Translations under genes and position numbers: made by a program
In this document: positions 1 to 64,000 of the stretch, one piece after another
Layout: the number at the start of each line of letters is the position of its first letter
How positions within the stretch are numbered: the first letter of the stretch is position 1
NCBI RefSeq assembly: GCF_003584565.2
Contig: NZ_CP031010.1
Location: forward strand, 930,001 to 994,000
From: Alteromonas sp. RKMC-009
Lineage (GTDB): Bacteria; Pseudomonadota; Gammaproteobacteria; Enterobacterales; Alteromonadaceae
DNA length: 64,000 nt
Direction: 5' to 3'
The notes under the pieces: generated by a model
Databases searched by the model: none
Told to the model about the DNA's origin: nothing
Seen by the model: only the letters and a program-made list of their open reading frames with translations

Positions 1-768
1 GTCAGTAAATTTCACCCGTTTAAATGAGCCGTCTTCCGCGATGGTTGCTGTGAGTACTTCCTGCCAGGCAAAGCCGACTTTCTGAACCAGCTTGCCGTTG
101 TCCAGGTGCATTGTGATTTCTTCGCTGTCCAGAGGCTGGTTTTTACAACGGATCACACTCTCCAGATCGTCTGTCGACTTCAGCTCTGCTTCTTCAAGCA
201 GTTCAATACCTTCAGGCGCGCCATCTGTCAGCCAGTGGGTCAGCTCTGATTGCAGGCTGCGGCGGGCCAGTGGTACCACAGGCAGTGACGAAATGGCTTT
301 ACGGACCAGAGCCAGCCAGGCTTCAGCTTTACCGTCTGCAGACGCGTCTATTACGACCATTTTTTCAGGAATAGAAATGAAGCCGTGGGTGTACGTGTTA
401 CGCACGAACGCCTGTGGCAGCAGTTGGAAAATGATTTCCTGCTTCAGATCCTGCTGTTGTTTTTTGCCCACCGGTGAACCGGTTTCTGCTTCGATGTGTG
501 CGACCTTGTCAGCCAGTTCAGCATTGACCACTGAAGAGGGCAGAATTTTTTCCTGTTTCTTTACCGTGATCCAGTAGCGTTCCTGCACTTTGTGGAACAT
601 CACGCCTTCTTTTCCGGCCTGAGAGAAAGGCGAAGCAAAGCCCATAGTGGCGGTGTCCTGTTTACCACAGGGACGGAAAGCGTTATCCATCAGCATACGG
701 CTGAGATCATCATCGTCCAGAGAAAGTGGTTGAGTAAGCTGATAGGCTTTGAGGTTTTTAAACCACAT
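1..768 (-). CDS. rdgC: RdgC recombination-associated protein (3' end off the window)
   Basis: RdgC is a nucleoid-associated DNA-binding protein that forms rings around duplex DNA and restrains RecA activity. The reading frame opens at an ATG at 768 and runs without a stop for 256 codons to the window edge; the family is about 300 residues, so the last roughly 45 residues are missing. The start MWFKNLKAYQL and the nearby NAFRPCGKQD segment match the family's characteristic N-terminus, and a later segment has the expected hydrophobic core (FVRNTYTHGFISIPEKM). It lies 98 bp downstream of the sensor kinase on the same strand, with no obvious terminator between them, so some co-transcription is possible. 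The plus-strand frames over this stretch are shadows. Confidence 0.9.
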   Translation of the reverse strand, partial: MWFKNLKAYQLTQPLSLDDDDLSRMLMDNAFRPCGKQDTATMGFASPFSQAGKEGVMFHKVQERYWITVKKQEKILPSSVVNAELADKVAHIEAETGSPVGKKQQQDLKQEIIFQLLPQAFVRNTYTHGFISIPEKMVVIDASADGKAEAWLALVRKAISSLPVVPLARRSLQSELTHWLTDGAPEGIELLEEAELKSTDDLESVIRCKNQPLDSEEITMHLDNGKLVQKVGFAWQEVLTATIAEDGSFKRVKFTD

Positions 769-866
769 AGAAAATACGTCCTGATCCAGATTGTTTTTAT
801 TAAGGGCGGCAAGCGTACCAATGCCAGCGTTTTGCTGCAACGCTGGGCTGTGGTTTTTAGTAAAGA

Positions 867-2597
867 TCAGGCGTGTTTATCAGGAAAGCGGATAACGTAG
901 CGGAGGCCTTTTTCCGGTTCGCTGAAAGCTTCAATCGAACCGTCCAGCGTTTGGGTAACCAGGTTAAACACGATATGTGTGCCCAGACCACTGCCACCCT
1001 GGTTTCGCCGGGTTGTGTAGAAGGCGTCGAACAAATGAGTTAAAGCCTCTTTACTCATTCCTTTACCATCATCCTGATATTCCATCACGATATGACCGCC
1101 ATCACGGGACACGGCCAGCGAGATATGTCCTTCTTCTATATGCTCAAAGCCGTGCATCAATGAGTTGATCATCATATTGGTGACAATCTGGGCAATGACG
1201 CCGGGCGCGCAGAGGATCTCAAGATCTGCAGGACACTGAATATTGACCTGATGTCTGGTGTTCTTAAAGGTAGGCTTCAACGACTGCAAAATTTCATGCA
1301 GGTAGCTGTTCAGATTGAAAAGACGCTCTGCTTCACTGGTCTGATCTACTGCGACCTGTTTAAAACTGGCAATCAGATCAGATGCCCGGTTCAGGTTGCT
1401 CAGTAGCAGGGTGGACGCCTGTTCGGCTTCATCTATGAAAGCATTCATGGACTTGTTCGATAACGTTTTGTCATCGAAGGCGGCCCGTAATGATACCAGG
1501 CGCTCATTCAGGTAACTGGCAGCGGTAACACTCACGCCGATGGGGGTATTAACGTCATGGGCGATACCGGCTACCAGACCGCCAAGTGATGCCATGCGCT
1601 CAGATTCCACCAGTTGATCTTTGATCAGATTGAGCATTTCCATATTTCTTGCCAGTTCAGTATTCCGCTTCCGCAATTCATCTTCAATGTACTGACGGTT
1701 TTCGTTTTCCTGGCGCAGTTCCCGCTGATTAGCGATGAGCTCATCTTTTTGTTGTTCAAGATCGAGCATAATTTGCGATAAGGATGCGGTTTTTTTTGCA
1801 ACTTCCTGCTCCAGGATGAGGTTCTGATCATCCAGTTTTTTATTCGCCTGGCGCAGAGCTTCCCGGGTACCTTTCAGCTTTTCCTGGGAGTCGACGAAGT
1901 CGTCGATAACCTGATTAAAAGACTGTTGCAGCATGCGTAATTCGTTGTCTTCGCCGTCTGTCACCTGAATTTTAGAATCTTCCGGATGTTCAGGATCGAA
2001 AGTCGTCATTTGCCCGGTCAGTTCTGCCAGTGGCTCAGAGAGCATATGTTTAAAGGCCGTCATGAACAGAAATATCAGAAAAGCGGTTTTTACAATGGCA
2101 TTACCGATAAGGAAGAAAATACCGACTTCGATGCGGCTTAAAATGATGTCGAAGCTGGAGTAGAGGGTTACATCACCGACGAAAGACTCCCGGCCGGAAA
2201 ACTCAAAAATGAGCGGGAAGCTGTAACTGAAAATACCGCCGGGGTGGTCCTGCATGATACCTGTTTGCACAGGGCTGCCGTTGCTCGGAATAGTCTGACC
2301 TTCATCGGCCACCAGATCGCCGTTTTCATCCCTTACCTGAACGCCTTCAATAGTAGGGAGTTTAGTCAGGCCTTCTGCAATGATGCGGGCCTGAACCTTG
2401 TTCAGTTCCCAGTTGGCCCGTGTCAGGCTTTCTGCAAAGGTATTTTTGAGGGTACGGAGTTCACTTTCGATGTGATTTTTTGTACTCAGATACTCAGTGA
2501 AAATTTGTCCCACTGTAACGATGAGTGTCAGGATGAAATACACCGACAGTACCCGCGTGAGCAGCTTGCGCGACAATCCTGTCTTAACTGTGGCCAT
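867..2597 (-). CDS. orphan membrane sensor histidine kinase
   Basis: A 576-residue sensor kinase. TM1 lies near residues 15-35, followed by a periplasmic domain of about 120 residues, TM2 near 157-182, a HAMP-like linker, a long coiled coil (about 235-335), a DHp domain with the phospho-accepting His near 347 in the motif AGIAHDVNTPIG, and a HATPase domain with an N-box near 470-485 and a GSGLGTHIV glycine box near 536. The H-box with Asp-Val-Asn after the His, and the absence of a receiver or PAS domain, place it in the HDxNTP-type kinase group. No response regulator sits beside it on the same strand. The divergent neighbour phoB has its own cognate kinase, phoR, so the partner of this kinase is unknown. 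The ligand of the periplasmic domain cannot be deduced. Confidence 0.9.
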   Translation of the reverse strand: MATVKTGLSRKLLTRVLSVYFILTLIVTVGQIFTEYLSTKNHIESELRTLKNTFAESLTRANWELNKVQARIIAEGLTKLPTIEGVQVRDENGDLVADEGQTIPSNGSPVQTGIMQDHPGGIFSYSFPLIFEFSGRESFVGDVTLYSSFDIILSRIEVGIFFLIGNAIVKTAFLIFLFMTAFKHMLSEPLAELTGQMTTFDPEHPEDSKIQVTDGEDNELRMLQQSFNQVIDDFVDSQEKLKGTREALRQANKKLDDQNLILEQEVAKKTASLSQIMLDLEQQKDELIANQRELRQENENRQYIEDELRKRNTELARNMEMLNLIKDQLVESERMASLGGLVAGIAHDVNTPIGVSVTAASYLNERLVSLRAAFDDKTLSNKSMNAFIDEAEQASTLLLSNLNRASDLIASFKQVAVDQTSEAERLFNLNSYLHEILQSLKPTFKNTRHQVNIQCPADLEILCAPGVIAQIVTNMMINSLMHGFEHIEEGHISLAVSRDGGHIVMEYQDDGKGMSKEALTHLFDAFYTTRRNQGGSGLGTHIVFNLVTQTLDGSIEAFSEPEKGLRYVIRFPDKHA

Positions 2598-2729
2598 CCA
2601 ACCGTAACCTCACCGTGAAATCCTGATTCCTGCTACACAGAATAGGCGTAAAAGCTTGAATTAACAAGCGAGATGATATTCGACAAAAGCATAAAAAACC
2701 GTAATCTCCTTGACACATAAATGTAATCG

Positions 2730-2763
2730 TTTTAATAAAACTGTCACAGATCACCTTAATAAT
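2730..2763 (+). promoter_or_regulatory. Pho box and -10 of the phoB promoter
   Basis: Two 7-mers with 11-bp spacing: TTTTAAT (2730-2736), an AAAA spacer, then CTGTCAC (2741-2747), which is 6/7 to the Pho-box unit CTGTCAT. A -10-like AATAAT (2758-2763) starts exactly 10 nt after the box. This is the usual geometry when PhoB replaces the -35 contact. The upstream unit is degenerate. It lies 33 bp before the chosen phoB start, which fits autoregulation of phoBR. Confidence 0.6.
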
Positions 2764-2795
2764 AGCGGCGTTTTGTTATGAGCAGGAAAATATCA

Positions 2796-3485
2796 ATGTC
2801 CCGTACTGTCTTGATAGTGGAAGACGAAGCGCCAATTCGCGAAATGCTGAAATTCGTTCTTGAGCAATCAGGTTTTGATACCGTTGAGGCTGAAGATTTT
2901 GATGTGGCACAACAGAAAATCTGTGAACCATATCCGGATTTGATATTGCTTGACTGGATGTTACCGGGCGGTTCCGGTGTCCAGCTTGCTAAAGGATTGA
3001 AGCAACATGAGTTTACCCGTGATATTCCCGTTATAATGTTAACGGCACGGGGTGAAGAAGAAGATAAAATCCGCGGGTTAGATGCCGGTGCCGACGATTA
3101 CGTCACCAAGCCATTCTCTCCCAAGGAACTTATCGCCCGTATTAAAGCGGTAATGCGACGTGTGACACCGACGTCCAGTGAAGAGCCTATTGAGTTTAAT
3201 GGTCTGAAACTGGAGCCGATTTCTCACCGTGTTATGGCGAATCATGATCCGTTGGATATGGGGCCTACAGAGTTTAAGTTACTCCACTTTTTCATGACTC
3301 ATCCGGAGCGGGTGTACAGTCGTGAATTGTTGCTGGATAACGTGTGGGGCACGAACGTCTACGTTGAAGACCGTACCGTTGATGTGCACATCCGTCGTTT
3401 ACGGAAAGCCATTTCTAAGCACGGACATGACGCGATGATTCAGACAGTACGTGGTGCAGGTTACCGGTTCTCTACCAAATTGTAA
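2796..3485 (+). CDS. phoB: phosphate regulon response regulator PhoB
   Basis: OmpR-family response regulator. The receiver domain (residues 1-120) has the acidic pair in LIVEDE, the phospho-acceptor Asp near 53 ([13 protein letters not shown]), a conserved Thr (MLTARGEE) and Lys (VTKPFSP). The C-terminal winged helix ends in VRGAGYRFS. The receiver wording is very close to PhoB of E. coli, which is also 229 residues. An ATG 18 nt upstream (2778) is in frame, but AGGA at about 2783-2786 is well placed only for the ATG at 2796, so I use the shorter form. phoR follows after 83 bp and the pstS-like gene overlaps phoR, which supports a phosphate-response role. A Pho box lies upstream. Confidence 0.95.
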
Positions 3486-3568
3486 TCTGACGGCGCACCG
3501 GCATACGTTGCGTGCGCCGCCCGACATTGTCACAATAGCCTTCACATTAAAATAAGGCCTTCAATTAC

Positions 3569-4867
3569 ATGTACTATCCTTTTTCCTGGCTGAGAAGCGC
3601 AATTCGCCTGCTGGCCTATTTGCTCGTCTTCGCGCTGGTGGGGTTGTACCTGGATGACATGTTATTCGCCATTACGCTGGGCGCGCTGGGGCTGCTGATA
3701 ATCAACTACTGGCAGCTTTTTAAGCTCAACCGCTGGTTATGGCATAGCCGGAAAATGTCTCCGCCCACGGTCAGCGGGGTGTGGGAGCATATCTACGAAG
3801 GTATTTATTATCTCCAGCGGCGAAACCGCAATAAAAGGAAAGAACTCGGGGAGCTGGTAAAGCGTTTCCGTGAAGGGTCGGAAGCCTTACCTGATGCCGC
3901 AGTGGTGGTGGATTCCAAGGCCTGTATTATCTGGTGCAACCGGCTGGCAAGACTGGAAATGGGGCTTAAATGGCCCGGCGACGCCGGCGCACGTATTGAT
4001 AACCTTATCCGGCATCCTGAATTTATAGAATATTTTCATGCCGGCGATTTCAGCCATCCTATCGAAGTACCCGCACCGGCAAACCCCAGTAAAACATTCG
4101 AATACCGGATCATGCCCTATGGGGAAGAGCACCTGTTGCTGATTGCCCGTGACGTGACCCGTGTTAGCCAGTTAGAAGAAATGCGTAAGGATTTCGTGGC
4201 AAACGTTTCACACGAATTACGCACGCCGCTCACCGTGATCTCCGGTTATCTGGAATTGTTACCGGATAATGAAGACAATCCCATGGTGACCAAAGCGCTC
4301 AAAGAAATGAACGCCCAGACTCACAGAATGCAAAACCTGATTGAGGATCTGCTGGTATTGTCACGCATCGAAGCCAGCTCTGAGCGTATCTACGAAAATA
4401 AAGTCAATATGCCTTCCATGTTCCGGCAACTGGAAAAAGAAGCGCAGACACTTAACGCAGAAAAAGGTCATACCATACGCTTCCATATCGACCCTGAACT
4501 CTGGGTTTTCGGGGTGGAAACAGAACTTCGCAGTGCCTGTTCTAACCTGGTGTTTAATGCTGTGCATTACACGCCGGCCGGGGGCGAAATTGATGTTTAC
4601 TGGAAACGGGATGATCACGGCGCGTTATTTGCGGTGGTGGATAACGGTGACGGTATTGAGCAGAATCATCTTGCGCGGCTGACTGAGCGTTTTTATCGTG
4701 TGGATAAGGCACGTTCCAGAAAAACAGGTGGTTCCGGTCTGGGCTTATCTATTGTGAAACACGTGCTCAGCCATCATAATTCGCAGCTGGATATCACCAG
4801 TACAGTAGGCGAGGGGAGTCAGTTTTCTTTCCTGCTGGACGAAGAGTTAATTACGGAGAAGTCATGA
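3569..4867 (+). CDS. phoR: phosphate regulon sensor kinase PhoR
   Basis: The 432-residue kinase partner of PhoB. The N-terminus carries two closely spaced hydrophobic segments (residues about 10-27 and 31-50) with almost no periplasmic loop, the hallmark of PhoR, followed by a basic linker, a PAS domain (about 100-195), a DHp domain with His 215 in VSHELRTPLTVISGYLE, and a HATPase domain with NLVFNAVHYTP, DNGDGI and GGSGLGLSI. In the known system PhoR senses phosphate indirectly through the Pst transporter and PhoU; neither pstCAB nor phoU is in this window. The 3' end overlaps the next gene by 4 bp (ATGA), implying translational coupling. Confidence 0.95.
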   Translation: MYYPFSWLRSAIRLLAYLLVFALVGLYLDDMLFAITLGALGLLIINYWQLFKLNRWLWHSRKMSPPTVSGVWEHIYEGIYYLQRRNRNKRKELGELVKRFREGSEALPDAAVVVDSKACIIWCNRLARLEMGLKWPGDAGARIDNLIRHPEFIEYFHAGDFSHPIEVPAPANPSKTFEYRIMPYGEEHLLLIARDVTRVSQLEEMRKDFVANVSHELRTPLTVISGYLELLPDNEDNPMVTKALKEMNAQTHRMQNLIEDLLVLSRIEASSERIYENKVNMPSMFRQLEKEAQTLNAEKGHTIRFHIDPELWVFGVETELRSACSNLVFNAVHYTPAGGEIDVYWKRDDHGALFAVVDNGDGIEQNHLARLTERFYRVDKARSRKTGGSGLGLSIVKHVLSHHNSQLDITSTVGEGSQFSFLLDEELITEKS

Positions 4868-5826
4868 GCCGGTTTACGGCCTTAGTTCTGTTCCTTTGCT
4901 GTTCTGTTATCTTCCGGGCCCATGCCGCTGAGCCTGTGCCGGAATATAGCCGCAGCCCGGGCGTGGCAGGGAAAATTACCTCCGTAGGGTCTGATACGCT
5001 GGCCAACCTGATGACCCTTTGGTCGCAGGAGTTCATGGAAATGTATCCGCAGGTGAAGTTTCAGATCCAGGCTTCCGGTTCTTCTACTGCGCCGCCGGCG
5101 CTGACAGAGGGCACGGCGACGATCGGCCCCATGAGCCGTGAAATGAAACCTTCGGAAATCCGCGATTTTGTCCGTGAGCATGGTTATCCGCCTACGGTGC
5201 TGAAAGTGGCCATGGATGCCATTGCCATTTTCGTCGAGCGTCGTAATCCGGTTGAAGGCCTGACACTGGAGCAGGTTGACGCTATCTTTTCTGCTACCCG
5301 TTATTGTGGCGCCGGCTCACCGGTGACAGACTGGTCAGAACTCACCGGGAATTCAGCAAACAGCCCTTCACCCATTCGCCTGTTCGGGCGAAATTCTGTT
5401 TCCGGTACTTACGGCTTGTTTAAACTCATGGCGTTATGTGACGGAGATTTCAGGACGACAGTGAATGAACAGCCCGGTTCTGCTTCCGTGGTACTGTCGG
5501 TTGCAACCAGTCAGCATGGAATGGGGTACGCGGCCTACGGGTACAAAACCGCCGGTGTAAAGGCGCTGTCAATTGGCGAAAGCGTGGATTCACTGGTGCC
5601 CTTGACCACAGAGACTGTACGTAACGAAACCTATCCTTATGCCCGCTTTCTCTACCTGGTAGTGAATAAAGCACCGGGAAAACCTCTGCCCACACTGGAG
5701 CGGGAGTTTCTGAAGTATGTACTGTCAACACAAGGGCAGCTGCAGGTTCAGCGTGACGGCTATTTTCCTGTCAGGGAAGATGTATTACTTCGCCAGCGCC
5801 GTCTTCTGGACAACGTTCAGCGTTAA
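4864..5826 (+). CDS. PstS-like periplasmic phosphate-binding protein
   Basis: A 320-residue secreted protein with a signal peptide (residues 1-22, cleavage after AHA) and a PBP-like fold. The segments GSDTL near residue 41, ASGSSTAPPAL and GPMSREM correspond to the phosphate-cradling loops of PstS-family proteins, and RNSVSGTYG matches the conserved second-domain phosphate loop. It starts inside the last codon of phoR and is followed by a terminator, so phoB-phoR-pstS-like looks like a complete operon. The usual pstC, pstA, pstB and phoU do not follow. It may feed a permease encoded elsewhere or serve as a periplasmic phosphate sensor or scavenger. It is close to the subgroup found beside phoBR in Shewanella-like genomes, not the one in the pst operon (from memory). 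Confidence 0.85.
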   Translation: MSRFTALVLFLCCSVIFRAHAAEPVPEYSRSPGVAGKITSVGSDTLANLMTLWSQEFMEMYPQVKFQIQASGSSTAPPALTEGTATIGPMSREMKPSEIRDFVREHGYPPTVLKVAMDAIAIFVERRNPVEGLTLEQVDAIFSATRYCGAGSPVTDWSELTGNSANSPSPIRLFGRNSVSGTYGLFKLMALCDGDFRTTVNEQPGSASVVLSVATSQHGMGYAAYGYKTAGVKALSIGESVDSLVPLTTETVRNETYPYARFLYLVVNKAPGKPLPTLEREFLKYVLSTQGQLQVQRDGYFPVREDVLLRQRRLLDNVQR

Positions 5827-5877
5827 AAACGCCATGATGGCTGTCATTTTTCCTTCATACTTTCGTTTAATTGTTAC

Positions 5878-5906
5878 CGGCAAACTCGCCGGAGTGCCGC
5901 TTTTTT
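5878..5906 (+). terminator. intrinsic terminator after the phoBR-pstS operon
   Basis: CGGCA (5878-5882) pairs with TGCCG (5895-5899), and inside it CTC pairs with GAG around a GCCG loop. A run of six T follows at 5901-5906. It separates the phoBR operon from the lipoprotein gene. Confidence 0.75.
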
Positions 5907-6060
5907 AACGCTAAACAACGTATCCAGCCTTTAATTCCCCCTGTGACGGGAAATAATAAATTAAGCAAAATCATATACTAAGATTTTTAATCATCCTACA
6001 GGTCTGATTTAGATACTAAAAGTTCACTTTTCACTGTGAAAGTTTTGTGACAACGCAGAA

Positions 6061-6094
6061 GTGTAACAAATGTGTCATTTAGCTTAGGTAAAGT
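6061..6094 (+). promoter_or_regulatory. Pho box and -10 upstream of the beta-helix lipoprotein
   Basis: GTGTAAC (6061-6067), AAAT (6068-6071), GTGTCAT (6072-6078): two 7-mers with 11-bp spacing, the second 6/7 to CTGTCAT. A -10-like TAAAGT (6089-6094) starts exactly 10 nt after the box. The ATG is 63 bp after the box. Confidence 0.6.
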
Positions 6095-6141
6095 GCCTGC
6101 GTTTTCTAAATCCATAATTATATTTGCACTTGGAGAGATGA

Positions 6142-8901
6142 ATGGAACTTAAGCACTTATTTCAGGCTTCAGCAATCGCAGCAGCGCTTGTTTTAGCCGG
6201 CTGTGGTGGTGACATCAATATCAGCGAAGGCGACATCGACAACAGCGTTACAAATAACAACGGAAGTAGTGGCGATTCTGGTTCAGGTGATTCTGGCGAT
6301 ACTGATACTGCACCCGGCGAAGTGAGCTCAGGTCTGAGCACTCAAGTTTCAACTGCATTTGACAGCGACGTCACTGTTCGCGTACTGTCTGGTCGTTTAA
6401 CTGCTGATGACGCAGACGACAGCGGTAACATTACTCTGACTAACGACACCGTATGGGCGCTAGACGGCGCGGTTTTCTTCGGTAGTGACAACGCAGACAG
6501 CGTAAACCTGGTTATTGAGCCGGGCACAACTATCTTCGGTCGCAGCGGTAACGACTACATGGTTGTCAGCCGTGGTTCTACTATTGAAGCAAACGGTACT
6601 GCAGCAGCACCGGTAATCCTTACTTCAATTGAAGACGTAGTTGGCGGTGACGCTCAGCCTGGTCAGTGGGGTGGTCTGGTATTGTTGGGTAATGCGCCAT
6701 CTAACCAGTGTCCTGATACAGGTGACTGTTCTCTGCAAATCGAAGGTGCTGAAGAAGGCGCGGTATTCGGTGGAACAGACGATACAGACAGCTCCGGTTC
6801 AATCAGCTACATGGTTATCAAGTACTCAGGTTTCGAAATTGCACCGGATAACGAGCTGCAAGGTCTGACTATGGGGGGTGTGGGTTCAGGTACTTCTATC
6901 GACCACATCCAGGTACACGCATCTTCAGATGACGGTATCGAATTCTTCGGCGGTAGCCCGCAACTGAAATATGTTCTGATCACTGGCGCTCAGGATGATT
7001 CATTAGACTGGGATAACGGCTTCACCGGTAAAATCCAGTATGCATTCATCGAGCATGCCACTGACGATTCTGACGCAAACCGTGGTATCGAAGCGGATAA
7101 CGACGGTTCAGATCCGGCTAACGAGCCTCAATCTAATCCTATGATTGCTAACATGACAATCATTGGTAATAACTTCGACGGTGACGACGATTCAGAAGGT
7201 GTTTACCTTCGTGAAGGTACCGGCGCACAGATCTACAACATGGTTGTAACGGGTCCTGCTGGTATGGGCGAGTGTTTCGAAGTTGAAAACGTGACTGAAT
7301 CTCAGGCTAACCTGGCTGACGGTACTATCACGATTCAAAACTCTGTTATGGCTTGTCGTAACGGCGAAAACTTCAAGAATGACGACGGTGCAGTTGACCT
7401 TGAAGACTGGTTCCTGAACACCATGACAGGTAACTCTGTATCTGAAGCTATTGCACTGAATGCAGACGGTTCTCCTACTTCAGGCAGCCCGCTGTTAGGT
7501 GCCGGTGCTGATGCATCTCAGATTGACGGTTTCTTCGATGCAACTGACTACATCGGTGCGTTAGACGGAACAACTGACTGGCGTGAAGGCTGGGCATTTG
7601 GTTACGGCGGCGGTGAAGTGACCGGCGTAGTTGAAACTGTAGAAGGTTGCCCTACCGGTACGTCTGAAATCACTTCTGTTGACGGTACAACCACAACATG
7701 TGAACTGTCTGGCCGTATTACTTCTGACCTGACACTGACTGAAGGCAACATGTATGCTCTGTCTGGTGCAGTATTCATCGGTAATGACAATGCTGACAAC
7801 ACCACACTGACTATCGAAGACGGTGTAACACTGTACGGTGCAAGCGGTAACGATTACCTGGTAATCAGCCGTGGCTCTAAAATTGATGCGCAGGGTACTG
7901 CTGCAAACCCAATCACTTTCACTTCACAAGCTGATGTGGCGTCTGACGCCGGTGAGCCTGGTCAGTGGGGTGGTCTGGTAATGCTGGGTAACGCGCCATC
8001 TAACCAGTGTCCTGAATCTGGCGCATGTTCACTGCAAATTGAAGGTGCAGAAGAAGGCGCAGTATTCGGTGGTACAGACACTGCTGATAACTCAGGGACT
8101 ATCCGCTACGTGCGTATCATGTACTCTGGTTTCGAAATCGCACCGGACAACGAGCTGCAAGGTCTGACTATGGGCGGTGTTGGTTCAGGTACTGATATCA
8201 GCTACGTTCAAATCCACAAATCATCTGACGATGGTGTTGAGTTCTTCGGCGGTAACGTTGACATGAAGTACGTAGTACTGACTGACAACCAGGACGACAG
8301 CATTGACTGGGATAACGGCTTCCAGGGTCGTATGCAGTATGTATTAGTGCGCCAGGCGACTGACAACTCTGATGCAAACCGTGGTATCGAAGCTGACAAC
8401 GACGGTTCAGACCCGGCTAATGAGCCACAGTCTAACCCGACTCTGTCTAACGTCACTATTATCGGTAACGAGTTTGACGGTGATGACGATTCTGAAGGTG
8501 TTTACTTACGTGAAGGTACAGGCGCTCAGCTGTCTAACTTCATCGTAACAGGCCCTGCAGGCATGGGTGAGTGTTTCGAAATCGAAAACGTTAACGAATC
8601 ACAAGCTAACCTGTCTGACGGTACAACAACCTTCACTAACTCTGTTATCGCTTGTGAAAACGACGAGAACTTCAAGTTTGATGACGGTGCAGTTGACCTG
8701 GAAAACTGGTTCCTGAACACCATGACCGGCAACGCAGTTGTTGCTACTCAGGCTGAAGTAGTTAACGGTATCTACAGCATCACTGATGCAGTAACGCCTA
8801 AAGACTGGACTGGCGACACGTTCTTCGACAATGCTGACTTCGTAGGTGCAGTATCTGAAGACAACGACTGGACAGCTGGCTGGACTGTTGGTCTGGAGTA
8901 A
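6142..8901 (+). CDS. large duplicated beta-helix-like lipoprotein
   Basis: A 919-residue protein with a lipoprotein signal peptide (LVLAGC, lipidated Cys near 21), then a Gly/Ser/Asp-rich linker (about 25-65), then two tandem copies of a domain of about 410 residues (roughly 82-490 and 512-919). The copies are offset by 433 codons (1299 bp) and share long identical stretches such as GIEADNDGSDPANEPQSNP and FDGDDDSEGVYLREGTGAQ. Each copy resembles parallel beta-helix surface proteins: short turns with repeated GxD/DxD clusters that could bind Ca2+, and paired Cys residues (QCP..G.CSLQI) that could form disulfides. It is very acidic. No catalytic motif is recognised, so the function is unknown. 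Its own Pho-box promoter and the receptor gene just downstream suggest a cell-surface partner in substrate capture or processing. Confidence 0.85.
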   Translation: MELKHLFQASAIAAALVLAGCGGDINISEGDIDNSVTNNNGSSGDSGSGDSGDTDTAPGEVSSGLSTQVSTAFDSDVTVRVLSGRLTADDADDSGNITLTNDTVWALDGAVFFGSDNADSVNLVIEPGTTIFGRSGNDYMVVSRGSTIEANGTAAAPVILTSIEDVVGGDAQPGQWGGLVLLGNAPSNQCPDTGDCSLQIEGAEEGAVFGGTDDTDSSGSISYMVIKYSGFEIAPDNELQGLTMGGVGSGTSIDHIQVHASSDDGIEFFGGSPQLKYVLITGAQDDSLDWDNGFTGKIQYAFIEHATDDSDANRGIEADNDGSDPANEPQSNPMIANMTIIGNNFDGDDDSEGVYLREGTGAQIYNMVVTGPAGMGECFEVENVTESQANLADGTITIQNSVMACRNGENFKNDDGAVDLEDWFLNTMTGNSVSEAIALNADGSPTSGSPLLGAGADASQIDGFFDATDYIGALDGTTDWREGWAFGYGGGEVTGVVETVEGCPTGTSEITSVDGTTTTCELSGRITSDLTLTEGNMYALSGAVFIGNDNADNTTLTIEDGVTLYGASGNDYLVISRGSKIDAQGTAANPITFTSQADVASDAGEPGQWGGLVMLGNAPSNQCPESGACSLQIEGAEEGAVFGGTDTADNSGTIRYVRIMYSGFEIAPDNELQGLTMGGVGSGTDISYVQIHKSSDDGVEFFGGNVDMKYVVLTDNQDDSIDWDNGFQGRMQYVLVRQATDNSDANRGIEADNDGSDPANEPQSNPTLSNVTIIGNEFDGDDDSEGVYLREGTGAQLSNFIVTGPAGMGECFEIENVNESQANLSDGTTTFTNSVIACENDENFKFDDGAVDLENWFLNTMTGNAVVATQAEVVNGIYSITDAVTPKDWTGDTFFDNADFVGAVSEDNDWTAGWTVGLE

Positions 8902-8924
8902 TCACTCCTAATCCCACCATCAGA

Positions 8925-8962
8925 GCAGGCACGTTGCGGTAAAAGTAACGTGCTTGCTTTTT
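8925..8962 (+). terminator. intrinsic terminator after the lipoprotein gene
   Basis: GCAGGCACGTT (8925-8935) pairs with AACGTGCTTGC (8947-8957) with one G-T pair, followed by five T. The TonB-receptor gene begins 63 bp later, so the receptor depends on read-through or on its own promoter. Confidence 0.85.
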
Positions 8963-9024
8963 AAGTATTAAAAGCATCGATTTTTATCGTTGTATTGTAA
9001 GAACGCTTTTCCACGAGGTTTACA

Positions 9025-11676
9025 ATGAAAAAGCCTGCAATCAGGTTTCCTGTCAAACCACTGAGTCTGGCTGTACTGGCAACATTATCTGCCAGCATCG
9101 CGCCCGCAGTTGCTCAGGAAACCAATGACGAAGAAGTCATTGAAGAAGTGGTTGCCACCGGCACCCGCTTAAAAGGTACGGCGACTGCCGTTATGGAAGA
9201 ACGTAAGAACCAGGCGTTTGTTGCGGATATCATGGGTGCTGAGCAAATCTCTCGTACCGGTGACTCAGATGCGGCATCAGCATTGCGTCGTGTAACAGGG
9301 TTGACCCTGGTTGACGGTAAGTTCATTTACGTTCGTGGTCTGGGTGAACGTTATTCATCTACCCAGTTAAACGGTCTGGCAGTACCAAGCCCGGATCCTA
9401 CCCGTAACGTTATGCCTCTCGATTTATTCCCGTCTTCTATTATCGAAAGCTTATCGGTTCAGAAAGCGTATTCGCCTTCAATGCCGGCTTCGTTTGGCGG
9501 TGGTAACGTAGATATCCGTTTGCGTACCATTCCTTCCGATTTTGTGATGAGTGTGCAGGGCCAGTTAGGTTACAACTCCGATAACTTTGACGATGCCTAC
9601 ATGTACAATGGCGGCAGCGATGACTGGATGGGTAAAGATGACGGCACCCGTGCCATGCCTGCTGATATTGCAGCCCAGTATGCCAGCAAAGACTTTCTGG
9701 ATGATTTAAGCCAGGAGGAATCTGTCGCGCTGTTTAAGCAATTAAACCGTGACTACGACCCTGTACTGGAAAGTGTTGACCCTGATATGAAAGGCAACTT
9801 CTCCATCGGTAACAGTTTCGATTATAACGACGACTGGCGTTTCGGTTTCCTTGTTGCTACCGGTTATGACCGTTCTACCAATGTGAGTGAAGAATACATC
9901 GGTGAGCAGCCACTGCGTAACGGCGATGAAATCCGTATGGTCCGTTACTACGACGAAGTGAACACTACAGAGAAATCTGTGAAGTGGTCTTCACTGTTTA
10001 ACGTCGGTATCGACTATAACCGCCAGCACCGCGTGGATTACAGTGTTATTGTACTGAGCGATACCCGTGACCAGATCCGTGACATGATTGGTAATACGGC
10101 GAACATCACGTTGTCTGATAACCAGCGTGTTCGCAAATATGAAGTGCAGTACGAAGAACGTAAACTGTTCACCAATCAGATTCGTGGTACCCATACGTTC
10201 CCTGAACTGGGTTTCTTAGGGTTTGACTGGAAATACTCGTTGGGCCGTTCACTGCGTGACGCGCCGGGTAATATGGAAGCCCGCTTCCTGCTTGAAGACG
10301 AAAACCTGGATGGTATTTACGATCGTGAAACCGAAAGCAGCGTGAGTAACTCTACCGTTGCCGGACGTTATTCATTCCAGGGTCTTCATGACCGCGTAGA
10401 AAACTATGCCTACAACTTCAACTATCCGCTGATGGTAGATAAGTGGGAGATGGAATTTAAAGCGGGTGGAAATTTCCTGACCAAAACCCGTACTGCTGAA
10501 AACCGCCGTCTTGACGTGAGCACCCGTGCTTTCTCTGATACCTCATTGCTTACCGGCTATGAGTTTGACGAAGTGCTTGACGATGAAGCGCTGGACAATG
10601 CCAGCTACACCACACAGAACCTGCTACGTGACACCACCGTTGCCGGTGATGACTATGCCGCCGGTCAGAAAGTGGATTCGTATTACTTCGAAGCGGATCT
10701 GTTCTGGAACAACCTGTGGCGCTTCAGTGGTGGTGTGCGTTACGAAGACTTCCGTCAGGCTGTTGTACCTTTTGACCCCCGTACAAACCAGTTTGACTTA
10801 ACTGATGATGCAGACCGTTCACAGCTGGCGTTTGCTGAAGCCGATTTCTATCCGTCTCTGGCAGTGACTTATTTCCTTGAGCAGGATATGCAGTTGCGTT
10901 TCAGCTACGGTAAAACGGTAGTACGTCCTGACTTACGTGAAGTGTCTTCCGCTACCTACATCGATCCGCTGACTGAAAACCCTGTGGGTGGTACGCCGGG
11001 TCTGGAAACCACGTCCATCGATAACTTTGATATTCGTTGGGAATGGTACCGTGAGGCCGGTAACAACCTGTCTGTAGGTTTGTTCTACAAAGACATGGAT
11101 ACACCTATTGAATCTGTTCAGTCACCTGCACAGGACGGTCCGCCGCTCATCCGTATCGCTAATGCCGAAACCGGTAAGATGTACGGTGTGGAAGTGGAGT
11201 TCCTGCAAGGGCTTGAGGTGATCGGTGACGGCGTATGGGACAACCTGTTCCTGTCCGGTAACCTGACGTTAAGTGACTCTGAGATCGAGCTTGATCCGGC
11301 AGCCATTGAACAGCAAACCGGTGTGTCTACATCTATCACTAATACTACGCGTGCAATGACAGGTCACTCTAAATGGGTAGTCAATACGCAGTTAGGTTAC
11401 GACTCAGATAACGGCGAACACTCTGCATCTTTAGTCTATAACGTGTTTGGTCCGCGTATTCTTATTCCCGGCATCGACGGGTTCGATGACAGCTTCGAGC
11501 AGCCTTTCCACTCTCTGGATGTGGTGTACAAGTGGTACCCTGATTTTAATACCACTGTCACATTGAAAGTGCAGAATATGCTTGATCAGGAAAAGAAAAT
11601 TGAGTTTGAGGACACACTCCTAAGGTCCGAAACCGTGGGAACGTCTTTCAGTCTGGCTTATCGCTATGACTTCTAA
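9025..11676 (+). CDS. TonB-dependent outer-membrane receptor
   Basis: An 883-residue outer-membrane active transporter. Signal peptide residues 1-30 (ends in VAQ). A TonB-box-like segment (EEVVATGTR, about 41-49) is followed by a plug domain with YVRGLGERYSSTQLNG, PSSIIESLSVQKAYSP and GGGNVDIRLR, wording typical of large TonB receptors of marine gammaproteobacteria. A 22-strand-type barrel follows, with Gly/Asp-rich loops, and the protein ends in a terminal aromatic (LAYRYDF), as outer-membrane barrels do. Substrate cannot be read from sequence. Its position between a Pho-box-controlled lipoprotein and a Pho-box-controlled TonB operon suggests a phosphorus-containing ligand. I see no Pho box directly upstream. 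A perfect terminator follows the gene. Confidence 0.92.
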   Translation: MKKPAIRFPVKPLSLAVLATLSASIAPAVAQETNDEEVIEEVVATGTRLKGTATAVMEERKNQAFVADIMGAEQISRTGDSDAASALRRVTGLTLVDGKFIYVRGLGERYSSTQLNGLAVPSPDPTRNVMPLDLFPSSIIESLSVQKAYSPSMPASFGGGNVDIRLRTIPSDFVMSVQGQLGYNSDNFDDAYMYNGGSDDWMGKDDGTRAMPADIAAQYASKDFLDDLSQEESVALFKQLNRDYDPVLESVDPDMKGNFSIGNSFDYNDDWRFGFLVATGYDRSTNVSEEYIGEQPLRNGDEIRMVRYYDEVNTTEKSVKWSSLFNVGIDYNRQHRVDYSVIVLSDTRDQIRDMIGNTANITLSDNQRVRKYEVQYEERKLFTNQIRGTHTFPELGFLGFDWKYSLGRSLRDAPGNMEARFLLEDENLDGIYDRETESSVSNSTVAGRYSFQGLHDRVENYAYNFNYPLMVDKWEMEFKAGGNFLTKTRTAENRRLDVSTRAFSDTSLLTGYEFDEVLDDEALDNASYTTQNLLRDTTVAGDDYAAGQKVDSYYFEADLFWNNLWRFSGGVRYEDFRQAVVPFDPRTNQFDLTDDADRSQLAFAEADFYPSLAVTYFLEQDMQLRFSYGKTVVRPDLREVSSATYIDPLTENPVGGTPGLETTSIDNFDIRWEWYREAGNNLSVGLFYKDMDTPIESVQSPAQDGPPLIRIANAETGKMYGVEVEFLQGLEVIGDGVWDNLFLSGNLTLSDSEIELDPAAIEQQTGVSTSITNTTRAMTGHSKWVVNTQLGYDSDNGEHSASLVYNVFGPRILIPGIDGFDDSFEQPFHSLDVVYKWYPDFNTTVTLKVQNMLDQEKKIEFEDTLLRSETVGTSFSLAYRYDF

Positions 11677-11690
11677 AATCAACTCAAAAA

Positions 11691-11714
11691 GAGCCGCATC
11701 AGCGGCTCTTTTTT
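11691..11714 (+). terminator. intrinsic terminator after the TonB receptor
   Basis: GAGCCGC (11691-11697), loop ATCA, GCGGCTC (11702-11708), then six T. A perfect hairpin. It makes the downstream TonB operon a separate transcription unit. Confidence 0.95.
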
Positions 11715-11756
11715 CATCACCTCCCGTCGGATTATGACAGAGGAAATATGACAGTC

Positions 11757-11790
11757 ATGTAATAAAACTGTCATAGAAAGTTCCTATCCT
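11757..11790 (+). promoter_or_regulatory. Pho box and -10 of the TonB operon promoter
   Basis: ATGTAAT (11757-11763), AAAA, CTGTCAT (11768-11774): the second unit is a perfect Pho unit, the first 5/7, and the spacer is the consensus A tract. A -10-like TATCCT (11785-11790) begins 10 nt after the box. Two further CTGTCAT units lie on the opposite strand just upstream (around 11734-11740 and 11748-11754) but with 14-bp spacing. This is the best PhoB site in the window and sits 76 bp before the first gene of the TonB operon. Confidence 0.75.
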
Positions 11791-11849
11791 ACGCGCAGAA
11801 ATTTACGCTCGGTTAAATCCGATTCCTTTTAACAGTAAGGTTTGAATGT

Positions 11850-12608
11850 ATGAAGCTTTTCAACTCGTTGCTGCTGGCGAGCGCCCTGACGGCCACTACC
11901 GCCATGGCACAAGACGATAGCGTCTTGAAACCCGTTGTCGATGAGGCTGCAAAAATCAATGAAAGTGCAGCTAAATCACAAGACAAAATCAACAATATCG
12001 CTGACCAAATCGATAATAAACTTCAAACGTTCAAAACGTTGAATAAAGAAATCGAAGGACTGGAAGTTTATAACAACCAGCTGCGCAAACAGATTGCCAA
12101 CCAGGAACAGGAAATGGCTGATCTGAACGCATCAATCGACGAAGTTTCAGTTATCGAGCGTCAAATCACGCCGTTAATGATTCGTATGATTGACGGTCTG
12201 GAGCAATTCGTTGCCCTGGACGTGCCTTTCCTGGAAGAAGAGCGTGCCAAGCGTATCGCTGACTTAAAAGACATGATGGATCGTGCTGACGTGTCTGCCT
12301 CTGAGAAATTCCGTCGTGTTATGGAAGCCTACCAGGTTGAGATGGATTACGGCCGCACTATGGAAGCTTACACCGGTATCCATGAAATTGACGGTACAGA
12401 GCGTGACGTTGAGTTTTTACGTCTTGGCCGTACTGCACTGATTTACCAAACCCGTGACGCTGGTAAGCAAGGTGTTTGGAATAAACAAACACGTCAGTGG
12501 GAAGAACTGGACAGCAGCTACCGTACACAGATCACTAAAGGTCTGCGCATGGCGAAGAAACAGCTTGCACCAGACCTGTTAATGCTGCCTGTTGCAATCA
12601 CGGACTAA
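11850..12608 (+). CDS. DUF3450 periplasmic coiled-coil protein
   Basis: A 252-residue protein with a signal peptide (residues 1-20, TTAMAQ). A long coiled coil (about 40-105, heptads rich in Ile/Leu/Gln/Glu) is followed by a helical C-terminal half containing EKFRRVMEAYQVEMDYGRTMEAY, which I recognise as DUF3450. This family is consistently encoded next to an ExbB-type protein with a periplasmic extension in marine gammaproteobacteria. It is first in a tight six-gene operon (spacing 0-25 bp) that starts at a Pho box. Likely role: periplasmic accessory part of the TonB energising complex; the mechanism is unknown. Confidence 0.88.
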   Translation: MKLFNSLLLASALTATTAMAQDDSVLKPVVDEAAKINESAAKSQDKINNIADQIDNKLQTFKTLNKEIEGLEVYNNQLRKQIANQEQEMADLNASIDEVSVIERQITPLMIRMIDGLEQFVALDVPFLEEERAKRIADLKDMMDRADVSASEKFRRVMEAYQVEMDYGRTMEAYTGIHEIDGTERDVEFLRLGRTALIYQTRDAGKQGVWNKQTRQWEELDSSYRTQITKGLRMAKKQLAPDLLMLPVAITD

Positions 12609-12620
12609 GAGGTATTGACC

Positions 12621-13985
12621 ATGTTAAAGCAGATTAAATTTTTAGCAGCTGGTCTTGCCGCTGCAACATTAAGCTTCGGTGCAATGGCAGAAAACGACCG
12701 CGCACTGGATCTTGATGCCCTGTTGAAGCAACTGGAAGAAGGCCAGTTCGCCCAATCACAACAGAATAAGCAACGTGAACAGGAATTCGCACAACAGCGT
12801 GCTCAGCAGGACCAGATCCTGGCTGATACCCGCAAGAAGCGTGATCAGGCGCTGGCGAATTCAGAAAGTCTGGAAACTCAGTTTGAAGAAAACGAATTTA
12901 AACTGGCCGATCTGAATGCCGCTCTGGATACCCGTTTAGGTTCTTTGAAAGAACTGTTCGGTGTACTGCAGCAGGTTGCCGGTGACACCAAGAGCAAATT
13001 CCAGAACTCTGTTGTTTCCGCTCAAATCCCCGGCCGCGCTGAGTTTCTTGACAACATGGCACAGTCAATGGGTAAGAGCTCAAAGTTAGCGTCTATCGAA
13101 GAGATTGAGCGCGTATGGTTTGAAATGCAGCGTGAAATGACTGAGTCAGGCAAAGTGACTAAGTTCGACACGTCTGTTGTTGAAGCCGGCGGCGAGAAAG
13201 TTAATAAAGAAATCGTACGTGTTGGTCCGTTTGCACTGGTTGCTAACGGTAAATACCTCGACTTCAACGGCATCACCGGCACAGTAGCTGAACTGGTTCG
13301 CCAGCCGGCTGACCGTTACGGCGATTCTGCACAGGCGCTGCAAAACTCAAACGGCGAACTGGTTGAGTTTGGTATTGACCCTACAGGCGGTTCTATCCTG
13401 GGTCTGCTGGTTCAGGCACCTGATCTGAAAGAGCGTGTAGAGCAGGGCGGTGAAGTGGGCTACATCATCCTTATCGTAGGTGCTATTGGTCTGCTTCTGG
13501 CGATTGAGCGTCTTATCAGTCTGACGCTGATTAACGCGAAAGTACAAAAGCAACTTAAGCGTAAAGAAATCAAAACTGACAACCCGCTGGGCCGTGTACT
13601 GAAAGTACGTGAAGATCACCCTAATGCGGATGTTGAAGCGCTGGAATTGCACTTAACAGAAGCGATTTTAGGTGAAGTACCAAAACTGGGTCGTAACCTG
13701 ACCATTATCAAGATTATCTCAGTGGTTGCGCCTCTGATGGGTCTGTTAGGTACAGTAACCGGTATGATTAACACCTTCCAGGCAATTACCCTGTTTGGTA
13801 CCGGTGACCCGAAACTGATGGCAGGTGGTATTTCTACCGCACTGGTAACTACAGTACTGGGTCTGGTTGTAGCAATTCCTATGACATTGTTATACGCCAT
13901 GCTGAATACCCGTAGTAAGAATATCGTGTACGTGCTGCAAGAGCAGGCGTCTGGTGTTATCGCAGAGCGCGCTGAGCGGGGCTAA
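12621..13985 (+). CDS. long ExbB/TolQ-family protein with periplasmic coiled coil (TtpC-like)
   Basis: A 454-residue proton-channel-family protein. A signal-peptide-like N-terminus (ends in AMAEN) leads into a Gln/Glu-rich coiled coil and a periplasmic domain (about 25-270), then a TM helix (VGYIILIVGAIGLLLAIERL) and two further TM helices with the MotA/TolQ/ExbB signature (LMGLLGTVTGMINTFQ; GGISTALVTTVLGLVVAIP). This architecture matches TtpC-type proteins, which in Vibrio are required alongside ExbB2/ExbD2/TonB2. A TTG six bases upstream is in frame, but AAGAGG at 12607-12612 fits the ATG at 12621. The stop is followed by exbB after 3 bp. Confidence 0.9.
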   Translation: MLKQIKFLAAGLAAATLSFGAMAENDRALDLDALLKQLEEGQFAQSQQNKQREQEFAQQRAQQDQILADTRKKRDQALANSESLETQFEENEFKLADLNAALDTRLGSLKELFGVLQQVAGDTKSKFQNSVVSAQIPGRAEFLDNMAQSMGKSSKLASIEEIERVWFEMQREMTESGKVTKFDTSVVEAGGEKVNKEIVRVGPFALVANGKYLDFNGITGTVAELVRQPADRYGDSAQALQNSNGELVEFGIDPTGGSILGLLVQAPDLKERVEQGGEVGYIILIVGAIGLLLAIERLISLTLINAKVQKQLKRKEIKTDNPLGRVLKVREDHPNADVEALELHLTEAILGEVPKLGRNLTIIKIISVVAPLMGLLGTVTGMINTFQAITLFGTGDPKLMAGGISTALVTTVLGLVVAIPMTLLYAMLNTRSKNIVYVLQEQASGVIAERAERG

Positions 13986-13988
13986 GCC

Positions 13989-14513
13989 ATGATCGCATTT
14001 CTCGAAGCCATTCGTGATTTTACAGAGACAGGGGGCCAGGTTCTCCTGGTCATCGGTCTGCTGATTTTCATCATGTGGTTACTTATTCTCGAGCGTGCGA
14101 TGTACCTGCTGATTTGGCACAAGAACTTTAAGAAACAGGCCGTAGCTGAATGGAAAGCCCGCAGTGATCGTTCCTCCTGGTTTGCTGAGCAAGTACGCCA
14201 GAAAACGATTTCTGCACTGACCATTCGTTTACGGGGCAGCATTCCGATTATTCAGGCGCTGGTGGCATTGTGTCCGCTGCTGGGTCTGATGGGTACGGTT
14301 ACCGGAATGATTGAAGTTTTTGATGTAATGGCCATCTCCGGCTCGGGTAACGCCCGCTCTATGGCATCTGGTGTATCTAAAGCCACTATCCCGACAATGG
14401 CGGGTATGGTTGGCGCGTTGTCAGGCGTATTCGCCTCGACCTGGCTGAACCGTATGGTGAAGACCGAACGCACACACTTAGAAGACGCCTTGATTATTGA
14501 TCGCAAAGGCTAA
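13989..14513 (+). CDS. exbB: ExbB2-type TonB-system proton channel subunit
   Basis: A 174-residue inner-membrane protein with three TM helices: VLLVIGLLIFIMWLLILERAMYL near the N-terminus, then IPIIQALVALCPLLGLMGTVTGMIEVF and IPTMAGMVGALSGVFASTWL. The LLGLMGTVTGM signature and its short form are typical of ExbB2. It forms the proton channel with ExbD and drives TonB. It sits between the long ExbB-like protein and exbD, each a few bases apart. Having two ExbB-family proteins in one operon is the TonB2/TtpC arrangement. Confidence 0.93.
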   Translation: MIAFLEAIRDFTETGGQVLLVIGLLIFIMWLLILERAMYLLIWHKNFKKQAVAEWKARSDRSSWFAEQVRQKTISALTIRLRGSIPIIQALVALCPLLGLMGTVTGMIEVFDVMAISGSGNARSMASGVSKATIPTMAGMVGALSGVFASTWLNRMVKTERTHLEDALIIDRKG

Positions 14514-14536
14514 GCCTTTCTGTCAGGAACCTTATT

Positions 14537-14944
14537 ATGAAGCAGCATTTTCAAAATCTGATTGACGAAGAAGAAGCCACAATTGATATGACGCCCATGC
14601 TGGACGTTGTTTTCATCATGCTTATCTTCTTCATTGTAACGGCGTCTTTCGTGAAAGAAGCCGGTATCGATGTAAACCGTCCTGAAGCGGCCACCGCAGT
14701 AAAACAGGATCGCGCTAACATTCTTATCGCGATTTCTGATACCGGTGAAATCTGGATCAACAAGCGTCGTGTTGACGTACGTGCGGTACAGGCCAACATC
14801 GAGCGTCTGCATGCTGAAAACCCGCAGGGTACTGTGGTGATTCAGGCAGATCAGAAGGCCACCACCGATACGCTGATCAAAGTTATGGATGCCTCCCGTG
14901 CGGCGGGTGTTTACGAAGTTTCAATCGCAGCACAAGAGCCTTAA
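14537..14944 (+). CDS. exbD: ExbD2-type biopolymer transport protein
   Basis: A 135-residue protein. The N-terminal cytoplasmic stub with IDMTPMLDVVFIMLIFFIVTASF holds the conserved proton-relay Asp in the single TM helix (MLDVVFI) and is the family hallmark. A small periplasmic domain follows (residues about 45-135), with the conserved stretch VVIQADQKATTDTLIKVMD. It completes the proton channel with the ExbB subunit. RBS AGGAAC lies 8 bp before the ATG. Confidence 0.95.
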   Translation: MKQHFQNLIDEEEATIDMTPMLDVVFIMLIFFIVTASFVKEAGIDVNRPEAATAVKQDRANILIAISDTGEIWINKRRVDVRAVQANIERLHAENPQGTVVIQADQKATTDTLIKVMDASRAAGVYEVSIAAQEP

Positions 14945-14947
14945 GCC

Positions 14948-15556
14948 ATGCCACGATTTATCATCGCATTTGTCATTTCGCTGGCGATTACGCTCGGCCT
15001 GTTCTTCTTGATGCAATCACTCATCAAGATGGGCGGCAGTGCGTTAACAGAGCCACCAAAAGGCAGTGTGCTTGACTTTGTGCGGGTGAAGAAAGAGGAA
15101 ACGGTTGAACAAAAAGACCGTAAGCCCCGGAAGCCACCACCGCCAAAAGAGCCACCGCCGCAAATGAGTTCACCGCAAATGGATTCGCCTTCGCCTGACG
15201 CCAATGGTACGTCTATGGACTTCGGTGGTGATGTTGGCGCTGACGTAGCCCTGGACGGCGGCTTAGCACTTGAATCCGGAGACGGTGAGTATCTGCCTAT
15301 CGTTAAAGTTGCGCCGGTCTATCCCCGTCGTGCATTGCAGCGTGGTATCGAAGGTTTCGTTATTGTGGAGTTTACGGTAACCAAACAGGGTACAGTGCGC
15401 GATCCGGTTGTTGTAGAAGCTAACCCTTCGGGCATATTTGAGCAGGCTGCGATGGATGCCGCCATGAAGTTTAAATATAAGCCCCGTGTTGTTAACGGTG
15501 AAGCGACTGAAGTGTCCGGCGTGCAGAACCGAATCACCTTCCAGATTGACGGGTAA
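14948..15556 (+). CDS. tonB: TonB energy-transducing protein (TonB2 type)
   Basis: A 202-residue TonB. An N-terminal TM anchor (FIIAFVISLAITLGLFFLMQS), then a short Pro/Lys-rich spacer (KPRKPPPPKEPPPQ), then a Gly/Asp linker and a C-terminal TonB domain (about 115-202) with VYPRRALQRGIEGFVIVEF and AMKFKYKPRVVNG. The short spacer is typical of TonB2 proteins. The domain contacts the TonB box of outer-membrane receptors; the obvious client is the receptor encoded at 9025-11676. The start is 3 bp after exbD. Confidence 0.95.
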   Translation: MPRFIIAFVISLAITLGLFFLMQSLIKMGGSALTEPPKGSVLDFVRVKKEETVEQKDRKPRKPPPPKEPPPQMSSPQMDSPSPDANGTSMDFGGDVGADVALDGGLALESGDGEYLPIVKVAPVYPRRALQRGIEGFVIVEFTVTKQGTVRDPVVVEANPSGIFEQAAMDAAMKFKYKPRVVNGEATEVSGVQNRITFQIDG

Positions 15557-15561
15557 GTACT

Positions 15562-16866
15562 ATGAAGAATCATTTATCCAAACGTTTGGTTTGCGCTTTT
15601 TCACTGGCCTTAAACCTGGCAGTTGTACCCGCCGTTGTTATCAGCGCGCAGGCACAGGCTCAGGAAGTTAAAGCCAGCGAAAAGAAAACCCGCAAAGTAC
15701 CGACTTTGCGTGGCAAAGTTTACGAACAGTTAGCCCGCGCTCAGGCGGCCGGCGATGAAGGAAATATTCCTGAAGCCATTGCCATCCTGGATGAGGTGAA
15801 AGGCAAAGACAGTTCGATGAACAGCTACGAAAAAGCCATGATGTATAACTTCTACGGCTTCATCTATTACAACGATGAGCAGTACGATAAAGCATTAGAC
15901 AGCTTTGCGCAGGTGGTGGAGCAGCAGCCGATCCCTGAAAAGTTTGAGATGACGACCTTGTTCAGTCTTGCTCAGTTAAACCTGATGCAGGGTAACTACG
16001 ACAAGAGTATTGCATATCTTGAGCGCTGGGAAGCATTGAACGACGGTGTCGTTCCGCCTAAGAATCTGATTTTAAAAGCTCAGGCTTATTATCAGAATAA
16101 GGAATACGCTAAAGCCGAACCGTTCATCACTAAAGCGATTGCTGATCATGAAGCTGAGGGCATGCTCCCTGATGAGAACTGGCTGATTCTGCAGCGGGCC
16201 ATTTACTATGAACTGAAACAGCCTGAAAAGGTGAAGAATGTTCTGATTAAACTGGTGAAGTTGTTTGACGAGCCCAAGTACTGGATCCAGCTTGCCGGCA
16301 TGTACGGTGAACTGGGTGAAGAACGCAAGCAACTGGCAATCATGGAATCAGCTTATCAGCAAGGTTACGTGGAATCGTCTGCCGACATCTTCAACCTCGC
16401 ACAGCTTTATTACTATCACAAAGTCCCTTATAAAGGCGCTTTGCTGATGGAACAGGCGATGAAAGACGGTACGCTGGAAAAGAACCTGCGTAACTTACGT
16501 TTCCTTGGCCAGAGCTGGACCCTTGCCAAAGAGCAGGATAAAGCCATTCCGGTGATGCAGTCTGCCGCTGAATTGTCAGAAGACGGCGAACTGGATGCCC
16601 AGCTCGCACAGGTATTGCTGAATGCTGAACGCTGGGATGATGCCATTACCGCTGCTGACCATGCTATTGAAAAAGGTCAGTTACGGAATCCGGGTATTGT
16701 ATATCTGATTAAAGGCATGGCACTGTACAACAATAAGCAGTACGCCAAAGCACTGGATCAGCTTGCTGAAGCTGAAAAGCATCAAAAGAGCAAAGCAATG
16801 GCACAGCAATGGAAGCGCTTTGTACAGTCTGAGAAGACTCAACAGGAAGCGATGGCTGAAATTTGA
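15562..16866 (+). CDS. periplasmic TPR protein of the TonB operon
   Basis: A 434-residue protein with a signal peptide (residues about 1-33, SAQAQAQE). The rest is built of alpha-helical TPR-like repeats: YNFYGFIYYNDEQYDKALDS, FSLAQLNLMQGNYDKSIAYL, LKAQAYYQNKEYAKAEPFI and YLIKGMALYNNKQYAKALDQ have the W/Y-G-Y-A-P spacing. It is the last gene of the TonB operon, 5 bp after tonB, and is followed by a strong terminator. TPR partners encoded beside TonB2 systems are thought to scaffold the complex; this is by analogy. Confidence 0.88.
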   Translation: MKNHLSKRLVCAFSLALNLAVVPAVVISAQAQAQEVKASEKKTRKVPTLRGKVYEQLARAQAAGDEGNIPEAIAILDEVKGKDSSMNSYEKAMMYNFYGFIYYNDEQYDKALDSFAQVVEQQPIPEKFEMTTLFSLAQLNLMQGNYDKSIAYLERWEALNDGVVPPKNLILKAQAYYQNKEYAKAEPFITKAIADHEAEGMLPDENWLILQRAIYYELKQPEKVKNVLIKLVKLFDEPKYWIQLAGMYGELGEERKQLAIMESAYQQGYVESSADIFNLAQLYYYHKVPYKGALLMEQAMKDGTLEKNLRNLRFLGQSWTLAKEQDKAIPVMQSAAELSEDGELDAQLAQVLLNAERWDDAITAADHAIEKGQLRNPGIVYLIKGMALYNNKQYAKALDQLAEAEKHQKSKAMAQQWKRFVQSEKTQQEAMAEI

Positions 16867-16911
16867 TAAGTGTTAAATGCTAAGCCCGTTGCATGCCACA
16901 CGGGTACAAAG

Positions 16912-16953
16912 AGGCCGGTTGTCCTGATAAAAAAGGGATAACCGGCCTTTTTT
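16912..16953 (+). terminator. intrinsic terminator of the TonB operon
   Basis: AGGCCGGTT (16912-16920) pairs perfectly with AACCGGCCT (16940-16948) around a 19-nt loop; TCC/GGA inside the loop may extend the stem. T-run 16948-16953. Confidence 0.9.
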
Positions 16954-16964
16954 ATGTTTGTAAG

Positions 16965-16982
16965 ATGTCATTTTACTTTCAT
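16965..16982 (+). promoter_or_regulatory. possible Pho box upstream of the methyltransferase
   Basis: ATGTCAT (16965-16971), TTTA, CTTTCAT (16976-16982): each 7-mer is 6/7 to CTGTCAT, with correct 11-bp spacing. No good -10 lies 10 nt downstream, and the gene start is 237 bp away, so this is a weaker call than the other three. Confidence 0.4.
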
Positions 16983-17219
16983 TTACATAGCGCATGTCAG
17001 CGACTATGCTCATGGCTCGTGATTCCGGCTGTCCGGCATAGTATTTATTCTGCGTGTTGCGGATTCATTCCTATGTATATGTTTGGTATACGTAGTTTTT
17101 TCTCCACCTGATGTATAGTTTTGTAAAGCGTGGATAGTAGCCCGTGTTAGTTAGCCGGGCTGTCTGTCGTCATGATAGCTGAATATGAACGGCAGTTTTT
17201 TGAAAGAGGGCATTTTGTC

Positions 17220-17867
17220 ATGTCAGATGAAAGTATCATTAATGAAAACAGTTATAACCTGACGCCGATGCTTTATGACGTCCGTGGTTTTTTTATTCTG
17301 ACCCTGGCGTACCGCAATACCTTATCTTCCCAGGTCCGTTTTTTTGCCGAAAACCTTAAAGGTAAACATCTTGAATGTGCTATCGGTACCGGTACATTCA
17401 CCCAAATTTGCATGAAACATGCGCGAAAAAAACAGAAAGATCAGCCGTTTTCACTGGTAGGCGTAGATTATTCCAAAGCCCTGATGGGGGGCGCGAGGAA
17501 GAAGCTGAAAGGGGCTGAGCTGGCCATCGAAGATCTGAGAAATATGAGCTTCGAGGACGAAACGTTCGATACTGCGAATCTGCCAAACGGTTATCACACC
17601 ATTGGCGGGATTGAAAAAGCCATGCATGAAATTGTCAGAGTGCTGAAAAAAGGCGGTACCCTCTACATGAATGTGCTGCTATATCCCGGTGAAGGGTTTA
17701 TGAATAAAATCAGTACGAAGGTGAACGATTACGGACAATCTATTGGTATCCTTAACCGTCCTTACACGCGGGAAGAAGTGCTGGCCAGTTTACCTGAGTT
17801 CGGACTGCGTCTTGACAGTGAGCACATCAGCCAGAACTGTATTTTCCTTAAAACCACAAAAATCTGA
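17220..17867 (+). CDS. class I SAM-dependent methyltransferase
   Basis: A 215-residue UbiE-like methyltransferase. Motif I is LECAIGTGTFTQICM (about 47-60), an acidic residue after VGVDYSKALM fits the ribose-binding position, and a post-motif segment is LRNMSFEDETFDTANLPNGYHTI, followed by EIVRVLKKGGTLYMNVLL (motif III). The acceptor is not identifiable. The start at 17220 has AGAGGG 9 bp upstream; an in-frame ATG 48 bp earlier (17172) has no ribosome binding site. It is flanked by terminators on both sides, so it is a single-gene unit. The possible Pho box upstream would fit lipid or small-molecule methylation under phosphate stress, but that is speculation. Confidence 0.82.
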   Translation: MSDESIINENSYNLTPMLYDVRGFFILTLAYRNTLSSQVRFFAENLKGKHLECAIGTGTFTQICMKHARKKQKDQPFSLVGVDYSKALMGGARKKLKGAELAIEDLRNMSFEDETFDTANLPNGYHTIGGIEKAMHEIVRVLKKGGTLYMNVLLYPGEGFMNKISTKVNDYGQSIGILNRPYTREEVLASLPEFGLRLDSEHISQNCIFLKTTKI

Positions 17868-17880
17868 TATTCCCTTCCAA

Positions 17881-17910
17881 CAAACCCGGCCAGCAAGCCG
17901 GGTTTGCTTT
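17881..17910 (+). terminator. intrinsic terminator after the methyltransferase
   Basis: CAAACCCGGC (17881-17890) pairs perfectly with GCCGGGTTTG (17897-17906) around CAGCAA, followed by CTTTTA. Confidence 0.88.
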
Positions 17911-17962
17911 TAAAGCATCATTTCACTACAGTGAAAACTCACTAATGAACAAGGATGCTGTC

Positions 17963-19069
17963 ATGAGTGGTCTTAAACGACTCGCACAAATCACACTTTT
18001 ATCTTCAATGCTTTCAATGTCTGCTGCGGCTGATGAATTCAGTGAGGTCTACCGTGCGTTTAAGGAGGCGGTGGAAAAAGATGACATCGTACTGAGTACG
18101 GCGCTGGCGAAACAAGCCTGGCAGCTGGGTCAGCAAAAATACGGTGCTGACAGCGAAAATGCGGTGAAGCTCAGGCATTCCTACGCCAATATGCTCGCAC
18201 AGCAGGACTATATGGATGAGGCTGTCAGCCAGTTCAAAGCTGTACTGGAGCAATACGATTCGCTGTATGAAGAAAACTCCCCTGCGTTACTGAATATGCA
18301 CATCGATATTCTCAGTGCAGTGAATAAGCTTAAGGGCATGGATAAGGCTAAAGTCAGCTTTTCACAACGGCTGAGTCGTTACATCATTCTCAACATGGAC
18401 GACATCCAGTTTAAAGATGATGCTCAGAAGGTTATGACGCATTACCTTGCTGCCACAGTAGTTATCAATTCAATCTTAGGAGTGACCAACAACGCAATAT
18501 TGCGTTTCTATAAAGACAACCTGAGTATCGTTGATGGCTTTTGGGGGGATAAAGATTTACGGACTCTGGAATCCCGCTTGTTGCTGGGTTTGGTGTATGA
18601 GAGTTATAACCACCGTTCTGCGGCCATCGAGAATTATGAGATTGTTGCTGATACCTTCGACAGTAATCTTGATTTCTCCCATCCGTACGCATTGAATGCC
18701 CATGCGAAACTGGTCGGTTTGTATGAGAAGAAAGGAGAGTCAGATAAGGCTACAGAGCACTGCCGGGCGATAGGGAAAATGAAGCCGTGGTCAGATGATC
18801 AGGAGCCCGAGCCGCTTTATCGTGTAAACCCGGATTATCCGGTGTCTTATGCAAGGCGGGGTAAAGACGGCAGTGCAGTCCTGTCATTTACTATCGATGA
18901 TGAAGGCTTTGTCCGTGATATTGAATTGATAGAAACTGACGGTGGCAGCATGTTTGGTACCGCAGCAATAAAGGCGCTGGAACACTGGCGTTATGCTCCC
19001 AGATTTGTCGGTGGTAATGCGGTTGCAACGAAATCGCGCATGGTCAGAATGGATTTTAAATTGGGTTGA
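17963..19069 (+). CDS. periplasmic TPR protein with C-terminal TonB domain
   Basis: A 368-residue protein. Signal peptide about residues 1-22 (SAAADEF). Two thirds are helical with TPR-like repeats (NMLAQQDYMDEAVSQFKAVLEQY; LGLVYESYNHRSAAIENYEIV; HAKLVGLYEKKGESDKATEHC), followed by a TonB C-terminal domain (about 285-368): VNPDYPVSYARRGKDGSAVL, DDEGFVRDIELIE and ALEHWRYAPRFVGG. There is no N-terminal membrane anchor or Pro-rich spacer as in energising TonB proteins, so it is probably a soluble periplasmic protein that binds receptors or cell-wall components without transducing energy. AAGGA at 17950-17954 supports the ATG at 17963 over an in-frame ATG at 17945. It converges on the HD-GYP gene. 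Confidence 0.85.
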   Translation: MSGLKRLAQITLLSSMLSMSAAADEFSEVYRAFKEAVEKDDIVLSTALAKQAWQLGQQKYGADSENAVKLRHSYANMLAQQDYMDEAVSQFKAVLEQYDSLYEENSPALLNMHIDILSAVNKLKGMDKAKVSFSQRLSRYIILNMDDIQFKDDAQKVMTHYLAATVVINSILGVTNNAILRFYKDNLSIVDGFWGDKDLRTLESRLLLGLVYESYNHRSAAIENYEIVADTFDSNLDFSHPYALNAHAKLVGLYEKKGESDKATEHCRAIGKMKPWSDDQEPEPLYRVNPDYPVSYARRGKDGSAVLSFTIDDEGFVRDIELIETDGGSMFGTAAIKALEHWRYAPRFVGGNAVATKSRMVRMDFKLG

Positions 19070-19085
19070 GTGGGCTGCACAGGGG

Positions 19086-20153
19086 TTATTTCTCCTCCAC
19101 AAATCCGGCGTAAAAGACTGATTCTTCATTCTCAGAAGAGGCATTATCCGCTTTTTCTTTAATGCTGATAATGTCATCTTTTATGGTCAGGAATTTCTCT
19201 GCCAGTGCCGGATCAAAATGAGAACCTGCGTTATCGCGGATGTAGTCAAAAGCGTCGCTGACGCTCCATGCTTTTTTGTAAGGTCTTATCATGGTCAGCG
19301 CGTCGAACACATCAGCGATAGCAACGATACGGCCTGACTCGGGAATATTTGTCCCTTTCAGTCCATTCGGGTAGCCAGAGCCATCCCAGCGCTCATGATG
19401 ACTCACCGCCACTTCAGCAGCCAGTTTGAACAACGGTGAATGGCTGTTAGATAAGATATCGTGACCGATTTGAGCATGGGTCCGCATGATCACCATTTCT
19501 TCGTCTGTCAGCCTCCTGGGCGCTTTCAGAATGCTGTCGGGAATGCCTATTTTTCCCGTGTCATGCATAGGAGCTGCATGTTCCAGCAATCTGGCTGCTT
19601 CCACAGACCATCCCGTGGCAGTGGCCAGCCTCCTGGCATAAGCCGCCATCCGCCAGATATGCAGTCCCGTGTCGGTATCGTTATAGTGACCCGCTGCAGC
19701 AAGCATACTGATAGCACTCAACTGACTTACCTGAAGTTCTTTTGTCCGTTCCTCCACTTCCTGGCGGGTGACCCGTTGCTGATGGGCAAGTGAAATATGG
19801 GTCTTTACCCGGGCCAGCACAATGGCGGGTACAATAGGCTTGGCAATATAGTCCACTGCGCCGGCGGCGAATCCGCGCTCTTCATCTTCACCTTGCCCGA
19901 GCGCCGTGACAAAAATCACCGGGATGGAGGCCGTGGCCGGATCTGCTTTCAATCTCCGGCACACTTCCAGACCATCCAGATGGGGCATCATGACATCAAG
20001 CAAAATAAGATCGGGAGGGGCTTTACTGACAATTTTCAGTGCAATTTCCCCCGACGGTGCCACCTTTACCTGATATTGATGGATCAGTATATCTTTGAGA
20101 ATATCAATGTTTGCCGGTTCGTCATCAACGATTAAAACACTAAACGCTTTCAC
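19086..20153 (-). CDS. HD-GYP response regulator (c-di-GMP phosphodiesterase)
   Basis: A 355-residue RpfG-like protein. The receiver domain (1-120) has LIVDDE, phospho-acceptor Asp near 53 (LILLDVMMPHLDG) and IAKPIVP. The HD-GYP domain (about 145-335) has HDTGKIGIPDSIL (HD at 198-199), RTHAQIGHDIL, HHERWDGSGYPNGLKG (GYP-type motif) and ADVFDALT, so metal ligands and the GYP signature are intact. It is expected to hydrolyse c-di-GMP when phosphorylated. It is the last gene of a three-gene operon after the hybrid kinase (13 bp gap), its probable phospho-donor. Confidence 0.93.
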   Translation of the reverse strand: MKAFSVLIVDDEPANIDILKDILIHQYQVKVAPSGEIALKIVSKAPPDLILLDVMMPHLDGLEVCRRLKADPATASIPVIFVTALGQGEDEERGFAAGAVDYIAKPIVPAIVLARVKTHISLAHQQRVTRQEVEERTKELQVSQLSAISMLAAAGHYNDTDTGLHIWRMAAYARRLATATGWSVEAARLLEHAAPMHDTGKIGIPDSILKAPRRLTDEEMVIMRTHAQIGHDILSNSHSPLFKLAAEVAVSHHERWDGSGYPNGLKGTNIPESGRIVAIADVFDALTMIRPYKKAWSVSDAFDYIRDNAGSHFDPALAEKFLTIKDDIISIKEKADNASSENEESVFYAGFVEEK

Positions 20154-20166
20154 TTTACGCCCACAG

Positions 20167-23100
20167 TTATTGCCCGTTTACTAATGGCTGCAAGAGCACA
20201 GCCGCAGCTTCAAAATCGTATTGAGATACTTTCTGTATTGCCTGTTGCAGCACCCAGCGATGGGGAGACTGCTGATGTTCACTATAGAGTTGTTGCAGGT
20301 TGTCCGATGCTTTTGCATCGTAGTCTTCCAGTAAGTTTAGTATAAATTGAACTTGTGACGTGAAATCCTGTTCATTTTCTTGTTTTTCCTCAACATTGCT
20401 CAGTGCATCCAGGCTGGCAACGACTTTCTTCAACGTCATATCCAGCTCTCCGGCAAGTTTGGGAATGGCGGCGTGAACCAGCTCAGCCGGAGTATCCTGC
20501 TGCAGCAGTGCGCCGAGCATTTTCTTCAGTGGCTTCGCGCCAATCGCTGAGGCATCTTTTCTGATCCCTGCAAGAATTTCCACCGGCACTGATGACTGTT
20601 GCTGCAGACCTTCAACAAGGAAGTCAAAGGGGGTATTTCCGCTGACACTGTATTTCCGGTAAAAACTCTGAAGCAGTGACGCATAGGGATCTTTTATGTC
20701 GTCGAAGTCATCGCCGGCGTGTTCTGCTTCGCCGGTATAAATCATGTAATTATCGAGAGTACGGAGTAGATCATCATTGCTTACCGGCTTGGTGAGCAAG
20801 GCACACATTCCGGAATCACTGATTAAATCTTCAATGGCAGAGGCATCTTCTGTGGAAGTGCAGATAATCGGGGTGGTCAGGCTGTTGCCAAATACAAGAC
20901 TTTCAGCCACTTCCCAGCCGGGAATGTCAGGTAATTTATTGTTCAGAATAATGGCGTCAAAGGTCAGCTGTTTACACAAGGTGATACAGTCTGCGCCGGA
21001 AGAGACACTGGTAGCTTTAATGCCGGCAGAATTAAGTTGTTGGGACATTACGGTCTGACTGATGTCGTCGCTGTCAGCTATCAGTACATGTTTGCCGTTG
21101 AGCCTGCGCTCAACCAGGCCAATGTCGTCCAGTGAAGTGAAACCCGTTTGAGCGTCCTTAATCATTGCTCCCTGATTGAGGAAGTCGTGCATAGAACGCT
21201 GGGTAAACGGAAGTTGCATCACAGCGGCATCAGACAATCCGTGACTGATCAGAAGATGACGCATCTCCTCCTGATTGCCCGGGGTGAGGATGCGCAGGTG
21301 AGAATAATCCAGTTGTTTCGAGCGGAATGCCTCAGCCAGTTGTTTCATCCGCTCTTCCGTAATTTTATCTGCAACAACCAGCAGGTGGGTGGTTTGTTCC
21401 GGCAGAGATTCAGCACGGTGAGTTGTGCAGTGTTCATGAGGAACCATCAGCGTTGATAACGTTTTTTCCACCAGCCCCACTACCGGTAAAAGGGCATCGT
21501 TCAGACAGCAAAGGGTAAGAAACTGGTGGGCACCTAAAGGCGGCATAGTATTGCTGGTTCCGGCCAGAGGTAACACCAGATCAATACTGAACTTACTGCC
21601 TTCACCGGGAGCGCTTTCTACCGAAATGGTGCCGTTCATCTGTTCGACAAGGTGGCGCGTAATACTCATGCCCAGACCGGTGCCGCCGTATTGTCTGGAT
21701 ATAGACGCGTCGGCCTGAGTAAAGGGGTCAAACAGCTTTTTTTGATGGGCATCACTGAGACCGATACCGGTATCTGTAACGCTTAATTTAACCGATACCT
21801 GTTGTCCCTGACGGGGTTGTAATTCAACCGACACAATAATTTGACCCTGCCGGGTGAATTTAACGGCATTACTGACCAGGTTATTGAAAATCTGCATCAG
21901 GCGGTTTTCATCGCCCAGCAGAGGCAGGCTCATATCGCCGCCCATATCAAAAAGCAGTAATAACCCTTTGCTGACAGCTCTGTCCTGAAACAAATTCGAC
22001 ACTTTTTCCAGTAAATCGTCGAAGATGAATGGCTGAATATCTAAATCCAGCTTACCCGCTTCAATTTTGGAATAGTCCAGAATGTCGTTAATGATGCCCA
22101 GCAGAGTGTTGGCACTGTTGGTGGCCTTTTGCAGATAATCTTTCTGTTGAGTATTAAGAGGCGAGTTCAGCACCAGATGAGTAAGGCCCAGTACGGCATT
22201 AAGCGGCGTGCGGATTTCGTGACTCATGTTTGCGAGAAATTCGCTTTTCGCGTTATTTGCCCGCTCAGCCTGAGAGAAGGCATCCCGCATGGCTTGCTCA
22301 ATATTCTTACGTTCGCTGATATTCCTGAACACACCGACGTGTCCCCGTATGTTACCCCTGTCATCCTCCAGTGGCACGGCAGTGATAGAAACCGGAAACA
22401 TAAGCCCGTTCTTATGGGTGAAATAAGTTTCTTCTGAAAAATAAATTTCACCTTTCTTAATGGTTTGAATAAGAGGGCTTTGCTGTACCGGAATGAACTT
22501 TTTATCCGGTGACTGGAACTGCACGGTGTCGTGGAAACGTCTGTTTCTCAGTTCATCCATAGTCCAGCCGAGCAGGCGACTGGCTTCCGGATTAAGAAAT
22601 TCAATAGTACCGCTGCGGTCAACAGCGAAAATGCCCTCACCGATAGAGTCGGTAATGCTCTGATAAAAACGCTGGCTGTCGGATATACGTTCCTCCAGCA
22701 GTTTCTGATGGGTAATGTCTGTCATGATGGCGACGTACCGCTCAGCTTGTCCGGCGTTGCCTTCGATTGGCACAATGGTGGAGGACACCCAGAATGTCTC
22801 GCCGTTTTTTCTCAGATTGTGCACTTCGCCGTGCCACACCTCGCCAGCCCGCACCGCGCGCCAGATTGGTGTATAGAAACTCTCTTCGTGATAACTGCTG
22901 CGGATAATTTCGAGGCTTTTGCCGTTAAGCTCCTTCTCTTCATAGCCTGAAATCTCACAGAACTTACTGTTGGCGAAGAGGATTTGCTTTTCATTATCCA
23001 CCACCACAATAATCGCATGCTGGTCGATGGCACGGCGCTGAACTTCTACTTCATGCAGTGCTTCATTACGTTCTCTGGCGAGGTCAGCCATCAGCTCTGC

Positions 23101-23481
23101 CAGTCCGTTCAGTGAATCTGTATCTTCTGATAATTCCGGCTTGGCCAGGCCTTTCAGCAAGTCATTTGCCGCTATTTTCAGTTCCCGTACTGCCTGCTTT
23201 TGCTTAACCGCATCACGGCGGGCCAGCTCCAGTGATTCAGTGAGCTCCTGAGAGCTTAAACGGATACTGCGGTCGCGGATTTCCATGTCTCTTTCATGGG
23301 ATTTGTAGCTGGTATCGACCCTGTCGACGAAAGGCATCAGACCCTGTAATAAGGTCAGAACCGCCGGTGGCAGTGAATCGTCAAGGGCATGCTCCAGCAG
23401 CGTATCAAGCCATTGTTCAGCCTCTTCAATGGTCTGAAAGCCCATGGTTTTCTTGATTTGTCTGAACAGCAACCTGTGCAT
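20167..23481 (-). CDS. hybrid histidine kinase with two PAS domains and a degenerate receiver
   Basis: A 1104-residue soluble kinase (no TM segment). Order: an N-terminal helical region (1-150), PAS 1 (about 152-260), PAS 2 (about 268-392), a DHp domain with His 421 (ANMSHEIRTPLNAVLGL), a HATPase domain (about 520-637; GDENRLMQIFNNLVSNAVKF, YGGTGLGMSI), a region of about 150 residues that looks like a decayed receiver, a second receiver (about 797-915), and a helical C-terminal tail. In the second receiver the phospho-acceptor position is Asn 847 (IILNNKLP) instead of Asp, while the conserved Lys near 898 (LTKPVS) is kept, so it cannot be a normal phospho-acceptor. Its start overlaps the FIST-gene stop by 1 bp. 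The downstream HD-GYP regulator is the likely output. Confidence 0.92.
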   Translation of the reverse strand: MHRLLFRQIKKTMGFQTIEEAEQWLDTLLEHALDDSLPPAVLTLLQGLMPFVDRVDTSYKSHERDMEIRDRSIRLSSQELTESLELARRDAVKQKQAVRELKIAANDLLKGLAKPELSEDTDSLNGLAELMADLARERNEALHEVEVQRRAIDQHAIIVVVDNEKQILFANSKFCEISGYEEKELNGKSLEIIRSSYHEESFYTPIWRAVRAGEVWHGEVHNLRKNGETFWVSSTIVPIEGNAGQAERYVAIMTDITHQKLLEERISDSQRFYQSITDSIGEGIFAVDRSGTIEFLNPEASRLLGWTMDELRNRRFHDTVQFQSPDKKFIPVQQSPLIQTIKKGEIYFSEETYFTHKNGLMFPVSITAVPLEDDRGNIRGHVGVFRNISERKNIEQAMRDAFSQAERANNAKSEFLANMSHEIRTPLNAVLGLTHLVLNSPLNTQQKDYLQKATNSANTLLGIINDILDYSKIEAGKLDLDIQPFIFDDLLEKVSNLFQDRAVSKGLLLLFDMGGDMSLPLLGDENRLMQIFNNLVSNAVKFTRQGQIIVSVELQPRQGQQVSVKLSVTDTGIGLSDAHQKKLFDPFTQADASISRQYGGTGLGMSITRHLVEQMNGTISVESAPGEGSKFSIDLVLPLAGTSNTMPPLGAHQFLTLCCLNDALLPVVGLVEKTLSTLMVPHEHCTTHRAESLPEQTTHLLVVADKITEERMKQLAEAFRSKQLDYSHLRILTPGNQEEMRHLLISHGLSDAAVMQLPFTQRSMHDFLNQGAMIKDAQTGFTSLDDIGLVERRLNGKHVLIADSDDISQTVMSQQLNSAGIKATSVSSGADCITLCKQLTFDAIILNNKLPDIPGWEVAESLVFGNSLTTPIICTSTEDASAIEDLISDSGMCALLTKPVSNDDLLRTLDNYMIYTGEAEHAGDDFDDIKDPYASLLQSFYRKYSVSGNTPFDFLVEGLQQQSSVPVEILAGIRKDASAIGAKPLKKMLGALLQQDTPAELVHAAIPKLAGELDMTLKKVVASLDALSNVEEKQENEQDFTSQVQFILNLLEDYDAKASDNLQQLYSEHQQSPHRWVLQQAIQKVSQYDFEAAAVLLQPLVNGQ

Positions 23482-24623
23482 CAGTCAGTCGTTCCGAAAA
23501 GCGTGACAATCATTGTCTGGTTATGCAATTTGCAGGGGCCCGGGGCCGTGAGGGGGCCAAACTCTCCGTTTGAATAGAATCCGCAAACCGGCAGGTTCTG
23601 CCCGAGTGCACTGGTTATGGCCTCTACTTCTTCTTCCACCTGATCGCCCATGACAATTTTGCGGGCTAGACAACTGACTACCAGAGCAAAAGCCGGCTTA
23701 AACTGATTTTCAACACTGAGACTGAAGGACTGCGCTGCATCTTCCACACCGCTTATCAGATCGTTTGTGGAAGCATGCATGAGCCTGAGATAGGCACCCT
23801 GTTCAATCTTTCCTCCCAAAATCAGGCTGCCGTCTGATTCGTTGACATCATAGAGTACGCGGAGTAACCCGGAGGGCTCGTCATAGCTGTCCATCATCTC
23901 AAGGGGAAAAAGTAGCCCTGATACGGGCAGGCGACTGGCTGAACGGCCCAGGTATTTTTTATAAATATCCAGAGCAGGTGTGCCGTCCAGTTCATACAAA
24001 ATGTTATTTTCGCTGCGGGTAACCTGACGGATCGGGCCGAAAGACTGCCACCCTCCGATAACGGCCTGGCTGACGGCAAGATTGTCTCCGTAGAGTCCGG
24101 CTGCAACCACATCATGATCGCTGATCCCTTGCGGAGAGAGTGTAAAGGTCTGCACATAACTGGCGTTGTCACCGGCCATGCCACCACATATCAGTAAATC
24201 TGTTCCGAGCACGTGGTGTAAGCCGTCGAACATTTCACCGGGTACGAAGTCGATACCGCGGGTAAAAATAATAACGGCTTTTAAGTCGTCGCCACGAAGC
24301 GATTCGCCAAGGGCTTTACCGCAGTTAAAATAATCTTCTTCATGCACCTGACTGACGGCAATATGAGCAAATCCTTTACCTTTAAGATCGATGCGGGTGA
24401 AAACTGCGCTCTGTTCACGCACATCGCCGGCAGTAATTTCTCCGCTGGTACCACAACCTGCCACCGGTACGCCTGAGGCGATGATGTCAGTGAGCAAAGA
24501 TGATGAGGAGAAAAATGCAGGGCTTGCGAATACCAGCAGTAAATCGCAGGGCGCTTTAATTGCCTGCAAAATAGCATCATCTTCCGTTTGGGTACTGCGA
24601 ATAATGTGTTGGGTAACTTCCAT
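23481..24623 (-). CDS. FIST-domain sensor protein
   Basis: A 380-residue cytoplasmic protein with FIST-N (about 15-215) and FIST-C (about 220-365) domains. Typical segments: CDLLLVFASPAFF, VPVAGCGTSGEI, VIIFTRGIDFVPG, LLICGGMAGDNASYVQTF near the domain boundary, and CLARKIVMGDQVEEEVEAI and VCGFYSNGEFGPL near the end. FIST domains are small-molecule sensing modules found next to signalling proteins, and some members pair with nitric-oxide-responsive kinases. First gene of the operon FIST - hybrid kinase - HD-GYP; the TGATG overlap with the kinase start implies coupled translation. Likely role: it supplies sensory input to the soluble kinase. The ligand is unknown. Confidence 0.9.
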   Translation of the reverse strand: MEVTQHIIRSTQTEDDAILQAIKAPCDLLLVFASPAFFSSSSLLTDIIASGVPVAGCGTSGEITAGDVREQSAVFTRIDLKGKGFAHIAVSQVHEEDYFNCGKALGESLRGDDLKAVIIFTRGIDFVPGEMFDGLHHVLGTDLLICGGMAGDNASYVQTFTLSPQGISDHDVVAAGLYGDNLAVSQAVIGGWQSFGPIRQVTRSENNILYELDGTPALDIYKKYLGRSASRLPVSGLLFPLEMMDSYDEPSGLLRVLYDVNESDGSLILGGKIEQGAYLRLMHASTNDLISGVEDAAQSFSLSVENQFKPAFALVVSCLARKIVMGDQVEEEVEAITSALGQNLPVCGFYSNGEFGPLTAPGPCKLHNQTMIVTLFGTTD

Positions 24624-24718
24624 GCCGCAACAACCGTGGCTAACATAAAAAATATAGAATAAATCTAGCGCGACCTTACGGGTAACGCCATAAATTTACT
24701 GAAATTTAATGCGCAGGA

Positions 24719-25159
24719 TCAACCGGGACGGGACATCCGCAGGAAGACAAGTCCGCCAAGACAACCCGCCAGACATTGTAAAGCCAGGCCGGCAGCAGAA
24801 CGGGCGCCGGCGATAAGTGTGACATGCATTACCGGGTACATGGCCATCAACAGAACCAGCATCGCCACGCCACCGGCCAGTGGCAGCAGCCACCTCAGAC
24901 GGGTGAAGTTTCCTGTCAGCCAGCCGCACAGAGAGAAAGCGATAAACAGGGCGGCGGCCGTGGCAGAACCATACACAGGTAACAGACCAAAGATATCTTC
25001 GAATGTTGTTTGTAACCAGAGCGGGAGGGGAATGACCACGTCTAACCGGAGCAACTCAAGCAGTACCATTTGCGTATGGAAAACGCTTGCCAGGCAGTAA
25101 CAAAGCAGCCAGGCGGGGAAAAAAGCCAGTGAAAACGATTTTGCAGTTGCTAACGGCAT
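24719..25159 (-). CDS. small four-helix membrane protein of unknown function
   Basis: A 146-residue hydrophobic protein if started at the ATG at 25159 (MPLATAKSFS); an in-frame GTG at 25216 would add 19 polar residues. Four TM segments are visible (about residues 9-30, 55-75, 88-106 and 116-137), separated by short loops with Arg-rich ends (FTRLRW, LRMSRPG). I recognise no family. It is divergent from the PQQ dehydrogenase gene and lies 95 bp downstream of the FIST gene start, on the same strand. Confidence 0.6.
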   Translation of the reverse strand: MPLATAKSFSLAFFPAWLLCYCLASVFHTQMVLLELLRLDVVIPLPLWLQTTFEDIFGLLPVYGSATAAALFIAFSLCGWLTGNFTRLRWLLPLAGGVAMLVLLMAMYPVMHVTLIAGARSAAGLALQCLAGCLGGLVFLRMSRPG

Positions 25160-25253
25160 GTTGTTCAGACGATTTTTCGATGTATAGTGCGAAACTGATT
25201 TATCGCATCTTTTCACGCCATGCTACAGATCACAAGAGGAACGATACAATTCC

Positions 25254-26342
25254 ATGTTTGAAAACACGCTCGTTGCTATCACTCTGACCATTCTCGCTTT
25301 GCCCGCTTTTGCTGAAGACATTCGTTATCAGGCAAAGCGTATTGCACCATGGACGATACACTATCCCAAAGCGCTGGAACCTTTACCTGATGGCCGGTTA
25401 CTGGTCACTGAGCGTGAGGGCAATGTGGTGATCCTCGGAGGAGAATCGCGGCTGGTCAGGGTACCGCTGGCGTTGCCTGACCTGTACGTAGCCGGACAGG
25501 GGGGGCTGCTGGATATTGCGCTGGCGCAGGACTTCGACTTGTCCGGACGTATCATACTGACATTTTCTCAGGGAACAGAAACGGCGAATCATCTGGCAGT
25601 GGCCACAGCAACGCTTCAGAACGATACCATTACCGGTATCGACGTCGTGTTTTCAGTTTCGCCGGATAAAGACACGCCGGTTCATTTTGGTGGTCGTCTG
25701 GCAGTGCTGAATGACGGCACCTGGCTGGTGTCATCCGGTGACGGTTTTGATTACCGGGAGCATGCACAGCGGACTGACAGTCAATTGGGCAAAATTCTGC
25801 GAATCCGCGAGGATGGCGCCGCGCCGCTTGATAATCCATTTTATGATACTGCGCCCTATATTTATTCAACGGGCCACCGCAATCCTCAGGGACTGGCTAT
25901 CGATGAAGATGCCGCCGTCATCTATGAACACGAACATGGTCCCGACGGGGGCGATGAGATAAATATACTCCGCCCGGGACTCAATTATGGCTGGCCGGTA
26001 GCGACATCGGGCAGAGACTATTCCGGTGCCCGTATTTCACCATTTACAGATTATGCCGGCATGGAGTCTCCGCTGGTTGAGTGGACTCCCTCTGTGGCGC
26101 CGTCTGCCATGGTTTTTTATAACAGTGATCTGTTTCCCGGCCTGAAAGGGCAGTTGCTGGTGACTACGCTGAAAGAGCAGTCCGTCATCGCTGTGGATAT
26201 GTCAACCACGCCTGCCCGTAAAACAAAATTGTTTGCTACTATTAATCAGCGTTTACGGGACATTGAAATTGATCGTAAAGGCGCAATCTATGTACTAACC
26301 GATGGTGAAAACGCCACCGTTTTGCGAATTGCACCCCTCTGA
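25254..26342 (+). CDS. PQQ-dependent soluble sugar (aldose) dehydrogenase
   Basis: A 362-residue periplasmic protein with a signal peptide (1-20, ALPAFAE). It has the six-bladed propeller signatures of the YliI/soluble glucose dehydrogenase family: LPDGRLLVTEREGNV, GQGGLLDIALAQDF, HFGGRL with following SSGDGFDYREHAQ, GHRNPQGLAID, EHGPDGGDEIN and PGLNYGWPVATSGRDY. These contain the His/Arg residues that contact PQQ and the Ca2+ site. It oxidises aldoses and passes electrons to the respiratory chain; PQQ biosynthesis genes are not in the window. The distance to acnB is 188 bp with no clear terminator. Confidence 0.92.
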   Translation: MFENTLVAITLTILALPAFAEDIRYQAKRIAPWTIHYPKALEPLPDGRLLVTEREGNVVILGGESRLVRVPLALPDLYVAGQGGLLDIALAQDFDLSGRIILTFSQGTETANHLAVATATLQNDTITGIDVVFSVSPDKDTPVHFGGRLAVLNDGTWLVSSGDGFDYREHAQRTDSQLGKILRIREDGAAPLDNPFYDTAPYIYSTGHRNPQGLAIDEDAAVIYEHEHGPDGGDEINILRPGLNYGWPVATSGRDYSGARISPFTDYAGMESPLVEWTPSVAPSAMVFYNSDLFPGLKGQLLVTTLKEQSVIAVDMSTTPARKTKLFATINQRLRDIEIDRKGAIYVLTDGENATVLRIAPL

Positions 26343-26530
26343 ATCTAATAATCATTATTTTTGTAGTTCCATATATTTATAAATTTTGTGAATGGTGGTG
26401 ATAGGCGTAACAAGGGTGCAGTCCGGTGTTATTTTATACTGTGCGCCGATATAATTCCGGCGTCGATAACGTGTAGTCAGGCTCAGGACCGTTGAATCCT
26501 TCCAGCCTGAGTAACAAGGAGGAAGCAATC

Positions 26531-29143
26531 GTGTTAAGTGAATATCGTAAACATGTTGAAGAACGTGCTGCTGAAGGTATCCCCCCTAAACCCCTGAATC
26601 CGGAGCAGGTTGCCGGTCTGGTCGACTTACTGAAAAATCCGCCTGCTGGTGAAGAAGAGACGTTATTAGAACTCATTTCTGAGCGTGTTCCTCCGGGCGT
26701 GGATGAAGCGGCTTACGTTAAGGCCGGTTTTCTGAGTGCCATTGCGAAAGGCGAAGACAGTTGTCCCCTTATTGATAAAGAAAAAGCGGTTGAACTGCTG
26801 GGTAACATGCACGGCGGTTATAACATCGCTACACTGGTAGAGCTGCTTGATGATAAAGAACTGGCTCCGCTGGCGGCGAAAGAACTTAAACATACCCTGC
26901 TGATGTTTGATGCCTTCCATGATGTAGATGAAAAACGTAAAGCGGGCAACGAATTTGCTGCTGATGTGATGACATCATGGGCAGAAGGCGAGTGGTTTAC
27001 TGGCAGGAAGCAAATGGAAGACAAAATCACTTACTCTGTCTTCAAAGTTACCGGCGAAACCAATACTGACGACCTGTCTCCGGCCCCGGATGCATGGTCA
27101 CGCCCTGATATCCCTTTGCATGCCCTTGCGGCTTATAAAATGACCCGTGACGGTCTTGAACCGGAAGAGCACGGCGTGAAAGGCCCGATGAAGCAAATCG
27201 AAGAGGTAAAAGCCAAAGGTTATCCGGTCGCTTTCGTTGGTGACGTTGTGGGTACCGGCTCCTCACGTAAGTCAGCCACCAACTCTGTTTTGTGGTTCTT
27301 CGGTGAAGATCTGCCGGGTGTGCCTAACAAGCGCGGTGGTGGTGTCTGTATCGGTTCTAAAGTAGCACCAATCTTCTTTAATACCATGGAAGATGCCGGC
27401 GCACTGGTATTCGAAGCCGACGTAGAAAAAATGAACATGGGTGATGTTATCGACATCTATCCCTTCGAAGGTAAAATCACTAATCACGAAACCGGCGAAT
27501 TGCTGGCGGAGTACAGCTACAAATCTAAGGTAATTCTGGATGAGGTTCGTGCCGGTGGCCGTATTAATCTCATCATCGGTCGCGGATTAACTGAGCGTGC
27601 CCGCGAAGCGCTGGGTATGGGCCCGTCTGATCTGTTCCGTAAGCCGGAGCAACCCGCCGACACCGGTAAAGGCTTCTCCCTTGCACAGAAAATGGTTGGC
27701 AAAGCTTGTGGCGTGGAAGGTATCCGTCCGGGTACTTACTGTGAGCCGAAAATGACCACTGTGGGCTCTCAGGATACTACAGGCCCGATGACCCGTGACG
27801 AACTGAAAGACCTGGCCTGTCTTGGCTTCACGGCGGATCTGACCATGCAGTCTTTCTGTCACACCGCGGCTTATCCTAAGCCGGTAGACATCGAAACTCA
27901 GCACACCCTGCCTGACTTCATCATGAACCGCGGTGGTGTCTCCCTGCGTCCCGGTGACGGAATCATCCACAGCTGGCTGAACCGTATGCTGCTGCCCGAC
28001 ACGGTCGGTACCGGTGGCGACTCGCACACCCGTTTCCCTCTGGGTATTTCTTTCCCCGCGGGTTCCGGTCTGGTTGCTTTTGCTGCGGCTACCGGTGTGA
28101 TGCCGCTGGATATGCCTGAGTCAATCCTGGTTCGTTTCAAAGGCGAGCGTCAGCCCGGCATCACCCTGCGTGACCTGGTTCACGCGATTCCTCTGTACGG
28201 TATCAAGCAGGGCCTGCTGACGGTAGAGAAGAAAGGTAAGATTAACGCATTCTCCGGCCGCATCCTTGAGATTGAAGGTCTGGAAGACTTAACGGTAGAA
28301 CAGGCTTTCGAACTGTCTGATGCCTCTGCAGAGCGTTCTGCAGCAGGCTGTACAATCAACCTGTCTGAAGGGTCCATCGCCGAATACCTCAAGTCCAACA
28401 TCACCATGCTGCGCTGGATGATCAATGAAGGTTACGGCGATCCCCGTACGCTTGAGCGTCGTGCTCAGAAGATGGAAGAGTGGCTGGCGTCGCCATCTTT
28501 GATGCGCGCTGACGCAGATGCTGAATACGCAGAAGTGATTGAAATCGACCTGTCAGAAATCAAAGAGCCCATCGTGTGCTGCCCGAACGACCCGGACGAT
28601 GCGAAAACACTGTCTGAGGTTGCCGGCGACAAGGTGGACGAAGTATTCATCGGTTCCTGCATGACCAACATCGGACACTTCCGTGCCGCAGGTAAACTGC
28701 TGGAGCAGTACAACAAAACCATTCCAACCCGCCTGTGGATTTCTCCGCCCACTAAGATGGATAAAGCCCAGTTGATGGAGGAAGGTTATTACAACATTTA
28801 CGGCCGCGTGGGTGTTCGTACCGAAATGCCGGGCTGTTCACTGTGTATGGGTAACCAGGCGCGTGTTGATGCCGGTGCCACGGTACTGTCTACTTCGACC
28901 CGTAACTTCCCTAACCGTCTTGGTGATGGTGCCAACGTATACCTGACTTCTGCTGAACTGGCAGCTGTCGGCGCGATTGTTGGCCGGATCCCCACGGCTG
29001 CAGAATACATGGAATATGCCGGTAAAATCGACTCTATGGCAGCCGATGTATACCGCTATCTGAACTTCGATAAGATGGAAAGCTTTAAGAAAGCAGAAGA
29101 GGATGCAAAGGCTAAGATCATTCCGACATTGAATGTTGCCTGA
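26531..29143 (+). CDS. acnB: aconitate hydratase B
   Basis: An 870-residue bifunctional aconitase/2-methylisocitrate dehydratase of the TCA cycle. The swapped AcnB architecture is clear: N-terminal HEAT-like domain (SEYRKHVEERAAEGIPPKPL), swivel domain with VGTGSSRKSATNS, then the catalytic region with GTGGDSHTRFPLGI and the three cluster Cys, one in CCPNDP/GSCMTNIGHFRAA and two in GCSLCMGNQAR. The frame is open from 26492, but AAGGAGG at 26515-26522 and alignment with the family N-terminus set the start at the GTG at 26531. A terminator follows. Single-gene unit. Confidence 0.97.
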   Translation: MLSEYRKHVEERAAEGIPPKPLNPEQVAGLVDLLKNPPAGEEETLLELISERVPPGVDEAAYVKAGFLSAIAKGEDSCPLIDKEKAVELLGNMHGGYNIATLVELLDDKELAPLAAKELKHTLLMFDAFHDVDEKRKAGNEFAADVMTSWAEGEWFTGRKQMEDKITYSVFKVTGETNTDDLSPAPDAWSRPDIPLHALAAYKMTRDGLEPEEHGVKGPMKQIEEVKAKGYPVAFVGDVVGTGSSRKSATNSVLWFFGEDLPGVPNKRGGGVCIGSKVAPIFFNTMEDAGALVFEADVEKMNMGDVIDIYPFEGKITNHETGELLAEYSYKSKVILDEVRAGGRINLIIGRGLTERAREALGMGPSDLFRKPEQPADTGKGFSLAQKMVGKACGVEGIRPGTYCEPKMTTVGSQDTTGPMTRDELKDLACLGFTADLTMQSFCHTAAYPKPVDIETQHTLPDFIMNRGGVSLRPGDGIIHSWLNRMLLPDTVGTGGDSHTRFPLGISFPAGSGLVAFAAATGVMPLDMPESILVRFKGERQPGITLRDLVHAIPLYGIKQGLLTVEKKGKINAFSGRILEIEGLEDLTVEQAFELSDASAERSAAGCTINLSEGSIAEYLKSNITMLRWMINEGYGDPRTLERRAQKMEEWLASPSLMRADADAEYAEVIEIDLSEIKEPIVCCPNDPDDAKTLSEVAGDKVDEVFIGSCMTNIGHFRAAGKLLEQYNKTIPTRLWISPPTKMDKAQLMEEGYYNIYGRVGVRTEMPGCSLCMGNQARVDAGATVLSTSTRNFPNRLGDGANVYLTSAELAAVGAIVGRIPTAAEYMEYAGKIDSMAADVYRYLNFDKMESFKKAEEDAKAKIIPTLNVA

Positions 29144-29163
29144 CTTGAGTTATAAACTATCGG

Positions 29164-29193
29164 GCCGGGTACCTCAGGGACCCGGCTTTTTTT
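29164..29193 (+). terminator. intrinsic terminator after acnB
   Basis: GCCGGGT (29164-29170) pairs perfectly with ACCCGGC (29180-29186), followed by seven T (29187-29193). It lies immediately upstream of the DUF192 gene's ribosome binding site. Confidence 0.92.
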
Positions 29194-29213
29194 GTCTTTG
29201 CAAGGAAGAAATA

Positions 29214-29660
29214 ATGAAATCATTCATGGTGCTGAGAAATTGCCTGCTTATCTTGTGTGTTGCCCTTGCTGCATGCCAGAGTGCTGCGCAGGAGCCGGTT
29301 GAATTTGACACTGCCGCCATTGAAGTGGCGGGTAAATCGCTGCCGGTGGAGTTTGCAAACACACCAGAGCAACGGGCACGTGGCCTCATGTATCGCCAGT
29401 CTTTATGCGAAGATTGTGGCATGCTGTTCAGGTTTGTGCCGGTGAGGCAAGCCAGTATGTGGATGAAAAATACATTTGTACCGCTGGATGTGGCATTTAT
29501 CGACGGGAATGGCGTGATTACAGATATAAAACCGCTGATGCCGCATGACTTAACGTCTGTGGGAGCATCGAAAGCGGTGATGTACGCGCTGGAAATGAAT
29601 CAAGGGTGGTTTGCGGCAAATAATGTTCGTGTCGGCGACCACATTAGTATCAAAATTTAA
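29214..29660 (+). CDS. DUF192 family secreted lipoprotein
   Basis: A 148-residue protein with a lipoprotein signal (LCVALAACQS, Cys near 20). The DUF192 core has VEFANTPEQRARGLMYRQSL, CGMLFRF, ASMWMKNTFVPLDVAFID and YALEMNQGWFAANNVRVGD, the family's conserved wording. Function is unknown across the family. The chosen ATG has AAGGAAG 5 bp upstream; the longer frame from 29133 overlaps acnB and runs through its terminator. lysC starts 33 bp after its stop, so the two are probably co-transcribed. Confidence 0.88.
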   Translation: MKSFMVLRNCLLILCVALAACQSAAQEPVEFDTAAIEVAGKSLPVEFANTPEQRARGLMYRQSLCEDCGMLFRFVPVRQASMWMKNTFVPLDVAFIDGNGVITDIKPLMPHDLTSVGASKAVMYALEMNQGWFAANNVRVGDHISIKI

Positions 29661-29693
29661 CACATCAACGTGTTGGGAAAACCGGAGAATACC

Positions 29694-31043
29694 GTGACGA
29701 ATCCTCTTAATATCGCCAAATTTGGTGGTACGAGTGTTGCTACTTATCAGGCTATGCAAAACTGTGCCAGAATCGTGGCTGGCAATGAGGCGACACGCAT
29801 TGTTGTCGTCAGTGCTCAGGCAGGCGTAACAAATCACCTTGTCAGCATTGCGCACACAGCGTTGACCAGCGAGCAGATCAAAGACACCTGCCAGGCTATC
29901 ATCGACATCGAAATGGCTGTGCTGGCACAAATTAAAAACAAAGATTCGGTCAGTGACAAACTGGAAGACTTGTTTGAAGAACTTCGCGGTCTGGCGAATC
30001 ATGAAGAAATTTTGCACCGCGACGATTTAAAAGATCAGCTGCTCTCTATGGGCGAACGTATGTCGTCGTTGTTGTTCAGTGCGGTTCTGGCAGAACAGTC
30101 GGTGACTACTCTGAACTTTGATGTGCGTAAAGTACTGCGTACTGACAGTGAATTCGGTGAAGCCGTTCCGCAACTGGAAGACATTGAGCAGTTAGCTGAA
30201 CAATTGCTGCGCCCGGAAATTAAAGACGCAATCGTAGTGACTCAGGGATTTGTCGGTGCCAACGAAGAAGGCAAAACAACCACGCTGGGTCGTGGTGGCT
30301 CAGACTTCACTGCTGCCTTATTGGCTGAAGCACTGAAAGCTGATACCTGCGAAATCTGGACCGATGTAACGGGTGTTTACACCACGGATCCCCGTATTGT
30401 TTCTGCAGCCTATCCATTACCTGAACTGAGCTTTGAAGAAGCGGCAGAGATGGCCACATTCGGTGCCAAAGTTCTTCACCCGGCCACTATGGAACCGGCG
30501 CTGCGTAAAGATATCAAAGTGTTCGTGGGTTCCAGTAAAGAGCCTGAAAAAGGCGGCACATGGATCATGCGCGACTGCGAAGTTGAGCCTCCGTACCGTG
30601 CGATCACCCGCCGTAAAGAGCAGGTGATGGTAACGGTTAAAACGCCGAAGATGATGTATGCTCAGGGCTTCCTGCAACAGGTTTTTGCTATAATTGCCAA
30701 GCATAAACTCAGCGTAGATCTGGTAACGACTTCAGAAATTTCTGTGTCATTCACGCTGGATAACCCGGCTAACTCTGTGGCATCCCGTTTGAATAAAGAA
30801 ACCATTGCAGAGCTGGAAACGATTTGTGATGTAACCGTTGAGAAAGGTTTCGATCTGGTTACCGTGGTCGGCAATCACATGCAAACAGCGAAAGGTGTAT
30901 CCAGCCGTATTTTCGCGGCAGTACATGATTACAATTTGCGGATGATTTGCTTCGGCGCAAACCCCCACAATTTGTCATTCCTGGTGAATGAAGAGAACAG
31001 CACTGACATTGTGCAGAAACTGCATAAAGAGTTGTTTGAATAA
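29694..31043 (+). CDS. lysC: lysine-sensitive aspartokinase (LysC type)
   Basis: Phosphorylates aspartate at the head of the lysine/threonine/methionine and diaminopimelate pathway. The N-terminal kinase motif IAKFGGTSVATYQAM, GERMSSLLFSAVL, the LGRGGSDFTAALLAEAL site and WTDVTGVYTTDPRIV are followed by ACT regulatory domains (about 300-449). A GTG start at 29694 with GGAG 6 bp upstream gives 449 residues, the same as E. coli LysC; a GTG 24 bp earlier lacks a site. There is no homoserine dehydrogenase domain. The 33-bp gap upstream is too short for a lysine riboswitch. Confidence 0.95.
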   Translation: MTNPLNIAKFGGTSVATYQAMQNCARIVAGNEATRIVVVSAQAGVTNHLVSIAHTALTSEQIKDTCQAIIDIEMAVLAQIKNKDSVSDKLEDLFEELRGLANHEEILHRDDLKDQLLSMGERMSSLLFSAVLAEQSVTTLNFDVRKVLRTDSEFGEAVPQLEDIEQLAEQLLRPEIKDAIVVTQGFVGANEEGKTTTLGRGGSDFTAALLAEALKADTCEIWTDVTGVYTTDPRIVSAAYPLPELSFEEAAEMATFGAKVLHPATMEPALRKDIKVFVGSSKEPEKGGTWIMRDCEVEPPYRAITRRKEQVMVTVKTPKMMYAQGFLQQVFAIIAKHKLSVDLVTTSEISVSFTLDNPANSVASRLNKETIAELETICDVTVEKGFDLVTVVGNHMQTAKGVSSRIFAAVHDYNLRMICFGANPHNLSFLVNEENSTDIVQKLHKELFE

Positions 31044-31050
31044 TAAGAGG

Positions 31051-31076
31051 AGGGCAGTTATCAGACTGCCCTTTTT
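31051..31076 (+). terminator. intrinsic terminator after lysC
   Basis: AGGGCAGT (31051-31058) pairs with ACTGCCCT (31065-31072), loop TATCAG, T-run to 31076. It lies immediately before the AraC-type gene start. Confidence 0.92.
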
Positions 31077-31081
31077 AATGC

Positions 31082-31789
31082 ATGCCTGATTCCCTTTCAA
31101 TCCGTTCTTACAGCAAGCAAACAACGGGTCACAGTCACGACTTTCATCAGCTCGTGCTGCCCCTCAGTGGTGTTATCAATATTGCCGCAGGGGACATAAA
31201 GGGGAAGGTCGCACCCGGTGAATGCGTAGTTATCCGGCGTAACACCCTGCACATATTTACTGCCGAAGAACAGGCCAGGTTTGTTGTGGCAGACTTACAC
31301 GAGTTACCCGATAACCTCTCAGATGCAGTTGCCAGCGTTTTTGCTGTCAGTAAGCCCATGACATCGCTTTTATCTTTTATCGCAACCCAGCTTGAACACA
31401 GAGTCAGTAGTGAGGTGGAAACACTGATGCTGCAAATTTTTCTGGCGGTGCTTGCAGAACAGGAGCAGGGCGTTGCATTAGACCCGCGGATCCGGAATGT
31501 GGTGGAGTTTATTGAAATCCGGCTCAGTGAGTCTCTCACCATAGAGGATATGGCTTCTGTGGCGTGCATGAGCGGGACTCAGTTCAAAAAGATTTTCAGG
31601 GCACAAACGGGGAAAACGCCGGCACGGTATATCACGGCATTAAGAATGGAGAAGGCGAGAGCACTGCTTATTCATACCGATATGCCGGTACAGCGGGTGG
31701 CTGAAGAAGCCGGTTATCAGGACCTTTCTGCCTTCAGCCGCCGTTTTTCTGCCTATTTCGGACTTCCCCCGTCTAAAATGCTGCAGTAA
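31082..31789 (+). CDS. AraC-family transcriptional regulator with cupin domain
   Basis: A 235-residue regulator. The N-terminal cupin-like sensor (about 1-95) has HDFHQLVLPLSG and PGECVVIRRNTLH. The C-terminal pair of HTH motifs (about 140-235) includes IEDMASVACMSGTQFKKIFRAQTGKTP and VQRVAEEAGYQDLSAFSRRF, followed by FGLPPSK. The first ATG lies just 6 bp after the lysC terminator T-run and lacks a strong ribosome binding site. The DMT exporter gene begins 110 bp downstream on the same strand and is its probable target, a common pairing. Confidence 0.9.
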   Translation: MPDSLSIRSYSKQTTGHSHDFHQLVLPLSGVINIAAGDIKGKVAPGECVVIRRNTLHIFTAEEQARFVVADLHELPDNLSDAVASVFAVSKPMTSLLSFIATQLEHRVSSEVETLMLQIFLAVLAEQEQGVALDPRIRNVVEFIEIRLSESLTIEDMASVACMSGTQFKKIFRAQTGKTPARYITALRMEKARALLIHTDMPVQRVAEEAGYQDLSAFSRRFSAYFGLPPSKMLQ

Positions 31790-31899
31790 TCAATGCCCCT
31801 AATTGCGTCTTTGCAACACCATGAAGCGTCCTTTCTGCAAAGTGCTTTTCAATTCGCCTGTTTATACTGTCTTTAAATTCATCATTTATTAAAATTTTC

Positions 31900-32844
31900 A
31901 TGTCTGAACAGCAACACCTCTTCCGCTGCGTGCTGGCTATTATCATTGCCAGTTTTTTATGGGGAACCACAGGGACCGCCGCCAGCTTTGCGCCGGATGT
32001 CAGCCCCCTCGCCATTGGCGCTGTGGCAACGGGTGGTGGCGGTTTTCTGATGCTGTTGAAATCTTCCGGTCCGCTGCTCAGGCAACGGGGTTTATTGTTT
32101 TCTCAATATAAATACGTTTTCTGGGGAGGTCTTAGTGTGGCCGTCTATCCACTGGCCTTTTACTCTTCAATGCGTCTGGCCGGCGTCGCCATCGGTACAG
32201 TCATATCCATTGCCAGTGCTCCGTGCTTCGCAGTTTTAATGGAGCGGTTTATTAACGGCAGGCCTGTAACGGCAAAATGGATGCTGAGTTTTTTGCTCGG
32301 GTTTGCCGGGATCTTGTGCCTGGTCATGGCTAAACCACACGCTGATACTGCTGTAGCCGGTGATCAACGTGAATGGGGGATTCTGCTCGGCTTGTTGGCA
32401 GGCTTAACCTATGCCGCCTACTCATGGACAGGTAAAACTATGATAGTCAACGGCGTGCGTTCAGATGTCGCCATGGCAGTACAATTTGGAGTTGCTTCCT
32501 GTCTTCTGCTGCCCTCATTGTTCTTTACCGGAGATAATCTGCTTGCCTCTTCCGGTAATATTACGGTTGCCCTGTATATGGCTCTCATCCCTATGTTTGG
32601 CGGCTATCTGTTATTCGGATACGGATTACAAAAAATAGATGCGAGTATTGCCACGCTGATCACGCTGCTTGAGCCGGTGGTCGCCACGTTACTGGCTGTG
32701 TGGATGTTGTCTGAACGGTTTTCACTGACCGGATGGATGGGGATTGGACTTATTGCGGGTTGTATTGCTGTGCAGATGATAAAGGGCGGACGGAAAGCTA
32801 AGCGCCGCCGGCACGCAGAGGTGCTTCAGTCTGACCCTCAGTAA
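31900..32844 (+). CDS. EamA/DMT-family exporter
   Basis: A 314-residue inner-membrane protein with about ten TM helices arranged as two EamA repeats (for example FLWGTTGTAASFAPDVSPLAIGA near the start, and GLLAGLTYAAYSWTGKTMI to ASIATLITLLEPVVATLLAVWMLSE in the second half). Related proteins export amino acids or other metabolites; the substrate is unknown. The Lys/Arg-rich tail (KGGRKAKRRRHAE) is cytoplasmic. The last 47 bp overlap the convergent GGDEF gene, so no terminator sits between them. Confidence 0.9.
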   Translation: MSEQQHLFRCVLAIIIASFLWGTTGTAASFAPDVSPLAIGAVATGGGGFLMLLKSSGPLLRQRGLLFSQYKYVFWGGLSVAVYPLAFYSSMRLAGVAIGTVISIASAPCFAVLMERFINGRPVTAKWMLSFLLGFAGILCLVMAKPHADTAVAGDQREWGILLGLLAGLTYAAYSWTGKTMIVNGVRSDVAMAVQFGVASCLLLPSLFFTGDNLLASSGNITVALYMALIPMFGGYLLFGYGLQKIDASIATLITLLEPVVATLLAVWMLSERFSLTGWMGIGLIAGCIAVQMIKGGRKAKRRRHAEVLQSDPQ

Positions 32845-34435
32845 TAAAGCAGTCCCGTCCCGATGACTTCGCCCTGTACAGGGCGTCATCTGCTTTCTTA
32901 AGCAACTTTTCCGGCAGCAGGGGTTCCCCCTCTCTCTGCCAGGCAATACCGGCAGACACAGTGACTATATGCTTACTGTCATCTCTGCTTTCGTGGGGAA
33001 TGTTTGCCAGTCTGATCCCGTTCAGTAAGGTTTCTGCAACCTTGACAGCTCCCTGCGCAGAGGTTTGCTGAAGCACGATAAGAAATTCTTCTCCGCCATA
33101 ACGGACAACGATATCTGTGCCGGTGCGGGTATTTTTACGCAGCAGAGCGGCAACCTGTTTTAACACTTTGTCACCGCCTGCGTGGCCATAGTGGTCGTTA
33201 TAACGTTTGAAATAATCTACATCGGCCAGGATAACGGCAATATTACCGCCTCCTGCTCTGACCGGCAGAGGGAGATTTCTGAAATAACTGTCCAGGTGCC
33301 TCCGGTTCGCAAGCCCTGTCAGGGGATCGGTATTGCTGATCTTTTCCAGTTGTTTGTTGTGCTGGAGTACCTCGTTGCGCTGATGATTTATCAGGGCGAA
33401 CATCTCATTGAGCTTACGACCCAGCCGGAAAGCTTCATTGCGGCCTCTGTATGGCGTCTGGCGGGAAAAGTCCCTGCTACGCATAGCAAAGCTTACGTTG
33501 TCGTGAATACTGGCTATCGGCGCGATAAGTTGCCGGTTTACCCACAAATAGAACACTGCAATTACAGTCAGCGTGATCAGAATCCCGGCAATTAGGCTGG
33601 CATCGAACAACGAATTATCATATTGCCTTGGTCTGGGTTGTATCGACAGAGCAAAAAGCGGGGTGTTCTGCAGACTGTTGATGACCAGATACAGTCTGCC
33701 TTTAAATGGCTGTGCATGCACCGGGCTGCCGGATGCAAAGTTCAGTGAAAATGCTTCAGGGTTATCAGGCAGAGCTTTTTGCGAGTGAAAGATAATGTCA
33801 CCTGCCATACCCGGCGTAAGTGAATCGACAAACTGTTGATCGATAAAGCGCCACAGCACCAGTGTACCGGCTGGTTCGCCATTTTCATCAGAAGGTAACA
33901 CGGGATGAAAAATTGCCACTGCAGGATTCCCCGCAATGCGGGTGAAAAGAGTGTGGGCAGATGGCTGTGCCGGTGCTTCATTACCGGCGCTGTTCAGATT
34001 CAATTTCGTCGAAGATGACAGGTTCTCCGGCACGAGTTCTGTGCCGTCGTCACGATAACTTCTGCCACTGATTAATTCACCGCTTCTGTCATAAAGGTAC
34101 CAGCCATTGATATGAATTCGCCGGTAGGATTCGGGGATGAGATAATTTTCTTCAAACCAGTCACTGTCTCTGTGCATGGCGGCGTTATACATTGCATCCC
34201 ATACGGCACTGTCGTAGACCAGATTGTGCAAAGACTCCAGTTCCTGTCGTACCTGAGAGGCGACCCTTTCAAGGTCCTGACGATCACCCTCCTGCGCCAT
34301 TGTTTCAAATGCTGGCAGGATGTAGTAATAGCGGATAAATGCTTGAGCACTGAGAATAGTCAGGCACGCCAGAAGGATGCCCAGCATAAGCTGGGTGCGC
34401 AGCGTGTTGAATTTAATCATTCGTCGGGGCAGCAT
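32798..34435 (-). CDS. CHASE4-type/HAMP/GGDEF diguanylate cyclase
   Basis: A 545-residue membrane enzyme that makes c-di-GMP. TM1 (about 15-33), a periplasmic domain of about 230 residues resembling CHASE4 (VYDSAVWDAMYNAA, YDRSGELISGRSY), TM2 (about 278-298), a HAMP-like linker, and a GGDEF domain (about 365-535) with DPLTGLANRRHLD, ADVDYFKRYNDHYGHAGGD and the active-site RYGGEEF. The inhibitory RxxD site is not present at its usual place (TGTD occupies it), so product inhibition is probably weak. An alternative start is the ATG five codons in. The 3' end overlaps the convergent exporter gene by 47 bp. Confidence 0.93.
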   Translation of the reverse strand: MLPRRMIKFNTLRTQLMLGILLACLTILSAQAFIRYYYILPAFETMAQEGDRQDLERVASQVRQELESLHNLVYDSAVWDAMYNAAMHRDSDWFEENYLIPESYRRIHINGWYLYDRSGELISGRSYRDDGTELVPENLSSSTKLNLNSAGNEAPAQPSAHTLFTRIAGNPAVAIFHPVLPSDENGEPAGTLVLWRFIDQQFVDSLTPGMAGDIIFHSQKALPDNPEAFSLNFASGSPVHAQPFKGRLYLVINSLQNTPLFALSIQPRPRQYDNSLFDASLIAGILITLTVIAVFYLWVNRQLIAPIASIHDNVSFAMRSRDFSRQTPYRGRNEAFRLGRKLNEMFALINHQRNEVLQHNKQLEKISNTDPLTGLANRRHLDSYFRNLPLPVRAGGGNIAVILADVDYFKRYNDHYGHAGGDKVLKQVAALLRKNTRTGTDIVVRYGGEEFLIVLQQTSAQGAVKVAETLLNGIRLANIPHESRDDSKHIVTVSAGIAWQREGEPLLPEKLLKKADDALYRAKSSGRDCFITEGQTEAPLRAGGA

Positions 34436-34501
34436 TGGTCGTTTTGCATCTTTACAGTATAAACGCTGTCAGCAGCTTTGCCTGAAAGCCAGGCAGAAAA
34501 T

Positions 34502-34531
34502 AAAAAAAAGGCGCGTCCTTACGGACGCGCC
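34502..34531 (-). terminator. intrinsic terminator of the chemoreceptor gene
   Basis: GGCGCGTCC (34510-34518) pairs with GGACGCGCC (34523-34531); on the minus strand a U-rich tract follows (complement of the A-run 34502-34509). It lies 24 bp after the chemoreceptor stop. Confidence 0.92.
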
Positions 34532-34554
34532 TTTGCATTGAAAAATGTGAAAAA

Positions 34555-36579
34555 TTACACTTTAAACTGTCGGATAGATTGCTGCAGTTCTTCAGCCAGA
34601 CGGGCCACCTCTGAGCTGGACTCAGAAGTCTGCTGCGCACCGATAGTGGTTTCTTCAGCAATACCAACAATGGTTTCCAGTTTCTCACTGATTTCCTGAG
34701 AAACTGTGTTCTGTTCGCGGGCTGACTGCTCAATTTGAGTACTGACATCATAAGCCTTGCGAACCGCATCTGAAATCACGTCCAGCGCTTTCGTTGCATT
34801 GTCTGTTTGTTCAACACACACAGCCGTCTGCTCTTTACCCTGATTCATGACTGACACGGCTTTTTCTGCTCCGGCCTGCAGCATTTCGATCATAGCATTA
34901 ATTTCCTGCGTCGATTGCTGCGTGCGTGAGGCAAGGGTACGCACCTCGTCAGCAACAACCGCGAAGCCACGACCCTGCTCTCCGGCACGGGCAGCCTCAA
35001 TAGCTGCGTTTAGAGCAAGCAGGTTGGTCTGGTCGGCAACACCACGGATAACATCCAGAATGCCACCGATGCTTGCACTGTCCTGATGCAGTTTATTAAT
35101 AACTTCAGCGGCTTGCTGAACGTCCTGGGCAAGTACTTCAATAGTGCGTTTGTTTTCCAGTGAAATAGTACGTACTTTTTCGGCTTCGCTGTCCGCGTGG
35201 CGGATTTCGTTCAGCGTGTCTTCCGCACTCTGACTGACCAGTTGAGAAGTGCTGTGCATCTCTGTAGTTGCTGTTGCCACCTGGGCGATTTGCGACTTCT
35301 GGTTCTGAATAGAATGGGTCGTTTGCGTTGTTACCGTTGATGTTTGCTCAGAAGCTGCAGCCAGTTGCTCTGCACGGGTATTGATACCGGTGATTAATGA
35401 CTTCAGGTTGGCAATCAGCTTGTTACAATTCTTCGCTAACTGACCAAATTCGTCCTCAGCAGTGTCATCCAGACGGTGGGTTAAATCACCGGAAGATGCG
35501 ACGGTCAGCAGTTCGTTCACGCGGTTTAACGGACGGGTAATGGCAATCACGGTCCAGTATCCGATAACAATGGCTGCTGCAAGCGATGCAAGAGCGACAA
35601 TGATAACGATGGTATTACCTGAGGTAACTTTCGAAGATACCTGCTCATCAATATCATCTGCTTTCTGATCGGCCTGCTTAAGTAAGGCTTCCAGGGCTGC
35701 GATACCTTCCTGACCATTTTTGTCAGAACGGGCCAGTGCCTGTTCGGCTGCATTGCGGAATTCCAGACGCGCTTTTTGTAACTGCAGCACACCGTCTGAA
35801 CCCGTGATAGCATCAATGGCGTCGTCCACCAGGCCTGAGATTTCATCCAGCGTTCCTGAAGTATCACTGCCGGCCGCCGTCGCCTGCATGTTGTTCATGA
35901 GTTCGCGGACTTTACCCACGGTGAGCTCTACTTCATTGCCCAGTACCTGTGCCCGCACCAACGTCTGGGTTTTGGCATATTCGTTAGCAACGGTAATAAG
36001 ACCAAGCAAAGTGCTTTCCAGCTCACCACCGATATCTGAAGCTTGCTGAAGGGCACGGTTTGCAGCGACTGCATCAGATTCAGAGAAATCCAGCAGGTAG
36101 GTAGAGGCGTCGTCGGCATTATCTTCCACATCACCAACCTTGTCGAAAATGGCATTACGCATTTCCATAGACTGACGGTGATTGCTGTACATGGCTTCGA
36201 CGTTAGTCACGTATTCATTATAAGATTCACGGACACCGGTAAGACTGCTCTGCATGGCACTGTCATCAGACAATACGGAATTCAGCGCTTTTAATTCAGC
36301 ATCAAAGTCGGCTTTGCTGCCGGTAAACCGTGCATATTTGTTTTCCAGACCGGTGACCTGCTCTTCGATATAAGCTTCGAAGGTGACCCGGCTCATATTC
36401 AGAAAACTCGCTTTTAATGAGTTGCTGCTTGAAAGGGTAGGTACCGCGACCCGGTTAACCTCATCAACCGCTGATCCCACAGCGTTGAGGTTAATGAGTG
36501 ACGACACACTGATAATAATTAACAACAGACTTATAGTGATAAATCCGCCGATAATACGCATTGCTACCGTGATTTTCAT
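34555..36579 (-). CDS. methyl-accepting chemotaxis protein
   Basis: A 674-residue transmembrane chemoreceptor. TM1 near 10-32, a large helical periplasmic domain (about 33-320) of helical-bundle type, TM2 near 322-345 ([24 protein letters not shown]), HAMP (about 346-400), and a signalling domain with the highly conserved hairpin tip near 525-550 ([20 protein letters not shown] followed by [15 protein letters not shown]). The sensed compound is unknown. A strong AGGAG ribosome binding site lies 6 bp before the ATG, and a near-consensus sigma-28 promoter lies about 115 bp upstream. Confidence 0.95.
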
Positions 36580-36694
36580 CCGAACTCCTGAAACACAGTT
36601 TTATTTATTGTTGTAGTCTATCAGTTGTGTTCTTTATGACTGATATGAAGGACGTGACATGACCTGCCATCTTTTAGTTACTCTCCGCAAGTTT

Positions 36695-36721
36695 TTATCG
36701 ACAAAATATTCCTATACTTTA
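36695..36721 (-). promoter_or_regulatory. sigma-28 (FliA) promoter of the chemoreceptor gene
   Basis: Read on the minus strand: TAAAGTAT (-35), 11-nt spacer, GTCGATAA (-10). The consensus is TAAAGTTT-N11-GCCGATAA, so 14 of 16 positions match with correct spacing. It is 115 bp before the chemoreceptor start and points toward it. Confidence 0.8.
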
Positions 36722-36820
36722 GTCGGAATTGTTGCGGTTTAAAGTGATTGTAAACAGATTTTGCACGTAAGAGCCATAACTATCGTATAAACCAACGTAT
36801 CTTGCCACTTTCTGAGGTAT

Positions 36821-37636
36821 TCAGGCTGATACACTTATCAGTTCATTAGTTTCCAGTCGCAGCGCTGTCAGGGTATTGCCCCATACGTAGCCGGTATCAA
36901 GCCCGGTGATTTGTTCTGAACCGGTTTCTCCCTCAAGTGCCGCCCAGTGTCCGAAAATGATGCGTTGTTCAGCGCAAAGTGCAGGGTTGGGGATAGAAAA
37001 CCAGGGGGTGAGGTTGGCCGGAGCATCATCCGGGTGATGCTTACAGGCAAAATCGAGATATTTCTGATCCTGTATAAACCGCATGCGGGTACAGGCGTTG
37101 ATAATAAAACGCTGTCTCTGTACACCTTTCAGTGTGTCTTTCCATTCGAAAGGACCATTGCCGTACATATTTTCCAGCAAGGTTTTCCAACCGCTTCCTT
37201 TGAGAACCGTACTGATTTCATCACTGTAAGCGAGTAATTGGGCGGGAGACCAGCCGGGATAAAGTCCTGCGTGAACCATCGTGGTGTTTTCCCTGACAGC
37301 CATGGCCAGGGGGAACTGACGAAACCAGTCAACATAGTCGCCCAGTTTTTTGCTTTTTAACAGCGGGTCAATACGATCGCTTTTTTTGGCCTTTTTAATG
37401 CCCTGAGATACGGCCAGGAAGTGCAGGTCGTGATTACCCAGCACCGTGCAGAAGCGGTCGCCCAGATCCATCAGATATTTTACCGTGGCATGGGAGTCTT
37501 CTCCCCGCGCGAGCACATCACCCACCGCAAGAAGTGTATCTCTTTGCTCATCAAAACCGGCTTTTTCTAAAAGGGCCATCAGGCCACCGAAGCAGCCCTG
37601 AATATCCCCGATAACGAGAGTTTGTGATTCACTCAT
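36821..37636 (-). CDS. apaH: symmetrical bis(5'-nucleosyl)-tetraphosphatase
   Basis: Hydrolyses Ap4A to two ADP. A 271-residue calcineurin-like phosphoesterase with LVIGDIQGCFGGLMALL near the N-terminus, LAVGDVLARGEDS, VLGNHDLHFLAV and HAGLYPGW, the metal-binding motifs (D, H, D, N, H). C-terminal GHWAALEG is conserved. In the first motif it has GDIQGC, as in E. coli. Last gene of the minus-strand lptD-surA-pdxA-rsmA-apaG-apaH run, 46 bp after apaG. Confidence 0.96.
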   Translation of the reverse strand: MSESQTLVIGDIQGCFGGLMALLEKAGFDEQRDTLLAVGDVLARGEDSHATVKYLMDLGDRFCTVLGNHDLHFLAVSQGIKKAKKSDRIDPLLKSKKLGDYVDWFRQFPLAMAVRENTTMVHAGLYPGWSPAQLLAYSDEISTVLKGSGWKTLLENMYGNGPFEWKDTLKGVQRQRFIINACTRMRFIQDQKYLDFACKHHPDDAPANLTPWFSIPNPALCAEQRIIFGHWAALEGETGSEQITGLDTGYVWGNTLTALRLETNELISVSA

Positions 37637-37682
37637 GGCAGCATCCTGTCTTATTGATTACGGGCATGTGCCGGTATACCAG

Positions 37683-38060
37683 CTAATTGAGCGCGTTCGG
37701 CACACTTAAGCTGAATATATGAATGGGCACACGAAAACGCTGACCGCTTTCATTTTCCATTTCGTAATGGCCCTGCATACTGCCCACAGGCGTATCCAGT
37801 AATGCGCCACTGGTATACTGATATTCACTTGCCGGGTCGATATGGGGCTTTTTGCCAACAACCCCTTCACCCTGAACTTCAGTATTCTTACCGTTACCGT
37901 CGGTGATAAGCCAGTAGCGGCTCAGCAACTGAACGCGGGCATCACTGTGGTTACGGATAGTAATGTGGTAAGCAAAGGCGTATTTGTCAGGCCCGCTGGC
38001 CGGGTGATCCGGCAGGTGCCGTGTGGAAACGGAGACGATAATGCCTGGCGATGCCTGCAT
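37683..38060 (-). CDS. apaG: ApaG protein
   Basis: A 125-residue Co2+/Mg2+ efflux-associated (FN3-like) protein family member. Core: YAFAYHITIRNHSDARVQLLSRYW, ITDGNGKNTEVQGEGVVGKKP, SGALLDTPVGSMQGHYEME. The start codon follows the rsmA stop by one base, so translation is probably coupled, and GGGGA lies a few bases before the ATG. Position between rsmA and apaH is the standard order. Confidence 0.96.
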   Translation of the reverse strand: MQASPGIIVSVSTRHLPDHPASGPDKYAFAYHITIRNHSDARVQLLSRYWLITDGNGKNTEVQGEGVVGKKPHIDPASEYQYTSGALLDTPVGSMQGHYEMENESGQRFRVPIHIFSLSVPNALN

Positions 38061-38061
38061 A

Positions 38062-38883
38062 TCAGCATTCCCCGTCCCGTTTTGCTACCAGGTTGGCGAC
38101 GGCAGCAAAATCTGTCAGTGATAATGTTTCAGCCCTGGCTGTCGGTGACAGACCCAGCGCTACTAATTCTTCTTCGCTCACCCAGTCGCCCAGACTGTTA
38201 CGGATAGTCTTCCTGCGTTGATTAAACGCTGCAGAACAGACTTTTTCCAGTAACGTGACTGATGTGACTTCTACAGGAGGCTGGCTGTGTGGGATCAACC
38301 GCACCACCGCAGAGTCTACCTTCGGGGGCGGCTTGAATGCACCGGGAGGCACATGCAGAACCGGTACTACTGCGCAGTAGTATTGTGCCATTACCGACAG
38401 GCGGCCATAGTTTTTAGAACCCGGGCCGGCGGCAAGGCGGTTTACCACTTCCTTTTGCAACATGAAGTGCATGTCCTGCACTTTTCCGGCAAAGCTGAAC
38501 AGGTGGAACATCAGCGGCGTGGAAATGTTGTAAGGCAGGTTACCGAATACTCTGAGTTTGCCTTCAGGGTCGGGCATGTCGGGCAGCAGCGTAGAGAAAT
38601 CGAGTTTCAGCGCGTCTTTTTCTACGATTGTCAGCTTACTGCCATGAAACGGATGATGACGCAGCCGTTCGGCAAGATCCCGGTCCAGTTCAACGACGGT
38701 AAGTTTTGAAACTTCTTCACAAACCGGATCGGTCAGTGCACCCAGACCCGGTCCGATTTCAACCAGATTTTCGCCATCAACAGGGTTAATGGCACTGACA
38801 ATATTGCCAATGACATAATCGTCATGCAGGAAATTCTGGCCAAATCGCTTTCTGGCGGTATGACCTAAATGTGTTTTGCTCAT
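38062..38883 (-). CDS. rsmA: 16S rRNA dimethyladenosine transferase RsmA (KsgA)
   Basis: Dimethylates two adjacent adenosines (A1518, A1519) in helix 45 of 16S rRNA. A 273-residue enzyme with [18 protein letters not shown] near the start, SAM motif [15 protein letters not shown], the catalytic [16 protein letters not shown] (NLPY motif), and [20 protein letters not shown]. The C-terminal domain ends [13 protein letters not shown]. Its start overlaps the pdxA stop (ATGA, 4 bp), so the two are coupled. Confidence 0.97.
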
Positions 38884-39863
38884 TGTTGTTTGTTCGCTAA
38901 CTCAATAGCTTTTTGCATAGCTTTTCTGAAGCTGCCTGCATCTGCTTCACCGGTGCCGGCTAAGTCACAGGCAGTGCCGTGGTCTACCGACGTCCGGATG
39001 AAGGGCAGGCCCAGCGTAATATTGACCGATGCGCCAAATCCTTTGTATTTAAGCACCGGTAAACCTTGATCGTGATACATTGCCAGTACGACATCGGCAT
39101 TGTCCAGATATTTAGGTTGGAAAATCGTATCGGCAGGTAACGGACCGGTAAGATCCAGACCTTCTTCCCGCAGTTCATCAAGGGCAGGGATGATGGTGAT
39201 TAATTCTTCAGTACCCAGATGACCACCTTCGCCGGCATGAGGATTCAGGCCGCAAACGTAAATTCTTGGCTTCTGAATGCCGAATTTAAGTTTCAAATCG
39301 GTGTTGATGATATGAATCACTTTATTCAGGCGATCTTTGGTGATGGCCTTTGATACATACTCCAGAGGAATGTGGGTGGTGGCGAGCGCTACATTAAGGC
39401 CGTCAGTAGACAATAACATCACCACATCCATCGTATTCGACTGATGAGCGAAGTATTCTGTGTGACCACTGAAGGAAACACCGGCTTTGTTGATGATACT
39501 TTTGTTTACCGGTCCGGTAACCACCGCATCAAAGCCTTCTTCCATATTCGCCTGACAGGCCTGCCGCAGGGTTTCAACTACGTAATGACCGTTGTCGCTG
39601 TTCAGCTCACCGGGAATCACAGCTGTCGCTGTATCGATTTGTTGTAAATACAGTGTGCCCGCCGGCTGGATGGCATTGTTGCCGGCATCATACGGCTGCA
39701 ACTGAAGGGGCAGCCCGAGCAGTTGCGCACGGGCTTTAAGCATGTCGCCATCACAGAACACTACCAGCTGGGCGTCCCACTGCTCCTGTGCCAGAGCAAT
39801 GATGAGGTCAGGGCCGATACCTGCGGGTTCGCCGGGAGTGACTGCTATTCTGATTGGCTTCAT
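38880..39863 (-). CDS. pdxA: 4-hydroxythreonine-4-phosphate dehydrogenase
   Basis: Step in pyridoxal 5'-phosphate synthesis whose product is condensed with DXP by PdxJ (encoded at 50902-51645 in this window). A 327-residue protein: [16 protein letters not shown] at the N-terminus, [40 protein letters not shown] and [16 protein letters not shown] contain the metal-binding His and substrate residues of the family. It follows surA by 14 bp. Confidence 0.97.
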
Positions 39864-39877
39864 TTAACTAACCTGTT

Positions 39878-41158
39878 TTATTCCAGTACTTCGATGTAAG
39901 CAGCATCACGCATTTCACGCAACCAGGCTTCTGACTCTTCTTTAAATTTACGGTTGTACAGCAACTGAGAAGCTTTATCTTCTTTGCGTTTTTCTGTTGC
40001 ATCGTCGAAGCGGCGGTCAAGAAGCTGCATTAAGTGCCAGCCAAACTGCGAGCGTACAGGCTGGCTGTATTCTCCCGGCTCAAGGCCTGCCAACGCTTCA
40101 CGGAATGCCGGTACATAGATGCTTGGATCTGACCAGCCTAATTCGCCGCCTTTCAATGCAGAACCCGGGTCTTCAGAGTATTCTTTTGCCAGCTCGCCGA
40201 AGTCGGCTTCACCGTCGATAACTTGCTGACGGAATTTCACCAGCATCTCACGGGCTTTTTCGTCGCTTAAAATGATAGACGGTTTTATCAGAATGTGACG
40301 GGCATTCACCTCTTCAATGGTCACTTTTTCAATACCGCGGGTATCGATGACTTTCAGAATATGGAAACCGGCACCACTGCGGATAGGGCCAACCAATGCT
40401 CCTTTCTCTTTACCCTGAACCGCTTCGGCAAACAGGGTCGGCATGGAGTTAATGTTCAGCCAGCCCATATCACCACCTTCCAGAGCGTTAGAACCTGAAG
40501 ATGAAGTAATCGCGATTTTGGCGAAGTCAGCACCACCTTCGAGGATTTCGATAACTTTGTCTGCACGGTCACGGGCGCTGGCAACGTCTTCGTCAGTGGG
40601 GCTGGAAGGCAGGCCAATCAGAATGTGGCCAAGGTTATATTCAGCCTGCTCGGCACCCTGCTGATCCATTAATTTCACCAGACCACTGATTTCCTGAGGT
40701 GTGATGTATACCCGGCGGCGAACGTTAGCACGGGTCACTTCGCCTACGATCAGCTCTTCACGCACATCTTCACGGTAATCGTCGTAAGCAATGCCCTGCT
40801 GACGAAGTTCGTTGCGTAAATCTTCTACCGACGCGCCCTGTTGTTGAGCGATATTGGCGATGGTTTGCTCCAGTTGGGGATCACTGACCTGTACACCCAT
40901 ACGTTCAGCCATTTGCATTTGCAGACTTTTGGTGATCAGGCGTTCAATTGCCTGAGTACGTAAAACACGGTCTGAAGGTAAAGCTTGTCCCTGTGCTTCT
41001 GCGTTACGCTTAACATCTGCAATCAGGTCTTCTATTTCACTTTCCAGAATAACGCCCTGGTCAACGATAACCGCTACGCGGTCAAGTGAAACAGGTTGCG
41101 CCATGCTCATAAATGAAAACAGGGCACTGATACAGATAGCGCGGATAATGAACTTCAT
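39878..41158 (-). CDS. surA: periplasmic peptidyl-prolyl isomerase/chaperone SurA
   Basis: A 426-residue chaperone that escorts outer-membrane proteins to the BAM complex. Signal peptide (residues about 1-20, SMAQP), a N-terminal chaperone domain (VAVIVDQGVILESEIEDLI), and two parvulin domains, each with its characteristic run: the first around EYNLGHILIGLPSSP and DMGWLNINSMPTLFAEAV, the second around VNARHILIKPSIIL and GGELGWSDPSIYVPAFREAL. An in-frame GTG six bases upstream is also possible; AAGAG at about 5 bp favours this ATG. Follows lptD by 58 bp. Confidence 0.96.
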   Translation of the reverse strand: MKFIIRAICISALFSFMSMAQPVSLDRVAVIVDQGVILESEIEDLIADVKRNAEAQGQALPSDRVLRTQAIERLITKSLQMQMAERMGVQVSDPQLEQTIANIAQQQGASVEDLRNELRQQGIAYDDYREDVREELIVGEVTRANVRRRVYITPQEISGLVKLMDQQGAEQAEYNLGHILIGLPSSPTDEDVASARDRADKVIEILEGGADFAKIAITSSSGSNALEGGDMGWLNINSMPTLFAEAVQGKEKGALVGPIRSGAGFHILKVIDTRGIEKVTIEEVNARHILIKPSIILSDEKAREMLVKFRQQVIDGEADFGELAKEYSEDPGSALKGGELGWSDPSIYVPAFREALAGLEPGEYSQPVRSQFGWHLMQLLDRRFDDATEKRKEDKASQLLYNRKFKEESEAWLREMRDAAYIEVLE

Positions 41159-41216
41159 AATCACTCTTTTTATCGGTTTATGCTTTGCTGCCGGCTGCGT
41201 TTACCAGCCGGGCGCA

Positions 41217-43460
41217 TTAATTTAAACTATATGGCTGCCGGTAGCCAAATAATCCGTTCGACAACATATTATTGCCGGTGCTTCCTGAACCCATTCCTTT
41301 GAAAATGAATTGCATGGAAATACCGGAATCGAATTCATCGACAGATTGCGCACCGTCGGCGGCATAACGGTTACTTAACTGACGCTGGGCAACAATCTGA
41401 ATGGCCCAGCAACAGGATTCATACTGCACACCGAAGTAGTTTTCTACACTCCGGTTCAGGTCTAAATCACGGTATGTCCGGCCGACAAGTTGCCAGCGGT
41501 CGGATAAAGGCCAGGCGGCAGACAGTCCTACTTGGTCAATGGTTTCGCCGGAGAGTTCCCTCACATAGCGGTGCGTCAGCTGAATCAGCTTACTGCTGCT
41601 TTCCCTGTATTCAAACGTGGTGCTTGCGCGCTCTACTTTATCGGTTTCTGTGGCGATTTGAAAATCAGTATGGAAGAACCATTCATCATTTACCCGCCAG
41701 TCCAGCTCTGCGGCCAGCGCTGAACGGTCACCTTCTTTTGTCGCGGCAATGACTTTGTTTTCATCGAGGTAGAATATCTGACCCACACTGAGTACGAATT
41801 GTTCCCGGTTAGTCTTATCCAGCAGGCGACTGGTTAACGCCACGGTAACCTGATTATTGTCGCTGATACGGTCAAGACCGGTAAATTCCTGACCACGGAA
41901 AAGACCTTCCACGTCAGTCAGCCACAGAGTGGTGTCGTAGAATCCGATCCCCTTCTGATCTTCGTAACTGGTATACAGATACTGTATTCGCGGCTCAAGG
42001 GTCATCGACATGTCTTTACTGAACCAGCTTTCGTCATTCTCGAAATACAATGCGCCGTAAAGTTTTCCCTGTCCCAGCGTCCGGTTCACTTTCTCTTCCA
42101 GTCCGGTTCCTTCGATATTTTTCTGGCGATAATAAGTATTCAGCATGCTGGCTTCGGCGGAAAATTCTCCCCACTGTCGCTGAAAAGGTATCGCCAGTGT
42201 GGGCGCAGCGTGGAATCGCATCGCGGTGGGCGCATCCGGTGAGGTATTGTCAAACCAGGCAAGCTCTGAATCCAGGCGGAACTCAAGATAACGGGCCAGC
42301 GGATGAACATAATTCAATTTGGCTTCAGGCAGTGCACGGTAGGTGTCTGTGTAATCGCCAATAATTTCGAAGTCTCTCACGTTCACCGAGAAAAGCACTT
42401 CATCAGAACTGTAACTGACAGACCCTGTCCGGAACAGGTGAGTATCGGCACGGTTATAAAAATCACTGCCTAAATCAACAATGTAGTTGTCGTCGCTCAG
42501 TCCGTTAACATTCACTGAGGCGGTCCAGTTATCTGCGAAGTTCCCTTCGTGGAATACGCGGTAGAAATAGCGGTCCGGATTCTCTGCCATGTCATTGTCC
42601 TGTGGCAGATATTCCATATTCAACTGGCTGTAACTGGCTGCTGACATATGACGGAATTCCGTCTTCAGCTGCACGCCACGGGCACTCATAACCCTGGGAG
42701 ACAGCGTCATGTCATAGTTCGGTGCCATATTCCAGTAGAAGGGCTGTTCGTAATCAACACCGGTATTACTGGAGTTAGACACCTTGGGAAACAGAAAGCC
42801 GGTCTGACGCTGATTTGTGATCGGGAAGGCAAAATAAGGCAGATAAAATACCGGCACATTGCCCAGATAAAAGCGGGTGTGCTTGGCTTCACCCCAGGCT
42901 TTGCCCCGGCGGATACTGATTTCAGACGCGCGGATCAGCCACTCTTCTTCACCTTCCGGACAGGTTGTGAAACTCACATCACGCAGAACAAGGCCATCCT
43001 GAGTATTTAACGCAATGGTACTGGCATCGCCGTGGCCGTTTGAACCGTTAAGATGATAAACCGTGTTTGACATAGTCAGGCTTTCATCTTTGGAATCAAC
43101 ATCCACGCTGTCAGAGGCCACATGCAACTGCTTATCTGCGTATTCAACATCGCCCTTGGCATACAATTGCTGGCCGTTGTTATTGATCTGCGCCTGATCG
43201 GCACGGATAGTGGCAGAGTCTGAAGTAATATCGACGTTGCCGGAAAACAGAGCAACTTCCCGTTCAATGATTTCAGCACGGTTAGCCTCAACTTTCACTT
43301 CACCGGCCGGCATCAGCTTTTTACTGGAAAAACTGACCGGTGGCACAGGGCAAAACCCGGGCGAATCGTCATTTTTTTCGGCCGGAGACCGTGATTCTTG
43401 CGCCAGCGCGGCGGTGCTGCTCAGTGCGACAAGCAGAAAGGAGGCACAGGTTTTTTTCAT
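41217..43460 (-). CDS. lptD: LPS-assembly outer-membrane protein LptD
   Basis: The outer-membrane barrel that inserts lipopolysaccharide with LptE. Starting at MKKTCASFLLVALSSTAALAQ (signal peptide) gives 747 residues; the frame is open 66 bp further upstream but without signal sequence. N-terminal OstA-like jellyroll (residues about 60-200: VEANRAEIIEREVALFSGNV, YAKGDVEYADKQL), then the barrel with KAWGEAKHTRFYLGNVPVFYLPYFAFP, a family hallmark. Cys at CPVPP, TCPEG and the CC pair near the C-terminus could form the interdomain disulfides. First gene of the operon. Confidence 0.96.
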   Translation of the reverse strand: MKKTCASFLLVALSSTAALAQESRSPAEKNDDSPGFCPVPPVSFSSKKLMPAGEVKVEANRAEIIEREVALFSGNVDITSDSATIRADQAQINNNGQQLYAKGDVEYADKQLHVASDSVDVDSKDESLTMSNTVYHLNGSNGHGDASTIALNTQDGLVLRDVSFTTCPEGEEEWLIRASEISIRRGKAWGEAKHTRFYLGNVPVFYLPYFAFPITNQRQTGFLFPKVSNSSNTGVDYEQPFYWNMAPNYDMTLSPRVMSARGVQLKTEFRHMSAASYSQLNMEYLPQDNDMAENPDRYFYRVFHEGNFADNWTASVNVNGLSDDNYIVDLGSDFYNRADTHLFRTGSVSYSSDEVLFSVNVRDFEIIGDYTDTYRALPEAKLNYVHPLARYLEFRLDSELAWFDNTSPDAPTAMRFHAAPTLAIPFQRQWGEFSAEASMLNTYYRQKNIEGTGLEEKVNRTLGQGKLYGALYFENDESWFSKDMSMTLEPRIQYLYTSYEDQKGIGFYDTTLWLTDVEGLFRGQEFTGLDRISDNNQVTVALTSRLLDKTNREQFVLSVGQIFYLDENKVIAATKEGDRSALAAELDWRVNDEWFFHTDFQIATETDKVERASTTFEYRESSSKLIQLTHRYVRELSGETIDQVGLSAAWPLSDRWQLVGRTYRDLDLNRSVENYFGVQYESCCWAIQIVAQRQLSNRYAADGAQSVDEFDSGISMQFIFKGMGSGSTGNNMLSNGLFGYRQPYSLN

Positions 43461-43792
43461 GCGTCTGTGGGAGGCCTGTTTCGTGATCACAATGATATGT
43501 GACGGTGTCCTGAATCGTGGGTTCACTAATGCTTTCGCCAGCGAACCATAAAGTAAGCAATTCTAAGCACTTCTGGTGTCTGAGCCAACCGTCAAAGCTA
43601 AAAAATTGAAAAGTTTTACAGTGTTTTTGTCAATTCAGTGTTTTTTGACTTTGATCTTTACGGTTTGACGCCATATCTCATCGTTAATGTCATAAATTCC
43701 GTTTACTGTGCCGTCAGGGCAGAGTATCAAGTCAGGCAGCATTGCTATACAGTATTCATTAGCTGCTTTACGTCAATCAGGAGAAAGGTTGT
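43461..43792. other. divergent intergenic region between lptD and djlA
   Basis: 332 bp without a gene. It must hold the promoters of both genes; no element is convincing enough to call. CAGGAGAAAGG at 43779-43789 is the djlA ribosome binding site. Confidence 0.7.
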
Positions 43793-44638
43793 ATGTCTTT
43801 TTGGGGGAAAATCCTCGGCTTTGTATTTGGTTTTATGTTCCTGAAAATACCGGGAGCGATCTTAGGTTTAATCGTGGGGCACTTCTTCGATAAGGCTTAC
43901 AGTCAGGATTTTAATCAGCTCGGCGGATTTGGTCGTTTCTTTACTGACCAGTCCGGAATGAAGCAGCAGGCAGTATTTTTCCATGCGCTCTTTTCTTCAC
44001 TGGGCCACCTGGCGAAATCCGATGGTCAGGTTACCGAGCGGGAGATAAAAATTGCTACGGTACTGATGGATGATATGCAGCTGACCGGCGATGCCCGCCG
44101 TGAAGCCCAGCAGGCATTCCGTGAAGGTAAATCATCCGCTTTTCCGCTGGCAGATACACTTAAAGGCCTGGTTGAATCCTGCCATGGCCGCCGGGACATA
44201 CTGCAAATGTTCCTGGAAATCCTGATTCAGGCTGCGTTTGCCGACGGCACGCTGTCCACACCAGAATACAAAGTGCTGGAAAAAGTCGCCATGGCGCTGA
44301 ATTTCAAGCGTAAAGATCTGGATTTTCTGATTTCTGCTTATGAAGCGGAAATTCGATTCCGTCAGCGCGGCGGGCAGGGTGGTCAGCACGGTCATCAGCA
44401 ACGTGCACAGTCATATTCTGACACCCAGTCGCTGGATGATGCTTACAGTATTCTCGGTGTAACCGCGTCGGATGATGAGAAAACCATAAAACGTGCTTAT
44501 CGCAAGCGCATGTCTGAGCATCATCCGGACAAACTGGTATCAAAAGGCTTACCGCAACAGGCGCTGGATATTGCCAAAGCCAAAGCGCAGGATATTCAGG
44601 CTGCCTATGAACTTATCAAAGAAAAGCGCGGGTTCTGA
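43793..44638 (+). CDS. djlA: membrane-anchored DnaJ-like co-chaperone DjlA
   Basis: A 281-residue type III membrane protein: N-terminal TM helix (ILGFVFGFMFLKIPGAILGLIVGHFF) with dimerising glycine pattern, a central TerB-like helical domain (about 60-190), a Gly/Gln/His-rich linker, and a C-terminal J-domain (about 213-281) with AYSILGVTASDDEKTIKRAY and the DnaK-stimulating HPD (HHPDKLVS). Strong ribosome binding site just before the start. Followed by xerD after 6 bp. Confidence 0.95.
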   Translation: MSFWGKILGFVFGFMFLKIPGAILGLIVGHFFDKAYSQDFNQLGGFGRFFTDQSGMKQQAVFFHALFSSLGHLAKSDGQVTEREIKIATVLMDDMQLTGDARREAQQAFREGKSSAFPLADTLKGLVESCHGRRDILQMFLEILIQAAFADGTLSTPEYKVLEKVAMALNFKRKDLDFLISAYEAEIRFRQRGGQGGQHGHQQRAQSYSDTQSLDDAYSILGVTASDDEKTIKRAYRKRMSEHHPDKLVSKGLPQQALDIAKAKAQDIQAAYELIKEKRGF

Positions 44639-44644
44639 TCCGGC

Positions 44645-45559
44645 ATGGCAAAAGAGTTACTGAGCGACAAAAACCGGGCGTTAATTGACGAGTTCACCGA
44701 TATGCTCTGGTTAGAGAAAGGGTTGAGTGAACATACCCAGCAGAGCTACCGCACTGACTTATCAAAACTGGCTCTGTTCTGTCAGGCGAAAGAGAAGATA
44801 GACGATATCAGCCTGCTGTACACTGAATCAGTGCAGGCCTGGTTACAGTACCGTCATGAGGCCGGCTTGTCTGCCCGCAGTACCCAGCGGGCCATGTCTG
44901 CCATGCGTGCGTTTTATATTTACCTTATCGGAAAGCAGGTACGTACCGATAACCCGGTGACTCAGCTTGCTAATCCGAAGTTGCCGAAAAAATTGCCTTC
45001 GTCATTAAGTGAAGCTCAGGTGGATGATTTGCTCAATGCGCCAAACCCTGAAGATCCGGTAGAGTGCCGTGACAAATGTATGTTGGAAGTGCTTTACGCT
45101 ACAGGGTTGCGGGTCAGTGAACTTATTGGCTTACGGCTGGATCAGGTGAGTATTCAGCAAGGTGTTGTCAGGGTGACCGGTAAAGGCAATAAAGACCGTC
45201 TTGTGCCGCTGGGAGAGGACGCTGTCGACTGGATAGAAACCTACTGTAAAACCGCCAGACCTGAACTGGTAAAACACCAGACAGATGTACTTTTTCTCAG
45301 CCTGCGGGGCGTGCAGATGACCAGGCAGACGTTCTGGCACCGCATTAAGCACTACGCCTCTGTTGCCGGTATCACACAACATTTATCGCCGCACACGTTG
45401 CGCCACGCATTTGCCACACATCTGTTAAACCACGGGGCTGATCTGCGGGTAGTGCAAATGTTACTTGGTCACAGTGATCTCTCTACCACACAAATTTACA
45501 CCCATGTTGCCACCGAGCGGCTGCAAAACCTCATTCATACCCATCACCCGAGGGGATGA
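44645..45559 (+). CDS. xerD: tyrosine recombinase XerD
   Basis: Site-specific recombinase that resolves chromosome dimers at dif with XerC. A 304-residue protein: N-terminal SAM-like core-binding domain (about 5-100; EKGLSEHTQQSYRTDL, RSTQRAMSAMRAFYIYL) and C-terminal catalytic domain with LYATGLRVSELIGL (Arg), VTGKGNKDRLVPLG (Lys), SPHTLRHAFATHLLNHGADLR (His, Arg) and LLGHSDLSTTQIYTHV (His, Tyr). XerD rather than XerC is supported by the position before dsbC-recJ, as in E. coli. The last 16 bp overlap the convergent hipA gene. Confidence 0.94.
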   Translation: MAKELLSDKNRALIDEFTDMLWLEKGLSEHTQQSYRTDLSKLALFCQAKEKIDDISLLYTESVQAWLQYRHEAGLSARSTQRAMSAMRAFYIYLIGKQVRTDNPVTQLANPKLPKKLPSSLSEAQVDDLLNAPNPEDPVECRDKCMLEVLYATGLRVSELIGLRLDQVSIQQGVVRVTGKGNKDRLVPLGEDAVDWIETYCKTARPELVKHQTDVLFLSLRGVQMTRQTFWHRIKHYASVAGITQHLSPHTLRHAFATHLLNHGADLRVVQMLLGHSDLSTTQIYTHVATERLQNLIHTHHPRG

Positions 45560-46761
45560 AGGTTTGCTTGTGCAGGTATCATGGAACGGAGTCTGATTAT
45601 ATCTGCGTCACTGACACCATTTTCAGTCATGTATGCCGGCCATTCCGATACAAGTTCAATTACTTCCTCAATAATACGGCGCGCTTTAAATGTTTTCAGG
45701 CCAAAGCGGCGGGACTGGCTCAGTGCGTTATCGATATTGCTACGTCTGCCCTGGTCACCGATACCCATACCGTGTAATAAGCTGTTATTGACGGGCAGAA
45801 CATCATAGGCTGGAGACAAGCGCCACTGGCGGGTTTCAAATTCGTAGAGAATCGCGTGATTACGCGTATGGTCATCAGTATTGCCTGTCAATATATTGAA
45901 AACCATCCGGTAATACAGTTCGTGCGCATCGTAAGGGTTTGCGCTGTGCTTCCTGAGAAACTCAGCCAGTTGTCCATAGGTGTATTGATTTCTCAGTGAG
46001 GAATCACTCACTTTCCCCGTGTGAAACAGAGAGTTTGCGCTGAGAAAATGGCATACGGGTACGCCATTTTTCACATCAAACCGCTCAACGAGCAGGACAT
46101 CACCGGAGCCGGTATTGACGACACTGGTGGAGGCAACCCGCACCGGCAACTCCGCCAACATTTTCATGCTGGCATTTTCCACTCTTACAATGTTTATGCG
46201 GTCATCGGGCCGGTTAAATTTCGCCAGATAGAGCTTTCTGTCATCAGAAACCACGGTTTTTGGTCGCGCGCCGCCCATACTTACGCCATATTCGAACGCT
46301 TTTTTGGCTTCAGTACTGATTTCTTCGTCGGCGAGTATGGCGTCTTTTGTTCTCAACAACATAGGCAGTTTGCCAAGATGGTTTTTATTTACCTTATGTT
46401 TGGAGCCTGTCTTTGACAGACTGAAAACCAGTGAGCCTACTCCCATGCCAGATCCGGCCAGAAGAAATTCCAGTTTATTTTTCGGTACTGTACTGTGAAT
46501 AGAAAGGATGACTTTCTCACCCCAGGAGTCTGCGCCTGCATCTGCCAGTGCGCCAAACAGACCATGATTAACGGAACTGCTGAATTCACTCTCTGAGAGC
46601 GGTAAGTTAACAGGATCTAAGGGAAAGGCATCATCGCGAGAGAGCCAGGATTTGCCATAGCGAAAACGCCCGCTTGCAGAACTGGTATCCAGTTCAACAA
46701 TTCCGCATATAACGGGTTTACTTTCAAGTCCGTCAACAAACACATACGCTTTAGAAGTCAT
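45544..46761 (-). CDS. hipA: HipA-type serine/threonine kinase toxin
   Basis: A 405-residue HipA-family kinase. N-terminal segment SASGRFRYGKSWLSRDDAFPLDPVNLPLSE is a HipA N-terminal domain. The Gly-rich SMGGARPKTVV loop, the KLYLAKFNRP lysine, VLLVERFDV, the catalytic ILTGNTDDHTRNHAIL (Asp, Asn) and SPAYDVLPVN (Mg2+ Asp) are all present, so it looks active. In E. coli HipA phosphorylates glutamyl-tRNA synthetase; the target here is unknown. It overlaps hipB by 11 bp, and the 3' end overlaps the last 16 bp of xerD on the other strand. Confidence 0.92.
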   Translation of the reverse strand: MTSKAYVFVDGLESKPVICGIVELDTSSASGRFRYGKSWLSRDDAFPLDPVNLPLSESEFSSSVNHGLFGALADAGADSWGEKVILSIHSTVPKNKLEFLLAGSGMGVGSLVFSLSKTGSKHKVNKNHLGKLPMLLRTKDAILADEEISTEAKKAFEYGVSMGGARPKTVVSDDRKLYLAKFNRPDDRINIVRVENASMKMLAELPVRVASTSVVNTGSGDVLLVERFDVKNGVPVCHFLSANSLFHTGKVSDSSLRNQYTYGQLAEFLRKHSANPYDAHELYYRMVFNILTGNTDDHTRNHAILYEFETRQWRLSPAYDVLPVNNSLLHGMGIGDQGRRSNIDNALSQSRRFGLKTFKARRIIEEVIELVSEWPAYMTENGVSDADIIRLRSMIPAQANLHPLG

Positions 46762-47038
46762 TGTCCAGCTCCGTGTACTTCCTTGATTTTCTTACTAAAG
46801 CGGCATTGTTTTCATTCAATTTTTCGTCAATCACCACCTGAAAGTCATCGATTAATTCCAGTTGCTCCAGCACCATGAGCAAGCTTGATACACTGACATT
46901 TCTGCCATTCTCAATATTTGAGATTGTGTTTCTGCCTACGCCGCACCTTACAGCCAGTTCCTGTTGGTCCATGGATTCAGACCTCCTGCTTTGTACAAGT
47001 TTGCCAATGCTGTGCAGGAATAAATTGGATTTTTGCAT
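46751..47038 (-). CDS. hipB: HipB-type antitoxin/transcriptional repressor
   Basis: A 95-residue protein with a Cro/C1-type HTH (about residues 20-60: MDQQELAVRCGVGRNTISNIE) and a short C-terminal tail (ALVRKSRKYTELDNDF). HTH antitoxin paired with hipA: hipB is upstream and overlaps hipA by 11 bp, the usual order. It should bind its own promoter, and a near-palindromic candidate site overlaps the -10 element upstream. Confidence 0.9.
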   Translation of the reverse strand: MQKSNLFLHSIGKLVQSRRSESMDQQELAVRCGVGRNTISNIENGRNVSVSSLLMVLEQLELIDDFQVVIDEKLNENNAALVRKSRKYTELDNDF

Positions 47039-47067
47039 GGTTTAATAAGCATAAGGTGGATTTTGTT

Positions 47068-47098
47068 TGCATTATAGTGCATCCATTACCTGATTCAA
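47068..47098 (-). promoter_or_regulatory. hipBA promoter with overlapping operator
   Basis: Minus-strand -35 TTGAAT (47093-47098), 16-nt spacer, perfect -10 TATAAT (47071-47076). The 14-mer 47068-47081 (TGCATTATAGTGCA) is a palindrome with a single mismatched pair and overlaps the -10, as expected for autorepression by HipB. Confidence 0.7.
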
Positions 47099-47331
47099 TG
47101 TTTAAAAAGGCAAACGTAAACTGTCTAATGATTATAATTTAATGCATTAGCGGGCACCTGACACGACCTTAACCGGATGTAGCTTCCTTCACACCGCTCC
47201 CTTTCTGCGGTGAAAGAATGATCACGGACTTTCAGATAACTTTTGCCGGGGTGAGATTGTGATAGTATTGCATAAGAATCTGTTTACGTATTTACACATG
47301 CGGGCGACTGGCCTGCGTTCCGGGAGTTTTT

Positions 47332-48117
47332 GTGAAGAATATTCGTTATGCCGTGATGGTTGCGTTAGGTATTGTGCTTTCAACAGGGTGCTCGGCAGAA
47401 TCTGATGCATCATCTGAATCCACCGGAAAGGCGGCAAGTCAGCCTGCGGCGACTGTAAACAGCAGTGCAGAGCAGGCGGTCAACGATAAAGTAAAAAGCA
47501 TAGTGGGTGTTGAACCTGAAGCTATTGCTAATTCTCCTGTTGACGGTTTGCTGGAAGTGACTGCGGCGAATCAGGTGTTTTATGTAACAGAAAATGCAGA
47601 TTATATGATGTTCGGTCACATGTACGATGTGAACGCGGGCATGAAAGATCTTACCGAAGTGGCGCTGGGTCAGGTTCGTCTTGATGCCATTGCACCGTTC
47701 GCTGATCAGGGCATCGAATTTAAAGCTGAAAACGAAAAGCATGTGATGACGGTCTTTACCGACTACACCTGCGGCTATTGTAAGAAGTTACACCGAGAAG
47801 TAGATGAGTTAAATGAGGCCGGTATTACTGTACGTTATCTTGCGTGGCCCCGTGCCGGACTGGGTACAGAAAACTATGAAAATATGGTTTCTATCTGGTG
47901 TGCAAAGAATCCTCAGGAAGCATTGACCCGCGCGAAATCAATTGCTAACCCGACCTTTGCAAAAGAAGATTGCGATAATACTGTCGCCGAACAATTTGTT
48001 GCCGGCCGTAAACTGGGGATCCGTGGTACTCCTGCCATCATTTTCGACAACGGAACCATGTTGCCGGGTTATAAGCCTGCAGACGTCCTGATCCAAGAAA
48101 TCGCACAAACTGAATAA
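47332..48117 (+). CDS. dsbC: thiol:disulfide interchange protein DsbC
   Basis: Periplasmic disulfide isomerase, 261 residues. The N-terminal signal (residues 1-20) ends IVLSTGC, which could be a lipobox, and a low-complexity Ser/Ala-rich linker follows (about 21-55). The DsbC dimerisation domain (about 58-120; SPVDGLLEVTAANQVFYVTE) is followed by a thioredoxin domain with the active site TDYTCGYCKKLHREV and the cis-Pro IRGTPAIIFDNG. GTG start with GGGAG 8 bp upstream. recJ begins two bases after the stop. xerD-dsbC-recJ is the conserved order, here interrupted by hipBA. Confidence 0.94.
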   Translation: MKNIRYAVMVALGIVLSTGCSAESDASSESTGKAASQPAATVNSSAEQAVNDKVKSIVGVEPEAIANSPVDGLLEVTAANQVFYVTENADYMMFGHMYDVNAGMKDLTEVALGQVRLDAIAPFADQGIEFKAENEKHVMTVFTDYTCGYCKKLHREVDELNEAGITVRYLAWPRAGLGTENYENMVSIWCAKNPQEALTRAKSIANPTFAKEDCDNTVAEQFVAGRKLGIRGTPAIIFDNGTMLPGYKPADVLIQEIAQTE

Positions 48118-48118
48118 T

Positions 48119-49849
48119 ATGTCGTTACCCATTGTGAGACGGGAGCTTTGTTCTGACTCCCGTTTGAGTACACATCTGCACCCTGTACTTGACAGGGTGT
48201 ACCGCGGCCGCGCTATCCGGAACATTGACGAGCTGGATAACGCCGTAAAGCAACTCTCCCATTTCAACCTGCTTAAAGGTATCAACGCTGCGTCGGCTTG
48301 CCTGGTTGATGCTATCAAAACGCAAAAGCGGGTCACCATTATCGGTGACTTCGATGCCGACGGTGCAACTTCCACCGCTGTTTGTATACTGGCGCTGCGC
48401 CAGTTAGGCTTGCGGCAGGTAAACTATCTTGTGCCTAACCGGTTTGATTTCGGCTACGGCCTCAGTGAGCAGATTGTCGATGTCGCGTATGAGCAGGGCA
48501 CCGATATCTTACTTACCGTTGATAACGGTATTGCCTGCCTTGCCGGTGTGAAGAGGGCGAAAGAGTTGGGGCTCACCGTTATCGTGACAGACCACCATTT
48601 GCCCGGAAACACGCTGCCTGATGCCGATGCGATTGTGAATCCCAACCAGCCGGGCTGTGAATTTCCTTCAAAGAACCTGGCCGGCGTTGGCGTAGCCTTT
48701 TATCTGATGCTGTCTTTACGGGCAGCGTTACAGCAACAAGGCTGGTTTGAAGGCAAGCAGGCGCCTAACCTGGCAACGCTTCTGGATATCGTTGCCGTAG
48801 GCACCGTTGCCGATGTTGTTGCGCTGGATAAGAATAACCGTGTTCTGGTGTATCAGGGCCTGCAACGCATTCGCAGCGGACATTGCCGGCCGGGCATTCA
48901 GGCTCTTTTCGAAATTGCTAACCGCAATAAGCCGCTGGCTTACCTCACCAGTACCGATCTGGGATTTGTTATCGGGCCCAGGCTAAACGCAGCCGGACGG
49001 CTGGACGACATGGCGCTGGGAATAGAGTGTTTACTCTGCGATGACCCGTTGCAGGCACGCCATATGGCAGCAGAGCTTGACCGTCTGAATTTACAACGGC
49101 GGGCCATAGAAACCGAAATGAAAGAAGAGGCGGAAGCGGCACTGGCTTCTGTTTCTGTGGGCGAGGACCTGCCTCCTGCACTGGTGATGTACCAGCCCCA
49201 TTTCCATCAGGGCGTCATTGGCATTGTGGCAGGGCGCTTAAAAGAAAAGCATCACCGGCCGGTTATTGTATTTGCCAACCAGGATGACAACACCATTAAA
49301 GGCTCTGCGCGCTCCATTCCCGGTTTGCATATCCGTGATATTCTGGATGAAGTGAATACCGGCTGGCCGGGTGTGATCGACAAGTTTGGCGGCCATGCTA
49401 TGGCGGCGGGTTTAAGCCTGGCAACAGATGCGCTGGCTCAGTTTGAAAAGGCGTTTCATCATGTAACCCTGCGTCATCTGGCGAATATTGATTGCGAAAG
49501 AAAAATACTGTCTGATGGTGAGCTGGCTGCTGACGAAATAGATTTAAGCCTGGCCCATGCCCTGCGTCAGGCCGGCCCGTTCGGTCAGGGCTTTGATGCC
49601 CCTAAATTTGACGGTGTGCTGGATATTGTTGATCAGCGCATGGTAGGGGAAAACAAAAATCATCTTAAGCTGGTATTCCGTAAGGCCAATGGTGAAGAAG
49701 TAGACGGCATTGCGTTTGGTGTTGACACCACAGTTTGGCCAAATGCCGGTATCCTGCGCGCACAGGTGGTGTATCAGCTCGATATAAACACCTTCCGGGG
49801 ACGGGAATCAGTTCAACTGCTTATTGAAGAGATCGTGCCCGGTGAATGA
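48119..49849 (+). CDS. recJ: single-stranded-DNA-specific exonuclease RecJ
   Basis: A 5'-3' ssDNA exonuclease of recombination and mismatch repair, 576 residues. DHH-family motifs in order: IIGDFDADGATSTAV (motif I), LLTVDNGIACL (motif II), IVTDHHLPG (DHH, motif III), VAVGTVADVVALD, then the DHHA1 domain with KGSARSIPG and FGGHAMAAGLSL. The start follows the dsbC stop by 1 base. The 3' end overlaps the next small gene by 8 bp. Confidence 0.97.
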   Translation: MSLPIVRRELCSDSRLSTHLHPVLDRVYRGRAIRNIDELDNAVKQLSHFNLLKGINAASACLVDAIKTQKRVTIIGDFDADGATSTAVCILALRQLGLRQVNYLVPNRFDFGYGLSEQIVDVAYEQGTDILLTVDNGIACLAGVKRAKELGLTVIVTDHHLPGNTLPDADAIVNPNQPGCEFPSKNLAGVGVAFYLMLSLRAALQQQGWFEGKQAPNLATLLDIVAVGTVADVVALDKNNRVLVYQGLQRIRSGHCRPGIQALFEIANRNKPLAYLTSTDLGFVIGPRLNAAGRLDDMALGIECLLCDDPLQARHMAAELDRLNLQRRAIETEMKEEAEAALASVSVGEDLPPALVMYQPHFHQGVIGIVAGRLKEKHHRPVIVFANQDDNTIKGSARSIPGLHIRDILDEVNTGWPGVIDKFGGHAMAAGLSLATDALAQFEKAFHHVTLRHLANIDCERKILSDGELAADEIDLSLAHALRQAGPFGQGFDAPKFDGVLDIVDQRMVGENKNHLKLVFRKANGEEVDGIAFGVDTTVWPNAGILRAQVVYQLDINTFRGRESVQLLIEEIVPGE

Positions 49850-50114
49850 CGGTAAGACACTCACAGAGAAGCATCAGGCGCTGACCCACAGTGAAAACTG
49901 TAAAGTCGTCTCTCACGTTCAGCGTGAAGAAGGCGAGTGGGTGCGTCATACGTTGATGCTCGAAGGCGTGGACGTGCCCTTCATTTTCCGGCGTAAACAA
50001 CAGTATCAGTCACTCAAAGGGGCCAGGGTCAACCTGACCTATTACCGTCAGCAGGAGGAAGTGGCGGGTATCCCTTTTGAAACAATGAAAGTGGTCCGGA
50101 TCAAGCGGAGTTAA
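49842..50114 (+). CDS. small conserved-looking hypothetical protein
   Basis: A 90-residue protein if started at the GTG at 49842, which overlaps the recJ stop; a longer frame from 49824 is open. Contains NCKVVSHVQREEGEWVRHTLMLEG and KGARVNLTYYRQQEEVAGIPFE. I do not recognise the family. The compact beta-rich pattern with a basic end (VVRIKRS) and the close packing between recJ and recO (7 bp to recO) indicate a real gene translated with the repair genes; function not inferred. Confidence 0.65.
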   Translation: MNDGKTLTEKHQALTHSENCKVVSHVQREEGEWVRHTLMLEGVDVPFIFRRKQQYQSLKGARVNLTYYRQQEEVAGIPFETMKVVRIKRS

Positions 50115-50121
50115 CCCCCAG

Positions 50122-50817
50122 ATGAGTCAGCCAGAGTGGTCAGATGCTTATGTGCTCCACCGCCGTCCGTACCGGGAAACGTCCTATATTGTTGATTTCT
50201 TTTCCTTGCAAACGGGTAATGTCAGCGCGGTAGCGAAAGGCGTGAGAAGCAGCAAGAATGAGCGCAAAAGCTTGTTGCAACCCTTCCGTAAAGTGCGCAT
50301 CCAGCTCAGCGGAAAAACCGATCTTAAAAACCTCAGACAAATTGAAAGTGACGGGCCGGTGCCTATGCTGGCAGGGAACGATTTGTTTTGTGCCATGTAT
50401 TTAAATGAAATACTTAACCGTGTCATGCCGGCGGGCCTGGCCAGTGATACGGTGTATGCCCAATATGAGCACGCCCTGAATTCCCTTATCGTTCAACCTG
50501 ATATTGAAAAAACATTACGTGAGTTTGAGTTTTCTCTGTTAGAAGAAATGGGTATGCTCGCGGACTGGTTTACTGACGGGCTGAGCGGTGAAGCCATTGA
50601 ACCTGATGGCTGGTATTTGTATTCGCCGGAACAAGGGTTCGTGGCCTGTCATCAGCCAGGACATAAACACCGGTTGCCGGGAACGGCGCTTATCGAATTA
50701 GGACACGGTGAATGGACTGCGTTGTCGCGACGGGCTGCGAAACTGATCAACCGCCAGGCACTGCATCAATTGCTGGGCGGTAAACCGTTAAAAAGCAGAG
50801 AATTATTTCGCGCTTAA
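50122..50817 (+). CDS. recO: DNA repair protein RecO
   Basis: Loads RecA on gapped DNA with RecF/RecR. A 231-residue protein with the N-terminal OB fold (AYVLHRRPYRETSYIVDFFSL, VSAVAKGVRSSKNERKSLLQPF) and a helical C-terminal half. No zinc finger is visible, as in gammaproteobacterial RecO. In the recJ-(small gene)-recO-pdxJ-acpS run, as in many related genomes. Confidence 0.93.
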   Translation: MSQPEWSDAYVLHRRPYRETSYIVDFFSLQTGNVSAVAKGVRSSKNERKSLLQPFRKVRIQLSGKTDLKNLRQIESDGPVPMLAGNDLFCAMYLNEILNRVMPAGLASDTVYAQYEHALNSLIVQPDIEKTLREFEFSLLEEMGMLADWFTDGLSGEAIEPDGWYLYSPEQGFVACHQPGHKHRLPGTALIELGHGEWTALSRRAAKLINRQALHQLLGGKPLKSRELFRA

Positions 50818-50901
50818 GCGGTGGCTGACGCCTATTTTCCTGAGTCAGCGGGGAACTTCTTTGCTACAATCTTCACACTTTATTGCCAGGGTTATCTATC
50901 C

Positions 50902-51645
50902 ATGAACGACATCTTACTGGGCGTTAACATTGACCATATTGCCACGCTGCGAAACGCGCGGGGTACGAATTATCCCGATCCTGTTCATGCCGCTGATGTG
51001 GCCGAGCGGGCAGGCGCAGATGGGATCACTGTGCATTTACGGGAAGATCGCCGTCATATTAAAGATCGTGACGTGGATTTACTGGCACAAACGATCAACA
51101 CCCGTCTGAATCTGGAAATGGCAGTGACAGACGAAATGCTGCAGATAGCGTTGAAAACACAGCCTGCTTTTTGCTGTCTGGTGCCGGAAAAGCGTGAAGA
51201 GCTGACCACAGAAGGTGGCCTGGATGTCGCCGGTAATTTTGAGGCAGTGAAAAACGCTTGTACCGTGCTGGGTGAAGCGGGTATTCAGGTTTCCCTGTTT
51301 ATTGATGCAGACGAGAAGCAAATTGATGCGGCCATTGAATGTGGTGCGCCTTATATCGAAATTCACACCGGTCAGTATGCTGAAGCAAAAAATGAGCGTG
51401 AACAGGAAGTGGAACTGGCACGGCTTAAAAAAGGTATTCACTATGCCGCTAAAAAAGGCCTGAAAGTTAACGCCGGTCACGGCCTGCACTACCATAACGT
51501 GAAGCCTGTCGCCGCCATTCCTGAAATCATTGAGCTGAATATCGGTCACGCCATTATTGCCCGTGCGGCGTTTGATGGTCTGGCAAAAGCCGTCGCTGAT
51601 ATGCGTGCGCTGATGCAGGAAGCCCGTGCAGGAAAAGCAGGCTGA
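50902..51645 (+). CDS. pdxJ: pyridoxine 5'-phosphate synthase PdxJ
   Basis: Condenses 1-deoxy-xylulose-5-phosphate and 3-amino-2-oxopropyl phosphate (the PdxA product) to pyridoxine 5'-phosphate. TIM barrel of 247 residues: [74 protein letters not shown] and [14 protein letters not shown] are family signatures. The frame is open 81 bp further upstream, but the family starts at MNDILLGVN, so I use 50902. Confidence 0.96.
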
Positions 51646-51647
51646 AC

Positions 51648-52025
51648 ATGGCCATTGTGGGAATGGGCACGGACATTGTCGAAATTGCCCGTATAGAAGA
51701 CGCTCTGTCCCGTTCAGCGCGGTTAGCCAGTCGTGTACTGACTGAGCAGGAAATGGTTATCTTCGGAGCCAGCCCTGAACCGGCAAGATATCTGGCTAAG
51801 CGGTTCGCGGTGAAAGAAGCAGCGGTAAAAGCATTGGGCACGGGGATTGGCCGGGGGATCAGCTGGCATCATATTTGTGTTGGTAATAATGAGTCCGGCG
51901 CCCCTTTTCTGACCTTTAGTGATGAATTTGCTAAACGCTGCGAAGAAAAGGGCGTTGTTCGCAGTCATGTCTCCATTTCTGATGAGCAGTATTACGCTAC
52001 TGCTACTGTTATTTTAGAATCTTAA
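51648..52025 (+). CDS. acpS: holo-[acyl-carrier-protein] synthase
   Basis: Transfers the 4'-phosphopantetheine arm from CoA to ACP. A 125-residue protein with MAIVGMGTDIVEIARIEDAL (Asp ligand of Mg2+), RYLAKRFAVKEAAVKALGTG (Glu ligand) and VSISDEQYYATATVIL. It follows pdxJ by 2 bp, the standard pairing. Confidence 0.96.
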   Translation: MAIVGMGTDIVEIARIEDALSRSARLASRVLTEQEMVIFGASPEPARYLAKRFAVKEAAVKALGTGIGRGISWHHICVGNNESGAPFLTFSDEFAKRCEEKGVVRSHVSISDEQYYATATVILES

Positions 52026-52027
52026 TT

Positions 52028-53362
52028 ATGGTCAGTTTCTATAAGCCGGCAAAGTCGTCGAAAAAAACACAAACCGGTAAAACCGTCACCGTTCAACGTT
52101 GGGACATGACCGGACAAGGTGTGTGTAACGACAGCAAACCGGTACTGTTTGTTGATGGTGCGCTGCCTGGCGAAAAAGTTGATGTGCTGGTTACACAACA
52201 ACAAAAGCGCTTCGCAAGAGCGTCGGTAAAAAAAATCCTCACGTCCAGTCCTCATCGGGTAACACCCTTTTGCGACCTCGCTGATCGTTGTGGCGGTTGC
52301 CAGTTGCAACATGCAGATGCCGATGCGGCACTGACATATCGTCAGGAAGCGCTGGATAGCTGGTGGAAATTACAGTTTGGTTTAGATCACATTCCCTGGA
52401 CCGCAGCGGTTACCGGAGAACGTCGCGGTTATCGCCGGAAGGCCCGGCTTGCCACAGACGCACGGAATGACAAACAGTTTAAGTTAGGTTACCGGGAAGA
52501 GCAGGGTAAGCAGGTGGTGGATGTTGACCAGTGTCCTGTACTGCAACCCGGATTATCCGCGTTGATTGCGCCTTTAAAAGCACTGCTATCGGGTCATTCT
52601 GCCCGTAAACATGTGGGCCATGTCACCTTACTTGCCGGCGATAATGTGAATGCTGTTTCTGTGCGGCTGACCAAACCCATGTCCCCGGCATTCGGCGATG
52701 CACTGATAGCATTTGCCGTTGAGCACAAAGTAAACATGACCGTGGAAGGACAGGAAGGCACGCTTACATTGCATAAAGAAGCGGAGCTGTATTGCACCAC
52801 AGAGCCCGGATTGAGTTTGTCTCCGGCGGCAGATGATTTTGTTCAGGTAAACGGGCCGGTTAACGCTAAGATGGTGGCGCAGGCCATGGAATGGTTGAAT
52901 CCGCAGCCCGGTGAAAAAATTGCTGACTGGTTCAGTGGTCTGGGGAATTTTTCCCTGTCGCTGGCAAAACGGGGAGCACAGGTGCAGGCCGTTGAAGGCG
53001 TGGCTGAAATGGTGCAGCGGGCTAAAGAAAATGCGTCAAAACAGGGCGTAGACAATGTGAACTGGTTGCATCTGGATTTGTCTGATGAACAGGCGGTAGC
53101 TCAGGCTCTGAGCGGCGGTTTTGATAAACTGTTGCTGGATCCCTCGCGGGAAGGCGCGTATGCCGTTTGTGAAACCCTGACACGACAACGGGTAAAATCA
53201 ATTTTGTATGTTTCTTGCAATCCGGGTACTCTGACAAGAGATGCGCAGTGCCTTCTGGCGTCCGGGTATGCAATCGAGCGCGTGGGGCTCATTGAAATGT
53301 TTCCCCAGACCCGACATCTGGAAGTCATGATGTTATTAACGGACCACAAGAACAAAGCATAA
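52028..53362 (+). CDS. rlmD: 23S rRNA (uracil-1939-C5)-methyltransferase RlmD
   Basis: A 444-residue TrmA-family enzyme. N-terminal TRAM domain (GKTVTVQRWDMTGQGVCNDSK), [4Fe-4S] cluster Cys in CDLADRCGGCQLQHA and a later CPVLQP, SAM motif WFSGLGNFSLSLAKRG, LLLDPSREGAY and catalytic CNPGTLTRDAQCL (nucleophilic Cys). It starts 2 bp after acpS and precedes relA by 15 bp. Confidence 0.95.
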   Translation: MVSFYKPAKSSKKTQTGKTVTVQRWDMTGQGVCNDSKPVLFVDGALPGEKVDVLVTQQQKRFARASVKKILTSSPHRVTPFCDLADRCGGCQLQHADADAALTYRQEALDSWWKLQFGLDHIPWTAAVTGERRGYRRKARLATDARNDKQFKLGYREEQGKQVVDVDQCPVLQPGLSALIAPLKALLSGHSARKHVGHVTLLAGDNVNAVSVRLTKPMSPAFGDALIAFAVEHKVNMTVEGQEGTLTLHKEAELYCTTEPGLSLSPAADDFVQVNGPVNAKMVAQAMEWLNPQPGEKIADWFSGLGNFSLSLAKRGAQVQAVEGVAEMVQRAKENASKQGVDNVNWLHLDLSDEQAVAQALSGGFDKLLLDPSREGAYAVCETLTRQRVKSILYVSCNPGTLTRDAQCLLASGYAIERVGLIEMFPQTRHLEVMMLLTDHKNKA

Positions 53363-53377
53363 GCGAGTTGATGTTTT

Positions 53378-55561
53378 ATGGTATCAACACGAAAAGTACA
53401 CGAGCCTGACAGACCGTCATTTGAAGCCTGGTTAAATAGTCTGTCGCTAAGTGATACTACAAAAGAAAAATTAAAAGCAGTGTCCCATATGCCTGACCGT
53501 CTGCTGGTCGGGCAGGAAATGGTAGAAATTCTGCATCAGCTGAACATGGATGATGCCACGCTTCAGGCGGCACTGGTGTATCCGTATTGTGAAAAGCACA
53601 ATCTCACCGATACTGACGTGCTGGCGGAGTTTGGTGAGGAGATCAGCGATCTGATCAATGGTGTCCGCCGCATGGACGCTATCAAAACCCTGCATAGCCG
53701 TCGCCGGAATGAATCTTCCCTGTCTGTTCCTGACGAACAGCATATCGACAGCATCCGCCGGATGTTACTTGCCATGGTGGAAGATGTCCGCGCCGTGGTA
53801 ATTAAGATGGCTGAACGGATTTGTGCACTGCAACAGGTTAAAAAAGCCGACGAAGAGACCCGGGTGCTGGTGGCCAGAGAGTGCGCGACGATTTATGCGC
53901 CGCTGGCAAACCGTCTGGGTATCGGTCAGTTAAAGTGGGAACTGGAAGACCTGGCTTTCCGCTACCTGCATCCGAAAACCTATAAAGATATTGCTCAACA
54001 GCTGGATGGTAAGCGCAAAGAGCGGGCAACCTACATTCAGAATGTCGTGTCTGATTTGCAGGCGTTGGTGGATAACGAGCATATCAAAGCGGAAGTCTAC
54101 GGCCGCCCTAAGCATATCTACAGTATCTGGAAAAAGATGCAGAAAAAGCATCTTACTTTTGAGCAGCTTTTTGATATTCGTGCGGTACGCATCATTGCTG
54201 AACGGTTGCAGGATTGTTATGCCGCATTGGGTACCGTACACGCAAACTACAAACATATTCCCAAAGAGTTTGACGACTACATCGCCACACCAAAACCGAA
54301 TGGATACCAGTCTATCCACACGGTTATTGTGGGGCCCGAAGGCAAACCTGTTGAAATTCAAATCCGCACTCAGCAAATGCATCAGGATGCAGAACTGGGT
54401 GTGGCAGCCCACTGGAAATATAAAGAAGGGTCTACCGGAAAGGCATCCGGTTACGATGAGCGCATTAACTGGCTACGCCGCATTCTTGCCTGGCAGGAAG
54501 AAGTGGCGGAGAGCGGCGATCTGGTCGAAGAATTACGTAGTCAGGTATTCGACGACCGTGTGTATGTGTTTACCCCGAAAGGGGATGTAGTCGACCTGCC
54601 ACAGGGTGCGACGCCGCTGGATTTTGCCTATTACATTCACAGTAACGTTGGTCACCGGTGTATTGGTGCTAAAGTAAACGGGCGTATTGTGCCATTTACC
54701 TACCAGTTGCAAAGCGGTGACCAGGTAGAAATTCATACCGGTAAAGAGCTTAACCCGAGCCGTGACTGGATGCATCCGGGGCTCGGCTATGTGCATTCAT
54801 CCAGAGCCAGAGCGACTATCCACTCTTTCTTTAAAAAGCAGGATAAAGAGAAAAACCTGCTGGCCGGAAAGGAAATGCTGGAACGGGAATTATCCCGTGC
54901 TCACTTGCCGGTGAAAGTACCTGCCGAAGCGTGTGAGAAGTACAATCTCCAGCACGTGGACGATCTCTACGCTGCCATAGGTGTGGGTGATATCCGTGTG
55001 ATGACAGTGGTGAATCATATTCAGCACCTGCTGGAGCCGGAACCGGCAGAAGAGCCGGAAATCAGTCCGAAGGTGAAAACCCGCAAGAATGCCGGCTCTA
55101 AAGGCAAGCAGGATACGGTAGTCATTGAAGGGGTTGGTCATCTGATGAGTCAACTGGCGAACTGCTGTAAGCCTGTACCCGGTGAATCCATTATGGGTTA
55201 TATCACGCAGGGGCGGGGTGTCAGTGTGCACAAAGAAAACTGCGATCAGTTGCAGCATTTGTTAGAACAGCATCCTGAAAGACAAATCGAAGTCAGCTGG
55301 TCGACACAGTTAAATGTGGGTTTTGAAACCGGTATCGACATTTTCTGTTCAGACCGGACTGGTCTGCTCAGAGATATCACTACTGTACTGGCAAACGAGA
55401 GTGTGGCGCTGCTTGGCGTTAACAGTCTGAGTGATAAAACCCGCCAGACGGCGATGATTTCTATTTCGGTAGAAGTGCCGGACCGTCAGGTCTTATCAAA
55501 AGTGATGACCCGGCTGTTGCAGTTAAAAGGTGTAGTTGATGTCAAACGTAAAACCGGTTAA
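53378..55561 (+). CDS. relA: GTP pyrophosphokinase RelA
   Basis: Ribosome-associated (p)ppGpp synthetase, 727 residues. The N-terminal hydrolase-like domain lacks the HD catalytic pair (YPYCEKHN where Rel/SpoT has HD), so it is RelA rather than SpoT. Synthetase motif RPKHIYSIWKKM and DIRAVRII, YIATPKPNGYQSIHTVIVGP and QIRTQQMHQDAELGVAAHW; TGS domain VFTPKGDVVDLPQGATPLDFAYYIHS; Cys pair NCCKPVPGESIMGYI; C-terminal ACT-like domain. mazG overlaps its end, so stringent-response and nucleotide clean-up genes are coupled. Confidence 0.97.
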   Translation: MVSTRKVHEPDRPSFEAWLNSLSLSDTTKEKLKAVSHMPDRLLVGQEMVEILHQLNMDDATLQAALVYPYCEKHNLTDTDVLAEFGEEISDLINGVRRMDAIKTLHSRRRNESSLSVPDEQHIDSIRRMLLAMVEDVRAVVIKMAERICALQQVKKADEETRVLVARECATIYAPLANRLGIGQLKWELEDLAFRYLHPKTYKDIAQQLDGKRKERATYIQNVVSDLQALVDNEHIKAEVYGRPKHIYSIWKKMQKKHLTFEQLFDIRAVRIIAERLQDCYAALGTVHANYKHIPKEFDDYIATPKPNGYQSIHTVIVGPEGKPVEIQIRTQQMHQDAELGVAAHWKYKEGSTGKASGYDERINWLRRILAWQEEVAESGDLVEELRSQVFDDRVYVFTPKGDVVDLPQGATPLDFAYYIHSNVGHRCIGAKVNGRIVPFTYQLQSGDQVEIHTGKELNPSRDWMHPGLGYVHSSRARATIHSFFKKQDKEKNLLAGKEMLERELSRAHLPVKVPAEACEKYNLQHVDDLYAAIGVGDIRVMTVVNHIQHLLEPEPAEEPEISPKVKTRKNAGSKGKQDTVVIEGVGHLMSQLANCCKPVPGESIMGYITQGRGVSVHKENCDQLQHLLEQHPERQIEVSWSTQLNVGFETGIDIFCSDRTGLLRDITTVLANESVALLGVNSLSDKTRQTAMISISVEVPDRQVLSKVMTRLLQLKGVVDVKRKTG

Positions 55562-55991
55562 CGGTAACGCTGAGGCGTTCTTCGAAGCCACCGATCCCGC
55601 ATTGCCTGCGCTCAAATATGCGCAGGCCTTGCAGCAGCGCTGTCGTGACGTGGGCTTTGACTGGCACGAAACACAGCCGGTGCTGGATAAAATAAAAGAA
55701 GAAGTCGATGAAGTTCAGCAGGAACTGGATGCAAGCCCGGTGGACAAAGGCCGGCTTCAGGAAGAAATTGGCGATGCTTTGTTCGCCATCGTCAATTTAG
55801 CCCGCCATATGGATATTGATGCCGATCAGGCGCTGCGTGAAGCCAGTGAAAAATTCCGCTACAGGTTCGAACATGTGGTTGCGCTGGCCAATGAAGAAGG
55901 CCGGGCACTAGCCGGTTACGACTTACCGTCTTTAGAATCCTTCTGGGTAAAAGCTAAAGCGGCTGAGCTTGCAAAGCAGAAATCTCGTTAA
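55539..55991 (+). CDS. mazG: MazG-type nucleotide pyrophosphohydrolase (single domain)
   Basis: A 150-residue protein homologous only to the C-terminal half of the roughly 260-residue MazG of E. coli: DPALPALKYAQALQQRCRDVGFDW, KIKEEVDEVQQELD (EExxE-type metal site) and LQEEIGDALFAIVNLARHMDID (ExxD). The whole N-terminal MazG domain is absent, and the start (ATG 55539) lies inside the relA end, so there is no room for it. Metal-binding residues of the retained domain look intact, so it is probably an active NTP pyrophosphatase. The 3' end overlaps the convergent gene by 38 bp. Confidence 0.88.
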   Translation: MSNVKPVNGNAEAFFEATDPALPALKYAQALQQRCRDVGFDWHETQPVLDKIKEEVDEVQQELDASPVDKGRLQEEIGDALFAIVNLARHMDIDADQALREASEKFRYRFEHVVALANEEGRALAGYDLPSLESFWVKAKAAELAKQKSR

Positions 55992-56916
55992 GTAACGCAT
56001 AAGGTGCTTCAATCCAGTCGGGATTTTCAAATGAGTAAGACAGCACGTTTGATTCCAGCAGATGCACAACCCGCTTCCCCTTTTTGACCATGTCCCATGC
56101 TTTGCGGTGCTCAGGATAGCGGTTAAATATTTTCGCCAGTTCTCCGGATTTCAACAGCCTTGTCAGCCCGTCCTGCAATCTTTGCTGTAATTCGGGCGCG
56201 TGAGGGGCGACAAAAAAGTATTCGTAGCTGGGGTAAATGATCAGATGATTCTGCTCAATAGTCAGCTTATCGCTGTTGTGATAGGACAAATCTCTGTATA
56301 CCTCCACCACATTACGGGGAAAATAATCGATGATCCCCTCTTCGAGACTGCGGTACATAGTAGTGTACCAGTCACTCCAGCTGATACTGGCAACTGTAAA
56401 ATTGTGATACTGCAAAATTTTAGTGTCCGGCCAGTCACTCCCCTGAACCGATGTCATCAACTTAATACCATCAAGGGTCTGCCCCGGGCCAAAGGCATTT
56501 TGCTTATTTTTATTGATCACGAAAATGCGGTGACCACCTAACCCTTGCAGTAAAGGGAACCTTACCGGCAGTAATTGTTGTTCGAGTTCATCAGTGGTCA
56601 CACTCCACATGATGTCGCTTTCACCCCGAAGCAGCGTGAGAATTTGTCGTCCCTGCGGCATGGGGAAGGGATGTCTCTCAAGGGTGACAGCACCGTAGTC
56701 ATCTTCAGTGACGCGCAGTGCCGCGCGCATCACATCAATATTGTACACGCCGTAGGTCGGACCGGCGAAGGATTGGGTAAAGGTATAAGTTTGAGACAAC
56801 ACGGGGGCGCTGCACATGAAAGAGCACAGTAAAGTGATGCATAGAAGCAGCCTCTGTCTGACATATCGTGTTTTTATAAGCAAAGTTTGTTGTGTGCCGG
56901 ATGTGTGCGTAAACAC
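55954..56916 (-). CDS. periplasmic solute-binding-like protein
   Basis: A 320-residue secreted protein (hydrophobic signal about 20-42, ending in PVLSQ). The body has an SBP-bac-3-like arrangement: GVYNIDVMRAALRVTEDDYG, PQGRQILTLLRGESDIMW, GQTLDGIKLMTSVQGSDWPDTKIL and ELQQRLQDGLTRLLKSGELAKIFNRY. No permease or ATPase adjoins it, so it may be a stand-alone sensor-type or orphan binding protein. The GTG at 56916 lacks a clear ribosome binding site. It converges on mazG, overlapping by 38 bp. Confidence 0.7.
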   Translation of the reverse strand: MFTHTSGTQQTLLIKTRYVRQRLLLCITLLCSFMCSAPVLSQTYTFTQSFAGPTYGVYNIDVMRAALRVTEDDYGAVTLERHPFPMPQGRQILTLLRGESDIMWSVTTDELEQQLLPVRFPLLQGLGGHRIFVINKNKQNAFGPGQTLDGIKLMTSVQGSDWPDTKILQYHNFTVASISWSDWYTTMYRSLEEGIIDYFPRNVVEVYRDLSYHNSDKLTIEQNHLIIYPSYEYFFVAPHAPELQQRLQDGLTRLLKSGELAKIFNRYPEHRKAWDMVKKGKRVVHLLESNVLSYSFENPDWIEAPYALLNEISALQAQPL

Positions 56917-57008
56917 TATTTACTCTAGCTTAATAATTAAGCGATGCCAGTTTTTTATTTAATTGTCAGAAATTTCCCGTCAGGGGTTCGCTTTTTATTC
57001 AAATCCTG

Positions 57009-57151
57009 TATAATTCGCGCCCTGCCCAGTTACGCCCACCTTTGGGAAGGTGGAAGAATCAATGGGCTCGAAGGGGTCCGGTCATTGATTTTAATTAGAT
57101 TTCCGGCTGTTCCGGTAATCTGTAACGAAGAATTTTTCGGGTGATTTTGAA
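57009..57151 (+). promoter_or_regulatory. rplM promoter and structured leader
   Basis: TATAAT at 57009-57014 with a preceding TG and a weak -35. The transcribed leader has two hairpins: CCACCTT (57036-57042)/AAGGTGG (57047-57053) with loop TGGG, and AATCAATG (57057-57064)/CATTGATT (57083-57090). Ribosomal protein L13 is known in E. coli to autoregulate through the rplM leader; this leader could serve the same role, though sequence identity to a known L13 leader was not tested. Confidence 0.6.
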
Positions 57152-57580
57152 ATGAAAACTTTTGTTGCTAAACCAGAAACGGTACAACGTGACTGGTACG
57201 TGGTAGATGCCACTGACAAAACTTTAGGTCGTCTTGCGACTGAAATTGCACGCCGTCTGCGTGGTAAACATAAAGCTGAGTACACTCCTCACGTTGATAC
57301 TGGCGATTACATCGTTGTTATCAATGCAGAGAAAGTGACTGTAACCGGTAATAAAGCGAAGGGCAAAATGTACTACGCGCACACTGGTTACCCAGGTGGT
57401 CTGAAAGAGACAAACTTTGAAAAGCTGATCGCTCACAAGCCAGAAATGGTTATTGAGAAAGCAGTTAAAGGAATGTTACCAAAAGGCCCTCTGGGTCGTG
57501 AAATGTTCCGTAAAATGAAAGTTTACGCTGGTGCAGAACACAAGCACGCAGCTCAGCAACCACAAGTTTTGGACATCTAA
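57152..57580 (+). CDS. rplM: 50S ribosomal protein L13
   Basis: A 142-residue large-subunit protein: [65 protein letters not shown] and [21 protein letters not shown] are family hallmarks. The first gene of the rplM-rpsI operon, 12 bp before rpsI. In frame with strongly biased codon use as expected for a ribosomal protein. Confidence 0.99.
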
Positions 57581-57592
57581 GGAGCATTTGAC

Positions 57593-57985
57593 ATGGCAGA
57601 TACTCAATACTACGGCACAGGCCGCCGCAAAAGTTCTACTGCTCGTGTGTTCCTGCGTCCGGGTACAGGCAGCATCGTAGTTAACCAACGCGCGCTGGAT
57701 ACGTACTTTGGTCGTGAGACTGAGTGCATGGTTGTTCGTCAGCCTCTTGAGCTGGTAGAAATGACTGAGAAGTTTGACGTTTACGTTACTGTAAAAGGTG
57801 GCGGTTCAAACGGTCAGGCTGGTGCAATTCGTCACGGTTTGACTCGTGCTCTGATGGAGTATGATGAAGCGTTACGTCCTGCACTGCGCAAAGCTGGCTT
57901 TGTTACTCGTGACGCTCGTCGCGTTGAACGTAAGAAAGTTGGTCTGCACAAAGCACGTAAGAAGCCACAGTTCTCCAAGCGTTAA
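57593..57985 (+). CDS. rpsI: 30S ribosomal protein S9
   Basis: A 130-residue protein of the small subunit: [58 protein letters not shown] and the conserved basic end [11 protein letters not shown] whose tail reaches the P-site tRNA. Follows rplM by 12 bp and is terminated by a perfect hairpin. Confidence 0.99.
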
Positions 57986-58008
57986 TTCGCTTACTACTGT
58001 TATCAAAA

Positions 58009-58033
58009 ACCCGGTCATCGACCGGGTTTTTTT
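58009..58033 (+). terminator. intrinsic terminator after rpsI (possibly bidirectional)
   Basis: ACCCGGT (58009-58015) pairs with ACCGGGT (58021-58027), followed by seven T. An A-run precedes it, so it would also work as a terminator for the convergent M20 gene. Confidence 0.92.
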
Positions 58034-58064
58034 ATGCCTGTATTTTATTTACTGATAAGTTTGT

Positions 58065-58095
58065 CCGGTGTTTCTGCTGCACGCTGAAACACCGG
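58065..58095 (-). other. perfect 10-bp hairpin downstream of the M20 gene
   Basis: CCGGTGTTTC (58065-58074) and GAAACACCGG (58086-58095) form a perfect stem, 20 bp after the M20 stop. No U-run follows on either strand, so it is either a 3'-end stabiliser or an element of the terminator region. Confidence 0.5.
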
Positions 58096-58115
58096 AAAGA
58101 CTCTGATTAGTCGCG

Positions 58116-59555
58116 CTAATCGCGGTAATTCAGCGCCGGCTTTCGATCTCCCAGCAGAGCTTCATATTCCACTTCTGATGCACGACGGTCAAATTCTGCT
58201 TTTGCTTCTTCAATAACTGCAGGTTGTTCGAATAATTTTATCGCAGTGAGAGCCAGTGTGCTGGCCGCAAGCGTCATACCTTTCTTACCGATGGACATGC
58301 CACCGGCAGCAACCGCCTGCCAGCTGTGGGGTGGTGTACCCGGAACCCAGGTTGCTGCACGCAATCCGGCTGTAGGTACCTGCCAGCTCACATCACCCAC
58401 ATCTGTTGATGCAGACCAGACAGGGATATCCTCTGAAAACTTCGCAACCTCACTTTGCTGGCCTTTCGCTTTCATGGCCGGTTTACCCAGTGACGGACGA
58501 ATTTTATCAGCGAAGTTTTCTTCTTCAGCGCTGTAACTGATCCCGCCGAATGCGTGCATGCTGTTATCCATCTGGCGGGCCAGCGTCAGATTAGGCAGAA
58601 TGTTCCAGGTGCCGCCAACAACTTCCTCTTCCATTTCTGTTTCCGTTCCCAGTGCTGCGGCTTCTGCTATTTTTTCCAGACGTTTCCATAAAGACAGTAC
58701 CACTTCAGGTTCGGGGGAGCGTACGTAATAATAAACTTCAGCAAAATCGGGCACGATGTTCGGAGCGGCACCACCGTTGGTGATCACGTAGTGGATGCGG
58801 GTGCGGTCAGGTACATGTTCACGCATCATGTTTACCATCATGTTCATTGCTTCTACTGCATCCAGCGCGGAACGACCCCGTTCCGGCGCAGCCGCAGCGT
58901 GAGCCGCAATACCACGGAAGCGGAACTTTGCACTCTTGTTGGCAAGAGTGGAAGAAGCTTCGGCAGAGTTTCCGTCTCCCGGATGCCAGTGAAGTGCCAC
59001 ATCTACATCATCAAACAAACCTTCACGTGCCATATACACCTTTCCGGAACCACCTTCTTCCGCCGGCGTACCATATACCCGGATTTGGCCAGCGGTACCG
59101 GTGGCTTCCAGCCAGTCCTTCACAACCAGCGCAGCACCCACTGAACCACCGGCAAACAGGTGGTGGCCGCAGGCATGACCGTTGTGCATGCCGCTCTGTG
59201 GTTTTTTATCAGGAATCGCCTGCTGGGACAAACCGGGCAGAGCATCCATCTCTGCCAGCATGCCGATGACCGGACCATCGCCACCCCAGGTGGCTACGAA
59301 AGCGGTGGGCATACCTGCCACGCCGGCTTCAACGTTAAAGCCATGTTCACGGAGGACAGTCTGCATTAATGCTGAGCTTTGTGTTTCTTTATAGCCAACT
59401 TCGGCCCAGTTCCACAATGAGTCTGAAATGTTCTCCATTTGAGATTGATGATCAGCAATGGCGTTCTTAACAAACGTTGCGTCATCTTGCGCAGCAAAAG
59501 TGAAGTGTGTGCAAAAGGGCAGGGTGACCCAGAGAATTTTACTGAGTGTTCTCAT
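58116..59555 (-). CDS. secreted M20-family amidohydrolase (AbgB-like)
   Basis: A 479-residue zinc peptidase/amidohydrolase with a signal peptide (residues about 1-21, FTFAAQD), so it acts in the periplasm. Metal-site motifs: GHACGHHLFAGG, AEEGGSGKVYMAREGLFDDVDVALHWHPGD, KFRFRGIAAHAAAAPERGRSALDAV (bacterial exopeptidase dimerisation domain), and GTPPHSWQAVAAGG near the C-terminus. Wording resembles p-aminobenzoyl-glutamate hydrolase subunit B and related amidohydrolases; the substrate is not certain. No AbgA or transporter partner adjoins it. A perfect 16-bp palindrome lies just upstream. Confidence 0.9.
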   Translation of the reverse strand: MRTLSKILWVTLPFCTHFTFAAQDDATFVKNAIADHQSQMENISDSLWNWAEVGYKETQSSALMQTVLREHGFNVEAGVAGMPTAFVATWGGDGPVIGMLAEMDALPGLSQQAIPDKKPQSGMHNGHACGHHLFAGGSVGAALVVKDWLEATGTAGQIRVYGTPAEEGGSGKVYMAREGLFDDVDVALHWHPGDGNSAEASSTLANKSAKFRFRGIAAHAAAAPERGRSALDAVEAMNMMVNMMREHVPDRTRIHYVITNGGAAPNIVPDFAEVYYYVRSPEPEVVLSLWKRLEKIAEAAALGTETEMEEEVVGGTWNILPNLTLARQMDNSMHAFGGISYSAEEENFADKIRPSLGKPAMKAKGQQSEVAKFSEDIPVWSASTDVGDVSWQVPTAGLRAATWVPGTPPHSWQAVAAGGMSIGKKGMTLAASTLALTAIKLFEQPAVIEEAKAEFDRRASEVEYEALLGDRKPALNYRD

Positions 59556-59579
59556 GATATTAGTGACGCTCCTTGCTTT

Positions 59580-59595
59580 AATTAACCGGTTAATT
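59580..59595. promoter_or_regulatory. 16-bp perfect palindrome upstream of the M20 gene
   Basis: AATTAACCGGTTAATT reads identically on both strands. It lies 24 bp upstream of the M20 start codon, in the position of an operator for a dimeric repressor; the regulator is not encoded next to it. Confidence 0.55.
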
Positions 59596-59636
59596 GTGAA
59601 TTTCGGGGCGGAGGTTTAATTATTATTAAATTCCCG

Positions 59637-59656
59637 CCGGAAAAACGGTTTTCCGG
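59637..59656. other. inverted repeat between the M20 gene and petA
   Basis: CCGGAAAA (59637-59644), ACGG, TTTTCCGG (59649-59656). A perfect 8-bp stem, no T-run on either strand; function unclear. Confidence 0.4.
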
Positions 59657-59868
59657 AACTGATAGACTATACTGAAGTCCGGCTGAAGATTTGACTCCGG
59701 TTCCGGCTTATTATTGAAATTGAACGGCAATACGTTCGGGTTTCATCATTGTGTGACATTCACCATACATCATGTCACTACAATGATAATAACAGGACAG
59801 GAATCATTAAATTTTTAAAAGGTCTTTGATTAAGCGCAGGTTATCGTTTTTTAATCGTTGATAAAACC

Positions 59869-59898
59869 TTGTAACAATAAGGGCTTTTCACTTATCAT
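59869..59898 (+). promoter_or_regulatory. possible petABC promoter
   Basis: TTGTAA (59869-59874), 18-nt spacer, TATCAT (59893-59898). It lies 149 bp upstream of petA. Plausible sigma-70 match (4/6 at each element) but not compelling. Confidence 0.35.
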
Positions 59899-60046
59899 CT
59901 TTGGTCGAAATAATTATAAAGCATCGTGACGCTCACAACAGACGGGCGCTGACAGTGCAAATCAAGACAGGCCGACTGATACCGGTACGTAACTTTAATG
60001 TTAAAAAGTTGCTCCGGTATCAAAATCCAAATCTGGAGAATTGTGG

Positions 60047-60676
60047 ATGAGTAACGTATCAGTAGATGCAAAAGACTCTGCACTCAACGGAAGCCAACCG
60101 GACAACACCCGCCGCCGTTTTTTAACGGTAGCAACTTCGGTGGTTGGTGCTGTTGGTGTTGCAGGTGCAGCGGTACCTTTTGTTACTTCCTGGAACCCGA
60201 GTGCGAAAGCCAAAGCCGCCGGCGCAGATGTTGAAGTGGACATCAGTGCGATTGAGCCGGGTCAGTTAATTCGTGTTATGTGGCGAAGCAAACCGGTCTG
60301 GATTGTACGCCGTACCCCGGAAGTGCTGGAAGAACTGGCCACTCACGAAGACAGTCTTCGCGATCCTGAGTCTGAAACAGAGCAGCAACCTGCATTTGCT
60401 AAAAACCGCTACCGTTCTCTGAAAGAGGAATACCTCATTCTGGTAGGTATTTGTACTCACCTTGGCTGTTCTCCGCAATACTTGAAAGACGGTGCCTTCG
60501 AAGAAGCCGTAGAGGGTGTACCCAGCGGATTTTTCTGTCCTTGTCACGGTTCCAAATTTGATATGGCCGGCCGTGTATTTCAGGGCGTACCTGCACCACT
60601 TAACCTGGTGGTTCCGCCTTATCAGTATGTTAACGACACCACCGTTATCATCGGTTCAGAAGCGGAGGCAGTTTAA
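60047..60676 (+). CDS. petA: cytochrome bc1 complex Rieske iron-sulfur subunit
   Basis: A 209-residue protein with a Tat signal (TRRRFLTVATSVVGAVG) acting as membrane anchor. The Rieske [2Fe-2S] motifs are CTHLGC and CPCHGS, followed by GVPAPLNLVVPPY. It transfers electrons from quinol to cytochrome c1. An in-frame TTG at 60041 is possible, but GGAG 8 bp before the ATG at 60047 favours the latter. petB starts 2 bp after the stop. Confidence 0.97.
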   Translation: MSNVSVDAKDSALNGSQPDNTRRRFLTVATSVVGAVGVAGAAVPFVTSWNPSAKAKAAGADVEVDISAIEPGQLIRVMWRSKPVWIVRRTPEVLEELATHEDSLRDPESETEQQPAFAKNRYRSLKEEYLILVGICTHLGCSPQYLKDGAFEEAVEGVPSGFFCPCHGSKFDMAGRVFQGVPAPLNLVVPPYQYVNDTTVIIGSEAEAV

Positions 60677-60678
60677 TT

Positions 60679-61944
60679 ATGAATGCTTTTTTAAACTGGA
60701 TTGAAGAGCGTATCCCGATGATGCGTGTGGCGAATATGCACGCCATTCAATATCCTGCTCCACGTAATATGAACTTCTGGTACGTATTTGGTTTTCTGGC
60801 CACCATCGTGCTGGTCAACCAAATCGTAACCGGTATCTGGTTAACCATGAACTTTAACCCGACGGCGGAAGGAGCATTCTTCTCTGTCGAGTACATTATG
60901 CGTGAAGTCGATTTCGGCTGGATCATCCGTTATATGCACAGTACCGGCGCATCTGCGTTCTTTATTGTGGTGTATATGCACATGTTCCGCGGCATGATTT
61001 ACGGCTCCTATCAGAAACCCCGTGAGTTGCTGTGGGTTTTCGGTATGTTTATCTACCTCGCGTTAATGGCCGAAGCCTTCATGGGCTACGTACTTCCCTG
61101 GGGCCAAATGTCTTACTGGGGCGCACAGGTTATCGTGTCTCTGTTCGGTGCGATTCCGGTGATTGGTCCGGACCTGGTCATCTGGATTCAGGGCGACTAT
61201 GTTATCTCCGGTGCTACGCTGAACCGCTTCTTTGCTCTGCACGTTATCGCTCTGCCACTGGTCATTGTCATTCTTGTGTTCCTGCACATCATTGCATTAC
61301 ACGAAGTGGGCTCTAATAACCCTGACGGTGTGGCCATCAAGCACAAGAAGGGCTCTCTGCCTGAAAGTGAAAAGACTAAATACGAAATCCACGAGTACTA
61401 CACCAGTAAATATGACATCGCTGATGATGTGGTGCCCTTCTTCCCGCACATCGTGCTTAAGGATTTAGTGGCGTTCAGTATCTTCCTTTTCGTATTCTGT
61501 TACATCATGTTCTTTGCGCCAGAAATGGGGGGTAAGTTCCTTGAACATCCAAACTTTGAAATTGCTAACCCGCTGAAGACGCCGGAGCATATTTTCCCTG
61601 TGTGGTACTTCACACCTTTCTACGCCATCCTCAAAGCGGTGCCGGATAAGCTGTTTGGTGTTATTGCTATGTTTGGTGCCATTGCGGCCCTGTTTGCACT
61701 GCCGTGGCTTGACCGTGGACGGGTGAAGTCATGGCGTTACCGCTGTGGCCTGCACAAAGTCAACTTGCTGCTTTTCGCTGCGGTATTCGTATTCCTTGGT
61801 TACCTGGGCGGTACACCACAGGAAAACTGGAAAATCATTGCTTCTCAGGTGGCTACCGTGTTGTATTTTGGTTTCTTCGTGGCACTGTTCTTATACAGCA
61901 AAAATGAAACGACGAAGCCTGTACCAGCGAGGATCCCGAAATGA
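60679..61944 (+). CDS. petB: cytochrome bc1 complex cytochrome b
   Basis: A 421-residue membrane protein with eight or more TM helices. Heme-binding His are in RYMHSTGASAFFIVVYMHMFRGM and LHVIALPLVIVILVFLHIIALHEVG, and the quinol-site PEWYF-type motif appears as PVWYFTPFYAIL, with EWY replaced by VWY as in some proteobacteria. Overlaps petC by 4 bp (ATGA). Confidence 0.97.
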   Translation: MNAFLNWIEERIPMMRVANMHAIQYPAPRNMNFWYVFGFLATIVLVNQIVTGIWLTMNFNPTAEGAFFSVEYIMREVDFGWIIRYMHSTGASAFFIVVYMHMFRGMIYGSYQKPRELLWVFGMFIYLALMAEAFMGYVLPWGQMSYWGAQVIVSLFGAIPVIGPDLVIWIQGDYVISGATLNRFFALHVIALPLVIVILVFLHIIALHEVGSNNPDGVAIKHKKGSLPESEKTKYEIHEYYTSKYDIADDVVPFFPHIVLKDLVAFSIFLFVFCYIMFFAPEMGGKFLEHPNFEIANPLKTPEHIFPVWYFTPFYAILKAVPDKLFGVIAMFGAIAALFALPWLDRGRVKSWRYRCGLHKVNLLLFAAVFVFLGYLGGTPQENWKIIASQVATVLYFGFFVALFLYSKNETTKPVPARIPK

Positions 61945-62675
61945 GAAAACTAATGTTGTTACTGGCATTCCTCGTACCGGGTATGGCGATGGCTGCCAGC
62001 GGAAATGTCCATCTGGACAAAGCGCCAGTTGATTTAACCGATAAAGCGTCGTTACAGCGCGGTGCCAAAATCTTTATGAATTACTGCCTGGGTTGCCACT
62101 CTATGCAATACCAGCGCTATCAGCGTACCTTCACCGATTTAGGTATTCCTGATGAGATTGGTCAGGAAAACCTCCAGTTTACCGGTGAGAAGGTGACGGA
62201 TTACATCACCCGTTCTATGCCTGAAGAAGCAGCTGCTACCTGGTTTGGTGCGGCGCCGCCTGACCTGACGCTGGTGAACCGCGTCAGAGGCTCCGACTGG
62301 ATTTATACTTACCTGCGCAGCTTTTATGTTGATGAAAGCCGTCCGTTTGGTGTGAACAATGTGGTATTTAAAGATGTAGGTATGCCTCATGTCCTTCAGC
62401 CGCTTCAGGGCACGCCCCGTTTAACCCATGAAGAAACCATGGTTGACGGTGAAATGAAAGAGCAGTTTGTGGGTATTAAAACCGATGGTGACGGTGCGCT
62501 GAGCACAGAAGAGTACGATCAGGCGATTGCTGACCTGGTTAACTTCCTTGCATACAGTGGCGAACCGTTCCGCCTGCAATCCGAAGCTATCGGAAAGTGG
62601 GTACTGGTGTTCATTGTTGTGCTGTTCATCTTCGTTTTCTTACTGAAGAAAGAATACTGGAAGGAAGTGCACTAA
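61941..62675 (+). CDS. petC: cytochrome bc1 complex cytochrome c1
   Basis: A 244-residue heme c protein: signal peptide (1-19, PGMAMAAS), CxxCH site in MNYCLGCHSMQY, a Met ligand region near GVNNVVFKDVGMPHVLQ, and a C-terminal TM anchor (WVLVFIVVLFIFVFLLKKEYWKE). Last gene of petABC; a terminator follows. Confidence 0.97.
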   Translation: MRKLMLLLAFLVPGMAMAASGNVHLDKAPVDLTDKASLQRGAKIFMNYCLGCHSMQYQRYQRTFTDLGIPDEIGQENLQFTGEKVTDYITRSMPEEAAATWFGAAPPDLTLVNRVRGSDWIYTYLRSFYVDESRPFGVNNVVFKDVGMPHVLQPLQGTPRLTHEETMVDGEMKEQFVGIKTDGDGALSTEEYDQAIADLVNFLAYSGEPFRLQSEAIGKWVLVFIVVLFIFVFLLKKEYWKEVH

Positions 62676-62701
62676 TTTCTGTTAATTTGTGTATAATACG
62701 C

Positions 62702-62726
62702 AAGGGGGCATTCCGCCCCCTTTTTT
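62702..62726 (+). terminator. intrinsic terminator after petABC
   Basis: AAGGGGGC (62702-62709) pairs with GCCCCCTT (62715-62722), with a T-run to 62726. sspA starts 62 bp later, with its own GGAGG site. Confidence 0.92.
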
Positions 62727-62787
62727 AGCATTTGTTTCTGGTCGCAATACGGCCGGGCAAGGTAACACTCTCGACGGAGGAAAATGA

Positions 62788-63420
62788 ATGGCCGTAGCCG
62801 CGAATAAGCGTTCAATCATGACGTTGTTCTCAGATACTATTGACATATATAGTCACCAGGTTCGTATTGTTTTGGCGGAAAAAGGTGTGGGTGTTGAAAT
62901 TAGCTACACTGATCCAACTAACCTGCCTGAGGATCTGATTGATCTGAACCCCTACGGTACTGTGCCAACCCTCGTTGACAGAGAGTTAGTGTTATATAAA
63001 TCCCATATCATCATGGAATACTTAGATGAGCGTTTCCCTCATCCTCCATTGATGCCGGTATACCCTGTTTCCCGTGGTCAGAGCCGCTTGATGATGCACC
63101 GCATCGAACAGGACTGGTATTCTCTGGCTGCGCGTATTTTCCGTAATGAAGGTGATGTAGAAGCTGCACGTAATGAATTACGTGAAGCGTTGCTTTCATT
63201 AGGTCCTATCTTTGCTGAAATGCCATTCTTCATGAGTGAAGAATTCAGCCTGGTGGATTGCTACCTGGCACCGCTGTTGTGGCGTTTACCTGCGTTGGGG
63301 ATCACTCTGACCGGTAATGGCAGTAAAGAAGTGAATGCATACATGAACCGCATTTTCTCCCGCAGTTCTTTCAAAGCTTCTCTGACTGATCAGGAACGCG
63401 AAATTCATAATCCGTTATGA
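62788..63420 (+). CDS. sspA: stringent starvation protein A
   Basis: A 210-residue RNA-polymerase-associated protein with a glutathione-transferase fold that lacks GST activity. SIMTLFSDTIDIYSHQVRIVLAEKGV, NPYGTVPTLVDRELVLYKSHIIMEYLDERFPHPPLMPVYPVSRG and QDWYSLAARIF contain the family's conserved segments. GGAGG 8 bp before the ATG. Overlaps sspB by 4 bp. Confidence 0.96.
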   Translation: MAVAANKRSIMTLFSDTIDIYSHQVRIVLAEKGVGVEISYTDPTNLPEDLIDLNPYGTVPTLVDRELVLYKSHIIMEYLDERFPHPPLMPVYPVSRGQSRLMMHRIEQDWYSLAARIFRNEGDVEAARNELREALLSLGPIFAEMPFFMSEEFSLVDCYLAPLLWRLPALGITLTGNGSKEVNAYMNRIFSRSSFKASLTDQEREIHNPL

Positions 63421-63875
63421 GTAAAATGACATCCAATCAGCCGTATTTGCTGCGTGCATTTTACGAATGGATTGTAGACAACCAGTTAACGCCCTACATT
63501 GTGGTAGATGCCACGGTGGATCGTGTTGATGTTCCGCAGGAATTCATTAAAGACGGCCAGATCGTGCTTAATGTTTCTCCTTCTGCGTGCGTTAACTTCT
63601 CGCTGGATCTGGACGCTATTTCGTTTCAGGCTCGTTTTGGTGGGCAACCCCGCCAGATCTATATGCCTTGCCATGCTGTACTGGCAATCTATGCCCGTGA
63701 GAATGGCGCAGGAACTGTTTTTGCCGTTGAAGATGAAATGCAGGCGCCTGAACAGTTGAGCGATGACGATACTGACACGCTGAACGGACCGTCTTCCGAC
63801 GTTACCGATGGCGATTCTGAGAACGCGCCGGTGCCGCCGAAGAAAGGCAAACCTACGCTGAAAATCATTAAATAA
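63417..63875 (+). CDS. sspB: ClpXP adaptor SspB
   Basis: Delivers SsrA-tagged proteins to ClpXP. A 152-residue protein with YLLRAFYEWIVDNQLTPYIVVDA and the SsrA-binding groove region (QIVLNVSPSACVNFSLDLDAISFQARFGGQPRQIYMP). A disordered acidic linker (about 105-140) leads to the C-terminal ClpX-tethering tail KGKPTLKIIK, the expected terminal motif. Confidence 0.96.
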   Translation: MSKMTSNQPYLLRAFYEWIVDNQLTPYIVVDATVDRVDVPQEFIKDGQIVLNVSPSACVNFSLDLDAISFQARFGGQPRQIYMPCHAVLAIYARENGAGTVFAVEDEMQAPEQLSDDDTDTLNGPSSDVTDGDSENAPVPPKKGKPTLKIIK

Positions 63876-63880
63876 AAAAA

Positions 63881-63904
63881 TCCGGCCTCCGCGCCGGATT
63901 TTTT
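63881..63904 (+). terminator. intrinsic terminator after sspAB
   Basis: TCCGGC (63881-63886) pairs with GCCGGA (63893-63898), preceded by an A-run and followed by six T, so it may act in both directions. Confidence 0.88.
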
Positions 63905-63925
63905 AATTCTGTTTAATACTGTTTC

Positions 63926-64000
63926 TTAAAAGTACTGCTGTTGTGATCTGGCCGTGAGCAAACCGGGAGGATCCTGCGCCAGGATAAATGCTCCATACAA
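63926..64000 (-). CDS. C-terminal end of an unidentified gene (rest off the window)
   Basis: A minus-strand frame of 24 codons is open from the right edge to a TAA at 63926-63928; it would encode the end ...FILAQDPPGLLTARSQQQYF. The fragment is too short to identify. The bidirectional-looking hairpin at 63881-63904 lies 22 bp after its stop, which fits a real convergent gene. Confidence 0.35.
   Translation of the reverse strand: MYGAFILAQDPPGLLTARSQQQYF

Follow-up and report, generated by a model that had tools for sequence, protein, structure and literature searches.

The 64,000-nucleotide stretch analyzed here (the window; Alteromonas sp. RKMC-009, contig NZ_CP031010.1, positions 930,001 to 994,000) carries, in a row on one strand, phoB, phoR, and pstS genes followed by a lipoprotein gene, the gene of a TonB-dependent receptor (TBDR), and six genes encoding a TonB2-type complex (Table 1). 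Taken as a whole, this block probably encodes a phosphorus-scavenging lipoprotein–TBDR pair that is controlled by PhoB and has an energiser of its own. The Pho boxes, their conserved position and spacing, and clean negative controls give strong sequence-level support to the prediction that PhoB controls the energising complex as well as the lipoprotein–receptor unit. The first-pass annotation had assigned genes of these kinds to these positions, which Pfam and NCBIfam cut-offs bore out; the TPR gene was named, putatively, by its place in the operon and by analogy with Vibrio rather than from a family scan. Translation of phoB probably starts at 2796, which aligns with residue 1 of E. coli PhoB.

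Table 1. Features of the block, in window coordinates.
Feature	Position	Strand	Basis or detail
Predicted phoB Pho box TTTTAATAAAACTGTCAC	2730-2747	+	12/14; -10 AATAAT at 2758-2763
phoB	2778..3485	+	TIGR02154, 365 vs. cut-off 296 bits; 74% identity to E. coli PhoB
phoR	3569..4867	+	PF11808, TIGR02966 above cut-off
PstS-family phosphate-binding protein gene	4864..5826	+	TIGR02136 above cut-off; start overlaps phoR stop
Predicted inverted second Pho box, reverse complement TTGTCACAAAACTTTCAC	6036..6053	-	12/14; 7 nt upstream of main lipoprotein box
Predicted Pho box of lipoprotein-receptor unit GTGTAACAAATGTGTCAT	6061-6078	+	12/14; -10 TAAAGT at 6089-6094
Putative ElpS-like lipoprotein	6142..8901	+	Lipobox LAGC; two right-handed beta-helix domains
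Hairpin followed by T-rich sequence, lipoprotein/receptor intergenic	8922..8960	+	Fold z = -3.5
TBDR, putative CC0171-like partner	9025..11676	+	PF07715 and PF00593 above cut-off
Terminator-like inverted repeat after receptor	11686..11713	+	12-pair stem, palindromic; inverted-repeat search listed the minus strand, T run on the plus strand read separately
Predicted Pho box of TonB-complex (DUF3450) operon ATGTAATAAAACTGTCAT	11757-11774	+	13/14; -10 TATCCT at 11785-11790
DUF3450 protein (TtpB-like)	11850..12608	+	PF11932, 318 bits
Long ExbB-like protein (TtpC-like)	12615..13985	+	PF01618; length, gene order
ExbB	13989..14513	+	PF01618
ExbD	14537..14944	+	PF02472
TonB	14948..15556	+	PF03544, TIGR01352
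Putative TPR-type protein (TtpD-like)	15562..16866	+	Open reading frame; closes the operon in relatives
Terminator-like inverted repeat, long loop and T run	16912..16953	+	Read by eye; not reported by inverted-repeat search (loop limit 8)

Three transcription units (phoB, lipoprotein, and DUF3450) were found to begin, as proposed at first reading, with a Pho-box-like arrangement of two 7-bp repeats at an 11-bp pitch, followed 10 nt downstream by a -10 hexamer. Boxes were scored over 14 positions of a plain consensus; pstC promoters were tried as a matrix source, and this consensus was used instead because most pstC loci fell short of the upstream region. With the same score, five Pho promoters of E. 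coli taken as positive controls matched the values of the window (pstS 14, phoA 13, phoE 13, ugpB 12, and phoB 12), with a TA-starting hexamer at the same 10-nt distance in pstS, phoA, phoE, and ugpB, while the comparison promoters iraP, sbcD, proB, livF, and ugpE scored 9–11. Across the genome, the exact box followed by N10 and TAnnnT occurred at three sites, namely the lipoprotein gene, the TonB complex, and the type II secretion system (T2SS) operon (gspC). The box alone is unselective, with 18 exact sites vs. 8 for the reversed pattern, and is therefore telling only with the -10 or with conservation. The set with at most one mismatch comprised 17 sites, five of them inside open reading frames of at least 80 amino acids, and Pho-like sites at this threshold lie upstream of two other TBDR genes of the genome, so that the complex may serve more than this receptor. 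The phoB box, the weakest of the three in the window, is absent from the sites with at most one mismatch.

Background scores and a lack of box conservation in relatives, which the first-pass annotation had named as evidence against its proposal, were not observed. Scores of at least 12/14 were reached by 38 of 41 promoters of DUF3450 orthologues and 20 of 25 lipoprotein promoters (window included in both; shuffles 0.4% and 1.0% across the two sets), vs. 1 of 21 promoters of a paralogous TonB2 complex (paralogous DUF3450), where relatives are not independent samples and loci with a late alignment start (e.g., L045 and L061 for the lipoprotein) were left out of the main count. The same threshold was reached by none of nine divergent kinase promoters and by no operon-internal control (0/35 and 0/32). 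A second, partly overlapping set of lipoprotein promoters gave 26/29, phoB promoters 7/10 (window included), and promoters of pstS-like genes 1/5. TAnnnT stood exactly 10 nt past the box in 32/41 and 39/49 cases, with at most one case at 6–9, 11, or 12 nt and at most three at 13–15 nt; ties between boxes of equal score were resolved toward those with TA at +10, a rule that inflates the 10-nt peak. Of 41 lipoprotein promoters inspected for an inverted second box, 26 had one spaced exactly 7 nt from the main box.

Within the family, the box was kept at orthologous promoters and absent from controls, and this pattern was weaker farther off. In four genomes with the lipoprotein gene far from the TonB operon, the box scored 13 throughout, with a -10 ten nt on in two of the four (G005 and G009). 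Among distant loci, boxes of at least 12 were found in 0/5 Idiomarinaceae, 2/9 alphaproteobacterial, 1/11 deltaproteobacterial and other, and 11/21 other gammaproteobacterial loci, start codons in this count having been set by a loose lipobox rule that misplaced some upstream stretches. The DUF3450 boxes of Pseudoalteromonas were mostly without a -10 at ten nt. Boxes fade, then, in distant lineages.

Of 118 genomes in the family, 90 had a member of the DUF3450 orthologue group, including the 41 in which promoters were examined. The lipoprotein was present in 89 of these 90 genomes vs. 8 of the 28 without the orthologue; in this tally, G065 was scored as positive for the lipoprotein on a weak match (2.7e-36). 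The occurrence of the pair without the TonB complex in the latter eight speaks against the proposed reading. Four genera hold both members with DUF3450 orthologue and lipoprotein and members with neither, and lipoprotein, receptor, and TonB complex stay together across differing gene orders. A TBDR was found in 74 of 80 related loci, mostly adjoining the lipoprotein gene; a TonB complex was found in 29 of the same 80 loci and phoB at no less than 40% identity in 21, and a phoB of at least 75% identity occurred in only 9 of 40 18-kb loci. The DUF3450 operon lay within 30 kb of pstC in 7 of 43 genomes, 27 of which had pstC on the same contig.

The lipoprotein was predicted to fold into two right-handed beta-helices, nearly all-beta (mean pLDDT 86, pTM 0.54), which are 64.5% identical to each other in sequence; its single-domain relatives measure 491–578 amino acids. 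No Pfam, NCBIfam, or PHROG match was obtained for it, and the profile of the single-domain relatives had no PDB sequence match at E ≤ 1. A SusD domain (PF07980/PF14322), which would have pointed to a PusCD/SusCD-type pair, was not found, in line with the missing Pfam match and the nearly all-beta model. NosD, epimerases, lyases, and tailspikes matched the model about equally (Z 18.7–22.7 among the 50 matches listed); the fold was dropped as a clue to function, since such tied scores single out none. As regards a secreted alkaline phosphatase, neither Pfam nor NCBIfam returned a phosphatase domain and the listed structural matches were beta-helices, with which an unlisted activity would be compatible. 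The lipobox LAGC, which fits L-(A,S)-(G,A)-C, occurred in the window protein and in 18 of 26 relatives, seven others having another lipobox-like ending and one being a fragment.

The receptor gene lies directly downstream, and the protein had no PDB sequence match at E ≤ 0.001. It has no box of its own, with only 1 of 24 receptor promoters (window included) reaching 12, and therefore would rely on read-through past the intergenic hairpin, a putative partial terminator or stabiliser, or on an unrecognized promoter. Folds with z ≤ -2.0, based on mononucleotide shuffles, were found in 22 of 25 lipoprotein–receptor intergenic regions, window included. Because the receptor lacks its own box and its Caulobacter counterpart CC0171 is reported as constitutive (PMC2996285), its regulation may differ from that of the lipoprotein. 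Clusters recurring downstream of the receptor were T2SS genes in alphaproteobacteria, a pst/porin set in Rheinheimera-type loci, and an aspartate-semialdehyde-dehydrogenase-like gene in eight Pseudoalteromonas loci. Among 148 open reading frames 3' of the receptor in relatives (at most three per locus, clustered and judged by eye from printed starts), no recurring phosphatase, phytase, or nuclease was seen, and a substrate guess from neighboring genes was dropped for lack of a recurring phosphorus enzyme.

By its lipobox, its TBDR partner, and the T2SS neighbors of its alphaproteobacterial relatives, the lipoprotein is very probably related to ElpS (CC0170), the phosphate-starvation surface lipoprotein of Caulobacter crescentus, with Phenylobacterium locus L219 (lipoprotein 38% and TBDR 30% identical) serving as proxy for CC0170 in the sequence comparison. 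As described for the ElpS–CC0171–T2SS locus, ElpS shares LAGC, the lack of a known functional domain, a TBDR as next gene, and phosphate-starvation expression (predicted for the window gene), and at about 50 kDa resembles the single-domain relatives (PMC2996285). T2SS genes followed the pair in eight of nine alphaproteobacterial loci, including those of Kordiimonas, Eilatimonas, and Phenylobacterium, the ninth, L178, showing none. In contrast to the ElpS locus, the window protein has two beta-helix domains, the T2SS lies elsewhere (at 4.77 Mb, with the window at 0.93–0.99 Mb), and a TonB2-type complex with a predicted Pho promoter of its own is present; as noted above, the distant T2SS nevertheless carries an exact Pho box. 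In relatives, 3 of 30 T2SS boxes reached 12/14 and 13 of 30 scored at least 11 with TAnnnT ten nt on (rows read by eye), which is suggestive but weaker than the result for the lipoprotein and TonB-complex promoters.

Likenesses extend to other systems. In Vibrio, the gene order is ttpB2, ttpC2, exbB2, exbD2, tonB2, ttpD2. The set found here (DUF3450, TtpC, ExbB, ExbD, TonB, and, by order, TPR, in one operon) resembles the Vibrio TonB2/TtpC system in having DUF3450 first, a TPR protein, and TtpC with TonB2/ExbB/ExbD, but that system is reported to respond to iron deprivation and to have predicted Fur sites (PMC6957404), whereas Pho boxes and phosphorus neighbors were found here. In Flavobacterium johnsoniae, the lipoproteins FI, FII, and FIII, which go with TBDTs (PUSIII, PUSIV) and were modelled on polygalacturonase, are reported as 31–36% identical to the Caulobacter lipoprotein; FI and FII lie beside TBDTs, and the FII cluster holds phoBR (PMC8115612). 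ElpS and FI/FII alike are reported to be induced by phosphate starvation (PMC2996285; PMC8115612). The Flavobacterium systems, likened here by description rather than sequence, differ in belonging to Bacteroidetes, and PMC8115612 has no mention of ExbB and hence describes no co-induced energiser. PhoB control of the TonB system, as proposed in the first-pass annotation, was supported by sequence, and a complete energising complex controlled by PhoB also has a partial precedent, the low-phosphate-induced, PhoB-dependent exbB2-exbD2-tonB4 energiser at the T2SS (hxc) locus of Pseudomonas aeruginosa; that system also needs sigma-VreI, and neither DUF3450/TtpC/TPR genes nor a lipoprotein–TBDR pair is mentioned in the available portions of the two papers (PMC4971064, PMC7035377).

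In the proposed mechanism, low phosphate would lead PhoR–PhoB to bind and activate three units, phoB-phoR-pstS, lipoprotein plus receptor, and the complete TonB2-type energiser. The lipoprotein would be produced in excess over the receptor, reside at the cell surface, and be partly released, as reported for ElpS in Caulobacter (PMC2996285), and could capture a phosphorus-containing substrate, presumably organic or polymeric, or present it to the receptor. Import through the receptor would then draw on the co-induced TonB complex. A bolder version, which we regard as unlikely, gives the lipoprotein the part of a "phosphophore", the protein equivalent of a siderophore or hemophore, made in large excess, shed from the cell surface with the aid of the co-regulated T2SS, binding phosphorus-containing polymers or esters outside the cell, and unloaded at its cognate receptor with the co-induced TonB motor.

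Other explanations were weighed. PhoB control could be real while the receptor imports a non-phosphorus cargo needed at low phosphate (anionic polysaccharide, metal, or siderophore), which we consider unlikely. The evenly spread structural matches would allow it, as would the receptor, which comes closest to a broad named subfamily (TIGR01782) without reaching its cut-off, and the iron regulation of Vibrio TonB2 (PMC6957404); against it, several lineages have phoBR or pst genes alongside the pair, and the low-Pi loci of Flavobacterium, FI/FII included, are reported to stay under tight repression when N or Fe is limiting (PMC8115612). It is very improbable that the boxes arose by chance as AT-rich repeats or that they belong to a different OmpR-type regulator: although scoring was by consensus only and boxes without the -10 were about twice as frequent as in the reversed control, the clean promoter controls, the E. 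coli-like spacing, and the closeness of this PhoB to that of E. coli argue otherwise.

It is quite improbable that receptor and TonB complex export the lipoprotein or display it on the surface instead of importing a substrate, TBDRs being overwhelmingly importers. The nearby TBDR in 74 and energiser in 29 of the 80 related loci would fit such a machine, as would the T2SS-independent route by which ElpS reaches the Caulobacter surface, but deletion of cc0171 reportedly left ElpS production intact (data not shown in that paper; ElpS location then not given; PMC2996285). A receptor acting as a sensor of phosphorus status rather than as a transporter, a reading weighed but not favored in the discussion of PMC2996285, would suit the adjoining phoB-phoR; it is highly improbable here, given that no sigma or anti-sigma domain was found among the ten block proteins scanned and that only plug and barrel were found in the receptor.

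If PhoB-controlled phosphorus scavenging is the correct reading, the DUF3450/TtpC energiser, reported from Vibrio as serving iron uptake (PMC6957404), would gain a second, phosphorus-linked role. The ElpS/FI lipoproteins, abundant and unexplained in phosphate-starved bacteria, would gain candidate partners, i.e., a receptor, a motor, and a secretion system under one promoter type. The ligands of ElpS-like proteins and the TonB-driven import of larger phosphorus compounds across the outer membrane would thereby become testable in a marine laboratory strain.

In a genome of 5.0 Mb, the window (G000:C1:930001-994000) contained every gene that the first-pass annotation had assigned to a phosphate-controlled TonB uptake locus, in the row described: phoB and phoR, then genes for a PstS-family protein, a lipoprotein of 919 aa and a TonB-dependent receptor (TBDR) of 883 aa, followed by a TonB complex, itself ordered DUF3450, long ExbB, ExbB, ExbD, TonB and, last, a putative TPR-type gene. 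PhoB was 74% identical to that of E. coli, and the best-matching DUF3450 genes among the named loci were from Salinimonas and Alteromonas (86-87%). The start of the PstS-family gene (4864-5826) overlapped the end of phoR; no pstCAB adjoined it, the closest pstC-like match lying 125 kb off. A further gene at 17945-19069, downstream of a methyltransferase-like gene, encoded a protein whose C-terminus resembles TonB on visual inspection.

The lipoprotein (lipobox LAGC) was composed of two halves with 64.5% identity over 420 residues; its relatives included single-domain forms of 491-578 aa and longer open frames with further repeats (1361-1378 aa). Its predicted structure comprised two right-handed beta-helices, a model matching NosD, epimerases, lyases and tailspikes alike. 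Pfam PF28492 was found on all 120 database relatives listed, and relatives also occurred among Bacteroides, Parabacteroides and Hymenobacter records. Caulobacter ElpS is described as a lipoprotein of ~50 kDa, also with lipobox LAGC, which is produced in phosphate starvation, exposed at the surface independently of the T2SS, released when the T2SS is present, and encoded beside receptor CC0171 and gspC-N (PMC2996285). The related lipoproteins FI, FII and FIII, modelled on polygalacturonase, share 31-36% identity with the Caulobacter lipoprotein; TBDTs lie beside FI and FII, and FI made up 18.7% of the low-Pi exoproteome (PMC8115612). The Caulobacter PhoB regulon includes the T2SS and various TBDRs (PMC11208175).

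Pho boxes consist of two CTGT[AC]A[CT] repeats with an 11-bp pitch. This 14-position consensus was applied to 250-bp upstream regions and checked on E. coli K-12, where pstS scored 14, phoA and phoE 13, and ugpB and phoB 12, compared to 9-11 for comparison promoters. Boxes followed by a -10 were confirmed at the start of the three proposed transcription units, with scores in the range of the E. coli Pho promoters.

Predicted Pho boxes in the window
Element	Position	Score	Placement
phoB box	2730-2747	12	10 nt before -10
Lipoprotein box	6061-6078	12	10 nt before -10
Inverted box, lipoprotein promoter	6036-6053		7 nt upstream of main box
DUF3450 operon box	11757-11774	13	10 nt before -10

The boxes were conserved in relatives: scores of at least 12 were reached by 38/41 DUF3450-orthologue, 20/25 lipoprotein and 7/10 phoB promoters (window included) vs. 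0-2% of dinucleotide shuffles, although the promoter sequences are related and these tallies are thus conservation counts rather than independent trials. At the same threshold, controls gave 1/21 for the paralogous DUF3450 promoter of the same family, 1/24 for receptor, 1/5 for pstS and 0/9 for divergent kinase promoters, and 0/35 and 0/32 for two operon-internal sets. Among named-genome loci, 18/23 DUF3450 promoters scored at least 12, and 13/23 combined a score of at least 11 with a -10 ten nt on. With equal-scoring boxes resolved in favour of +10, a hexamer TAnnnT began exactly 10 nt past the box in 39/49 lipoprotein and 32/41 DUF3450 promoters, compared to 0 to 3 at each other distance from 6 to 15 nt. 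For the lipoprotein in the named-genome loci, the proportion of promoters scoring at least 12 varied by group: Alteromonas and kin (13/13), Pseudoalteromonas (8/8), Colwelliaceae (8/8), the Rheinheimera group (3/4), other gamma (11/21), alpha (2/9), delta and others (1/11) and Idiomarinaceae (0/5).

Of 41 lipoprotein promoters with TA at +10 from their best box, 26 carried the inverted box at the 7-nt distance, and in 27/41 it scored at least 11 vs. 3.7% of background windows. It was retained in G005 and G009, genomes with the lipoprotein unlinked to the TonB operon, and was absent in G071, where the lipoprotein is likewise unlinked. The paired boxes suggest a strong promoter.

Genome-wide, exact TGTMAYNNNNNTGTMAY-N10-TANNNT occurred at three sites: upstream of the lipoprotein, of the TonB operon and of the gspC operon for the T2SS (G000:C1:4770066; L254, L222), the last with weaker versions in relatives. 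Allowing one mismatch gave 17 sites, 5 of them inside ORFs, vs. 5 for the reversed pattern; the box without -10 gave 18 vs. 8. Among others, one-mismatch sites preceded polyphosphate kinase and two further TBDRs (1064491, 2707336 and 4064346; L259, L262, L268) and a secreted LTD plus Endonuclease I protein (865764; L257); the last would be in keeping with the use of DNA as a source of phosphorus. A second TonB2-type complex (1591512; L072) had a sole 12/14 site 244 nt upstream with no TA ten nt on, and lay near a 2OG-Fe(II) oxygenase-like gene and a receptor with weak heme/B12/siderophore-type matches.

The DUF3450 orthologue (best E < 1e-60) was present in 90/118 genomes, with the lipoprotein in 89 of these vs. 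8/28 of the remainder (Fisher p 3e-15, genomes treated as unrelated); four genera (g8, g9, g25, g52) mixed both-present and neither-present members. Among 40 18-kb loci around the orthologue, the lipoprotein was present in 26, and phoB with at least 75% identity in 9. In the best 80 of at least 494 confirmed loci, ranked by similarity to the single-domain lipoprotein, TBDRs occurred in 74, ExbB-ExbD complexes in 29, phoB (at least 40% identity) in 21 and T2SS genes in 10. The order was lipoprotein-receptor-TonB complex in Alteromonadaceae and Colwelliaceae, TonB complex-lipoprotein-receptor in Pseudoalteromonas, lipoprotein-ExbB-ExbD-(TonB)-receptor in delta, Myxococcota, Methylothermaceae and others (L172, L185, L188, L199, L214, L215), phoR-phoB divergent from lipoprotein-receptor in the Rheinheimera group (L143, L144, L145, L147), and lipoprotein-receptor-T2SS in 8/9 alphaproteobacterial loci. 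That these genes cluster repeatedly in varying orders points to a shared function. The place flanked by pstS and the DUF3450 operon was occupied by a two-domain (long) or one-domain (short) lipoprotein-receptor pair, depending on the genome (lipoprotein at 6142-8901 here; relatives L036, L039, L044 and L053).

Under low phosphate, PhoB would act at the three promoters, and the lipoprotein would probably be made in excess, given that its gene is followed by a hairpin and a T-rich stretch (z -3.5; z at most -2.0 in 22/25 intergenic regions folded). The lipoprotein would present a phosphorus source, which the receptor may import, energised by the co-induced TonB complex. Against this mechanism, CC0171 is reported to be constitutive (PMC2996285), the receptor has no box of its own, some genomes hold the lipoprotein-receptor pair without this TonB complex, and distantly related lineages have few such boxes.

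Iron shortage induces Vibrio TonB2, a system with TtpB2 (DUF3450), TtpC2 and TtpD2 (TPR) (PMC6957404), and exbB2-exbD2-tonB4 requires PhoB and sigma-VreI (PMC4971064, PMC7035377). Among the open-access titles and abstract openings listed, none reported PhoB control of a DUF3450/TtpC complex, and passages of PMC2536512 and PMC9040609 held nothing on the present locus. The initial observation stands, PhoB very likely controls the locus, and what is new is the combination of a probable ElpS-type lipoprotein and its receptor with a TonB2-type motor under predicted Pho control.
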